Assembly (NCBI GenBank): GCA_032622095.1
Contig: CP136062.1
Span: 1 to 64,000 of the forward strand
DNA: 64,000 nucleotides
From: Siphonodentalium dalli
Taxonomy: Eukaryota; Mollusca; Scaphopoda; Gadilida; Siphonodentaliidae
Reading direction: 5' to 3'
Part shown: positions 1 to 64,000 of the stretch, piece after piece
Position numbering within the stretch: position 1 is the stretch's first letter
Layout of the letters: each line of letters begins with the position of its first letter
Notes under the pieces: model-generated
Database searches by the model: none
What the model was told of the DNA's origin: nothing
The model's input: the letters and a program-made list of their open reading frames with translations, nothing else
Made by a program: the position numbers and the translations under genes

Positions 1-2194
1 TAGTTAGTCCTTATGTACGCGTAGTATTAGTTAGTCTTCTGTACGCGTAGTATTAGTTAGTCTTCTGTACGCGTAGTATTAGTTAGTCTTATGTACGCGT
101 AGTATTAGTTAGTCTTATGTACGTGTAGTATTAGTTAGTCTTCTGTACGCATAGTATTAGTTAGTCTTATGTACGCGTAGTATTAGTTAGTTCTTCTGTA
201 TGCGTAGTATTAGTTAGTCTTCTGTATGCGTATATTAGTTAGTCCTTTATGTACGCGTAGTATTAGTTAGTCTTCTGTACGCGTAGTATTAGTTAGTCTT
301 ATGTACGCGTAGTATTAGTTAGTCTTCTGTATGCGTAGTATTAGTAGTCTTCTGTACGCGTAGTATTAGTTAGTCTTATGTACGCGTGGTATTAGTTAGT
401 CTTCTGTATGCGTAGTATTAGTTAGTCTTATGTACGCGTAGTATTAGTTAGTCTCTGTACGCCGTAGTATTAGTTAGTCTTCTGTACGTTAGTTAGTCTT
501 CTGTACGCGTAGTATTAGTTAGTCTTCTGTACACGTAGTATTAGTTAGTCTTCTGTACACGTAGTATTAGTTAGTCTTCTGTGCGTGTAGTATTAGTTAG
601 TCTTATGTACGCGTAGTATTAGTTAGTCTTATGTATGCGTAGTATTAGTTAGTCTTCTGTACACGTAGTATTAGTTAGTCTTCTGTACGCGTAGTATTAG
701 TTACTCTTCTGTACGCGTAGTATTAGTTAGTCTTCTGTATGCGTAGTATTAGTTAGTCTTCTGTACACGTAGTATTAGTTAGTCTTCTGTATGAGTAGTA
801 TTAGTTAGTCTTCTGTACGTGTAGTATTAGTTAGTCTTCTGTACGCATAGTATTAGTTAGTCTTCTGTACACGTAGTATTAGTTAGTCTTCTGTATGAGT
901 AGTATTAGTTAGTCTTCTGTACGCGTAGTATTAGTTAGTCTTATGTACGCGTAGTATTAGTTAGTCTTCTGTATGCGTAGTATTAGTTAGTCTTCTGTAC
1001 GTGTAGTATTAGTTAGTCTTCTGTATGCATAGTATTAGTTAGTCTTCTGTACGCGTAGTATTAGTTAGTCTTCTGTATGCGTAGTATTAGTTAGTCTTCT
1101 GTACGTGTAGTATTAGTTAGTCTTCTGTATGCATAGTATTAGTTAATCTTCTGTATGCGTAGTATTAGTTAGTCTTATGTACGCGTAATATTAGTTAGTC
1201 TTCTGTACGCGTAGTATTAGTTAGTCTTCTGTACGTGTAGTATTAGTTAGTCTTCTGTACGCATAGTATTAGTTAGTCTTCTGTACGCGTAGTATTAGTT
1301 AGTCTTCTGTACGTGTAGTATTAGTTAGTCTTCTGTATGCATAGTATTAGTTAGTCTTCTGTACGCGTAGTATTAGTTAGTCTTCTGTATGCGTAGTATT
1401 AGTTAGTCTTCTGTACGTGTAGTATTAGTTAGTCTTCTGTATGCATAGTATTAGTTAATCTTCTGTATGCGTAGTATTAGTTAGTCTTATGTACGCGTAA
1501 TATTAGTTAGTCTTCTGTACGCGTAGTATTAGTTAGTCTTCTGTACGTGTAGTATTAGTTAGTCTTCTGTACGTGTAGTATTAGTTAGTCTTCTCTATGC
1601 GTAGTATTAGTTAGTCTTCTGTATGCGTAGTATTAGTTAGTCTTCTGTACGCGTAATATTAGTTAGACTTATGTACGCGTAGTATTAGTTAGTCTTCTGT
1701 ACGCGTAGTATTAGTTAGTCTTCTGTATGCGTAGTATTAGTTAGTCTTATGTACGCGTAGTATTAGTTAGTCTTATGTACGCGTAGTATTAGTTAGTCTT
1801 CTGTATGCGTAGTATTAGTTAGTCTTCTGTACGTGTAGTATTAGTTAGTCTTCTGTATGCATAGTATTAGTTAATCTTCTGTATGCGTAGTATTAGTTAG
1901 TCTTATGTACACGTAGTATTAGTTAGTCTTATGTACGCGTAGTATTAGTTAGTCTTCTGTATGCGTAGTATTAGTTAGTCTTCTGTATGCGTAGTATTAG
2001 TTAGTCTTATGTACACGTAATATTAGTTAGTCTTATGTACGCGTAGTATTAGTTAGTCTTCTGTACACGTAATATTAGTTAGTCTTATGTACGCGTAGTA
2101 TTAGTTAGTCTTCTGTACACGTAATATTAGTTAGTCTTATGTACGCGTAGTATTAGTTAGTCTTCTGTACACGTAATATTAGTTAGTCTTCTGT

Positions 2195-3375
2195 ACGCGT
2201 AATATTAGTTAGTCTTCTGTACGCGTAGTATTAGTTAGTCTTATGTACGCGTAGTATTAGTTAGTCTTATGTACGCGTAGTATTAGTTAGTCTTCTGTAT
2301 GCGTAGTATTAGTTAGTCTTCTGTACGTGTAGTATTAGTTAGTCTTCTGTACACGTAATATTAGTTAGTCTTCTGTACGCGTAGTATTAGTTAGTCTTAT
2401 GTACGCGTAATATTAGTTAGTCTTATGTACGCGTAGTATTAGTTAGTCTTCTGTACGCGTAATATTAGTTAGTCTTCTGTACGCGTAGTATTAGTTAGTC
2501 TTATGTACGCGTAGTATTAGTTAGTCTTATGTACGCGTAGTATTAGTTAGTCTTCTGTATGCGTAGTATTAGTTAGTCTTCTGTACGCGTAGTATTAGTT
2601 AGTCTTCTGTACACGTAATATTAGTTAGTCTTCTGTACGCGTAGTATTAGTTAGTCTTCTGTACGCGTAATATTAGTTAGTCTTCTGTACGCGTAGTATT
2701 AGTTAGTCTTATGTACGCGTAGTATTAGTTAGTCTTATGTACGCGTAGTATTAGTTAGTCTTCTGTATGCGTAGTATTAGTTAGTCTTCTGTACGCGTAG
2801 TATTAGTTAGTCTTCTGTACACGTAATATTAGTTAGTCTTCTGTACGCGTAGTATTAGTTAGTCTTCTGTACGCGTAATATTAGTTAGTCTTCTGTACGC
2901 GTAGTATTAGTTAGTCTTATGTACGCGTAGTATTAGTTAGTCTTATGTACGCGTAGTATTAGTTAGTCTTCTGTATGCGTAGTATTAGTTAGTCTTCTGT
3001 ACGCGTAGTATTAGTTAGTCTTCTGTACACGTAATATTAGTTAGTCTTCTGTACGCGTAGTATTAGTTAGTCTTCTGTACGCGTAATATTAGTTAGTCTT
3101 CTGTACACGTAGTATTAGTTAGTCTTATGTACGCGTAGTATTAGTTAGTCTTATGTACGCGTAGTATTAGTTAGTCTTCTGTATGCGTAGTATTAGTTAG
3201 TCTTATGTACGCGTAGTATTAGTTAGTCTTATGTACGCGTAGTATTAGTTAGTCTTCTGTATGCGTAGTATTAGTTAGTCTTCTGTACGCGTAGTATTAG
3301 TTAGTCTTCTGTACACGTAATATTAGTTAGTCTTCTGTACGCGTAGTATTAGTTAGTCTTCTGTACGCGTAATAT
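2195..3375. repeat. 208-bp higher-order repeat (8-mer) within the 26-bp array
   Basis: An ordered series of eight variant monomers recurs. The marker ACGCGTAA begins at 2195, 2455, 2663, 2871, 3079 and 3365. The spacings are 260, 208, 208, 208 and 286, all whole multiples of 26. Between markers the order of C/A and CGCG/TGCG/CACG variants is kept, with single changes. Confidence 0.85.
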
Positions 3376-6300
3376 TAGTTAGTCTTCTGTACGCGTAGTA
3401 TTAGTTAGTCTTATGTACGCGTAGTATTAGTTAGTCTTATGTACGCGTAGTATTAGTTAGTCTTCTGTATGCGTAGTATTAGTTAGTCTTCTGTACGCGT
3501 AGTATTAGTTAGTCTTCTGTACACGTAATATTAGTTAGTCTTCTGTACGCGTAGTATTAGTTAGTCTTCTGTATGCGTAGTATTAGTTAGTCTTATGTAC
3601 GCGTAGTATTAGTTAGTCTTATGTACGCGTAGTATTAGTTAGTCTTCTGTATGCGTAGTATTAGTTAGTCTTCTGTACGTGTAGTATTAGTTAGTCTTCT
3701 GTATGCATAGTATTAGTTAATCTTCTGTATGCGTAGTATTAGTTAGTCTTATGTACACGTAGTATTAGTTAGTCTTATGTACGCGTAGTATTAGTTAGTC
3801 TTCTGTATGCGTAGTATTAGTTAGTCTTATGTACGCGTAGTATTAGTTAGTCTTCTGTACACGTAATATTAGTTAGTCTTATGTACGCGTAGTATTAGTT
3901 AGTCTTCTGTACACGTAATATTAGTTAGTCTTATGTACGCGTAGTATTAGTTAGTCTTCTGTACACGTAATATTAGTTAGTCTTCTGTACGCGTAGTATT
4001 AGTTAGTCTTCTGTACGCGTAGTATTAGTTAGTCTTCTGTATGCGTAGTATTAGTTAGTCTTATGTACGCGTAGTATTAGTTAGTCTTCTGTACGCGTAG
4101 TATTAGTTAGTCTTCTGTATGCGTAGTATTAGTTAGTCTTATGTACACGTAATATTAGTTAGTCTTATGTACGCGTAGTATTAGTTAGTCTTCTGTACGC
4201 GTAGTATTAGTTAGTCTTCTGTATGCGTAGTATTAGTTAGTCTTATGTACACGTAGTATTAGTTAGTCTTATGTACGCGTAATATTAGTTAGTCTTCTGT
4301 ACGCGTAGTATTAGTTAGTCTTCTGTATGTGTAGTATTAGTTAGTCTTATGTACGCGTAATATTAGTTAATCTTCTGTATGCGTAGTATTAGTTAGTCTT
4401 ATGTACGCGTAATATTAGTTAGTCTTCTGTACGCGTAGTATTAGTTAATCTTCTGTATGCGTAGTATTAGTTAGTCTTCTGTACGCGTAGTATTTGTTAG
4501 TCTTCTCTATGCGTAGTATTAGTTAGTCTTCTGTACGCGTAGTATTAGTTAGTCTTATGTACGCGTAGTATTAGTTAGTCTTATGTACGCGTAGTATTAG
4601 TTAGTCTTCTGTACGCGTAGTATTAGTTAGTCTTCTGTATGCGTAGTATTAGTTAGTCTTATGTACACGTAGTATTAGTTAGTCTTCTATACGCGTTGTA
4701 TTAGTTAGTCTTATGTACGCGTAGTATTAGTTAGTCTTCTGTACGCGTAGTATTAGTTAGTCTTATGTACGCGTAGTATTAGTTAGTCTTCTGTACGCGT
4801 AGTATTAGTTAGTCTTCTATACGCGTAGTATTAGTTAGTCTTCTGTACGCGTAGTATTAGTTAGTCTTATGTACGCGTAATATTAGTTAGTCTTCTGTAC
4901 GCGTAGTATTAGTTAGTCTTATGTACGCGTAATATTAGTTAGTCTTCTGTATGCGTAGTATTAGTTTGTCTTATGTACGCGTAGTATTAGTTAGTCTTCT
5001 GTATGTGTAGTATTAGTTAGTCTTATGTACGCGTAATATTAGTTAGTCTTCTGTACGCGTAGTATTAGTTAATCTTCTGTATGCGTAGTATTAGTTAGTC
5101 TTATGTACGCGTAATATTAGTTAGTCTTCTGTACGCGTAGTATTAGTTAATCTTCTGTATGCGTAGTATTAGTTAGTCTTCTGTACGTGTAGTATTAGTT
5201 AGTCTTATGTACGCGTAGTATTAGTTAGTCTTCTGTACGCGTAATATTAGTTAGTCTTCTGTACGCGTAGTATTAGTTAGTCTTATGTACGCGTAATATT
5301 AGTTAGTCTTCTGTATGCGTAGTATTAGTTTGTCTTATGTACGCGTAGTATTAGTTAGTCTTCTGTATGTGTAGTATTAGTTAGTCTTATGTACGCGTAA
5401 TATTAGTTAGTCTTCTGTACGCGTAGTATTAGTTAATCTTCTGTATGCGTAGTATTAGTTAGTCTTCTGTACGCGTAGTATTAGTTAGTCTTCTGTACGC
5501 GTAGTATTAGTTAGTCTTCTGTATGCGTAGTATTAGTTAGTCTTCTGTACGCGTAGTATTAGTTAATCTTCTGTATGCGTAGTATTAGTTAGTCTTCTGT
5601 ACGCGTAGTATTAGTTAGTCTTATGTATGCGTAGTATTAGTTAGTCTTCTGTATGCATAGTATTAGTTAGTCTTCTGTACGCGTAATATTAGTTAGTCTT
5701 ATGTATGTGTAGTATTAGTTAGTCTTCTGTACGTGTAGTATTAGTTAGTCTTATGTACGCGTAATATTAGTTAGTCTTCTGTACGCGTAGTATTAGTTAG
5801 TCTTCTGTATGCGTAGTATTAGTTAGTCTTATGTACGCGTAATATTAGTTAATCTTCTGTATGCGTAGTATTAGTTAGTCTTATGTACGCGTAATATTAG
5901 TTAGTCTTCTGTACGCGTAGTATTAGTTAATCTTCTGTATGCGTAGTATTAGTTAGTCTTCTGTACGCGTAGTATTAGTTAGTCTTCTGTACGCGTAGTA
6001 TTAGTTAGTCTTATGTACGCGTAGTATTAGTTAGTCTTCTGTACGTGTAGTATTAGTTAGTCTTCTCTATGCGTAGTATTAGTTAGTCTTCTGTATGCGT
6101 AGTATTAGTTAGTCTTCTGTACACGTAGTATTAGTTAGTCTTCTGTACACGTAGTATTAGTTAGTCTTATGTACGCGTAGTATTAGTTAGTCTTCTGTAC
6201 ACGTAGTATTAGTTAGTCTTCTGTACACGTAGTATTAGTTAGTCTTCTGTACACGTAGTATTAGTTAGTCTTCTGTACACGTAGTATTAGTTAGTCTTAT

Positions 6301-9300
6301 GTACGCGTAGTATTAGTTAGTCTTATGTACGCGTAGTATTAGTTAGTCTTCTGTATGCGTAGTATTAGTTAGTCTTCTGTACGTGTAGTATTAGTTAGTC
6401 TTCTGTATGCATAGTATTAGTTAATCTTCTGTATGCGTAGTATTAGTTAGTCTTATGTACGCGTAATATTAGTTAGTCTTCTGTACGCGTAGTATTAGTT
6501 AGACTTCTGTATGCGTAGTATTAGTTTGTCTTATGTACGCGTAGTATTAGTTAGTCTTATGTATGTGTAGTATTAGTTAGTCTTCTGTATGTGTAGTATT
6601 AGTTAGTCTTCTGTATGCGTAGTATTAGTTAGTCTTCTGTACGTGTAGTATTAGTTAGTCTTCTGTATGCATAGTATTAGTTAATCTTCTGTATGCGTAG
6701 TATTAGTTAGTCTTATGTACGCGTAATATTAGTTAGTCTTCTGTACGCGTAGTATTAGTTAGTCTTCTGTACGCGTAGTATTAGTTAGACTTCTGTATGC
6801 GTAGTATTAGTTTGTCTTATGTACGCGTAGTATTAGTTAGTCTTATGTATGTGTAGTATTAGTTAGTCTTCTGTACGCGTAGTATTAGTTAGTCTTATGT
6901 ACGTGTAGTATTAGTTAGTCTTCTGTATGCGTAGTATTAGTTAGTCTTATGTACGCATAGTATTAGTTAGTCTTATGTACGCGTAGTATTAGTTAGTCTT
7001 ATGTACGCGTAGTATTAGTTAGTCTTATGTACGCGTAGTATTAGTTAGTCTTATGTATGCGTAGTATTAGTTAGTCTTATGTACGCGTAGTATTAGTTAG
7101 TCTTATGTACGCATAGTATTAGTTAGTCTTATGTACGCGTAGTATTAGTTAGTCTTCTGTATGTGTAGTATTAGTTAGTCTTATGTACGCGTAGTATTAG
7201 TTAATCTTCTGTATGTGTAGTATTAGTTAGTCTTATGTACGCGTAGTATTAGTTAATCTTCTGTATGCGTAGTATTAGTTAGTCTTCTGTATGCGTAGTA
7301 TTAGTTAGTCTTCTGTACGCGTAGTATTAGTTAGTCTTCTGTACGCGTAGTATTAGTTAGTCTTCTGTATGCATAGTATTAGTTAGTCTTATGTACGCGT
7401 AGTATTAGTTAGTCTTATGTACGCGTAGTATTAGTTAGTCTTATGTACGCGTAGTATTAGTTAATCTTCTGTACGCGTAGTATTAGTTAATCTTCTGTAC
7501 GCGTAGTATTAGTTAATCTTCTGTACGTGTAGTATTAGTTAATCTTCTGTACGCGTAGTATTAGTTAATCTTCTGTATGCGTAGTATTAGTTAGTCTTCT
7601 GTACGCGTAGTATTAGTTAGTCTTCTGTACGCGTAGTATTAGTTAGTCTTCTGTATGCATAGTATTAGTTAGTCTTATGTACGCGTAGTATTAGTTAGTC
7701 TTATGTACGCGTAGTATTAGTTAGTCTTATGTACGCGTAGTATTAGTTAATCTTCTGTACGCGTAGTATTAGTTAATCTTCTGTATGCGTAGTATTAGTT
7801 AGTCTTCTGTACGCGTAGTATTAGTTAGTCTTCTGTACGCGTAGTATTAGTTAGTCTTCTGTATGCATAGTATTAGTTAATCTTCTGTACGCGTAGTATT
7901 AGTTAATCTTCTGTACGCGTAGTATTAGTTAATCTTCTGTACGCGTAGTATTAGTTAATCTTCTGTACGCGTAGTATTAGTTAATCTTCTGTATGCGTAG
8001 TATTAGTTAGTCTTCTGTACGCGTAGTATTAGTTAGTCTTCTGTACGCGTAGTATTAGTTAGTCTTCTGTACATGTATTATTAGTTAGTCTTATGTATGT
8101 GTAGTATTAGTTAGTCTTCTGTACGCGTAGTATTAGTTAGTCTTCTGTACGCGTAGTATTAGTTAGTCTTATGTACGCATAGTATTAGTTAGTCTTATGT
8201 ATGTGTAGTATTAGTTAGTCTTATGTACGCGTAGTATTAGTTAGTCTTATGTACGCGTAGTATTAGTTAGTCTTCTGTACGCGTAGTATTAGTTAGTCTT
8301 CTGTATGCGTAGTATTAGTTAGTCTTCTGTACGTGTAGTATTAGTTAGTCTTATGTACGCGTAGTATTAGTTAGTCTTATGTACGCGTAGTATTAGTTAG
8401 TCTTATGTATGTGTAGTATTAGTTAGTCTTATGTACGCATAGTATTAGTTAGTCTTATGTATGTGTAGTATTAGTTAGTCTTATGTACGCGTAGTATTAG
8501 TTAGTCTTATGTACGCGTAGTATTAGTTAGTCTTCTGTATGTGTAGTATTAGTTAGTCTTCTGTATGTGTAGTATTAGTTAGTCTTCTGTATGTGTAGTA
8601 TTAGTTAGTCTTATGTATGTGTAGTATTAGTTAGTCTTATGTACGCATAGTATTAGTTAGTCTTATGTATGTGTAGTATTAGTTAGTCTTCTGTATATGT
8701 AGTATTAGTTAGTCTTCTGTACGTGTAGTATTAGTTAGTCTTCTATGTGTGTAGTATTAGTTAGTCTTCTCTATGCGTAGTATTAGTTAGTCTTATGTAC
8801 GTGTAGTATTAGTTAGTCTTCTGTATGTGTAGTATTAGTTAGTCTTCTGTATGTGTAGTATTAGTTAGTCTTATGTATGTGTAGTATTAGTTAGTCTTAT
8901 GTATGTGTAGTATTAGTTAGTCTTCTGTATGTGTAGTATTAGTTAGTCTTCTGTACGTGTAGTATTAGTTAGTCTTCTATGTGTGTAGTATTAGTTAGTC
9001 TTCTCTATGCGTAGTATTAGTTAGTGTTATGTACGTGTAGTATTAGTTAGTCTTCTGTATGTGTAGTATTAGTTAGTCTTCTGTATGTGTAGTATTAGTT
9101 AGTCTTATGTACGTGTAGTATTAGTTAGTCTTATGTATGCATAGTATTAGTTAGTTTTATGTATGTGTAGTATTAGTTAGTCTTCTGTATGTGTAGTATT
9201 AGTTAGTCTTCTGTACGTGTAGTATTAGTTAGTCTTCTATGTGTGTAGTATTAGTTAGTCTTCTCTATGCGTAGTATTAGTTAGTCTTATGTACGTGTAG

Positions 9301-12300
9301 TATTAGTTAGTCTTATGTACGCGTAGTATTAGTTAGTCTTATGTATGCGTAGTATTAGTTAGTCTTATGTACGCGTAGTATTAGTTAGTCTTCTGTACGC
9401 GTATTATTAGTTAGTCTTCTGTACGCGTAGTATTAGTTAGTCTTCTGTACGCGTAGTATTAGTTAGTCTTCTGTATGCGTAGTATTAGTTAGTCTTCTGT
9501 ACGCGTACTATTAGTTAGTCTTATGTACGCGTAGTATTAGTTAGTCTTCTGTACGCGTAGTATTAGTTAGTCTTATGTACGCGTAGTATTAGTTAGTCTT
9601 ATGTACACGTAGTATTAGTTAGTCTTCTGTACACGTAGTATTAGTTAGTCTTATGTACATGTAGTATTAGTTAGTCTTATGTACACGTAGTATTAGTTAG
9701 TCTTCTGTACATGTAGTATAAGTTAGTCTTCTATACGCGTAGTATAAGTTAGTCTTCTGTATGCGTAGTATTAGTTAGTCTTATGTACATGTAGTATTAG
9801 TTAGTCTTATGTACACGTAGTATTAGTTAGTCTTCTGTATGCGTAGTATAAGTTAGTCTTCTGTATGCGTAGTATTAGTTAGTCTTCTGTACGCGTAGTA
9901 TTAGTTAGTCTTCTGTACGCGTAGTATTAGTTAGTCTTATGTACGCGTAGTATTAGTTAGTCTTATGTACGCGTAGTATTAGTTAGTCTTCTGTACGCGT
10001 AGTATTAGTTAGTCTTCTATACACGTAGTATTAGTTAGTCTTCTATACGCGTAGTATTAGTTAGTCTTATGTATGCGTAGTATTAGTTAGTCTTATGTAC
10101 GCGTAGTATTAGTTAGTCTTCTATACACGTAGTATTAGTTAGTCTTCTATACACGTAGTATTAGTTAGTCTTCTATACGCGTAGTATTAGTTAGTCTTAT
10201 GTATGCGTAGTATTAGTTAGTCTTATGTACGCGTAGTATTAGTTAGTCTTCTGTATGCGTAGTATTAGTTAGTCTTATGTACGTGTAGTATTAGTTAGTC
10301 TTCTGTATGTGTAGTACTATTTAGTCTTATGTACGCGTAGTATTAGTTAGTCTTATGTACGCGTAGTATTAGTTAGTCTTCTGTATGCGTAGTATTAGTT
10401 AGTCTTATGTACGTGTAGTATTAGTTAGTCTTATGTACGCATAGTATTAGTTAGTCTTCTGTATGCGTAGTACTAGTTAGTCTTATGTACGCGTAGTATT
10501 AGTTAGTCTTCTGTATGTGTAGTATTAGTTAGTCTTCTGTTCGCGTAGTATTAGTTAGTCTTATGTACGTGTAGTATTAGTTAGTCTTCTGTATGCGTAG
10601 TATTAGTTAGTCTTCTGTATGTGTAGTATTAGTTAGTCTTCTGTTCGCGTAGTATTAGTTAGTCTTATGTATGCGTAGTATTAGTTAGTCTTATGTACGC
10701 GTAGTATTAGTTAGTCTTCTGTATGTGTAGTATTAGTTAGTCTTCTGTATGTGTAGTATTAGTTAGTCTTCTGTTCGCGTAGTATTAGTTAGTCTTATGT
10801 ATGCGTAGTATTAGTTAGTCTTATGTATGCGTAGTATTAGTTAGTCTTATGTACGCGTAGTATTAGTTAGTCTTCTGTATGTGTAGTATTAGTTAGTCTT
10901 CTGTATGCGTAGTATTAGTTAGTCTTATGTACGCGTAGTATTAGTTAGTCTTCTGTATGTGTAGTATTAGTTAGTCTTCTGTATGTGTAGTATTAGTTAG
11001 TCTGCTGTATGCGTAGTATTAGTTAGTCTTCTGTACGCGTAGTATTAGTTAGTCTTCTGTACGCGTAGTATTAGTTAGTCTTATGTATGTGTAGTATTAG
11101 TTAGTCTTCTGTATGTGTAGTATTAGTTAGTCTTATGTACGCGTAGTATTAGTTAGTCTTCTGTACGCGTAGTATTAGTTAGTCTTCTATACGCGTAGTA
11201 TTAGTTAGTCTTCTATACGCGTAGTATTAGTTAGTCTTATGTACGCGTAGTATTAGTTAGTCTTATGTACGTGTAGTATTAGTTAGTCTTCTGTACACGT
11301 AGTATTAGTTAGTCTTCTGTATGAGTAGTATTAGTTAGTCTTATGTACGCGTAGTATTAGTTAGTCTTCTGTACACGTAGTATTAGTTAGTCTTCTGTAT
11401 GTGTAGTATTAGTTAGTCTTCTGTATGTGTAGTATTAGTTAGTCTTCTGTATGTGTAGTATTAGTTAGTCTTCTCTATGAGTAGTATTAGTTAGTCTTCT
11501 GTATGTGTAGTATTAGTTAGTCTTATGTACGCGTAGTATTAGTTAGTCTTCTGTACACGTAGTATTAGTTAGTCTTCTGTACACGTAGTATTAGTTAGTC
11601 TTCTATACGCATAGTATTAGTTAGTCTTCTGTACGCGTAGTATTAGTTAGTCTTATGTACGCGTAGTATTAGTTAGTCTTCTGTACACGTAGTATTAGTT
11701 AGTCTTCTGTACACGTAGTATTAGTTAGTCTTCTGTACGCGTAGTATTAGTTAGTCTTCTGTACGCGTAGTATTAGTTAGTCTTCTGTACACGTAGTATT
11801 AGTTAGTCTTCTGTATGAGTAGTATTAGTTAGTCTTCTGTACACGTAGTATTAGTTAGTCTTCTGTACACGTAGTATTAGTTAGTCTTATGTACGCGTAG
11901 TATTAGTTAGTCTTCTGTACGCGTAGTATTAGTTAGTCTTCTGTACACGTAGTATTAGTTAGTCTTCTGTATGAGTAGTATTAGTTAGTCTTCTGTACAC
12001 GTAGTATTAGTTAGTCTTCTGTACACGTAGTATTAGTTAGTCTTCTGTACGCGTAGTATTAGTTAGTCTTCTGTACGCGTAGTATTAGTTAGTCTTCTGT
12101 ACACGTAGTATTAGTTAGTCTTCTGTATGAGTAGTATTAGTTAGTCTTCTGTACACGTAGTATTAGTTAGTCTTCTGTACACGTAGTATTAGTTAGTCTT
12201 CTGTACGCGTAGTATTAGTTAGTCTTCTGTACACGTAGTATCAGTTAGTCTTCTCTATGCGTAGTATTAGTTAGTCTTCTGTACACGTAGTATTAGTTAG

Positions 12301-14380
12301 TCTTCTGTACACGTAGTATTAGTTAGTCTTCTGTACGCGTAGTATTAGTTAGTCTTCTGTACGCGTAGTATTAGTTAGTCTTCTGTACACGTAGTATTAG
12401 TTAGTCTTCTGTATGAGTAGTATTAGTTAGTCTTATGTACGCGTAGTATTAGTTAGTCTTCTGTACACGTAGTATTAGTTAGTCTTCTGTATGTGTAGTA
12501 TTAGTTAGTCTTCTGTATGTGTAGTATTAGTTAGTCTTATGTATGTGTAGTATTAGTTAGTCTTATGTATGTGTAGTATTAGTTAGTCTGCTGTATGTGT
12601 AGTATTAGTTAGTCTTCGGTACGCGTAGTATTAGTTAGTCTTCTGTATGTGTAGTATTAGTTAGTCTTATGTATGTGTAGTATTAGTTAGTCTTCTGTAC
12701 GCGTAGTATTAGTTAGTCTTATGTATGTGTAGTATTAGTTTGTCTTCTGTACGCGTAGTATTAGTTAGTCTTCTGTATGTGTAGTATTAGTTAGTCTTCG
12801 GTACGCGTAGTATTAGTTAGTCTTCTGTACGCGTAGTATTAGTTAGTCTTCTGTACGCGTAGTATTAGTTAGTCTTCTGTACACGTAGTATTAGTTAGTC
12901 TTCTGTATGTGTAGTATTAGTTAGTCTTCGGTACGCGTAGTATTAGTTAGTCTTCTGTACGCGTAGTATTAGTTAGTCTTCTGTACGCGTAGTATTAGTT
13001 AGTCTTATGTATGTGTAGTATTAGTTAGTCTTCGGTACGCGTAGTATTAGTTAGTCTTCTGTACGCGTAGTATTAGTTAGTCTTCTGTACGCGTAGTATT
13101 AGTTAGTCTTCTGTACACGTAGTATTAGTTAGTCTTCTGTATGTGTAGTATTAGTTAGTCTTATGTATGTGTAGTATTAGTTAGTCTTCTGTACGCGTAG
13201 TATTAGTTAGTCTTCTGTACGCGTAGTATTAGTTAGTCTTCTGTATGTGTAGTATTAGTTAGTCTTCTGTACGTGTAGTATTAGTTAGTCTTATGTATGC
13301 GTAGTATTAGTTAGTCTTCTGTATGTGTAGTATTAGTTAGTCTTATGTACGCGTAGTATTAGTTAGTCTTATGTACGCGTAGTATTAGTTAGTCTTCTGT
13401 ACGCGTAGTATTAGTTAGTCTTATGTACGCGTAGTATTAGTTAGTCTTCTGTACGCGTAGTATTAGTTAGTCTTCGGTACGCGTAGTATTAGTTAGTCTT
13501 ATGTATGTGTAGTATTAGTTAGTCTTATGTACGCGTAGTATTAGTTAGTCTTCTGTATGCATAGTATTAGTTAGTCTTCTGTATGAGTAGTATTAGTTAG
13601 TCTTATGTACACGTAGTATTAGTTAGTCTTCTGTACGCGTAGTATTAGTTAGTCTTATGTATGTGTAGTATTAGTTAGTCTTCTGTACGCGTAGTATTAG
13701 TTAGTCTTCTGTACGCGTAGTATTAGTTAGTCTTCTGTACGCGTAGTATTAGTTAGTCTTCGGTACGCGTAGTATTAGTTAGTCTTCTGTACGCGTAGTA
13801 TTAGTTAGTCTTCTGTACGCGTAGTATTAGTTAGTCTTCTGTACGCGTAGTATTAGTTAGTCTTCTGTATGTGTAGTATTAGTTAGTCTTATGTATGTGT
13901 AGTATTAGTTAGTCTTCTGTACGCGTAGTATTAGTCTTATGTATGTGTAGTATTAGTTAGTCTTCTGTATGTGTAGTATTAGTTAGTCTTTTGTATGTGT
14001 AGTATTAGTTAGTCTTCTGTACGCGTAGTATTAGTCTTCTGTATGTGTAGTATTAGTTAGTCTTTTGTATGTGTAATATTAGTTAGTCTTTTGTATGTGT
14101 AGTATTAGTTAGTCTTTTGTATGTGTAATATTAGTTAGTCTTCTGTATGTGTAGTATTAGTTAGTCTTCTGTACGCGTAGTATTAGTTAGTCTTATGTAC
14201 GTGTAGTATTAGTTAGTCTTCTGTACGCGTAGTATTAGTTAGTCTTTTGTATGTGTAATATTAGTTAGTCTTTTGTATGTGTAATATTAGTTAGTCTTCT
14301 GTATGTGTAGTATTAGTTAGTCTTCTGTACGCGTAGTATTAGTTAGTCTTCTGTATGTGTAATATTAGTTAGTCTTCTGT

Positions 14381-15130
14381 ATGAGTAGTATTAGTTAGTC
14401 TTCTGTACGCGTAGTATTAGTCTTATGTATGTGTAGTATTAGTTAGTCTTCTGTACGCGTAGTATTAGTTAGTCTTTTGTATGTGTAATATTTGTTAGTC
14501 TTCTGTATGAGTAGTATTAGTTAGTCTTCTGTACGCGTAGTATTAGTCTTATGTATGTGTAGTATTAGTTAGTCTTCTGTATGTGTAATATTAGTTAGTC
14601 TTCTGTATGAGTAGTATTAGTTAGTCTTCTGTACGCGTAGTATTAGTCTTATGTATGTGTAGTATTAGTTAGTCTTCTGTACGCGTAGTATTAGTTAGTC
14701 TTTTGTATGTGTAATATTAGTTAGTCTTCTGTATGAGTAGTATTAGTTAGTCTTCTGTACGCGTAGTATTAGTCTTATGTATGTGTAGTATTAGTTAGTC
14801 TTCTGTACGCGTAGTATTAGTTAGTCTTCTGTACGCGTAGTATTAGTCTTATGTATGTGTAGTATTAGTTAGTCTTCTGTACGCGTAGTATTAGTTAGTC
14901 TTCTGTACGCGTAGTATTAGTCTTATGTATGTGTAGTATTAGTTAGTCTTCTGTATGTGTAGTATTAGTTAGTCTTCGGTACACGTAGTATTAGTTAGTC
15001 TTATGTATGTGTAGTATTAGTTAGTCTTCTGTACGCGTAGTATTAGTCTTTTGTATGTGTAATATTAGTTAGTCTTCTGTATGAGTAGTATTAGTTAGTC
15101 TTCTGTACGCGTAGTATTAGTCTTATGTAT
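14381..15130. repeat. 126-bp higher-order repeat containing a 22-bp short monomer
   Basis: The marker ATGAGTAG occurs at 14381, 14507, 14607 and 14733 (spacings 126, 100, 126) and again at 15081. These spacings equal whole multiples of 26 minus 4. The missing 4 bases come from one short monomer per block, where TAGTATTAGTC replaces TAGTATTAGTTAGTC. The short monomer typically follows an ACGCG copy and precedes an ATGTG copy. Confidence 0.8.
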
Positions 15131-15249
15131 GTGTAGTATTAGTTAGTCTTCTGTATGTGTAGTATTAGTTAGTCTTCTGTATGTGTAGTATTAGTTAGTC
15201 TTCTGTACGCGTAGTATTAGTTAGTCTTCGGTACGCGTAGTATTAGTTA

Positions 15250-18200
15250 GTCTTCTGTACGCGTAGTATTAGTCTTATGTATGTGTAGTATTAGTTAGTC
15301 TTATGTATGTGTAGTATTAGTTAGTCTTATGTATGTGTAGTATTAGTTAGTCTTATGTATGTGTAGTATTAGTTAGTCTTCTGTACGCGTAGTATTAGTT
15401 AGTCTTCGGTACGCGTAGTATTAGTTAGTCTTCTGTACGCGTAGTATTAGTCTTATGTATGTGTAGTATTAGTTAGTCTTCTGTACGCGTAGTATTAGTT
15501 AGTCTTCTGTATGTGTAGTATTAGTTAGTCTTCTGTATGTGTAGTATTAGTTAGTCTTCTGTACGCGTAGTATTAGTTAGTCTTCTGTACGCGTAGTATT
15601 AGTTAGTCTTATGTATGTGTAGTATTAGTTAGTCTTATGTATGTGTAGTATTAGTTAGTCTTATGTATGTGTAGTATTAGTTAGTCTTCTGTACGCGTAG
15701 TATTAGTTAGTCTTCGGTACGCGTAGTATTAGTTAGTCTTATGTATGTGTAGTATTAGTTAGTCTTCTGTATGTGTAGTATTAGTTAGTCTTATGTATGT
15801 GTAGTATTAGTTAGTCTTCTGTACGCATAGTATTAGTTAGTCTTATGTATGTGTAGTATTAGTTAGTCTTATGTATGTGTAGTATTAGTTAGTCTTCTGT
15901 ACGCATAGTATTAGTTAGTCTTATGTATGTGTAGTATTAGTTAGTCTTATGTATGTGTAGTATTAGTTAGTCTTCTGTACGCATAGTATTAGTTAGTCTT
16001 CTGTACGCGTAGTATTAGTCTTCTGTATGTGTAGTATTAGTTAGTCTTCTGTACGCGTAGTATTAGTTAGTCTTCTGTACGCGTAGTATTAGTCTTATGT
16101 ATGTGTAGTATTAGTTAGTCTTCTGTATGTGTAGTATTAGTTAGTCTTCGGTACACGTAGTATTAGTTAGTCTTATGTATGTGTAGTATTAGTTATTCTT
16201 CTGTACACGTAGTATTAGTTAGTCTTCTGTACGCGTAGTATTAGTTAGTCTTCTGTACGCGTAGTATTAGTTAGTCTTCTGTACGCGTAGTATTAGTTAG
16301 TCTTCGGTACGCGTAGTATTAGTTAGTCTTATGTATGTGTAGTATTAGTTAGTCTTCTGTACGCGTAGTATTAGTTAGTCTTCTGTATGTGTAGTATTAG
16401 TTAGTCTTCTATACGCATAGTATTAGTTAGTCTTCTGTATGCGTAGTATTAGTTAGTCTTCTGTATGCGTAGTATTAGTTAGTCTTCTGTACGCGTAGTA
16501 TTAGTTAGTCTTCTGTACGCGTAGTATTAGTTAGTCTTATGTATGTGTAGTATTAGTTAGTCTTATGTATGTGTAGTATTAGTTAGTCTTATGTATGTGT
16601 AGTATTAGTTAGTCTTCTGTACGCGTAGTATTAGTTAGTCTTCGGTACGCGTAGTATTAGTTAGTCTTATGTATGTGTAGTATTAGTTAGTCTTCTGTAT
16701 GTGTAGTATTAGTTAGTCTTATGTATGTGTAGTATTAGTTAGTCTTCTGTACGCATAGTATTAGTTAGTCTTATGTATGTGTAGTATTAGTTAGTCTTAT
16801 GTATGTGTAGTATTAGTTAGTCTTCTGTACGCATAGTATTAGTTAGTCTTATGTATGTGTAGTATTAGTTAGTCTTATGTATGTGTAGTATTAGTTAGTC
16901 TTCTGTACGCATAGTATTAGTTAGTCTTATGTATGTGTAGTATTAGTTAGTCTTATGTATGTGTAGTATTAGTTAGTCTTATGTATGTGTAGTATTAGTT
17001 AGTCTTATGTATGTGTAGTATTAGTTAGTCTTCTGTACGCGTAGTATTAGTTAGTCTTATGTATGTGTAGTATTAGTTAGTCTTATGTATGTGTAGTATT
17101 AGTTAGTCTTATGTATGTGTAGTATTAGTTAGTCTTCTGTACGCGTAGTATTAGTCTTATGTATGTGTAGTATTAGTTAGTCTTATGTATGTGTAGTATT
17201 AGTTAGTCTTATGTATGTGTAGTATTAGTTAGTCTTATGTATGTGTAGTATTAGTTAGTCTTCTGTACGCGTAGTATTAGTTAGTCTTATGTATGTGTAG
17301 TATTAGTTAGTCTTATGTATGTGTAGTATTAGTTAGTCTTATGTATGTGTAGTATTAGTTAGTCTTCTGTACGCGTAGTATTAGTCTTATGTATGTGTAG
17401 TATTAGTTAGTCTTCTGTACGCGTAGTATTAGTTAGTCTTCTGTACGCGTAGTATTACTTAGTCTTCTGTATGAGTAGTATTAGTTAGTCTTCTGTACAC
17501 GTAGTATTAGTTAGTCTTCTGTATGAGTAGTATTAGTTAGTCTTCTGTATGTGTAGTATTAGTTAGTCTTCTGTACGCGTAGTATTAGTTAGTCTTCTAT
17601 ACGCATAGTATTAGTTAGTCTTATGTATGTGTAGTATTAGTTAGTCTTCTGTACGCGTAGTATTAGTTAGTCTTATGTATGTGTAGTATTAGTTAGTCTT
17701 ATGTATGTGTAGTATTAGTTAGTCTTATGTATGTGTAGTATTAGTTAGTCTTCTGTACGCGTAGTATTAGTTAGTCTTATGTATGTGTAGTATTAGTTAG
17801 TCTTATGTATGTGTAGTATTAGTTAGTCTTATGTATGTGTAGTATTAGTTAGTCTTCTGTACGCGTAGTATTAGTTAGTCTTATGTATGTGTAGTATTAG
17901 TTAGTCTTCTGTACACGTAGTATTAGTTAGTCTTCTGTATGAGTAGTATTAGTTAGTCTTCTGTATGTGTAGTATTAGTTAGTCTTATGTATGTGTAGTA
18001 TTAGTTAGTCTTATGTATGTGTAGTATTAGTTAGTCTTCTGTACACGTAGTATTAGTTAGTCTTCTGTATGAGTAGTATTAGTTAGTCTTCTGTATGTGT
18101 AGTATTAGTTAGTCTTCTGAACGCGTAGTATTAGTTAGTCTTCTATACGCATAGTATTAGTTAGTCTTATGTATGTGTAGTATTAGTTAGTCTTCTGTAC

Positions 18201-20960
18201 GCGTAGTATTAGTTAGTCTTATGTATGTGTAGTATTAGTTAGTCTTATGTATGTGTAGTATTAGTTAGTCTTATGTATGTGTAGTATTAGTTAGTCTTAT
18301 GTATGTGTAGTATTAGTTAGTCTTCTGTACACGTAGTATTAGTTAGTCTTTTGTACACGTAGTATTAGTTAGTCTTCTGTACACGTAGTATTAGTTAGTC
18401 TTCTGTACGCGTAGTATTAGTTAGTCTTATGTACACGTAGTATTAGTTAGTCTTCTGTACGCGTAGTATTAGTTAGTCTTCTGTACACGTAGTATTAGTT
18501 AGTCTTCTGTACACGTAGTATTAGTTAGTCTTCTGTACGCGTAGTATTAGTTAGTCTTATGTATGTGTAGTATTAGTTAGTCTTATGTATGTGTAGTATT
18601 AGTTAGTCTTATGTATGTGTAGTATTAGTTAGTCTTATGTATGTGTAGTATTAGTTAGTCTTATGTATGTGTAGTATTAGTTAGTCTTATGTATGTGTAG
18701 TATTAGTTAGTCTTATGTATGTGTAGTATTAGTTAGTCTTATGTATGTGTAGTATTAGTTAGTCTTATGTATGTGTAGTATTAGTTAGTCTTATGTATGT
18801 GTAGTATTAGTTAGTCTTATGTATGTGTAGTATTAGTTAGTCTTATGTATGTGTAGTATTAGTTAGTCTTCTGTACGCGTAGTATTAGTTAGTCTTCTGT
18901 ACGCATAGTATTAGTTAGTCTTATGTATGTGTAGTATTAGTTAGTCTTATGTATGTGTAGTATTAGTTAGTCTTATGTATGTGTAGTATTAGTTAGTCTT
19001 ATGTATGTGTAGTATTAGTTAGTCTTATGTATGCGTAGTATTAGTTAGTCTTCTGTATGAGTAGTATTAGTTAGTCTTATGTATGTGTAGTATTAGTTAG
19101 TCTTCTGTATGTGTAGTATTAGTCTTATGTATGTGTAGTATTAGTTAGTCTTCTGTATGCGTAGTATTAGTTAGTCTTATGTATGTGTAGTATTAGTTAG
19201 TCTTATGTATGCGTAGTATTAGTTAGTCTTCTGTATGTGTAGTATTAGTTAGTCTTCTGTACGCGTAGTATTAGTTAGTCTTATGTATGTGTAGTATTAG
19301 TTAGTCTTCTGTACGCGTAGTATTAGTTAGTCTTATGTATGTGTAGTATTAGTTAGTCTTATGTATGTGTAGTATTAGTTAGTCTTATGTATGTGTAGTA
19401 TTAGTTAGTCTTATGTATGTGTAGTATTAGTTAGTCTTATGTATGTGTAGTATTAGTTAGTCTTATGTATGTGTAGTATTAGTTAGTCTTATGTATGTGT
19501 AGTATTAGTTAGTCTTCTGTACGCGTAGTATTAGTTAGTCTTATGTATGTGTAGTATTAGTTAGTCTTATGTATGTGTAGTATTAGTTTGTCTTATGTAT
19601 GTGTAGTATTAGTTAGTCTTCTGTACGCGTAGTATTAGTTAGTCTTATGTATGTGTAGTATTAGTTAGTCTTATGTATGTGTAGTATTAGTTAGTCTTCT
19701 GTACGCGTAGTATTAGTTAGTCTTATGTATGTGTAGTATTAGTTAGTCTTATGTATGTGTAGTATTAGTTAGTCTTATGTATGTGTAGTATTAGTTAGTC
19801 TTCTGTACGCGTAGTATTAGTTAGTCTTATGTATGTGTAGTATTAGTTAGTCTTATGTATGTGTAGTATTAGTTAGTCTTATGTATGTGTAGTATTAGTT
19901 AGTCTTATGTATGTGTAGTATTAGTTAGTCTTATGTATGTGTAGTATTAGTTAGTCTTATGTATGTGTAGTATTAGTTAGTCTTCTGTACGCGTAGTATT
20001 AGTTAGTCTTATGTATGTGTAGTATTAGTTAGTCTTATGTATGTGTAGTATTAGTTAGTCTTATGTATGTGTAGTATTAGTTAGTCTTATGTATGTGTAG
20101 TATTAGTTAGTCTTATGTATGTGTAGTATTAGTTAGTCTTATGTATGTGTAGTATTAGTTATTCTTATGTATGTGTAGTATTAGTTAGTCTTATGTATGT
20201 GTAGTATTAGTTAGTCTTCTGTACGCGTAGTATTAGTTAGTCTTATGTATGTGTAGTATTAGTTAGTCTTATGTATGTGTAGTATTAGTTAGTCTTATGT
20301 ATGTGTAGTATTAGTTAGTCTTATGTATGTGTAGTATTAGTTAGTCTTATGTATGTGTAGTATTAGTTAGTCTTATGTATGTGTAGTATTAGTTAGTCTT
20401 ATGTATGTGTAGTATTAGTTAGTCTTCTGTACGCGTAGTATTAGTTAGTCTTATGTATGTGTAGTATTAGTTAGTCTTATGTATGTGTAGTATTAGTTAG
20501 TCTTATGTATGTGTAGTATTAGTTAGTCTTATGTATGTGTAGTATTAGTTAGTCTTATGTATGTGTAGTATTAGTTAGTCTTATGTATGTGTAGTATTAG
20601 TTAGTCTTATGTATGTGTAGTATTAGTTAGTCTTATGTATGTGTAGTATTAGTTAGTCTTATGTATGTGTAGTATTAGTTAGTCTTCTGTACGCGTAGTA
20701 TTAGTTAGTCTTATGTATGTGTAGTATTAGTTAGTCTTATGTATGTGTAGTATTAGTTAGTCTTATGTATGTGTAGTATTAGTTAGTCTTATGTATGTGT
20801 AGTATTAGTTAGTCTTCTGTACGCGTAGTATTAGTTAGTCTTATGTATGTGTAGTATTAGTTAGTCTTATGTATGTGTAGTATTAGTTAGTCTTATGTAT
20901 GTGTAGTATTAGTTAGTCTTATGTATGTGTAGTATTAGTTAGTCTTCTGTACGCGTAGTA
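15250..20960. repeat. TATGTGTA-dominated homogenised domain of the 26-bp array
   Basis: Most monomers carry TTATGTATGTG, with long runs of identical units (for example 18,547-18,866). Sparse TTCTGTACGCG monomers punctuate them. In 19,521-20,951 these markers start at 19521, 19625, 19703, 19807, 19989, 20223, 20431, 20691, 20821 and 20951, always a multiple of 26 apart. Confidence 0.85.
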
Positions 20961-22934
20961 TTAGTTAGTCTTCTGTACGCGTAGTATTAGTTAGTCTTAT
21001 GTACGCGTAGTATTAGTTAGTCTTCTGTACGCGTAGTATTAGTTAGTCTTCTATACGCATAGTATTAGTTAGTCTTCTATATGCGTAGTATTAGTTAGTC
21101 TTCTGTACACGTAGTATTAGTTAGTCTTCTGTACACGTAGTATTAGTTAGTCTTCTGTACACGTAGTATTAGTTAGTCTTATGTATGTGTAGTATTAGTT
21201 AGTCTTATGTATGTGTAGTATTAGTTAGTCTTATGTATGTGTAGTATTAGTTAGTCTTCTGTATGCGTAGTATTAGTTAGTCTTCTGTACGCATAGTATT
21301 AGTTAGTCTTATGTATGTGTAGTATTAGTTAGTCTTCTGTACACATAGTATTAGTTAGTCTTCTGTACACGTAGTATTAGTTAGTCTTATGTATGTGTAG
21401 TATTAGTTAGTCTTCTGTATGCGTAGTATTAGTTAGTCTTCTGTACGCGTAGTATTAGTTAGTCTTCTGTATGTGTAGTATTAGTTAGTCTTATGTATGT
21501 GTAGTATTAGTTAGTCTTATGTATGTGTAGTATTAGTTAGTCTTATGTATGTGTAGTATTAGTTAGTCTTCTGTACGCGTAGTATTAGTTAGTCTTCTGT
21601 ATGTGTAGTATTAGTTAGTCTTCTGTATGTGTAGTATTAGTTAGTCTTATGTATGTGTAGTATTAGTTAGTCTTATGTATGTGTAGTATTAGTTAGTCTT
21701 CTGTACGCATAGTATTAGTTAGTCTTATGTATGTGTAGTATTAGTTAGTCTTATGTATGTGTAGTATTAGTTAGTCTTATGTATGTGTAGTATTAGTTAG
21801 TCTTCTGTACGCGTAGTATTAGTTAGTCTTCTGTATGTGTAGTATTAGTTAGTCTTCTGTATGTGTAGTATTAGTTAGTCTTATGTATGTGTAGTATTAG
21901 TTAGTCTTATGTATGTGTAGTATTAGTTAGTCTTATGTATGTGTAGTATTAGTTAGTCTTCTGTACGCGTAGTATTAGTTAGTCTTCTGTATGTGTAGTA
22001 TTAGTTAGTCTTCTGTGTGTGTAGTATTAGTTAGTCTTATGTATGTGTAGTATTAGTTAGTCTTATGTATGTGTAGTATTAGTTAGTCTTCTGTACGCAT
22101 AGTATTAGTTAGTCTTATGTATGTGTAGTATTAGTTAGTCTTATGTATGCGTAGTATTAGTTAGTCTTATGTATGTGTAGTATTAGTTAGTCTTATGTAT
22201 GTGTAGTATTAGTTAGTCTTATGTATGTGTAGTATTAGTTAGTCTTCTGTACGCGTAGTATTAGTTAGTCTTATGTATGTGTAGTATTAGTTAGTCTTAT
22301 GTATGTGTAGTATTAGTTAGTCTTATGTATGTGTAGTATTAGTTAGTCTTCTGTACGCGTAGTATTAGTCTTATGTATGTGTAGTATTAGTTAGTCTTAT
22401 GTATGTGTAGTATTAGTTAGTCTTATGTATGTGTAGTATTAGTTAGTCTTCTGTACGCGTAGTATTAGTTAGTCTTATGTATGTGTAGTATTAGTTAGTC
22501 TTATGTATGTGTAGTATTAGTTAGTCTTATGTATGTGTAGTATTAGTTAGTCTTCTGTACGCGTAGTATTAGTCTTATGTATGTGTAGTATTAGTTAGTC
22601 TTCTGTACGCGTAGTATTAGTTAGTCTTCGGTACGCGTAGTATTAGTTAGTCTTCTGTACGCGTAGTATTAGTTAGTCTTCTGTACGCGTAGTATTAGTT
22701 AGTCTTCTGTATGTGTAGTATTAGTTAGTCTTCTGTATGTGTAGTATTAGTTAGTCTTATGTATGTGTAGTTAGTCTTCTGTACGCGTAGTATTAGTTAG
22801 TCTTCTGTATGTGTAGTATTAGTTAGTCTTCTGTATGTGTAGTATTAGTTAGTCTTCTGTACGCGTAGTATTAGTTAGTCTTCTGTATGTGTAGTATTAG
22901 TTAGTCTTCTGTATGTGTAGTATTAGTTAGTCTT

Positions 22935-23010
22935 ATGTATGTGTAGTTAGTACAACGCGTAGTTAGTATTAGTATTAGTATTTGTATGTGTAGTATTAGT
23001 ATTAGTTAGT
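22935..23010. repeat. rearranged junction inside the 26-bp array
   Basis: The regular unit breaks down here into GTAGTTAGTACAACGCGTAG followed by repeated AGTATT triplet-like pieces, before the 26-bp rhythm resumes. A related partial-unit deletion lies just upstream near 22,765. Monomers to the left often carry TTATGTA, while those to the right are almost all TTCTGTA. Confidence 0.8.
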
Positions 23011-26000
23011 CTTCTGTATGCGTAGTATTAGTTTGTCTTCTGTATGCTTAGTATTAGTTAGTCTTCTGTACACATAGTATTAGTTAGTCTTCTGTACGCG
23101 TAGTATTAGTTAGTCTTCTGTACGCGTAGTATTAGTTAGTCTTCTGTATGTGTAGTATTAGTTAGTCTTCTGTATGCGTAGTATTAGTTAGTCTTCTGTA
23201 CGCGTAGTACTAGTTAGTCTTCTGTATGTGTAGTATTAGTTAGTCTTCTGTATGTGTAGTATTAGTTAGTCTTCTGTACGCGTAGTATTAGTTAGTCTTC
23301 TGTATGTGTATTATTAGTTTGTCTTCTGTACGCGTAGTATTTGTTTGACTTCTGTACGCGTAGTATTAGTTAGTCTTCTGTACACGTAGTATTAGTTAGT
23401 CTTCTGTATGCGTAGCATTAGTTAGTCTGCTGTATGCGTAGTATTATTTAGTCTTCTGTACGCGTAGTACTAGTTAGTCTTCTGTATGCGTAGTATTAGT
23501 TAGTCTTCTGTACGCGTAGTATTAGTTAGTCTTCTGTACGCGTAGTATTAGTTAGTCTTCTGTACGCGTAGTATTAGTCTTCTGTATGCGTAGTATTAGT
23601 TAGTCTGCTGTACGCGTAGTATTAGTTAGTCTTCTGTACGCGTAGTATTAGTTAGTCTTCTGTATGCGTAGTATTAGTTAGTCTTCTGTATGCGTAGTAT
23701 TAGTTAGTCTTCTGTATGTGTAGTATTAGTTAGTCTTCTGTATGTGTAGTATTAGTTAGTCTTCTGTATGTGTAGTATTAGTTAGTCTTCTGTATGTGTA
23801 GTATTAGTTAGTCTTCTGTATGTGTAGTATTAGTTAGTCTTCTGTATGTGTAGTATTAGTTAGTCTTCTGTATGTGTAGTATTAGTTAGTCTTCTGTATG
23901 TGTAGTATTAGTTAGTCTTCTGTACGCGTAGTATTTGTTTGACTTCTGTACGCGTAGTATTAGTTAGTCTTCTGTACGCGTAGTATTAGTTAGTCTTCTG
24001 TATGCGTAGTATTAGTTAGTCTTCTGTACGCGTAGTATTAGTTAGTCTTCTGTATGCGTAGTATTAGTTAGTCTTCTGTACGCGTAGTATTAGTCTTCTG
24101 TATGCGTAGTATTAGTTAGTCTTCTGTACGCGTAGTATTAGTTAGTCTTCTGTATGCGTAGTATTAGTTAGTCTTCTGTACGCGTAGTATTAGTTAGTCT
24201 TCTGTACGCGTAGTATTAGTTAGTCTTCTATACGCGTAGTATTAGTTAGTCTTCTGTATGCGTAGCATTAGTTAGTCTTCTGTATGCGTAGTATTAGTTA
24301 GTCTTCTGTACGCGTAGTATTAGTTAGTCTTCTGTATGCGTAGTATTAGTTAGTCTTCTGTACGCGTAGTATTAGTTAGTCTTCTGTACGCGTAGTATTA
24401 GTTAGTCTTCTGTATGCGTAGTATTAGTTTGTCTTCTGTACGCGTAGTATTTGTTTGACTTCTGTACGCGTAGTACTAGTTAGTCTTCTGTATGAGTAGT
24501 ATTAGTTAGTCTTCTGTACGCGTAGTATTAGTTAGTCTTCTGTACACGTAGTATTAGTTAGTCTTCTGTACGCGTAGTATTAGTTAGTCTTCTGTACGCG
24601 TAGTATTAGTTAGTCTTCTGTATGTGTATTATTAGTTTGTCTTCTGTACGCGTAGTATTAGTTAGTCTTCTGTATACATAGTATTAGTTAGTCTTCTGTA
24701 CGCGTAGTATTAGTTAGTCTTCTGTATGCGTAGTATTAGTTAGTCTTCTATACGCATAGTATTAGTTAGTCTTCTGTACGCGTAGTATTTGTTTGACTTC
24801 TGTACGCGTAGTATTAGTTAGTCTTCTGTACGCGTAGTATTAGTTAGTCTTCTGTACGCGTAGTATTTGTTTGACTTCTGTATGTGTAGTATTAGTTAGT
24901 CTTCTGTACGCGTAGTACTAGTTAGTCTTCTGTATGTGTAGTATTAGTTAGTCTTCTGTATGCGTAGTATTAGTTAGTCTTCTGTATGCGTAGTATTAGT
25001 TAGTCTTCTGTATGCGTAGTATTAGTTAGTCTTCTGTATGCGTAGTATTAGTTAGTCTTCTGTATGCGTAGTATTAGTTAATCTTCTGTACGTGTAGTAT
25101 TAGTTAATCTTCTGTACGTGTAGTATTAGTTAATCTTCTGTATGTGTAGTATTAGTTAGTCTTCTGTATGCGTAGTATTAGTTAGTCTTCTGTATGCGTA
25201 GTATTAGTTAGTCTTCTGTATGCACAGTATTAATTAGTCTTCTGTATGTGTAGTATTAGTTAGTCTTCTGTATGCGTAGTATTAGTTAGTCTTCTGTATG
25301 CGTAGTATTAGTTAGTCTTCTGTATGCGTAGTATTAGTTAGTCTTCTGTATGCACAGTATTAATTAGTCTTCTGTATGTGTAGTATTAGTTAGTCTTCTG
25401 TATGCGTAGTATTAGTTAGTCTTCTGTATGCGTAGTATTAGTTAGTCTTCTGTATGCGTAGTATTAGTTAGTCTTCTGTATGCGTAGTATTAGTTAGTCT
25501 TCTGTATGCGTAGTATTAGTTAATCTTCTGTACGTGTAGTATTAGTTAATCTTCTGTACGTGTAGTATTAGTTAGTCTTCTGTATGTGTAGTATTAGTTA
25601 GTCTTCTGTACGCGTAGTATTAGTTAGTCTTCTGTATGTGTAGTATTAGTTAGTCTTCTGTATGCGTAGTATTAGTTAGTCTTCTGTATGCGTAGTATTA
25701 GTTAATCTTCTGTACGTGTAGTATTAGTTAATCTTCTGTACGTGTAGTATTAGTTAATCTTCTGTATGTGTAGTATTAGTTAGTCTTCTGTACGCGTAGT
25801 ATTAGTTAGTCTTCTGTATGTGTAGTATTAGTTAGTCTTCTGTATACATAGTATTAGTTAGTCTTCTGTATGTGTAGTATTAGTTAGTCTTCTGTATACA
25901 TAGTATTAGTTAGTCTTCTGTATGCTTAGTATTAGTTAGTCTTCTGTACACATAGTATTAGTTAGTCTTCTGTACGCGTAGTATTAGTTAGTCTTCTGTA

Positions 26001-29000
26001 CGTGTAGTATTAGTTAGTCTTCTGTATGTGTAGTATTAGTTAGTCTTTTGTATGTGTAATATTAGTTAGTCTTCTGTATGCGTAGTATTAGTTAGTCTTT
26101 TGTATGTGTAATATTAGTTAGTCTTCTGTATGTGTAGTATTAGTTAGTCTTTTGTATGTGTAATATTAGTTAGTCTTCTGTATGTGTAGTATTAGTTAGT
26201 CTTTTGTATGTGTAGTATTAGTTAGTCTTTTGTATGTGTAATATTAGTTAGTCTTCTGTATGTGTAGTATTAGTTAGTCTTTTGTATGTGTAATATTAGT
26301 TAGTCTTCTGTATGTGTAATATTAGTTAGTCTTCTGTACGCGTAGTATTAGTTAGTCTTTTGTATGTGTAATATTAGTTAGTCTTCTGTATGTGTAGTAT
26401 TAGTTAGTCTTCTGTATGTGTAGTATTAGTTAGTCTTCTGTATGCGTAGTATTAGTTTGTCTTCTGTACGCGTAGTATTAGTTAGTCTTCTGTACGCGTA
26501 GTATTTGTTTGACTTCTGTATGCGTAGTATTAGTTAGTCTTCTGTACGTGTAGTATTAGTTAGTCTTCTGTACGCATAGTATTAGCTAGTTTTCTGTACG
26601 CGTAGTATTAGTTAGTCTGATGTATGCATAGTATTAGTTAGTCTTCTGTATGCTTAGTATTAGTTAGTATTCTGTATGTGTAGTATTAGTTAGTCTTCTG
26701 TATGCGTAGTACTAGTTAGTCTTCTGTACGTGTAGTATTAGTTAGTCTTCTGTATGCATAGTATTAGTTAGTCTTCTGTATGCATAGTATTAGTTAGTCT
26801 GCTGTATGCGTAGTATTAGTTAGTCTTCTGTACTCGTAGTATTACTTAGTCTTCTGTACACGTAGTATTAGTTAACCTTCTGTACGCGTAGTATTAGTTA
26901 GTCTTCTGTACGCGTAGTATTAGTTAGTCTTCTGTATGTGTAGTATTAGTTAGTCTTCTGTATGCGTAGTATTAGTTAGTCTTCTGTATGCGTAGTATTA
27001 GTTAGTCTTCTGTATGTGTAGTATTAGTTAGTCTTCTGTATGCGTAGTATTAGTTAGTCTTCTGTATGCGTAGTATTAGTTAGTCTTCTGTATGCGTAGT
27101 ATAAGTTAGTCTTCTGTATGCGTAGTATTAGTTAGTCTGCTGTATGCATAGTATTAGTTAGTCTTCTGTATGCATAGTATTAGTTAGTCTTCTGTACGTG
27201 TAGTATTACTTAGTCTTCTGTACTCGTAGTATTAGTTAGTCTGCTGTAAGCGTAGTATTAGTTAGTATTCTGTGTGCGTAGTATTAGTTAATCTTCTATA
27301 CGCGTAGTATTAGTTAGTCTTCTGTATGCGTAGTATTAGTTAGTCTTCTGCATGTGTAGTATTAGTTAGTCTTATGTAGGTGTAGCATTAGTTAGTCTTC
27401 TGTATGTGTAGTATTAGTTAGTCTTCTGTATGTGTAGTATTAGTTAGTCTTCTATACGCGTAGTATTAGTTAGTCTTCTGTATACATAGTATTAGTTAGT
27501 CTTCTGTATGCGTAGTATTAGTTAGTCTGCTGTATGCGTAGAATTAGTTAGTCTTCAGTACTCGTAGTATTACTTAGTCTTCTGTACACGTAGTATTAGT
27601 TAGTCTTCTGTACGCGTAGTATTAGTTAGTCTTCTGTATGTGTAGTATTAGTTAGTCTTCTGTATGCGTAGTATTAGTTAGTCTTCTGTATGCGTAGTAT
27701 AAGTTAGTCTTCTGTACGCGTAGTATTAGTTAGTCTTCTGTATGCATAGTATTAGTTAGTCTTCTGTACGTGTAGTATTACTTAGTCTTCTGTACACGTA
27801 GTATTAGTTAGTCTTCTGTATGCGTAGTATTAGTTAGTCTTCTATACACGTAGTATTAGTTAGTCTTCTGTATGCGTAGTATTAGTTAGTCTTCTGTATG
27901 CGTAGTATTAGTTAGTCTTCTGTATGTGTAGTATTAGTTAGTCTTCTATACGCGTAGTATTAGTTAGTCTTCTGTATGCGTAGTATTAGTTAGTCTTCTG
28001 CATGTGTAGTATTAGTTAGTCTTATGTAGGTGTAGCATTAGTTAGTCTTCTGTATGTGTAGTATTAGTTAGTCTTCTGTATGTGTATTATTAGTTAGTCT
28101 TCTGTATACATAGTATTAGTTAGTCTTCTGTATGTGTAGTATTAGTTAGTCTTCTGTATGTGTAGTATTAGTTAGTCTTCTATACGCGTAATATAAGTTA
28201 GTCTTCTGTATGCGTAGTATTAGTTAGTCTTCTATATGCGTAGTATTAGTTAGTCTTCTGTATGCGTAGTATAAGTTAGTCTTCTGTACATGTAGTATTA
28301 GTTAGTCTTCTGTATGTGTATTATTAGTTAGTCTTCTGTATGCGTAGTATTAGTTAGTATTCTGTATGCGTAGTATTAGTTAGTCTTCTATACGCGTAGT
28401 ATTAGTTAGTATTCTGTATGCGTAGTATTAGTTAGTCTTCTATACGCGTAGTATTAGTTAGTATTCTGTACGCGTAGTATTAGTTAGTCTTCTATACGCG
28501 TAGTATTAGTTAGTATTCTGTATGCGTAGTATTAGTTAGTCTTCTGTATGCGTAGTATAAGTTAGTCTTCTGTATGCGTAGTATTAGTTAATCTTCTGTA
28601 TGCGTAGTATTAGTTAGTCTTCTGTATGCGTAGTATTAGTTAGTCTTCTGTATGCGTAGTATTAGTTAGTCTTCTGTATGCGTAGTATAAGTTAGTCTTC
28701 TGTATGCGTAGTATTAGTTAGTCTTCTGTACGCGTAGTATTAGTTAGTCTACTGTATGCGTTGTATTAGTTAGTCTGCTGTATGCTTAGTATTAGTTAGT
28801 CTTCTGTACACATAGTATTAGTTAGTCTTCTATACGCGTAGTATTAGTTAGTCTTCTGTATGCGTAGTATTAGTTAGTCTTCTGTACGCGTAGTATTAGT
28901 TAGTCTGCTGTATGCGTATTATTAGTTATTCTTCTGTATTCGTAGTATTAGTTAGTTTTCTGTACACGTTGTATTAGTTAGTATTCTGTACGCGTAGTAT

Positions 29001-32000
29001 TAGTTAGTCTTCTATACGCGTAGTATTAGTTAGTCTTCTGTATGCGTAGTATTAGTTAGTCTTCTGTACGCGTAGTATTAGTTTGTCTTCTGTATGTGAA
29101 GTATTAGTTAGTCTTTTGTACGCGTAGTTTTAGTTAGTCTTCTGTACACATATTATTAGTTAGTCTGCTGCAAGCGTAGTATTAGTTAGTCTGCTGTATG
29201 TGTAGTATTAGTTAGTCTTCTGTACGCGTAGTATTAGTTAGTCTGCTGTATGCGTAGTATTAGTTAGACTTCTGTACGCATAGTATTAGTTAGTCTTCTG
29301 TATGTGTAGTATTAGTTAGTCTTCTGTATGCGTAGTATTAGTTAGTCTTCTGTACGTGTAGTATTAGTTAGTCTGATGTACGCGTAGTATTAGTTAGTCT
29401 TCTGTATGCGTAGTATTAGTTAGTCTTCTGTACACGTAGTATTAGTTAGTCTTCTGTACACATAGTATTAGTTAGTCTTCTGTATGAGTAGTATTAGTTA
29501 GTCTTCTGTATGCGTAGTATTAGTTAGTCTTCTGTATGTGTAGTATTAGTTAGTCTTCTGTATGTGTAGTATTAGTTAGTCTTCTGTATGCATAGTATTA
29601 GTTAGTCTGCTGTATGCGTAGTATTACTTAGTCTTCTGTACACGTAGTATTAGTTAGTCTTCTGTATGTGCAGCATTAGTTAGTCTTCTGTACGTGTAGT
29701 ATTAGTTAGTCTTCTGTATGCGTAGTATTAGTTAGTCTTCTGTATGCGTAGTATAAGTTAGTCTTCTGTATGCGTAGTATTAGTTAGTCTTCTTTACGCA
29801 TAGTATTAGTTAGTCTTCTGTACACGTATTATTAGTTAATCTTCTGTACGTGTAGTATTAGTTAGTCTTCTGTACGTGTAGTATTAGTTAGTCTTCTGTA
29901 CACGTATTATTAGTTAATCTTCTGTACGCGTAGTATTAGTTAGTCTTCTGTATGCGTAGTATTAGTTAGTATTCTGTACGCGTAGTATTAGTTAGTCTTC
30001 TGTATGCGTAGTATTAGACAGTCTCATTTATGCTTAGTATTAGTTAGTCTGATGTATGCGTAGTATTAGTCTGCTGTATGCGTAGTATTAGTTAGTCTTC
30101 TGTATGCATAGTATTAGTTAGTCTTCTGTATGTGTAGTATTAGTTAGTCTTCTGTATGTGTAGTATTAGTTAGTCTTCTGTATGCATAGTATTAGTTAGT
30201 CTGCTGTATGCGTAGTATTAGTTAGTCTTCTGTACTCGTAGTATTACTTAGTCTTCTGTACACGTAGTATTAGTTAGTCTTCTGTATGTGCAGCATTAGT
30301 TAGTCTTCTGTACGTGTAGTATTAGTTAGTCTTCTGTATGCGTAGTATTAGTTAGTCTTCTGTACGTGTAGTATTAGTTAGTCTTCTGTACACGTATTAT
30401 TAGTTAGTCTTCTGTATGTGCAGCATTAGTTAGTCTTCTGTACTCGTAGTATTACTTAGTCTTCTGTACACGTAGTATTAGTTAGTCTTCTGTATGTGCA
30501 GCATTAGTTAGTCTTCTGTACGTGTAGTATTAGTTAGTCTTCTGTATGCGTAGTATTAGTTAGTCTTCTGTATGCGTAGTATAAGTTAGTCTTCTGTACG
30601 CGTAGTATTAGTTAGTCTTCTGTATGTGCAGCATTAGTTAGTCTTCTGTACGTGTAGTATTAGTTAGTCTTCTGTATGCGTAGTATTAGTTAGTCTTCTG
30701 TATGCACAGTATTAGTTAGTCTTCTGTATGCGTAGTATAAGTTAGTCTTCTGTATGCGTAGTATTAGTTAGTCTGCTGTATGCACAGTATTAGTTAGTCT
30801 TCTGTACGTGTAGTATTACTTAGTCTTCTGTACTCGTAGTATTAGTTAGTCTGCTGTAAGCGTAGTATTAGTTAGTATTCTGTGTGTGTAGTATTAGTTA
30901 GTCTTCTGTATGCGTAGTATTAGTTAGTCTTCTGTATGCGTAGTATTAGTTAGTCTTCTGTATGCGTAGTATTAGTTAGTCTTCTGTATGTGTAGTATTA
31001 ATTAGTCTTCTGTATGTGTAGTATTAGTTAGTCTTCTATACGCGTAGTATTAGTTAGTCTTCTGTATACATAGTATTAGTTAGTCTTCTGTATGCGTAGT
31101 ATTAGTTAGTCTGCTGTATGCGTAGAATTAGTTAGTCTTCAGTACTCGTAGTATTAGTTAGCCTTCTGTACACGTAGTATTAGTTAGTCTTCTGGACGCG
31201 TAGTGTTAGTTAGTCTTCTGTACGTGTAGTATTACTTAGTCTTCTGTACACATAGTATTAGTTAGTCTTCTGTACGCGTAGTATTAGTTAGTCTTCTGTA
31301 TGTGTAGTATTAGTTAGTCTTCTGTATGTGTAGTATTAGTTAGTCTTCTGTACGCATAGTATTAGTTAGTCTTCCGTATGCGTAGTATTAGTTAGTCTTC
31401 TGTACGTGTAGTATTAGTTAGTCTTCTGTATGCGTAGTATTAGTTAGTCTTCTATACGCGTAGTATTAGTTAGTCTTCTGTATGCGTAGTATTAGTTAGT
31501 CTTCTGTATGCGTAGTATTAGTTAGTCTTCTGTATGTGTAGTATTAGTTAGTCTTCTATACGCGTAGTATTAGTTAGTCTTCTGTATGCGTAGTATTAGT
31601 TAGTCTTCTGTATGCGTAGTATTAGTTAGTCTTCTGTATGCTTAGTATTAGTTAGTCTTATGTAGGTGTAGCATTAGTTAGTCTTCTGTATGTGTAGTAT
31701 TAGTTAGTCTTCTGTATGTGTAGTATTAGTTAGTCTTCTGTATACATAGTATTAGTTAGTCTTCTGTATGTGTAGTATTAGTTAGTCTTCTGTATGTGTA
31801 GTATTAGTTAGTCTTCTATACGCGTAGTATTAGTTAGTCTTCTGTACGCGTAGTATTAGTTAGCATTCTGTACACGTAGTATTAGTTAGTCTTCTGTATG
31901 CGTAGTATAAGTTAGTCTTCTGTACATGTAGTATTAGTTAGTCTTCTGTATGCGTATTATTAGTTAGTCTTCTGTATGCGTAGTATTAGTTAGTATTCTG

Positions 32001-33979
32001 TATGCGTAGTATTAGTTAATCTTCTGTATGCGTAATATAGGTTAGTCTTCTGTATGCGTAGTATTAGTTAGTCTTCTGTATGCGTAGTATTAGTTAGTCT
32101 TCTGTATGCGTAGTATTAGTTAGTCTTCTGTATGCGTAGTATAAGTTAGTCTTCTGTATGCGTAGTATTAGTTAGTCTTCTGTACGCGTAGTATTAGTTA
32201 GTCTACTGTATGCGTTGTATTAGTTAGTCTGCTGTATGCTCTTCTGTGTGCGTATTATTAGTTAGTCTTCTGTACTCGTAGTATTAGTTAATCTTCTGTA
32301 CACGTACTATTAGTTAGTCTGCTGTATGCGTTGTATTAGTTAGTCTGCTGTATGCATATTATTAGTTATTCTTCTGTATGCGTTATATTAGTTAGTCTGC
32401 TGTATGCGTAGTATTAGTTAGTCTTCTGGACGCGTAGTATTAGTTAGTCTTCTGTATGCGTAGTATTAGTTAGTCTTCTGTATGCGTAGTATTAGTTAGT
32501 CTTCTGTACGCGTAGTATTAGTTAGTCTGCTGTATGCGTATTATTAGTTAGTCTTCTGTATTCGTAGTATTAGTTAGTTTTCTGTACACGTTGTATTAGT
32601 TAGTCGTCTGTACGCGTAGTATTAGTTAGTCTTCTGTACGCGTAGTATTAGTTTGTCTTCTGTATGTGAAGTATTAGTTAGTCTTCTGTACGCGTAGTTT
32701 TAGTTAGTCTTCTGTACACATATTATTAGTTAGTCTGCTGCATGCGTAGTATTAGTTAGTCTGCTGTATGCGTATTATTAGTTAGTCTTCTGTATGCGTA
32801 GTATTAGTTAGACTTCTGTACGCATAGTATTAGTTAATCTTATGTACGTGTAGTATTAATTAGTCTTCTGTATGCGTAGTATTAGTTAGTCTTCTTTACG
32901 CGTAGTATTAGTTAGTCTTCTGTACACGTATTATTAGTTAGTCTTCTGTACGCGTAGTATTAGTTAGTCTTCTGTACGTGTAGTATTAGTTAGTCTTCTG
33001 TACGCGTAGTATTAGTTTGTCTTCTGTATGTGTATTATTAGTTAATCTTCTGTATGCGTAGTATTAGTTAGTCTTCTTTACGCGTAGTATTAGTTAGTCT
33101 TCTGTACACGTATTATTAGTTAGTCTTCTGTACGCGTAGTATTAGTTAGTCTTCTGTATGTGTAGTATTAGTTAGTCTTCTTTACGCGTAGTATTAGTTA
33201 GTCTTCTGTACACGTATTATTAGTTAGTCTTCTGTACGCGTAGTATTAGTTAGTCTTCTGTATGTGTAGTATTAGTTAGTCTTCTTTACGCGTAGTATTA
33301 GTTAGTCTTCTGTACACGTATTATTAGTTAGTCTTCTGTACACGTAGTATTAGTTATTCTTCTGTACGCGTAGTATTAGTTTGTCTTCTGTATGTGTAGT
33401 ATTAGTTAGTCTTCTGTACGCGTAGTATTAGTTTGTCTTCTGTATGAGTAGTATTAGTTAGTCTGATGTACGCGTAGTATTAGTTAGTCTTCTGTATGCG
33501 TAGTATTAGTTAGTCTTCTGTACACGTAGTATTAGTTAGTCTTCTGTACACATAGTATTAGTTAGTCTTCTGTATGAGTAGTATTAGTTAGTCTTCTGTA
33601 TGTGTATTATTAGTTAGTCTTCTGTATGTGTAATATTAGTTAGTCTTCTGTATGCGTAGTATAAGTTAGTCTTCTGTATGCGTAGTATTAGTTAGTCTTC
33701 TGTATGTGTAGTATTAGTTAGTCTTCTGTATGCGTAGTATTAGTTAATCTTCTGTATGCGTAGTATTAGTTAGTCTGCTGTATGCGTAGTATTAGTTAGT
33801 CTTCTGTACGCGTAGTATTAGTTAGTCTGCTGTATGCGTATTATTAGTTAGTCTTCTGTATGCGTAGTATTAGTTAGTCTTCTGTATGCGTAGTATTAGT
33901 TAGTGATATGTACGCTTAGTATCAGTTAGTCTGCTGTACGCGTAGTATTAGTTAGTCTTCTGTACGCGTAGTATTTGTT

Positions 33980-34257
33980 ATTTTTCCTGAAAACCCCTCC
34001 AGATGATTAATTTACCATTCCAATGTATACTTTTAATAAATAAGAAGAACCGATTTAGTCTAGAAAGGTATTTTGAATAGTTAAGATTAAAAACATTTTA
34101 TGCATTGACATATAAATATCATAAAAAGTCATGCAGCGTATATATCTTTGAAGAAAATTGTTTTCAAAACATTTCAATTTTTCTATTCATGCATCTACCA
34201 TCCAGTTTATCTGGGAATCGAAACAATATTTGAGTTGGGAGGGGGTTTTTATTCAAT
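33980..34257. other. unique AT-rich sequence, no gene seen
   Basis: This is the first non-satellite DNA right of the array. I see no open frame, RNA gene or recognisable element. It includes a CCTCC/GGGAGGG stretch and poly-T tracts only. Confidence 0.6.
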
Positions 34258-34357
34258 GTTAATTTTGGCCTCAGTGGTATCAGTTAATTTTGGCCTGAGT
34301 GGTAACGGTTAATTTTGGCTTCAGTGGTAATGGTTAATTTTGGCCTGAGTGGTAACA
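34258..34357. repeat. 25-bp tandem repeat, 4 copies
   Basis: Four 25-bp units each start GTTAATTTTGGC and end with AGTGGTA plus a variable tail. They begin at 34258, 34283, 34308 and 34333. They alternate CCTCAG, CCTGAG, CTTCAG and CCTGAG in the middle. A fifth copy breaks off after ATTAATT. Confidence 0.9.
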
Positions 34358-34466
34358 ATTAATTATAATGAAATTAAATCGTTTGCATCGTTCATAGAGC
34401 ACATGATTGTATTTTACACTCATCCCGGGCTCAAATTCATTCATTAGTTGCATATATTCTGTTGAG

Positions 34467-34500
34467 TATAAAAGGAGATAGTCCCATAAATGGTCAGTTT
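34467..34500 (+). promoter_or_regulatory. candidate TATA-Inr core promoter
   Basis: TATAAAAG lies at 34467-34474 and an initiator-like TCAGTT has its A at 34496, 29 bases from the first T of the TATA box. This is the usual metazoan spacing. It lies 135 bp upstream of the first NIDO exon. The ATG at 34538 followed by a GTATGT donor at 34548 would join the 34,632 exon in the right phase, but would give a protein starting with only three residues before the exon and no signal peptide. A secreted NIDO protein should have one, so this may be a chance match or a secondary promoter. Confidence 0.3.
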
Positions 34501-34631
34501 AGTGTACAACATTCATTTAATAAGAGAGAAAATAGTTATGTATTTACGTATGTTTAATAACAGTGAAAATTGTTAAGCATACATTGTTATATGATACGAT
34601 TTATTTGTGTTATATGTACATTTCGCTGCAG

Positions 34632-34741
34632 GTGGGTTTCCATTCGGTAACCGTAGTTTCACGGGTGATGACGTCACATCCAACTTCATCTACATACAGG
34701 ATGGATTTCCATTCGGAACAGAGACTCATTATCGGATATAT
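34632..34741 (+). CDS. internal exon: start of a NIDO (nidogen-like) domain
   Basis: This 110-bp exon lies between an acceptor (TTTCGCTGCAG) and a perfect donor (GTAAGT at 34742). It takes one base from an upstream exon, then reads 36 codons without a stop and ends in phase 0. The peptide has GFPFGNRSF near its start and DGFPFGTETHYRIY at its end. Joined to the exon at 45,406 this gives HYRIY followed by VGTNGIVSF, the expected order at the N-terminal half of a NIDO domain: a front segment, an FPFG strand, then a Y-x-x-Y/VxTNG strand. NIDO domains are extracellular and occur in nidogen, alpha-tectorin, SNED1 and MUC4-like proteins; which type this is cannot be told here. No in-frame ATG precedes it before a stop at 34592, so an upstream exon is required. 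A CRE-like TGACGTCA falls inside the exon. Confidence 0.62.
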
Positions 34742-35190
34742 GTAAGTATGGAGGGTAAAACGGTTCATAATTATAATACAACCCTAATCATTTGAAACAG
34801 AGACAATGTAAGTATGGAGGGTAAAACGGTTCATAATTCTAATATAACCCGAACCATTCGAAACAGAGACTATATAAGTATGGAGGGTAAAACGGATCAT
34901 AATTATAATACAACCCTAATCATTTGAAACAGAGACAATGTAAGTATGGAGGGTAAAACGTTTCATAATTCTAATATAACCCGAACCATTCGAAACAGAG
35001 ACTATGTAAGTATGGAGGGTTAAACGGGTCATAATTCTAATATAACCCGAAGCATTCGAAACAGAGACTCGCTATCGTGACTATGTAAGTATAGAGGGTT
35101 AAAGGGTCATAATTATAATATAACCCGAACCATTGGTAATAGAGACTCGTTATCGGGTCTATATAAGTATGGACGGTAAAACGGGTCATA
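34717..35190. repeat. 66-bp tandem repeat copying the exon end and its 5' splice site
   Basis: About seven units each carry CAGAGAC, a TATGTAAGTATGGAGGGT block, then CATAATT and AACCC. The (G/A)TAAGT landmark lies at 34742, 34808, 34874, 34940, 35006, 35085 and 35163. Spacing is 66 at first, then 79 and 78, where extra bases resemble the exon end (ACTCATTATCGG). The first unit overlaps the exon, so each copy reproduces the exon-intron border. GTAAGT is intact at 34742, 34808, 34940, 35006 and 35085, and lost (ATAAGT) at 34874 and 35163. Copies 1-4 alternate between two sequence types, giving a 132-bp dimer. Confidence 0.9.
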
Positions 35191-35830
35191 ACTAGATGTC
35201 AGATTCCATGGAATCAGATATATTTCCATGGTATCCCATTCCATGTGGGTGTTATGTGTATAGGTGTGTTCCTCTTCATGCGAATGCATATTGGTGCTTT
35301 GTGATCTGATGGTGGACTTGCATTGACATTTCTAAATAAGATATATATTCCAAAGGTTTATGTAATTTGGTTCGACCCACCGTGGATGATTAATGACAGT
35401 CTATTGCATGATGGTTGTGACCAACTGAGCCACCATTCACCCCAGTCAATCAGTTCACTTTTAATCGGTATGGATACATTTTAGAGCTAAGTATAACCTC
35501 TCCCCAGGACGCCCGTATCATATTCAACAATCACGAAATTTGGCGTGTCTGATTATGTCGTAATCGACATATAGATCAAAAGGGTGTAAGGCATATTAAT
35601 TTACCATAACTATGTTATGTCGCATTTATTGGATAGTTTTTTCAGTCTCGGATTCAGAATATTTTAGTTTTAATGGCGGAGGAAAGACCGCTTGGTTAAT
35701 TAATTAATTAATTAATTAGTATTTCAGTGCGTCATCGCTACACTATAGTCATTAACGTCTTTGTAATAGAGTTAACTGTAATCGAGAGATAACTATATCA
35801 CAATCGATAATGCTAGCTGAGTGCTTACGC
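35191..35830. other. intron sequence, no gene seen
   Basis: This stretch contains a perfect palindrome GATTCCATGGAATC at 35202-35215 and a TTAA-type microsatellite at 35696-35718. I see no convincing open frame or RNA gene. Confidence 0.55.
35696..35718. repeat. (TTAA)n microsatellite
   Basis: Five to six perfect TTAA/ATTA units lie in a row within intron sequence. Confidence 0.95.
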
Positions 35831-36880
35831 GTCCGCTCTGAAACTAATGTTGTCCTTATATACTACCAAACACATGCAGAGTTCAAAATATAAAACACTT
35901 GATTCGCGATTTGCCATTTTTTCCCGTTTACGAGTTTCGGTGGAATTTGCCAAAAGCCTCGACCATCACCGGGGCGTACACCACATCTCTGTTGGACACT
36001 TTACTTGTATAGTAGAGCGGACATACCTCTAGTATTTCGGTGAACATATTCATGCAATTGCCTTGCTCCTTGATAAGTCCGTTTGAATTTGCGTCATAAA
36101 GAGTGGGTTTGAATTTGAGTAATACATATCACCCGTTAACAAGGTTATACGCCACCAGGGTAAAACCGTCCACTCTGAAACTTTGAAAAGCGTACTAATC
36201 TTGCGTTTAGATACTACCAATCACATCCACTCGTCGAAAAGTTTTTATCTCAATGTCTAATTTTCGGAGTAATTTTCCCCATTTGATTTTCGGTGGAATT
36301 AGCCAAATCTGAACCCACCCCGACACAAACACTCCCGTTGAGCAGGTTGTGTTTATAGTAGAGAGGTCAAATTTTGGAGGCGTACCTACAGTATACCGAC
36401 TTACATGACACTGTATTAAACTCGCTCCTTCATTAGTCCGTTTGGATTTGGGGCTAAAAATAGATTAGTTATACTTAAGTATACATATTTATGTTATATA
36501 GCGTTGTCACGAGTAAACCGTTCCATCTGAAAATTAGAAAATCGCATTGTAGATGCGCGTGAACACTACCCATCAGACGTATTCGTCAAAAAAAATTATC
36601 TCGATGTTTGAATTTCCACCCTTTGCAATTTTCGTTGAATTTTCCTAAAGTCTCAACCCACCCCGACTCGCATTCTCCGTTGGACAGGTTACTTTTAAAA
36701 TATAGCGGTCAAACTTTTGTCAACGTACCTGCTACGACATTATCATGCTCTTTAATTAGCCGGTTTGGATTTGGCGGGATAAATAGGTGCAATATTTCCG
36801 TACCCCGTAACGCGGAAAGTCCTGGAAAAAACATTTTAAGTGGTATATTCGGGTCCGGATCACTCGTCCAAATCGGAATA
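35831..36880. repeat. diverged tandem triplication, unit about 345 bp
   Basis: Three old copies begin at 35831 (GTCCGCTCTGAAACT), 36168 (GTCCACTCTGAAACTT) and 36520 (GTTCCATCTGAAAA). Each continues in the same order: ACTACC plus CA, a CTCGTC/TTCGTC-like segment, TTTCGGTGGAATT or its variant, ACCCACCCCGAC or its variant, a TATAGTAGAG/TATAGCGG motif, GCTCCTT with TTAGTCCG, and TTTGGATTTGG. Spacings are 337 and 352. The open frame at 36608-36913 lies within the third copy and is closed in the other two, so I do not call it a gene. The family is not recognised. Confidence 0.75.
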
Positions 36881-37890
36881 TGCAATAAAAAATTTAGAGC
36901 GCTGGATTTATAAAAAAAAAATTAGGTTTATACATCCTGGTGTATGGTGTATGCCTATCTATGGGTGGTAACTCCGCAGGGAAAGCGCGGATACAAGTTT
37001 TGATGCCCATGTGTCCATATGGTCCAAATTTGGATGCCCTGCTCCTCATAATTTCCGAGATAGTAAAATGACATTTTTTTTTAGATAAATAATGTTTGCA
37101 GCACTAGCAGCCCTCAAAATTTCAAAACTTACTAATCTGACCATATTTACAGCACCGGGCGTTTCCCCTGTTGAAAAGTAACCAAACGTTTTTATCTATG
37201 TTTCTATAGGGTAACAAATATAGATATAAATATTTATTTGCTAAGTTGGTTTGTGTTCTTTATCAAGCAAAACCACATGTCCCTAACGAGTTTGTTACAG
37301 AAATCCCGCTGATTATTTATAAGGAGCACTTCTAATTAAACAACAACTTCATCATAGTCACTAATTTTCCAATTCACAGTCACTACACTCTTAGAATAAA
37401 TGTGTGTATATTCTACACAAAATCTGTTGCATTTTATCTTAAACAAGCCATACTTCCACTAAATCCTGAAAAGATACCCATAATTCTGCCGTGGTTAAGG
37501 CGTCGATTACGTAGGGTATTACTGTATGTTAACTTATTACACTGAAAAATTGATAAATAGTAATGGCAAAGCAACGTGACTTCCACACAAGTTGAACATG
37601 TACAGATCACCGGTCACCCCCACCCCCGAGTTAGTCATAAGTTTGTATATGTATTTGTTTAAAGTCGGGTTTGTTTGTTTCATTTGCTGCCTTATACGCA
37701 TCATTACTAGCAAGAGTTGTGTCAAAAGAATCCTAATTTGACTCACGTATACGAATGACTGTACAGCTGTCACAATCAGGTTTGACCTCCGAAAAAGCTA
37801 AATATTGAATACCTTACCCTATGTTACCGTATGTGGTAAATGGTCGCAGGCTCGCGCCTCTTTGTCCAGATCAGTAGTTTCTTCTACAGT
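36881..37890. other. intron sequence, no gene seen
   Basis: This is AT-rich unique DNA. A 78-codon minus-strand open frame (37537-37773) has no recognisable motif or splice context and is not supported as coding. No RNA gene or repeat is evident. Confidence 0.55.
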
Positions 37891-37906
37891 GGGGGGGGGG
37901 GGGGGG
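37891..37906. repeat. G16 homopolymer
   Basis: Sixteen consecutive G residues are followed by CAGGGC. The exact length is likely to be uncertain in any sequencing read. On the minus strand it is a C16 tract. Confidence 0.95.
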
Positions 37907-37910
37907 CAGG

Positions 37911-38135
37911 GCAATCTCTTTTAGCCCTGTTTTCTAATGGTATCTTCGTTTCGTTTTGATTTGTCAACAGTTTCCAGTAATATATCGTCTGTAGTGGAGG
38001 GAGACAGAGCAATCGCTTTTTCATTCCGCCTCTATCGGTATCTTCGTTCCGTTTTTGGGTGTCATCAATTTCCATTGATGTGTTGTCTATAAGGGAGACA
38101 GAGAAATCTCTTTTCCCCTATTACTTTTGTTTCCT
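37911..38135. repeat. imperfect tandem repeat, about 95 bp x 3
   Basis: Copies start with GCAATCTCTTTT (37911), GCAATCGCTTTT (38009) and GAAATCTCTTTT (38102). Copies 1 and 2 share GGTATCTTCGTT, CAATTTCCA/CAGTTTCCA and a GTCTGTAGTGGAGGGAGACA-like end. The third copy fades after CCCCTATTAC. Confidence 0.75.
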
Positions 38136-38181
38136 TTCTTCGATAGCGATCGATTTATCAAATCATGTAGGTAGTCATACA

Positions 38182-39704
38182 ACATATAGGCTGGTCATGG
38201 AAGTTGCTATCCAGACTAACATAGGCTGGTCATGGAAGTGGCTATCCAGACTAGCATAGGCTTGTCATGGAAGTGGCTATCCAGACTAACATAGGCTGGT
38301 CATGGAAGTGGCTATCCAGACTAACATAGGCTGGTCATTGAAGTGGTTATCCAGAGTAACATAGGCTGGTCATGGAAGTGGTTATCCAGACTAACATAGG
38401 CTGGTCATGGAAGTGACAATCCAGACTAACATAGGCTGGTCATGGAAGTGGCAATCCAGACTAACATAGGCTGGTCATGGAAGTGGCAATCCAGACTAAC
38501 ATAGGCTGGTCATGGAAATGGCTATCCAGACTAACATAGGCTGTTCATGGAAGTGGCAATCCAGACTAACATAAGCTGGTCATGGAAGTGGCTATCCAGA
38601 CTAGCATAGGCTTGTCATGGAAGTGACAATCCAGACTAACATAGGCTGGTCATGGAAGTGGCTATCCAGACTAACATAGGCTGGTCAAGGAAGTGGCTAT
38701 CCAGACTAGCATAGGCTGGTCATGGAAGTGGCTATCCATACTAACATTGGCTGGTCATGGAAGTGGCTATCCATACTAACATTGGCTGGTCATGGAAGTG
38801 GCTATCCATACTAACATTGCCTGGTCATGGAAGTGGCCATCCATACTAACATTGGCTGGTCATGGAAGTGGCTATCCAGACTAACATAGGCTGGTCATGG
38901 AAGTGGCTATCCAGACTAGCATTGGCTGGTCATGGAAGTGGCTATCCAGACTAACATAGGCTGGTCATGGAAGTGGCTATCCAGACTAGCATAGGCTGGT
39001 CATGGAAGTGGCTATCCATACTAACATTGACTGGTCATGGAAGTGGCTATCCATACTAACATAGGCTGGTCATGGAAGTGGCTATCCAGACTAACATAGG
39101 CTGGTCATGGAAGAGACAATCCAGACTAACATAGGCTGGTCATGGAAGTGGCTATCCAGACTAACATAGGCTGGTCATGGAAGTGGCTATCCAGACAAGC
39201 ATAGGCTGGTCATGGAATTGGCTATCCATACTAACATTGGTTGGTCAAGGAAGTGGCTATCCAGACTAACATAGGCTGGTCATGGAAGTGGCTATCCAGA
39301 CTAGCATAGTCTGGTCATGGAAGTGGCTATCCATACTAACATTGGCTGGTCATGGAAGTGGCTATCAATACTAACATAGGCTGGTCATGGAAGTGGCTAT
39401 CCAGACTAGCATAGGCTGGTCATGGAAGTGGCTATCCATACTGACATTGGCTGGTCATGGAAGTGGCTATCCATACTAACATTGGCTGGTCATGGAAGTG
39501 GCTATCCATACTAACATTGGCTGGTCATGGAAGTGGCTATCCAGACTAACATAGGCTGATCATGGAAGTGGCTACCCGGACTAACATAGGCTGGTCATGG
39601 AAGTGGCTATCCAGACTAACATAGGCTGGTCATGGAAGTGGCTACCCGGACTAACATAGGCTGGTCATGGAAGTGGCTATCCAGACTAACATTGGCTGGT
39701 CATG
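38182..39704. repeat. 35-bp tandem array, about 43 copies
   Basis: Near-perfect 35-bp units each carry AACATAGGCTGGTCATGG, AAGTGGCTATCC and AGACT. Variants cluster: CTAGC for CTAAC, CATTGG for CATAGG, CCATACT for CCAGACT, GACAATCC for GGCTATCC. The array ends in GGTCATGAGAATATTC, where it runs without a gap into the 3' end of a minus-strand LINE. The unit is not a multiple of 3 and each copy brings stops, so it does not code. Confidence 0.95.
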
Positions 39705-39895
39705 AGAATATTCTTGAAACCATTAATGTTCTCTTCCATGATCTCTTCTGGTGGTAGACTATTCCATATCTCTCTGTTATTTGGGTATAATTGATTCTGC
39801 TACCTCTTTGTCATATTTGATGGCCATTATTTTGTATGTGTCTATTAAGTCATCTCTGATTCTTCTATATTTGAGTGTTGGTAGTAATATGATCG
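39705..39895 (-). pseudogene. CR1-like LINE, C-terminal end of the ORF2 remnant
   Basis: Read on the minus strand this encodes LPTLKYRRIRDDLIDTYKIM and, after a short gap, an NGFKNIL-like end. This matches the conserved tail that follows the reverse transcriptase domain in CR1/Jockey-type non-LTR elements (LPSLxYRRxRGD, then a segment ending SFKNxLD). A stop codon and a frame change lie between the two parts. It continues the LINE at 41,017-42,205; the two pieces are split by a 1.1-kb insertion. Its 3' end merges into the 35-bp array. Confidence 0.8.
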
Positions 39896-40646
39896 TACGT
39901 GACACGTAGTGGAGCAACCACACAAATACATCAAACTATCACAACAATTTTCATCTATATACGTAGTTTCCAACTGTTGCTGTGTCAGTCATGGGATTTC
40001 AAAATGTTGAATACTTTCACCAAAGTTGGAGGGGCGGATTCCGCGGACACTACGTACAACCACCCTGCCACCACGTATCTCGTTAAAACAACTCATACAC
40101 ATCCATGCCAAACTAAATCTAGCAACTTCCCACGTTTATATATGACAAATATAAATGTTTACATGGGCGCTATATCCCAAAATATCACCGGGGAAATCTT
40201 TCGCGCGAACAGTTTTATGCGCTAGCTCTTGTCAATAGAAAACATCTCTCGTTTGAATCCAGTCTGTATTGTTCTAGAAAATGGTCTTTGGAGAAGTCTC
40301 TTAATTACATTTAAGTGTATATGTTGTGGAAGGCAGCTGAATTAGCTCATTGCATGGTCAAAAATTCAAACTGATAGTCAAAATGACATTTGAAAACATG
40401 ATGAAGAATATAATCTGATATGCACTCACTAGTTTTAAAAGAAGAACAAACAAAAAAGGAACAATGAAAACCAAACAAACAAACAACACGTTTGTAGGGA
40501 GGGATCCCATATTTATTGTGTGCATATTGTATATAAAATGTCCTTTGGCCATTTTGTATATATAATTGCGTTTAGTCTAGTGATGTGAAATCGGTGTTTC
40601 CGGTAAAGACCAAATGTGTCTGGATTCTGGCCCACAAAACCAACTG

Positions 40647-40662
40647 ACGTAAATGACGTCAT
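40647..40662. promoter_or_regulatory. consensus CRE/ATF site (TGACGTCA)
   Basis: ACGTAAATGACGTCAT contains the palindrome ATGACGTCAT. The same 16-base string recurs at 45064-45079. TGACGTCA is the full binding site of CREB/ATF bZIP factors; use here is inference. Confidence 0.35.
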
Positions 40663-40955
40663 GGACCATGTCATAACGTCTTCGCTGGTTTTCGGTCAGC
40701 TAACCAACGAAAATGATCAAAATGAAACTAATTCATAAGCCTACATAACATAGGAATTGTTCAGAAAAACTGAAGTTGCTAATTTCATAACCATCCCACT
40801 TGGTCCACTTCCGATTCCGTGATTTCACAAATTGATATTATTGTTCCCATGATGCTATGCAACAGCGGGGCGGAAGTCACGTGATTTTTAAACCATTTTT
40901 CTTGTCCGGATTTTCATCGCGTCGAAATTCTGTTCCATGGTATTGTAAAAATTAG

Positions 40956-40963
40956 TGACGTCA
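40956..40963. promoter_or_regulatory. CRE/ATF octamer
   Basis: A second perfect TGACGTCA lies in the same 1.1-kb insertion, about 300 bp from the first, with different flanks (AGTGACGTCATTCACG). Confidence 0.25.
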
Positions 40964-40983
40964 TTCACGCCTAAACATGAAAA

Positions 40984-41015
40984 GCAACATCGCGCCTGCG
41001 GCGCGATGTGGTTGC
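40984..41015. repeat. GC-rich hairpin at the insertion edge
   Basis: CATCGCGCC and GGCGCGATG are separated by TGC. The arms extend outward as GCAAC and GTTGC after a small bulge. It lies directly at the right boundary of the 1.1-kb insertion. Confidence 0.8.
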
Positions 41016-41016
41016 T

Positions 41017-42205
41017 ATGAGCGATTTTAATATATCTTCATACTCCATATTTTTTAATGATGGTAACATTGCTGTTGCTATGCGTTGGACGTTTTCTATA
41101 TTCTTGATTAAACCCTTTCTAATTCTTTATATAGCAATTTGAATGTTTCCTTGTCCAGGTTTATAAATGCTCTTCTGATGATTCCCACCATTTTATTCGC
41201 CTTGTTTATTTGATTTTCTATATGTTCTTCATTGTCTTTTTTACTGGCGATTTTTCTCTATAAAGTTTAGTGTCCTCGGCATACATGTATGTGTAGGATA
41301 TTATTGATTCTATACAGTTTAGTGTCGTCGGCATACATGTATGTGTAGGACATTATTGATTCTGGTAAGTCGTTAATATATATGACGAAAAGAACAGGTC
41401 CCAGTATATATCCTTGTGGAATACCGCTGGTCACGCCATGCCAATCTGATGTTGATCCATTGGCAGAAACTTTTTGTTTTCTTCTACTTAGGAAGTTTTC
41501 TACCCAGTTACATAATTTTCATGTATTCCACAATATCTCATCTTTGATAGAAGCCTCTTGTTTGGTACCTTATCAAAATCTTTCATCAAATCTAAATATA
41601 TGGCATGAATTTCAACTTTATGGTCCAGAATCCTTGTCCATTCATCTGTTATTTTTAATAGTTAGTGTTGTTGATCTTCGTGCTATAAATCCAAATTATT
41701 TCTTGCTTAATAGGTTATTTTTTTCTAATTATTTTCTTCATTATTTTGCATATAAAACTGGTAAGACTTACTGGTCTACAATTTGCAGGATCGCCCTTTC
41801 TTCCCTTCTTATATATTTCAATTTGGTCCATTCTCCATGTTTATGGTACTTTTCCTTGTTTAAGCGATGCATTAAATATAGCTGTCATTGGTCTGTATAG
41901 ATTATATGCCAATTAATTCCTAAGTACTATTGGATGGATTCCATCTGGTCCTGGGGCTTTGCCGCTTTATTTATGTTTGTCGCTAGCAGTAAGTTCCTTA
42001 CATTTTCCCCTGATATTTCTTAATTTCTACTTAGTTGTGTTTCGGTTTCTATTTCTGGTATGTTGTTCAATCCTGATGGTGAACCATGAGTTTCTTGCGT
42101 GAAAACACTATTGAAGAAGTTGGATAATGCCATATAGCATTTTCCCTGTCTGTTAATTGTAATTAATATATCTGGTATTGACTCTTTAATGAATAAATAT
42201 TGTAA
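41017..42205 (-). pseudogene. CR1-like LINE reverse transcriptase, inactivated
   Basis: The minus strand carries conserved non-LTR reverse transcriptase motifs in the right order. They are a NNYFSSVFT-like segment (NFFNSVFTQETHGSP, about 42,100), GKAPGPDGIHP (41,932-41,963), KKGDPANCRPVSLTS (about 41,765-41,805), WVENFLSRRKQKVSANGSTS, SGIPQGYILGPVLFVIYIND (about 41,370-41,430), and the catalytic YADDTKL (about 41,323). Downstream come the LDKETFKLLYKE-like and QRIATAMLPSLKNMEYEDI segments that follow the palm in CR1/L2-type elements. The element would copy its own RNA by target-primed reverse transcription. It is dead: there are frame changes, stop codons, no 5' half or endonuclease, a 52-bp duplication through the catalytic motif, and an insertion splitting its C-terminus. 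It lies antisense in the intron between the two NIDO exons. Confidence 0.88.
41266..41363. repeat. 52-bp tandem duplication across the YADD motif
   Basis: The block TTTAGTGTC(C/G)TCGGCATA and its downstream sequence starts at 41266 and again at 41318. The copy at 41318 keeps GTCGTCGGC (YADD on the minus strand), while the other has GTCCTCGGC (YAED). A 52-base repeat shifts the frame. Confidence 0.9.
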
Positions 42206-42686
42206 GGAATTTATTTATTTAATAGACGAATTCTTGAATTCTTGAGATTGAATGTAGGTGGCAATCCAATGAAAGTAATGTTTTTCACCGTTTACACATG
42301 TGCAGTCTTTTGAATTTGCAAGTTGCTACATAATTCACATCATAATCTATAGTGAAATATATTTTCAGTTCGCTTTCCGACAAAGTAATACTTTGGTGGT
42401 TTGGTGTAGGGGTTTAATTTGGTTTACATAACATTCAGTGTAGGGGGAGATCTCGAGTCTCAATTTGAGGTTGCATTCCATTTTTATTACAGACGTGGTC
42501 ATGAATGTAGACTCCGTTCGTTTGGAATTGGGTATAAAATGTTTAAAGTTTGACGCACATCTCGTATCGTGGGGTTTTTATGACTGACAATGTTATGTAA
42601 AAACTCGTACAGCTCTTTTTGTTTGGCTTTGTCATTAAATGTGAAACTGCTTCCCATATTATAGCTGAATTCATCTACACCTAATC
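42206..42686. other. intron sequence with one short minus-strand open frame
   Basis: No repeat family is recognised. The only candidate is the 52-residue minus-strand frame at 42499-42657, listed separately. Confidence 0.5.
42499..42657 (-). pseudogene. unrecognised 52-residue open frame
   Basis: The minus strand reads MGSSFTFNDKAKQKELYEFL and continues to an end NERSLHS before a TGA. The composition looks coding-like (charged, helix-forming, few rare residues). An AG acceptor-like site (GATGAATTCAG) lies a few bases upstream of the reading frame. It could be a relic of a transposon ORF, an exon of an antisense gene, or chance. I know no family for it. Confidence 0.2.
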
Positions 42687-42818
42687 AAGCCTGAAAATAG
42701 CGTTTCTGTCATTTGCAGAATGAGGTCCCGAGAGGGTGAATTTAGTGACGCTATCCCACATAGCGGGCTAGCATCACTAAATTCACCTTCTAGGGACTTC
42801 ATTCTGCTTAGGCCCTCA
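42687..42818. repeat. foldback (inverted-repeat) element
   Basis: Left arm 42715-42752 (GCAGAATGAGGTCCCGAGAG and onward through GTGAATTTAGTGACGCT) pairs with right arm 42770-42807 (AGCATCACTAAATTCACCTT to TTCATTCTGC), with a 17-base loop. The arms differ at a few bases. A flanking 28-base lead (from AAGCCTGAAAATAGC) is shared with the copy at 45,936. Confidence 0.85.
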
Positions 42819-43002
42819 ACTGCTATGGTAGATCTATGATCAGATTAAAGTTCCCCAGTTGAAGTTGGTGATGATCACCCATTGGGCACCTCGATTATTG
42901 ATTTTACCTTCTAAAAATTAGGGGATATAGAAACTTCTCAGATGGGAAAACGTCAATAAAAACAATGTTAATTTGATACTATAGATACTTCCCAGAAGAT
43001 AA

Positions 43003-43060
43003 GGCCTAAGAAGAATGAGGTCTCCAGAGGGTGAATTTGGTGATGCTAGCCCGCTAAGCA
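43003..43060. repeat. third arm of the same foldback family
   Basis: GGCCTAAGAAGAATGAGGTC and following bases match the inverted right arm of the 42,687 element, including the outer GGCCTAAG and the inner GATGCTAGCCCGCTA. The segment 42,760-43,060 is therefore itself an inverted-repeat unit of about 300 bp with 57-bp arms. Confidence 0.8.
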
Positions 43061-43074
43061 ATTTTATTAATTAG

Positions 43075-43235
43075 CTATAAGTTATCGGCCGCAATAAGTA
43101 GAACGTTTCCCGCTTCATAAGTAACAAAAAGTCGGCCAATAAGTAGAAAACGCGGCCAATAAGTAACAACAAGTTGGCCAATAAATAGACGGCCAATAAG
43201 TAACAAAAAGTCGGCCAATAAGTAGAAAACGCGGA
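43075..43235. repeat. short tandem repeat with GGCCAATAAGTA core
   Basis: GGCCAATAA(G/A)TA occurs at 43134, 43154, 43176, 43191 and 43213, with a degenerate copy at 43087. Spacings are irregular, at 15-22. Linkers alternate AACAAAAAGTC and GAAAACGC. The CCAAT string is part of the unit; there is no sign that it acts as a promoter. Confidence 0.85.
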
Positions 43236-43295
43236 CACTAACTTGGCAACAACAGGGAGTCAGGGATGTGGCTAGAGGGTCTCCGCTGGGGGGGT

Positions 43296-44040
43296 GTTCA
43301 CCTTGGGAATTTCCAACTGCACCCCCCCCCCCCTTTGAGTCGGAATCACACCACAACTTTTTACATAATTCCATTTGCACCCCCCCCCGTCTTCAGTCGG
43401 AATCGCACCAATAATAATCTTATGCAACATAATATTAACTCTGTAGACATACTTCTTTATGGGAAACCTGAACTAACTTATACTGAGAATAGTGATATTT
43501 TTAAGGCTGTACACTCGTATATTAGAGATTCCGGCCGTTTTGAGAGAACCTAACACTTTGACCATGCCATTCTACACCAAATCTACTTATAATATAATAT
43601 TCTAAGTTTGTACCTTGTTTCCTATGTACAATATATCCCAGTTATGCACTCAATAATTGATATATGCCTGTACTATCGTAATTTTACTTGTTGCAAGGGA
43701 ATGATCACCGACGGGTTGATGAAGCATACTCACACTCATCCCATCTCTCCACTGTAAACCGACCCTCCAATTCTCCTCCGCAATCGCCATTCTGTTTATT
43801 TACTTATATTTTTCATTATATGTATGTATATAATATACCTTGTGTTTTGTTCGTCTTTAGTGTCATAAAATTTGTCAGTGTATCATACTAGGGAGAGGAG
43901 GGTATTCTAAGTGATTTAGCACTTGTCCTCCAATCCCTTTTGTCATAAACCAATTTAATTTATGAACAAATAAAATATGTTTAAACAAAAAAAATCGCAC
44001 CAACATAACTTTTTGCATAATTCCATTTGCACCCCCCCCT
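43296..44040. repeat. subterminal direct repeats of the hAT element
   Basis: A segment with GTCGGAATC(A/G)CACCA, ACTTTTT(A/G)CATAATTCC and ATTTGCACCCCCCCC occurs at about 43,335-43,390 and again at 43,400-44,040. The second copy is split by the nested LINE. The poly-C runs end each copy. Confidence 0.75.
43412..43992 (+). mobile_element. 5'-truncated LINE 3' end nested in the hAT element
   Basis: The insert is bounded by an 11-bp perfect target duplication AATCGCACCAA (43401-43411 and 43993-44003). It opens directly in coding sequence, ILLYGKPELTYTENSDIFKA and onward through HSYIRDSGRF, ending at 43553. This resembles the extreme C-terminus of ORF2 in many invertebrate non-LTR elements (a FLLYGD-like strand followed by an IFxAVHxYIxxTxRF helix). 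A 3' untranslated part of about 440 bp ends in AATAAAATATGTTTAAAC and a short A-rich tail. Severe 5' truncation, an A-rich 3' end and a target duplication are the expected products of target-primed reverse transcription. The exact clade is not determined. Confidence 0.85.
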
Positions 44041-44189
44041 TGTACCTCATGCTCAGGCCTAATTTCCTATATATTCATAAGCCATGCTTTTTTCCCAGTA
44101 TGAGAACATTAAGATATTTTAACCTGAAAAAAATGCCAAAAAAGTGATCTAATTCCAGACAAATGCACACAGCTACAGACAACAGACCA

Positions 44190-44770
44190 GGAAACACAGG
44201 GCCGACCATGGTTGTTTGGCCCGGTGTGAGAAAATTTTGAAAACTATATACAAGAAAATCGCAAATCCTAGCATCTAGACTGGCCTCAACTGAAGCTTTC
44301 CTAGTGTTGGAAATTTCAAACCTCATGCTCCCTTCAGGTTGGAAAATTCTTCAACTGATGACCATTTATGTCTACAAGTTTGACCAAATGTAGTAAAATA
44401 TTGTTTTGCTAAACTAATTAGCGGTTTTGTATTGGCCATGTGGATGGGCAATGACACACCGGGCCGACCATGGTTCGGCCCGGTGTGCGAAAATTTTGAA
44501 ATCTGAACAAGAAAATCGCAAAATCCTAACATCTAGACTAACCTCAAGCCTTCCTACTGTTGGAAATTTCAAACCCTACACCCCCACTTAGGTTGGAAAA
44601 TTTCCAACTGATGACAATTCCAATGACAATGTTGACCAATTGTATGACAATATTGTTTTCTTAAATTAACTAGAAGTTTTTGACTGGCCACGGGGGAGGG
44701 ACCAGGACACAAGCTTTCCAAGTGTTGGAAATTTTCCAACCTGTCACCCCCCTAAGGTTGGAAAATTTCC
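44190..44770. repeat. internal direct repeats of the hAT element (about 200 bp, 3 copies)
   Basis: Three diverged copies share GGTTGGAAAATT(T/C), CAACTGATG, then GACAAT/TTTGACC and ATATTGTTTT. The copies are centred near 44,335, 44,590 and 44,755. The first two also share GGGCCGACCATGGTT and the following GCGAAAATTTTGAAA or its variant. Confidence 0.7.
44455..44487. repeat. 13-bp perfect stem hairpin
   Basis: CACACCGGGCCGA and TCGGCCCGGTGTG flank a 7-base loop (CCATGGT). A degenerate version lies at about 44,198-44,233, where extra bases (TTGT) and base changes disrupt the stem. Confidence 0.9.
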
Positions 44771-45009
44771 AACTGATGTCCATTTCTGTCAAAAAATTTG
44801 ACAAAAAATAGGAACATATGCAAATATTGGTCGAAAAACAATAAATTCCCCGCAATAAATTGTTTTATAATCGAACTACAAAAACATTTTCAACCTATTG
44901 TTGGTGTGAACTTTCGTTGTGGCAGGTATGAAATTTCCAACTATTGAAAATATAGCTCTCTGCTGGGGGGGTGAGACACCCCCACACCCCCCCTCTAGCC
45001 ACATCCCTG

Positions 45010-45405
45010 TAGGGAGTATAATTAGTTATTTATAATCCCTGGCAATAGAGGTAGGTCAAGGTAACGTAAATGACGTCATACGTAATTAGCTCGATCGGCA
45101 AAGAATATTGGGTCGACGGAAGATAGATTAGAGTTGATTTCTGATGAATTACTGTTTTTGGGAGTAAATATACATGTACGTGGATGAACTACATGTATCC
45201 GATTCAATATTATTCCCAGTGGAAACTGACAGTACTGTGAAATCGCTGCAAGTTCTTCACAAAGTTCACAAGAATAAAAATTACAGGAATAATTGTTAAT
45301 TTAATAAAACACACAATGGTATATCTATATTAATATATTCATCCTGTGAAACAATTATTGCCATTGTTGCTAATTAATAAAATACTTAATTATTTAATTT
45401 TACAG
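45010..45405. other. end of the intron before exon 45,406
   Basis: This is AT-rich sequence. It holds a CRE/ATF palindrome at 45064-45079 and a long T/A-rich tract leading to the acceptor TTTAATTTTACAG. No gene is seen. Confidence 0.6.
45064..45079. promoter_or_regulatory. consensus CRE/ATF site, duplicate of the one at 40,647
   Basis: ACGTAAATGACGTCAT is identical over 16 bases to 40647-40662. It sits just outside the hAT right end, so the hAT element did not bring it. Confidence 0.35.
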
Positions 45406-45711
45406 GTTGGAACGAATGGAATTGTCAGCTTCACGACACCATACAATAGCCCAGCTTCACATCCATTCAATAAAACATTCAACCATGCCGTCATCGCTCC
45501 ATTGTGGACCGATTTGGTTGCAAATGGCTGCGGGAAAGTGCATTACGAGCATCACTCAGTTGATGACCCAAACAGCAATCAGACCGTTATCACCATGACA
45601 GATGATTGGCTTGTTGAACTCCTCAATGTAGTTGGATTCTCAGCGACCGACGTGATCATCGTCACTTGGGTCCATGTGACACAATACCCTTACTCCCAAT
45701 ATAAAGATGAG
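45406..45711 (+). CDS. internal exon: core of the NIDO (nidogen-like) domain
   Basis: This 306-bp exon (102 codons, phase 0 at both ends) lies between the acceptor TTTTACAG and the donor GTGAGT. It begins VGTNGIVSFTTP, has NHAVIAPLWTDL in the middle and then a GKVHYEHH strand, and ends with TDVIIVTWVHVTQYPYSQYK. These are the NIDO hallmarks: a TNGxxSF strand, an IAPxWxD strand, a G-x-V-x-Y strand and a V-I-V-T-W strand. It joins the 34,632 exon exactly between HYRIY and VGTNG. Two N-glycosylation sequons (NKT, NQT) fit an extracellular protein. The rest of the domain should lie on an exon right of the window, beyond the macrosatellite. There is no stop or frameshift. Function beyond an extracellular matrix or mucin-like role is unknown. 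Confidence 0.75.
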
Positions 45712-45922
45712 GTGAGTTAACCTTACTCCCAATATAAAGATGAGGTGAGTTAACCTTACTCCCAATATAAAGATGAGGCGAGTTAACCTTACTCCCAATA
45801 TAAAGATCAGGTGAGTTAACCTTACTTCCAATATAAATGTCAGGTGAGTTAACCTTACTCCCAATATAACGATCAGGTGAGTTTTGAACTTTACTCCCAA
45901 TATAAAGATCAGGTTAGTTAAC
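45688..45922. repeat. 33-bp tandem repeat copying the exon end and its 5' splice site
   Basis: Seven units (starts 45688, 45721, 45754, 45787, 45820, 45853 and 45889) each hold CCTTACTCCCAATATAAAGA, then (T/C)(G/C)AG and GTGAGTTAA. The first unit is the last eight codons of the exon plus its donor. Donor strings lie at 45712, 45745, 45811, 45844 and 45877 (GTGAGT), 45778 (GCGAGT) and 45913 (GTTAGT). The unit is 11 codons long, but each contains TAA in the frame that continues the exon, so use of a later donor would end the protein two residues (VS) after the normal exon. Confidence 0.93.
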
Positions 45923-45935
45923 CAAGCCTGAATAC

Positions 45936-45997
45936 AAGCCTGCAAATAGCCTGTCTGTCATTTGCAGAATGAGGTCCCCAGACGGTGAATTTAGTGA
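45936..45997. repeat. truncated foldback-family copy at the satellite edge
   Basis: This copy runs from AAGCCTGCAAATAGC through TCTGTCATTTGCAGAATGAG to GGTGAATTTAGTGA and matches 42,687-42,748 in the same orientation. It stops where the 128-bp satellite begins. Confidence 0.85.
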
Positions 45998-47444
45998 TTC
46001 ATATAACCCACATGGAGCCTCTCTACAGGTGTCGTCTGTATCGGTCTACGTGGGGCTCTGTGTTACATATAATTAGTCAGGCTATCTGTACAGATATATA
46101 TAGCATCATTAGGACAGCAACGATTCATAAAACCCACAGGGAGCCCCACTACAGAGTGTCGTCTGCTCCCGTCTATGTGGGGCTCTCCGTGTTACATATA
46201 ATTATTCATGATATCTATACAGATATATGCAACATCATGAGGGCAGCAACGATTCATATAACCCACAGGGAGGCTCATTACAGAGTGTCGACTGCTCCGG
46301 TCTATGTGGGGCTCTCCGTGTTACATATAATTATTCAGGCTATCTATACAGATGTATAACATAATCAGGGCAGCAATGATTCATATAACCCATAGGGAGG
46401 CTCACTACAGAGTGCCGTCTGGTCCAGACTATGTGGGACTCTCTGTGTTACATATAATTAGTCAGGCTATCTATACAGATATATATAGCATCATGAGGGC
46501 AGCAACGATTCATATAACCCACAGGGAGCCTCAATACAGAGTGTCGTCTGCTCCCGTCTATGTGGGGCTCTCTGTAATACATATAATTAGTCAGGCTATC
46601 TATACAGATATATAACATCATCAGGACAGCAACGATTTATATAACCCACAGGGAGCCTCAATACAGAGTGTCGTCTGATCCAGACTATGTGGGACTCTCT
46701 GTGTTACATATAATTAGTCAGGCTATCTATACAGATATATATAACATCGTCAGGGCAGCAGCGATTCATATAACCCACAGGGAGCCTCAGTACAGAGTGT
46801 CGTCTGCTTCCGTTTATTTGGGTCTCTCTGTAATACATATAATTAGTCAGGCTATCTATACAGATATATATAACATCACGAGGACAGCAGCGATTCATAT
46901 AACCCACAGGGAGCCTCACTACAGAGTGTCGTCTGATCCAGACTATGTGGGACTCTCTGTGTTTAATATAATTGGTCAGGCTATCTTTTCAGATGTATAA
47001 CATCATGAGGGCAGCAACGATTCATACAACCCACAGGGAGCCTCACTACAGTGTGTCGTCTGCTCCCGTCTATGTGGGACTCTCTGTGTTACATATAATT
47101 AATCAGGCTATCTATACAGATATATAACATAATCAGGGCAGCAACGATTCATATAACCCACAGGGAGACTCACTACAGAGTGTCGTCTGCTGCGGTCTAT
47201 GTGGGACTCTCTGTGTTACATATAATTAGTCAGGCTATATATATACAGATATATATAACATCATCAGGGCCGCATCGATTCATATAACCCACAGGGAGCC
47301 TCACGACAGAGTGTCGTCTGCTCCAGACTATGTGGGACTCTCTGTGTTACATATAATTAGTCAGGCTATCTATACAGATATATATAGCATCATGAGGGCA
47401 GCAACGATTCATATAACCCACAGGGAGCCTCACTACAGAGTGTC
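45996..47444. repeat. satellite A array 1 (128-bp units, about 11 copies)
   Basis: Units start ATTCATATAACCCACAGGGA, continue with CAGAGTGTCGTCTGCTCC, TATGTGGGACTCTCTGTG and TTACATATAATTAGTCAGGC, and end with a TATA-rich stretch and CATCAGGGCAGCAACG. Spacings between unit starts measured here are 126-129. The leftmost units are the most divergent (CATGGAGCCTCTCTACAGG). Because the unit is close to 43 codons, long open frames appear on both strands, but they shift with each length variant and are not genes. This array holds the distinctive unit with TCATGATATC and GTCGACTGC (46,191-46,302). Confidence 0.95.
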
Positions 47445-47849
47445 AAATGAATATTCTTGTGAGACTCCCCATACGAAAGTGCCCCCACATACCAAGTTTC
47501 ATCGAAATCCCGTGATATTCGGGCGTTTGACCTTGAAATGACCCGATGCCAAGTTCAAGGTTACGTCGCACGGGCAAATTAATAGGTTTATGCCACTTTC
47601 CGACCGAAGGTACCCCCACATACCAAGTTTCATCGAAATCCCGTGATATTCGGGCGTTTGACCTTGAAATGACCCAATTTCAAGGTCAAGGTCACATCGC
47701 ACGGACAAATTAATAGGCCCATGCCACCCACCGGCCGAAAATACCCCCACATACGAAGTTTCATCGAAATCGGGTCGGCCGTTTTCGAGTTCATCGCGAA
47801 CACACACACACAGACACACACACACACAGATCTTCCAAAATATATATTA
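47445..47849. repeat. B element 1 (131-bp internal units)
   Basis: Tandem 131-bp units start at 47482, 47613 and 47744 with CCCCCACATACCAAGTTTCA. Each continues with TCGAAATCCCGTGATATTCG, TTTGACCTTGAAATGACC, a TCAAGGT(T/CA) stretch, GTCGCACGGGCAAATTAATA and CCGGCCGAA. The final copy ends in GGCCGTTTTCGAGTTCATCG, an (AC)n tract with CAGA, and ATCTTCCAAAATATATATTA. The left end is fused to satellite A inside an A unit (AGTGTC then AAATGAATATTC), so the normal CTAGAAGGTGACCCGAC start is missing. Confidence 0.9.
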
Positions 47850-48484
47850 GACTAGCCGATGAGCCCGACATTGTCCGGGCTATTCAAAAACCAAATTTCC
47901 AAGTCGATAGCTCCACCCGTTTCCGATATCTGGTCTGCGCATGCGCGAAGCTGGCGTCGCACGGGCTCGGCGACCAGATAAATTTCGTATCCGGGGCAAG
48001 ATACATTCACATAGCAAATTTCAAGTCGATAGCTCCACCCGTTTCCGAGATCTCGTCTGCGCATGTGCGAAGCTGGCGTCGCACGGGCTCGGCGACCCGA
48101 TAAAATTTGTATCCGGGGCAAGATACAGTCACATAGCAAATTTCAAGTCGATAGCTCCACCCGTTTCCGAGATCTCGTCTGCGCATGCGCGAAGCTGGCG
48201 TCGCACAGACTCGGCGACCAGATAAAATTCGTACTCGGGGCAAGATACATTCACATACCAAGTTTCAAGTCGATAGCTCCTCCCGTTTCCGAGATCTCGT
48301 CTGCGCATGCGCTGCACGGGCGTCGCACGGGCTCGCCAATACGACAACGACCACCGCCTGGTCAAACTACACACACATACCAAGTTTCGTCCCGATCGGT
48401 CGAGAATCGTAGATTTGTATTAAGGACAGACAGAGAGACAGTCAGACAAACAGACAGACAGAGGTCTTCAAAATATATATGAGA
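47850..48484. repeat. C element 1 (122-bp internal units)
   Basis: The element starts GACTAGCCGATGAGCCCGAC and contains a hairpin CCCGAC-ATT-GTCCGGG. Four 122-bp units follow, with GTCGATAGCTCC at 47903, 48025, 48147 and 48269. Each holds CCACCCGTTTCCGAGATC (or close), CTGCGCATGCGC, and GCTGGCGTCGCACGGGCTCG. The tail has CCAAGTTTCGTCCCGATCGG, an AGACAGACAG-rich tract and GGTCTTCAAAATATATATGA. The second unit carries CATGTGC in place of CATGCGC. Confidence 0.93.
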
Positions 48485-50110
48485 TAATCAGGGCAGCAAT
48501 GATTCATATAACCCACAGGGAGCCTCAATACAGAGTGTCGTCTGCTCCGGTCTATGTGGGACTCTCTGTGTTACATATAATTAATCAGGCTATCTATACA
48601 GATATATAACATAATCAGGGCAGCAACGATTCATATAACCCACAGGGAGCCTCACTACAGAGTGTCGTCTGCTCCGGTCTATTGGGGACTCTCTGTGTTA
48701 CATATAATTAGTCAGGCTATATATATACAGATATATATAACATCATCAGGGCCGCATCGATTCATATAACCCACAGGGAGCCTCACGACAGAGTGTCGTC
48801 TGCTCCAGACTATGTGGGACTCTCTGTGTTACATATAATTAGTCAGGCTATCTATACAGATATATATAGCATCATGAGGGCAGCAACGATTCATATAACC
48901 CACAGGGAGCCTCACTACAGAGTGTCGTCTGCTGCCGTCTATGTGGGTCTCTCTGTAATACATATAATTAGTCAGGCTATCTATACAGATATATATAACA
49001 CCACGAGGACAGCAGCGATTCATATAACCCACAGTGAGCCTCACTACAGAGTGTCGTCTGCTCCGGTCTATGTGGGACTCTCTGTGTTACATATAATTAA
49101 TCAGGCTATCTATACAGATATATAACATAATCAGGGCAGCAACGATTCATATAACCCACAGGGAGCCTCACTACAGAGTGTCGTCTGCTCCGGTCTATTG
49201 GGGACTCTCTGTGTTACATATAATTAGTCAGGCTATATATATACAGATATATATAACATCATCAGGGCCGCATCGATTCATATAACCCACAGGGAGCCTC
49301 AATACAGAGTGTCGTCTGCTCCGGTCTATGTGTGACTCTATGTGTTACATATAATTAGTCAGGCTATCTATACAGATATATATAGCATCATGAGGGCAGC
49401 AACGATTCATATAACCCACAGGGAGCCTCACTACAGAGTGTCGTCTGCTGCCGTCTATGTGGGTCTCTCTGTAATACATATAATTAGTCAGGCTATCTAT
49501 ACAGATATATATAACACCACGAGGACAGCAGCGATTCATATAACCCACAGTGAGCCTCACTACAGAGTGTCGTCTGCTCCGGTCTATGTGAGGCTCTCTG
49601 TGTTACATATAATTATTCAGGCTATATACACAGATGTGTAACATAATCAGGGCAGCAAGGATTCATATAACCCACAGGGAGCCTCACTACAGAGCGCCGT
49701 CTGATCCAGTCTATGTGGGACACTCTGTGTTACATATAATCGATTCATATAACCCACAGGGAGCCTCAATACAGAGTGTCGTCTGCTCCGGTCTATGTGG
49801 GACTCTCTGTGCTACATGATTAGTCAGGCTATATATACAGATATATATAACATGATCAGGGCAGCAACGATTCATATAACCCACAGGGAGCCTCAATACA
49901 GAGTGTCGTCTGCTCCGGTTTATGTGTGACTCTATGTGTTACATATAATTAGTCAGGCTATATATACAGCTATATATAACATAATCAGGGCAGCAACGAT
50001 TCATATAACCCACAGGGAGCCTCACTACAGAGTGTCGTCTGCTCCGGTCCATGTGGGGCTCTCTGTGTTACATATAATTAGTCAGGCTATATATACAAAT
50101 ATATATAACA
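48485..50110. repeat. satellite A array 2 (about 13 copies)
   Basis: Units are as in array 1, but this array has one internally deleted unit near 49,740 where TTACATATAAT is joined straight to CGATTCATATAACCC. Blocks 48,793-49,125 and 49,300-49,641 are near-copies of each other, showing an internal duplication of about 0.5 kb. Confidence 0.95.
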
Positions 50111-50680
50111 CTAGAAGGTGACCCGACTTCGTCCGGGCTTTGACCTTGAATTGACCCATCCAAAACACTCAGTGGACAAAAGTAGCCCTATGTATAAAAT
50201 TTCGTCGAAATCCCATCAAAATTGGCGATTTGACCTTGAATTGACCAGATTTCAAGGTCAAGGTCACGTCGCACGGGCAAATGAATATGCTTATGAGACT
50301 CCCCATAGGAAAGTACCCCCCACATACCAAGTTTCATCGAAATCCCGTGATATTCGGGCGTTTGACCTTGAAATGACCGATGTTAAGGTCAAGGTCACGT
50401 CGCATCGGGCAAATTAATATGCCCATGCCACCCCCCGGCCGAAAATACCCCCACAATACCAAGTTTCATCGAAATCCCGTGATATTCGGGCGTTTGACCT
50501 TGAAATGACCCGATTTCAAGGTCAATGTCACGTTGCACGGACAAATTAATAGGCCCATGCCAACCCCGGCCGAAAATACCCCCACACACCAAGTTTCATC
50601 GAAATCGGCTAGGCCGTTTTCGAGTTCATCGCGAACACACACACACACAGACAGACAGATCTTCCAAAATATAAAATAGA
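50111..50680. repeat. B element 2 (complete, B-prime type)
   Basis: The element starts CTAGAAGGTGACCCGACTTC, with hairpin CCCGAC-TTC-GTCCGGG, then TTTGACCTTGAATTGACC and CCAAAACACTCAGTGGACAA. Two to three 131-bp units follow. It ends in GGCCGTTTTCGAGTTCATCG, (AC)n, AGACAGACAGATCTTCC and ATATAAAATAGA. The next B element begins immediately after. Confidence 0.9.
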
Positions 50681-51430
50681 CTAGAAGGTGACCCCGACTT
50701 CGTCCGGGCTTTGACCTTGACTTGTCCATTTTGAAGGTCAAGGTCAAGTGGGGTCGCGATTTGACCAGTCCAAAACACTACCCGGACAAAAGTACCCGAC
50801 AAACGTGCCCGTCGAAATCCATCCGGTTTTACCCGATTTGACCTTGAATTGATGATTTTGAAGGGTCAAGGTCAGGTCGGGGTAACGATTTGACCCGTCG
50901 AAAACACTCAATGGACAAAAGTAACCCCTATGTATAAAATTTCGTCGAAATCCCATCAAAATTGGCGATTTGACCTTGAATTGACCAGATTTCAAGGTCA
51001 AGGTCACGTCGCACGGGCAAATGAATATTCTTGTGAGACTCCCCATACGAAAGTGCCCCCCACATACCAAGTTTCATCGAAATCCCGTGATATTCGGGCG
51101 TTTGACCTTGAAATGACCCCGATGCCAAGTTCAAGGTTACGTCGCACGGGCAAATTAATAGGTTTATGCCACTTTCCGGCCGAAGGTACTCCCAGCATAC
51201 CAAGTTTCATCGAAAATCCCGTGATATTCGGGCGTTTGACCTTGAAATGACCCAATTTCAAGGTCAAGGTCACATCGCACGGACAAATTAATAGGCCCAT
51301 GCCACCCACACCGGCCGAAAATACCCCCACATACGAAGTTTCATCGAAAATCGGGTCGGCCGTTTTCGAGTTCATCGCGAACACACACACACAGACACAC
51401 ACACACACAGATCTTCCAAAATATATATTA
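50681..51430. repeat. B element 3 (B-double-prime type, indel-rich)
   Basis: It has the same start as B element 2, but its 5' part carries CTTGTCCATTTTGAAGG and ACTACCCGGACAAAAGTACC before the shared 131-bp units. It shows many single-base insertions compared with the copies at 55,179 and 58,443, mostly in C and A runs. Confidence 0.9.
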
Positions 51431-52066
51431 GACTAGCCGATGAGCCCGACATTGTCCGGGCTATTCAAAAAACCAAATTTCCAAGTCGATAGCTCCACCC
51501 GTTTCCGATATCTGGTCTGCGCATGCGCGAAGCTGGCGTCGCACGGGCTCGGCGACCAGATAAATTTCGTATCCGGGGCAAGATACATTCACATAGCAAA
51601 TTTCAAGTCGATAGCTCCACCCGTTTCCGAGATCTCGTCTGCGCATGTGCGAAGCTGGCGTCGCACGGGCTCGGCGACCCGATAAAATTCGTATCCGGGG
51701 CAAGATACAGTCACATAGCAAATTTCAAGTCGATAGCTCCACCCGTTTCCGAGATCTCGTCTGCGCATGCGCGAAGCTGGCGTCGCACAGGCTCGGCGAC
51801 CAGATAAAATTCGTACTCGGGGCAAGATACATTCACATACCAAGTTTCAAGTCGATAGCTCCTCCCGTTTCCGAGATCTCGTCTGCGCATGCGCTGCACG
51901 GGCCGTCGCACGGGCTCGCCAATACGACAACGACCACCGCCTGGTCAAACTACACACACATACCAAGTTTCGTCCCGATCGGTCGAGAATCGTAGATTTG
52001 TATTAAGGACAGACAGAGAGACAGTCAGACAAACAGACAGACAGAGGTCTTCAAAATATATATGAG
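51431..52066. repeat. C element 2
   Basis: Four 122-bp units and the AGACAGACAG-type tail are present. Compared with C element 1 it has an extra A in the 5' AAAAAA run and an extra C in GGGCCGTCGC. Confidence 0.92.
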
Positions 52067-52380
52067 ATAATCAGGGCAGCAATGATTCATATAACCCACA
52101 GGGAGCCTCAATACAGAGTGTCGTCTGCTCCGGTCTATGTGGGACTCTCTGTGTTACATATAATTAGTCACGGCTATATATATACAGATATATATAACAT
52201 CATCAGGGCCGCATCGATTCATATAACCCACAGGGAGCCTCACGACAGAGTGTCGTCTGCTCCAGACTATGTGGGACTCTCCTGTGTTACATATAATTAG
52301 TCAGGCTATACAGATATATATAGCATCATGAGGGCAGCAACGATTCATATAACCCACAGGGAGCCTCACTACAGAGTGTC
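52067..52380. repeat. satellite A array 3 (short, about 2.5 units)
   Basis: Only two to three A units are present. The end AGTGTC fused to AAATGAATATTC is the same breakpoint as at 47,444. Extra bases break GTCAGGC (GTCACGGC) and CTCTCTG (CTCTCCTG). Confidence 0.9.
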
Positions 52381-52785
52381 AAATGAATATTCTTGTGAGA
52401 CTCCCCATACGAAAGTGCCCCCACATACCAAGTTTCATCGAAATCCCGTGATATTCGGGCGTTTGACCTTGAAATGACCCGATGCCAAGTTCAAGGTTAC
52501 GTCGCACGGGCAAATTAATAGGTTTATGCCACTTTCCGGCCGAAGGTACCCCCACATACCAAGTTTCATCGAAATCCCGTGATATTCGGGCGTTTGACCT
52601 TGAAATGACCCAATTTCAAGGTCAAGGTCACATCGCACGGACAAATTAATAGGCCCATGCCACCCACCGGCCGAAAATACCCCCACATACGAAGTTTCAT
52701 CGAAATCGGGTCGGCCGTTTTCGAGTTCATCGCGAACACACACACACAGACACACACACACACAGATCTTCCAAAATATATATTA
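52381..52785. repeat. B element 4 (same 5'-truncated type as B element 1)
   Basis: It is nearly identical to 47,445-47,849 and was therefore copied together with its fusion to satellite A. It lacks the usual start. Confidence 0.9.
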
Positions 52786-53419
52786 GACTAGCCGATGAGC
52801 CCGACATTGTCCGGGCTATTCAAAAACCAAATTTCCAAGTCGATAGCTCCACCCGTTTCCGATATCTGGTCTGCGCTTGCGCGAAGCTGGCGTCGCACGG
52901 GCTCGGCGACCAGATAAATTTCTTATCCGGGGCAAGATACATTCACATAGCAAATTTCAAGTCGATAGCTCCACCCGTTTCCGAGATCTCGTCTGCGCAT
53001 GTGCGAAGCTGGCGTCGCACGGGCTCGGCGACCCGATAAAATTCGTATCCGGGGCAAGATACAGTCACATAGCAAATTTCAAGTCGATAGCTCCACCCGT
53101 TTCCGAGATCTCGTCTGCGCATGCGCGAAGCTGGCTTCGCACAGGCTCGGCGACCAGATAAAATTCGTACTCGGGGCAAGATACATTCACATACCAAGTT
53201 TCAAGTCGATAGCTCCTCCCGTTTCCGAGATCTCGTCTGCGCATGCGCTGCACGGGCGTCGCACGGGCTCGCCAATACGACAACGACCACCGCCTGGTCA
53301 AACTACACACACATACCAAGTTTCGTCCCGATCGGTCGAGAATCGTAGATTTGTATTAAGGACAGACAGAGAGACAGTCAGACAAACAGACAGACAGAGG
53401 TCTTCAAAATATATATGAG
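52786..53419. repeat. C element 3
   Basis: Four 122-bp units are present. It differs from C element 1 by CTGCGCTTGCGC in the first unit and GCTGGCTTCGCAC in the third; both changes recur in C element 4. Confidence 0.92.
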
Positions 53420-54612
53420 ATAATCAGGGCAGCAATGATTCATATAACCCACAGGGAGCCTCAATACAGAGTGTCGTCTGCTCCGGTCTATGTGGGACTC
53501 TCTGTGTTACATATAATTAATCAGGCTATCTATACAGATATATAACATAATCAGGGCAGCAACGATTCATATAACCCACAGGGAGCCTCACTACAGAGTG
53601 TCGTCTGCTCCGGTCTATTGGGGACTCTCTGTGTTACATATAATTAGTCAGGCTATATATATACAGATATATATAACATCATCAGGGCCGCATCGATTCA
53701 TATAACCCACAGGGAGCCTCACGACAGAGTGTCGTCTGCTCCAGACTATGTGGGACTCTCTGTGTTACATATAATTAGTCAGGCTATCTATACAGATATA
53801 TATAGCATCATGAGGGCAGCAACGATTCATATAACCCACAGGGAGCCTCACTACAGAGTGTCGTCTGCTGCCGTCTATGTGGGTCTCTCTGTAATACATA
53901 TAATTAGTCAGGCTATCTATACAGATATATATAACACCACGAGGACAGCAGCGATTCATATAACCCACAGTGAGCCTCACTACAGAGTGTCGTCTGCTCC
54001 GGTCTATGTGAGGCTCTCTGTGTTACATATAATTATTCAGGCTATATACACAGATGTGTAACATAATCAGGGCAGCAAGGATTCATATAACCCACAGGGA
54101 GCCTCACTACAGAGCGCCGTCTGATCCAGTCTATGTGGGACACTCTGTGTTACATATAATCGATTCATATGACCCACAGGGAGCCTCAATACAGAGCGCC
54201 GTCTGATCCAGTCTATGTGGGACACTCTGTGTTACATATAATCGATTCATATAACCCACAGGGAGCCTCAATACAGAGTGTCGTCTGCTCCGGTCTATGT
54301 GGGACTCTCTGTGCTACATGATTAGTCAGGCTATATATACAGATATATATAACATGATCAGGGCAGCAACGATTCATATAACCCACAGGGAGCCTCAATA
54401 CAGAGTGTCGTCTGCTCCGGTCTATGTGTGACTCTATGTGTTACATATAATTAGTCAGGCTATATATACAGCTATATATAACATAATCAGGGCAGCAACG
54501 ATTCATATAACCCACAGGGAGCCTCACTACAGAGTGTCGTCTGCTCCGGTCCATGTGGGGCTCTCTGTGTTACATATAATTAGTCAGGCTATATATACAA
54601 ATATATATAACA
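53420..54612. repeat. satellite A array 4
   Basis: About nine full units and two internally deleted units (joins near 54,160 and 54,245) are present. Arrays 5 and 6 have the same pair of deleted units, so all three descend from one macro-unit. Confidence 0.95.
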
Positions 54613-55178
54613 CTAGAAGGTGACCCGACTTCGTCCGGGCTTTGACCTTGAATTGACCCATCCAAAACACTCAGTGGACAAAAGTAGCCCTATGTATAAA
54701 ATTTCGTCGAAATCCCATCAAAATTGGCGATTTCACCTTGAATTGACCAGATTTCAAGGTCAATGTCACGTCGCACGGGCAAATGAATATGCTTATGAGA
54801 CTCCCCATTGGAAAGTACCCCCACATACCAAGTTTCATCGAAATCCCGTGATATTCGGGCGTTTGACCTTGAAATGACCCGATATTAAGGTCAAGGTCAC
54901 GTCGCACGGGCAAATTAATATGCCCATGCCACCCCGGCCGAAAATACCCCCACATACCAAGTTTCATCGAAATCCCGTGATATTCGGGCGTTTGACCTTG
55001 AAATGACCCGATTTCAAGGTCAATGTCACGTTGCACGGACAAATTAATAGGCCCATGCCAACCCTGGCCGAAAATACCCCCACACACCAAGTTTCATCGA
55101 AATCGGCTAGGCCGTTTTCGAGTTCATCGCGAACACACACACACACAGACAGACAGATCTTCCAAAATATAAAATAGA
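54613..55178. repeat. B element 5 (complete, B-prime type)
   Basis: Start CTAGAAGGTGACCCGACTTC and end ATATAAAATAGA are as in B element 2. The 5' part reads GGCGATTTCACCTTG in place of GGCGATTTGACCTTG, a change shared with B element 7. Confidence 0.92.
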
Positions 55179-56049
55179 CTAGAAGGTGACCCGACTTCGT
55201 CCGGGCTTTGACCTTGACTTGTCCATTTTGAAGGTCAAGGTCAAGTGGGGTCGCGATTTGACCAGTCCAAAACACTACCCGGACAAAAGTACCCGACAAA
55301 CGTGCCCGTCGAAATTCATCCGGTTTTACCCGATTTGACCTTGAATTGATGATTTTGAAGGTCAAGGTCAGGTCGGGGTAACGATTTGACCCGTCGAAAA
55401 CACTCAATGGACAAAAGTAACCCTATGTATAAAATTTCGTCGAAATCCCATCAAAATTGGCGATTTGACCTTGAATTGACCAGATTTCAAGGTCAAGGTC
55501 ACGTCGCACGGGCAAATGAATATTCTTGTGAGACTCCCCATACGAAAGTGCCCCCACATACCAAGTTTCATCGAAATCCCGTGATATTCGGGCGTTTGAC
55601 CTTGAAATGACCCGATGCCAAGTTCAAGGTTACGTCGCACGGGCAAATTAATAGGTTTATGCCACTCTCCGGCCGAAGGTACCCCCACATACCAAGTTTC
55701 ATCGAAATCCCGTGATATTCGGGCGTTTGACCTTGAAATGACCCGATGCCAAGTTCAAGGTTACGTCGCACGGGCAAATTAATAGGTTTATGCCACTTTC
55801 CGGCCGAAGGTACCCCCACATACCAAGTTTCATCGAAATCCCGTGATATTCGGGCGTTTGACCTTGAAATGACCCAATTTCAAGGTCAAGGTCACATCGC
55901 ACGGACAAATTAATAGGCCCATGCCACCCACCGGCCGAAAATACCCCCACATACGAAGTTTCATCGAAATCGGGTCGGCCGTTTTCGAGTTCATCGCGAA
56001 CACACACACACAGACACACACACACACAGATCTTCCAAAATATATATTA
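55179..56049. repeat. B element 6 (B-double-prime type with one extra 131-bp unit)
   Basis: It is the same as B element 8 but carries one more 131-bp unit at about 55,684-55,815. This explains most of the length difference between successive macro-units (3,264 against 3,134). Confidence 0.92.
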
Positions 56050-56683
56050 GACTAGCCGATGAGCCCGACATTGTCCGGGCTATTCAAAAACCAAATTTCC
56101 AAGTCGATAGCTCCACCCGTTTCCGATATCTGGTCTGCGCTTGCGCGAAGCTGGCGTCGCACGGGCTCGGCGACCAGATAAATTTCGTATCCGGGGCAAG
56201 ATACATTCACATAGCAAATTTCAAGTCGATAGCTCCACCCGTTTCCGAGATCTCGTCTGCGCATGTGCGAAGCTGGCGTCGCACGGGCTCGGCGACCCGA
56301 TAAAATTCGTATCCGGGGCAAGATACAGTCACATAGCAAATTTCAAGTCGATAGCTCCACCCGTTTCCGAGATCTCGTCTGCGCATGCGCGAAGCTGGCT
56401 TCGCACAGGCTCGGCGACCAGATAAAATTCGTACTCGGGGCAAGATACATTCACATACCAAGTTTCAAGTCGATAGCTCCTCCCGTTTCCGAGATCTCGT
56501 CTGCGCATGCGCTGCACGGGCGTCGCACGGGCTCGCCAATACGACAACGACCACCGCCTGGTCAAACTACACACACATACCAAGTTTCGTCCCGATCGGT
56601 CGAGAATCGTAGATTTGTATTAAGGACAGACAGAGAGACAGTCAGACAAACAGACAGACAGAGGTCTTCAAAATATATATGAG
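56050..56683. repeat. C element 4
   Basis: Four 122-bp units are present. It carries the TTGCGC and GGCTTCGCAC changes found in C element 3. Confidence 0.92.
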
Positions 56684-57876
56684 ATAATCAGGGCAGCAAT
56701 GATTCATATAACCCACAGGGAGCCTCAATACAGAGTGTCGTCTGCTCCGGTCTATGTGGGACTCTCTGTGTTACATATAATTAATCAGGCTATCTATACA
56801 GATATATAACATAATCAGGGCAGCAACGATTCATATAACCCACAGGGAGCCTCACTACAGAGTGTCGTCTGCTCCGGTCTATTGGGGACTCTCTGTGTTA
56901 CATATAATTAGTCAGGCTATATATATACAGATATATATAACATCATCAGGGCCGCATCGATTCATATAACCCACAGGGAGCCTCACGACAGAGTGTCGTC
57001 TGCTCCAGACTATGTGGGACTCTCTGTGTTACATATAATTAGTCAGGCTATCTATACAGATATATATAGCATCATGAGGGCAGCAACGATTCATATAACC
57101 CACAGGGAGCCTCACTACAGAGTGTCGTCTGCTGCCGTCTATGTGGGTCTCTCTGTAATACATATAATTAGTCAGGCTATCTATACAGATATATATAACA
57201 CCACGAGGACAGCAGCGATTCATATAACCCACAGTGAGCCTCACTACAGAGTGTCGTCTGCTCCGGTCTATGTGAGGCTCTCTGTGTTACATATAATTAT
57301 TCAGGCTATATACACAGATGTGTAACATAATCAGGGCAGCAAGGATTCATATAACCCACAGGGAGCCTCACTACAGAGCGCCGTCTGATCCAGTCTATGT
57401 GGGACACTCTGTGTTACATATAATCGATTCATATGACCCACAGGGAGCCTCAATACAGAGCGCCGTCTGATCCAGTCTATGTGGGACACTCTGTGTTACA
57501 TATAATCGATTCATATAACCCACAGGGAGCCTCAATACAGAGTGTCGTCTGCTCCGGTCTATGTGGGACTCTCTGTGCTACATGATTAGTCAGGCTATAT
57601 ATACAGATATATATAACATGATCAGGGCAGCAACGATTCATATAACCCACAGGGAGCCTCAATACAGAGTGTCGTCTGCTCCGGTCTATGTGTGACTCTA
57701 TGTGTTACATATAATTAGTCAGGCTATATATACAGCTATATATAACATAATCAGGGCAGCAACGATTCATATAACCCACAGGGAGCCTCACTACAGAGTG
57801 TCGTCTGCTCCGGTCCATGTGGGGCTCTCTGTGTTACATATAATTAGTCAGGCTCTATATACAAATATATATAACA
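56684..57876. repeat. satellite A array 5
   Basis: It is nearly identical to array 4, including both internally deleted units. One difference is CAGGCTCTATAT near 57,850 in place of CAGGCTATATAT. Confidence 0.95.
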
Positions 57877-58442
57877 CTAGAAGGTGACCCGACTTCGTCC
57901 GGGCTTTGACCTTGAATTGACCCATCCAAAACACTCAGTGGACAAAAGTAGCCCTATGTATAAAATTTCGTCGAAATCCCATCAAAATTGGCGATTTCAC
58001 CTTGAATTGACCAGATTTCAAGGTCAATGTCACGTCGCACGGGCAAATGAATATGCTTATGAGACTCCCCATTGGAAAGTACCCCCACATACCAAGTTTC
58101 ATCGAAATCCCGTGATATTCGGGCGTTTGACCTTGAAATGACCCGATATTAAGGTCAAGGTCACGTCGCACGGGCAAATTAATATGCCCATGCCACCCCG
58201 GCCGAAAATACCCCCACATACCAAGTTTCATCGAAATCCCGTGATATTCGGGCGTTTGACCTTGAAATGACCCGATTTCAAGGTCAATGTCACGTTGCAC
58301 GGACAAATTAATAGGCCCATGCCAACCCTGGCCGAAAATACCCCCACACACCAAGTTTCATCGAAATCGGCTAGGCCGTTTTCGAGTTCATCGCGAACAC
58401 ACACACACACAGACAGACAGATCTTCCAAAATATAAAATAGA
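57877..58442. repeat. B element 7 (complete, B-prime type)
   Basis: It is essentially identical to B element 5, with the GATTTCACC change. Confidence 0.92.
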
Positions 58443-59183
58443 CTAGAAGGTGACCCGACTTCGTCCGGGCTTTGACCTTGACTTGTCCATTTTGAAGGTC
58501 AAGGTCAAGTGGGGGTCGCGATTTGACCAGTCCAAAACACTACCCGGACAAAAGTACCCGACAAACGTGCCCGTCGAAATTCATCCGGTTTTACCCGATT
58601 TGACCTTGAATTGATGATTTTGAAGGTCAAGGTCAGGTCGGGGTAACGATTTGACCCGTCGAAAACACTCAATGGACAAAAGTAACCCTATGTATAAAAT
58701 TTCGTCGAAATCCCATCAAAATTGGCGATTTGACCTTGAATTGACCAGATTTCAAGGTCAAGGTCACGTCGCACGGGCAAATGAATATTCTTGTGAGACT
58801 CCCCATACGAAAGTGCCCCCACATACCAAGTTTCATCGAAATCCCGTGATATTCGGGCGTTTGACCTTGAAATGACCCGATGCCAAGTTCAAGGTTACGT
58901 CGCACGGGCAAATTAATAGGTTTATGCCACTCTCCGGCCGAAGGTACCCCCACATACCAAGTTTCATCGAAATCCCGTGATATTCGGGCGTTTGACCTTG
59001 AAATGACCCAATTTCAAGGTCAAGGTCACATCGCACGGACAAATTAATAGGCACATGCCACCTCCCGGCCGAAAATACCCCCACATACTAAGTTTCATCG
59101 AAATCGGGTCGGCCGTTTTCGAGTTCATCGCGAACACACACACACAGACACACACACACACAGATCTTCCAAAATATATATTA
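58443..59183. repeat. B element 8 (B-double-prime type)
   Basis: It is as B element 6 without the extra 131-bp unit. Private changes are CAAGTGGGGGTCGCG, GGCACATGCCACCTCCC and CATACTAAGTTTC. Confidence 0.92.
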
Positions 59184-59817
59184 GACTAGCCGATGAGCCC
59201 GACATTGTCCGGGCTATTCAAAAACCAAATTTCCAAGTCGATAGCTCCACCCGTTTCCGATATCTGGTCTGCGCATGCGCGAAGCTGGCGTCGCACGGGC
59301 TCGGCGACCAGATAAATTTCGTATCCGGGGCAAGATACATTCACATAGCAAATTTCAAGTCGATAGCTCCACCCGTTTCCGAGATCTCGTCTGCGCATGT
59401 GCGAAGCTGGCGTCGCACGGGCTCGGCGACCCGATAAAATTCGTATCCGGGGCAAGATACAGTCACATAGCAAATTTCAAGTCGATAGCTCCACCCGTTT
59501 CCGAGATCTCGTCTGCGCATGCGCGAAGCTGGCGTCGCACAGGCTCGGCGACCAGATAAAATTCGTACTCGGGGCAAGATACATTCACATACCAAGTTTC
59601 AAGTCGATAGCTCCTCCCGTTTCCGAGATCTCGTCTGCGCATGCGCTGCACGGGCGTCGCACGGGCTCGCCAATACGACAACGACCACCGCCTGGTCAAA
59701 CTACACACACATACCAAGTTTCGTCCCGATCGGTCGAGAATCGTAGATTTGTATTAAGGACAGACAGAGAGACAGTCAGACAAACAGACAGACAGAGGTC
59801 TTCAAAATATATATGAG
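59184..59817. repeat. C element 5
   Basis: Four 122-bp units are present. It has CTGCGCATGCGC in the first unit, like C elements 1 and 2 and unlike C elements 3 and 4. Confidence 0.92.
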
Positions 59818-61012
59818 ATAATCAGGGCAGCAATGATTCATATAACCCACAGGGAGCCTCAATACAGAGTGTCGTCTGCTCCGGTCTATGTGGGACTCTC
59901 TGTGTTACATATAATTAATCAGGCTATCTATACAGATATATAACATAATCAGGGCAGCAACGATTCATATAACCCACAGGGAGCCTCACTACAGAGTGTC
60001 GTCTGCTCCGGTCTATTGGGGACTCTCTGTGTTACATATAATTAGTCAGGCTATATATATACAGATATATATAACATCATCAGGGCCGCATCGATTCATA
60101 TAACCCACAGGGAGCCTCACGACAGAGTGTCGTCTGCTCCAGACTATGTGGGACTCTCTGTGTTACATATAATTAGTCAGGCTATCTATACAGATATATA
60201 TAGCATCATGAGGGCAGCAACGATTCATATAACCCACAGGGAGCCTCACTACAGAGTGTCGTCTGCTGCCGTCTATGTGGGTCTCTCTGTAATACATATA
60301 ATTAGTCAGGCTATCTATACAGATATATATATAACACCACGAGGACAGCAGCGATTCATATAACCCACAGTGAGCCTCACTACAGAGTGTCGTCTGCTCC
60401 GGTCTATGTGAGGCTCTCTGTGTTACATATAATTATTCAGGCTATATACACAGATGTGTAACATAATCAGGGCAGCAAGGATTCATATAACCCACAGGGA
60501 GCCTCACTACAGAGCGCCGTCTGATCCAGTCAATGTGGGACACTCTGTGTTACATATAATCGATTCATATAACCCACAGGGAGCCTCAATACAGAGCGCC
60601 GTCTGATCCAGTCTATGTGGGACACTCTGTGTTACATATAATCGATTCATATAACCCACAGGGAGCCTCAATACAGAGTGTCGTCTGCTCCGGTCTATGT
60701 GGGACTCTCTGTGCTACATGATTAGTCAGGCTATATATACAGATATATATAACATGATCAGGACAGCAACGATTCATATAACCCACAGGGAGCCTCAATA
60801 CAGAGTGTCGTCTGCTCCGGTCTATGTGTGACTCTATGTGTTACATATAATTAGTCAGGCTATATATACAGCTATATATAACATAATCAGGGCAGCAACG
60901 ATTCATATAACCCACAGGGAGCCTCACTACAGAGTGTCGTCTGCTCCGGTCCATGTGGGGCTCTCTGTGTTACATATAATTAGTCAGGCTATATATACAA
61001 ATATATATAACA
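59818..61012. repeat. satellite A array 6
   Basis: It has the same layout as arrays 4 and 5, with both deleted units. Private changes include an extra TA in the TATATATA tract near 60,330 and GTCAATGTGGG near 60,529. Confidence 0.95.
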
Positions 61013-61747
61013 CTAGAAGGTGACCCGACTTCGTCCGGGCTTTGACCTTGACTTGTCCATTTTGAAGGTCAAGTGGGGTCGCGATTTGACCAGTCCAAAA
61101 CACTACCCGGACAAAAGTACCCGACAAACGTGCCCGTCGAAATCCATCCGGTTTTACCCGATTTGACCTTGAATTGATGATTTTGAAGGTCAAGGTCAGG
61201 TCGGGGTAACGATTTGACCCGTCGAAAACACTCAATGGACAAAAGTAACCCTATGTATAAAATTTCGTCGAAATCCCATCAAAATTGGCGATTTGACCTT
61301 GAATTGACCAGACTTCAAGGTCAAGGTCACGTCGCACGGGCAAATGAATATTCTTGTGAGACTCCCCATACGAAAGTGCCCCCACATACCAAGTTTCATC
61401 GAAATCCCGTGATATTCGGGCGTTTAACCTTGAAATGACCCGATGCCAAGTTCAAGGTTACGTCGCACGGGCAAATTAATAGGTTTATGCCACTCTCCGG
61501 CCGAAGGTACCCCCACATACCAAGTTTCATCGAAATCCCGTGATATTCGGGCGTTTGACCTTGAAATGACCCAATTTCAAGGTCAAGGTCACATCGCACG
61601 GACAAATTAATAGGCCCATGCCACCCCCGGCCGAAAATACCCCCACATACGAAGTTTCATCGAAATCGGGTCTGCCGTTTTCGAGTTCATCGCGAACACA
61701 CACACACAGACACACACACACACACAGATCTTCCAAAATATATATTA
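61013..61747. repeat. B element 9 (B-double-prime type)
   Basis: Here the B-double-prime element directly follows satellite A; the B-prime element seen in the two preceding macro-units is missing. The 5' part has lost six bases of a GGTCAAGGTCAAG repeat. Confidence 0.92.
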
Positions 61748-62381
61748 GACTAGCCGATGAGCCCGACATTGTCCGGGCTATTCAAAAACCAAATTTCCAA
61801 GTCGATAGCTCCACCCGTTTCCGATATCTTGTCTGCGCATGCGCGAAGCTGGCGTCGCACGGGCTCGGCGACCAGATAAATTTCGTATCCGGGGCAAGAT
61901 ACATTCACATAGCAAATTTCAAGTCGATAGCTCCACCCGTTTCCGAGATCTCGTCTGCGCATGTGCGAAGCTGGCGTCGCACGGGCTCGGCGACCCGATA
62001 AAATTCGTATCCGGGGCAAGATACAGTCACATAGCAAATTTCAAGTCGATAGCTCCACCCGTTTCCGAGATCTCGTCTGCGCATGCGCGAAGCTGGCGTC
62101 GCACAGGCTCGGCGACCAGATAAAATTCGTACTCGGGGCAAGATACATTCACATACCAAGTTTCAAGTCGATAGCTCCTCCCGTTTCCGAGATCTCGTCT
62201 GCGCATGCGCTGCACGGGCGTCGCACGGGCTCGCCAATACGACAACGACCACCGCCTGGTCAAACTACACACACATACCAAGTTTCGTCCCGATCGGTCG
62301 AGAATCGTAGATTTGTATTAAGGACAGACAGAGAGACAGTCAGACAAACAGACAGACAGAGTCTTCAAAATATATATGAGA
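61748..62381. repeat. C element 6
   Basis: Four 122-bp units are present. It has ATATCTTGTCTGCGC in the first unit, and the tail reads AGACAGAGTCTTC, lacking one G. Confidence 0.92.
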
Positions 62382-63181
62382 TAATCAGGGCAGCAATGAT
62401 TCATATAACCCACAGGGAGCCTCAATACAGAGTGTCGTCTGCTCCGGTCTATGTGGGACTCTCTGTGTTACATATAATTAATCAGGCTATCTATACAGAT
62501 ATATAACATAATCAGGGCAGCAACGATTCATATAACCCACAGGGAGCCTCACTACAGAGTGTCGTCTGCTCCGGTCTATTGGGGACTCTCTGTGTTACAT
62601 ATAATTAGTCAGGCTATATATATACAGATATATATAACATCATCAGGGTCGCATCGATTCATATAACCCACATGGAGCCTCACGACAGAGTGTCGTCTGC
62701 TCCAGACTATGTGGGACTCTCTGTGTTACATATAATTAGTCAGGCTATCTATACAGATATATATAGCATCATGAGGGCAGCAACGATTTATATAACCCAC
62801 AGGGAGCCTCACTACAGAGTGTCGTCTGCTGCCGTCTATGTGGGTCTCTCTGTAATACATATAATTAGTCAGGCTATCTATACAGATATATATAACACCA
62901 CGAGGACAGCAGCGATTCATATAACCCACAGTGAGCCTCACTACAGAGTGTCGTCTGCTCCGGTCTATGTGAGGCTCTCTGTGTTACATATAATTATTCA
63001 GGCTATATACACAGATGTGTAACATAATCAGGGCAGCAAGGATTCATATAACCCACAGGGAGCCTCACTACAGAGCGCCGTCTGATCCAGTGTATGTGGG
63101 ACACTCTGTGTTACATATAATCGATTCATATAACCCACAGGGAGCCTCAATACAGAGTGTCGTCTGCTCCGGTCTATGTGT
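62382..63181. repeat. satellite A array 7 (ends in a fusion)
   Basis: About six units and one internally deleted unit are present. It ends in the middle of a unit (CCGGTCTATGTG), where C sequence begins abruptly. Confidence 0.93.
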
Positions 63182-63543
63182 GAGATACATTCACATAGCA
63201 AATTTCAAGTCGATAGCTCCACCCGTTTCCGAGATCTCGTCTGCGCATGCGCGAAGCTGGCGTCGCACGGGCTCGGCGACCGATAAAATTCGTATCCGGG
63301 GCAAGATACATTCACATACCAAGTTTCAAGTCGATAGCTCCTCCCGTTTCCGAGATCTCGTCTGCGCATGCGCTGCACGGGCGTCGCACGGGCTCGCCAA
63401 TACGACAACGACCACCGCCTGGTCAAACTACACACACGTACCAAGTTTCGTCCCGATCGGTCGAGAATCGTAGATTTGTATTAAGGACAGACAGAGAGAC
63501 AGTCAGACAAACAGACAGACAGAGGTCTTCAAACTATATATGA
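63182..63543. repeat. C element 7, internally and 5' deleted
   Basis: It starts inside a 122-bp unit (TGAGATACATTCACATAGC), keeps roughly two units and the complete AGACAGACAG tail, and has lost the hairpin start. One base is missing in GGCGACCGATAAAATTC. Confidence 0.9.
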
Positions 63544-64000
63544 GATAATCAGGGCAGCAATGATTCATATAACCCACAGGGAGCATCAATACAGAGTGTC
63601 GTCTGCTCCGGTCTATGTGGGACTCTATGTGTTACATATAATTAATCAGGCTATCTATACAGATATATAACATAATCAGGGCAGCAACGATTCATATAAC
63701 CCACAGGGAGCCTCACTACAGAGTGTCGTCTGCTCCGGTCTATGTGGGACTCTCTGTATTACATATAATTAGTCAGGCTATATATATACAGATATATATA
63801 ACATCATCAGGGCCGCATCGATTCATATAACCCACAGGGGGCCTCACGACAGAGTGTCGTCTGCTCCAGACTATGTGGGACTCTCTGTGTTACATATAAT
63901 TATTCATGATATCTATACAGATATATGCAACATCATGAGGGCAGCAACGATTCATATAACCCACAGGGAGGCTCATTACAGAGTGTCGACTGCTCCGGTC
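63544..64000. repeat. satellite A array 8, continues past the window
   Basis: At least 3.5 units are present. The last 112 bases match the distinctive unit of array 1 at 46,191-46,302 exactly, including TCATGATATC and GTCGACTGC. Confidence 0.95.

Follow-up and report, generated by a model that had tools for sequence, protein, structure and literature searches.

Why should two neighbouring exons of one gene each be followed by a row of tandem copies of their own 3' end, splice donor included? The exons lie in the window analysed here, the first 64 kb (64,000 nucleotides, forward strand) of contig C2 of the scaphopod Siphonodentalium dalli, whose genome comprises 2.23 Gb in nine contigs. The original prediction, made for the second of these exons, held that two such arrays side by side are hard to put down to chance and offered two explanations: a mechanism linked to the formation of introns by tandem duplication, and a regulated switch that truncates the transcript.

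Border arrays in a NIDO gene and its copies

Exon 2 (45406-45711, forward strand; 102 codons) ends in PYSQYKDE and encodes the first part of a NIDO domain; joined to exon 1 (34632-34741, forward strand) it gives a clear NIDO match (PF06119, E 7.2e-13, 49.4 bits against a Pfam cut-off of 25). The array at its 3' border (45688-45922, forward strand) begins with the unit that belongs to the exon itself (45688-45720), after which come six more; five of the seven measure 33 bp, unit 6 measures 36 bp and the last, which is cut, 34 bp. TRF places the array at 45688-45923 (period 33, 7.1 copies, 90% matches, score 375). A unit consists of the last 24 nt of the exon, i.e. the eight codons of PYSQYKDE, followed by GTGAGTTAA. 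The donors stand in the order GTGAGT, GTGAGT, GCGAGT, GTGAGT, GTGAGT, GTGAGT, GTTAGT, and both the predicted seven copies of the last eight codons with a GTGAGT-type donor and the tally of five GTGAGT, one GCGAGT and one GTTAGT could be read directly from the units. A TAA in the continuing frame, said to occur in every unit, is present in six of the seven; unit 6 (GTGAGTTTTGAAC) has none, and its frame continues open into unit 7. When up to three mismatches are allowed, the unit pattern has 23 matches genome-wide, all within four copies of this gene, and its reversed control has none; by this measure the exon 2 array exceeds chance.

A protein search with exon 2 returned 15 matches, namely the four close copies, five distant ones of 40-46% identity and six units of an array at C7:697k. 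Apart from the window, the close copies of this exon lie at C2:14168196-14168507 (reverse strand), C7:576556-576867 and C7:697522-697833; exon 1 likewise occurs in three further places, its DNA being 100, 96 and 88% identical. The two C2 copies, 98.9% identical across 2,275 bp around exon 1, have the same exon 1 DNA and the same exon 2 protein. Among one C2 and the two C7 copies dN/dS is 0.21-0.23 for exon 2 (0.21 for the window against each C7 copy) and 0.31-0.45 for exon 3, and from these low values it follows that both exons are held as protein.

Border arrays are found throughout this family, with units and copy numbers that differ from copy to copy: all four gene copies, which share ancestry and are not four observations, have copies of tail and donor after exons 1, 2 and 3. 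Exon 1 (phase 2 start, GFPFGNRSF...HYRIY, 36 open codons), whose acceptor GCAG and donor GTAAGT were read directly, is followed in the window by six further copies of its tail and donor (34742-35191, forward strand; TRF and unit alignment), which bears out the prediction that the neighbouring exon also has such an array. These window units measure about 61-79 bp, and the C2:14.18M copy aligns with the window through this stretch; counting the exon's own, there are seven units in the window, four at C7:569k and five at C7:688k, ranging from 52 to 83 bp. At exon 2, the C7:697k copy has seven units of 114 bp, each composed of 68 nt of exon tail and of intron that includes a decayed 33-bp copy, and the C7:576k copy has one adjoining altered copy and scattered decayed ones. 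Exon 3 of the window gene lies at C2:84411-84642, 38.7 kb downstream of exon 2, with counterparts at C2:14165240-14165470, C7:579531-579770 and C7:700404-700628. Its 72-bp tail copies vary from one to sixteen full extra units: one in each C2 copy, two at C7:700k and sixteen at C7:579k. The last of these arrays (C7:579699-580957; L039 1340-2598), with 17 units of 72 bp, is free of stops in the exon's frame, which would allow a long isoform containing repeats of 24 residues.

In C7 the NIDO exons are preceded by a Thr/Ser-rich repeat exon, open from 562488 to its donor at 567208, and by eye about four decayed copies of its tail follow at steps of about 31-33 bp; this mucin-type exon was read in the one gene copy. 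Within it a 24-bp coding repeat (TTTETAST-like) runs for more than 4.5 kb in a single exon (C7:562515-567182; L054 2516-7183). MUC4-like mucin-NIDO proteins have the same order, with a Thr/Ser-rich repeat exon upstream of NIDO; the downstream domains of those proteins were not found here, and the mucin repeat lies in the protein and is unrelated to the intronic arrays. In total, arrays stand at four of the four exon ends read in the C7 gene copy (three of four by TRF alone) and at none of its three exon starts. It is unusual for one gene copy to have arrays at all of the exon ends examined.

Repeat-rich DNA near contig ends is difficult to assemble, and this general consideration is what would speak for an assembly artefact. 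Border arrays with different, internally diverged units are present at four separate loci, and the exon 2 arrays of the two C2 copies share seven 33-bp units in equal order with private changes; against these observations we regard an artefact as extremely improbable.

The window holds several other repeats. At the start of contig C2 a 34-kb satellite (1-33980; 26-bp unit, about 1310 copies) ends 650 bp before exon 1, and further upstream exons would therefore lie outside the window. Intron 2 is full of satellites of 129, 131 and 122 bp (45996-64000), and the distance from exon 2 to exon 3 is 38.7 kb here against 2.7 kb in the C2:14.17M copy. A stretch of about 1.75 kb (43261-45009) is missing from that otherwise near-identical copy; its ends are inverted over about 19 bp (CAGGGATGTGGCTAGAGGG), which suggests that a DNA transposon inserted here recently. 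On the reverse strand, an open frame (41267-41518) has motifs (GIPQGYILGPVLF, YADD) that we take to be reverse-transcriptase-like, presumably those of a LINE fragment.

Relation of the arrays to the introns

If the intron after exon 2 had been born from tandem duplication, the repeats themselves would have made it, and the AG|GT present in each exon 2 unit is the structure that such a model requires. The distant NIDO relatives speak against it. In all five, both borders of exon 2 fall at identical positions, with a plain GTGAGT donor matching in position the first donor of the window array (GAG|GTGAGT, 45712-45717, forward strand), which is presumably the one mostly in use. The end of exon 3 is also the same in the one distant relative read (by eye). 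By TRF, none of nine donors in these relatives (five of exon 2, four of exon 3) lies in an array; two of the relatives have a repeat of two copies some 150 bp inside intron 3. As array-free relatives share the intron position, the comparison indicates that the arrays arose in old introns and that the introns are older than the arrays. Moreover, the ends of intron 2 are not both in repeats: its real acceptor is that of exon 3 at C2:84411, 38.7 kb away and outside the array. These comparisons refute the intron-birth model for the intron after exon 2 and, on the one relative read, for that after exon 3; we give it almost no credence, and the proposed link to intron formation falls with it. A comparison of the C7 flanks with those of a distant relative revealed no further exon, only short matches resembling dispersed repeats.

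Spare donors and transcript truncation

A regulated truncation switch would work through the choice of a spare donor, which would add stops and lead to a shortened or decayed transcript. Three points favour it: 1) splicing from any of the spare donors after exon 2 in the window would bring the first TAA into the transcript; 2) units 4-6 of this array read CAG|GTGAGT, nearer to the consensus than the exon's own GAG|GTGAGT, and given these sites leaky use of spare donors is plausible; 3) for the ABCA7 gene, an isoform that keeps one unit of an intronic repeat array has been described in human cells (PMC5954066).

The spare donors themselves vary as the rest of the units do. In seven family arrays (the second C2 exon 2 array being omitted as a near duplicate, with neither the C2 exon 3 units nor the decayed copies at the upstream mucin-type exon, exon 0, and at exon 2 of C7:576k counted), 8 of 258 cells in the spare donor hexamers depart from the array consensus, against 126 of 2823 at other positions (p 0.42), which is a weak test on cells that are not independent. 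The GT is gone in one of six spare units of the window exon 2 array and in 2/6 (window), 1/3 and 3/4 spare units of the three exon 1 arrays. The sole full extra exon 3 unit has the donor GCGAGT in both C2 copies, and the exon 3 array is open in frame over its full units in the C7:579k and C2 copies; it would therefore not truncate the protein at once. Two comparisons lean the other way. All 16 spare donors of the exon 3 array at C7:579k are unchanged (0/6 columns against 9/66), and, relative to the exon's own unit in 11 arrays, 35 of 510 donor cells have changed against 276 of 2401 tail cells, a comparison biased in that five of the arrays were found by requiring perfect donors and shared differences were counted repeatedly. 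Overall, in what is a weak test, the spare donors show no measurable extra constraint and there is no sign of a maintained switch; this part of the original prediction thus finds no backing, and we judge a regulated switch to be quite improbable. Unit lengths divisible by three (33, 66, 72 and 114 bp) were also considered as a sign of coding and rejected, for the family has units of 31, 52, 79 and 83 bp as well, and arrays elsewhere in the genome have units of 41, 38 and 29 bp.

Chance, repeat load and arrays elsewhere in the genome

Tandem repeats make up 21% of bases in the window gene region, 28% in the C7 copy region, 17% in intron 1 once its border array is set aside, and 10-13% in other loci. 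When local arrays were re-placed at random, P was 0.014 for both window donors lying in arrays, 0.018 for three of four donors by TRF in the C7 copy, and 0.00035 for all four once the decayed exon 2 copies were added by hand, these values all being post hoc. With a stricter overlap of 6 bp on either side of the donor, one of two and two of four donors qualify and P becomes 0.19-0.25 (window 0.22-0.25; also post hoc); the relaxed rule asks for 2 bp, as the exon 1 arrays begin, by TRF, 3 bp ahead of the donor. The claim that two neighbouring arrays are hard to ascribe to chance is supported under the relaxed rule but not under the stricter one.

Beyond chance, we must weigh a process directed at exon 3' ends, for example breakage or template switching at transcribed donors, that duplicates tail and donor repeatedly in certain genes. 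We consider it unlikely, though several observations would fit it: within the family, the four of four exon ends against none of three exon starts in one gene copy and the renewed expansion of arrays, more than once, at matching borders of sister copies; genome-wide, the excess of CAGGTRAGT triplets over the reversed word. Three CAGGTRAGT words at 33-63 bp spacing were counted at 2505 places and their reversed form at 793; the corresponding counts are 5110 and 3096 for three AGGTRAGT words, 150 and 257 for the acceptor-like TTTYTNCAGG triplets and 26245 and 31437 for the single CAGGTRAGT (all on both strands). These are counts of places and not of arrays, and a few long satellites dominate those listed, which weakens them as support for a directed process; we draw no rate from them. 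GATGAAGTGAGT, used as a first probe, was uninformative.

Among the matches listed on contig C1 (to 257.6 Mb), the CAGGTRAGT triplets fall into 12 loci, all of which were inspected, and, by eye, nine unit families, and the reversed word into three unit families grouped in the same way. In five of the 12 listed loci (L022, L026, L027, L028, L030) the stretch before the first donor contains an acceptor-like site and an open frame, as a directed process would lead one to expect. The frame of L026 matches USP47_C (E 1.6e-12), with a border array at its donor; that of L028 is weakly CRABP-like (best PDB E 0.15, no Pfam match); L027 and L030 have no Pfam match, and L022 is too short for a Pfam scan. 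TRF found no other repeat in 16 kb beside the USP47-like exon, which argues against a gene-wide process there; of four open reading frames beside this exon, candidates for its neighbouring exons, two have weak Pfam matches under the cut-off and two have none.

On the acceptor side, the matches listed comprise 13 loci with 14 stretches. Three of these loci (L043, L047, L052) contain mirror-image arrays, in which the intron end and exon head are copied upstream: L052 precedes an ABCC exon (PDB E 9.5e-14), L047 a DAAF9-like one (E 0.0016, under the cut-off), and L043 has no Pfam match. At L040 a GANP-like frame (E 0.00089, under the cut-off) follows an array that includes the acceptor without the exon head. 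Border arrays are therefore sporadic and occur on donor and acceptor sides alike. The mirror-image arrays weaken the idea of genome-wide amplification of donors only and count against a directed process, as does the absence of arrays at all nine donors of the distant relatives. Among the matches listed, the genome-wide scan that had been suggested as a check thus speaks more for general repeat growth than for a donor-specific process.

Origin of the arrays and their parallels

Our best reading is that exon borders are generally subject to tandem duplication in this repeat-rich genome, and we think it probable that the arrays are minisatellites born across old exon borders and tolerated because only their intronic side grew. 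The duplicated borders would be old exon-intron junctions of mucin-NIDO genes, a family situated in repeat-rich DNA, partly near contig ends, with slippage or unequal exchange as the likely source of the units. One unit would be the real exon end with its donor, kept by selection on the protein, and the others, being intronic, would be free to drift, expand or shrink. Border duplications at each exon end may have been inherited by the four copies and then expanded differently in each. Spare donors would be used at a low level, giving by-products with stops. Tolerance itself may explain much of the donor bias, as a spare donor lies beyond the real one and a spare acceptor before it. Sister copies with different units at one border (33 bp x7, 114 bp x7, decayed) support this general reading. 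Two results stand against it: four of four exon ends against none of three starts exceeds what dense repeats readily give, and donors in the 11 arrays have changed less than tails, with those of the C7:579k exon 3 array unchanged. One might suppose that in some genes of this animal tandem duplication prefers exon 3' ends together with their donors, such that each exon can gain a donor array, with renewed expansion in sister copies and a series of alternative donors as the result; we rate this broader proposition as rather doubtful.

The closest precedent is the VNTR in intron 18 of human ABCA7, whose 25-bp unit has the exon 18 donor as its first bases and whose length varies among people (PMC5954066). 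Both cases have an array at an exon border with the exon's donor in every unit; the ABCA7 unit starts at the donor GT, in one gene (PMC5954066), whereas here 24 to about 68 nt of exon tail are copied as well and several exons of one gene are affected. The window array covers the 3' end of exon 2 with the donor at 45712, repeats that donor, and belongs to a family in which copy number varies between gene copies. Human tandem-array introns were reportedly described by Zhuo et al. in 2007. For Drosophila, introns gained by tandem duplication have been reported, which share with our case tandem AG|GT copies beside coding sequence; there duplication makes a new intron, whereas here the introns appear to be older than the arrays (PMC2891723). 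A literature search, with most subscription journals outside its scope, found no title or abstract on donor arrays at every exon of a gene.

Even if the arrays are ordinary minisatellites, the family offers a natural test bed, in four differing copies, for how one donor is chosen among a near-identical row. If instead their growth were directed at donors, splicing or transcription would be linked to a so far unrecognised origin of tandem repeats, and introns would have a means of lengthening at their own 5' ends.
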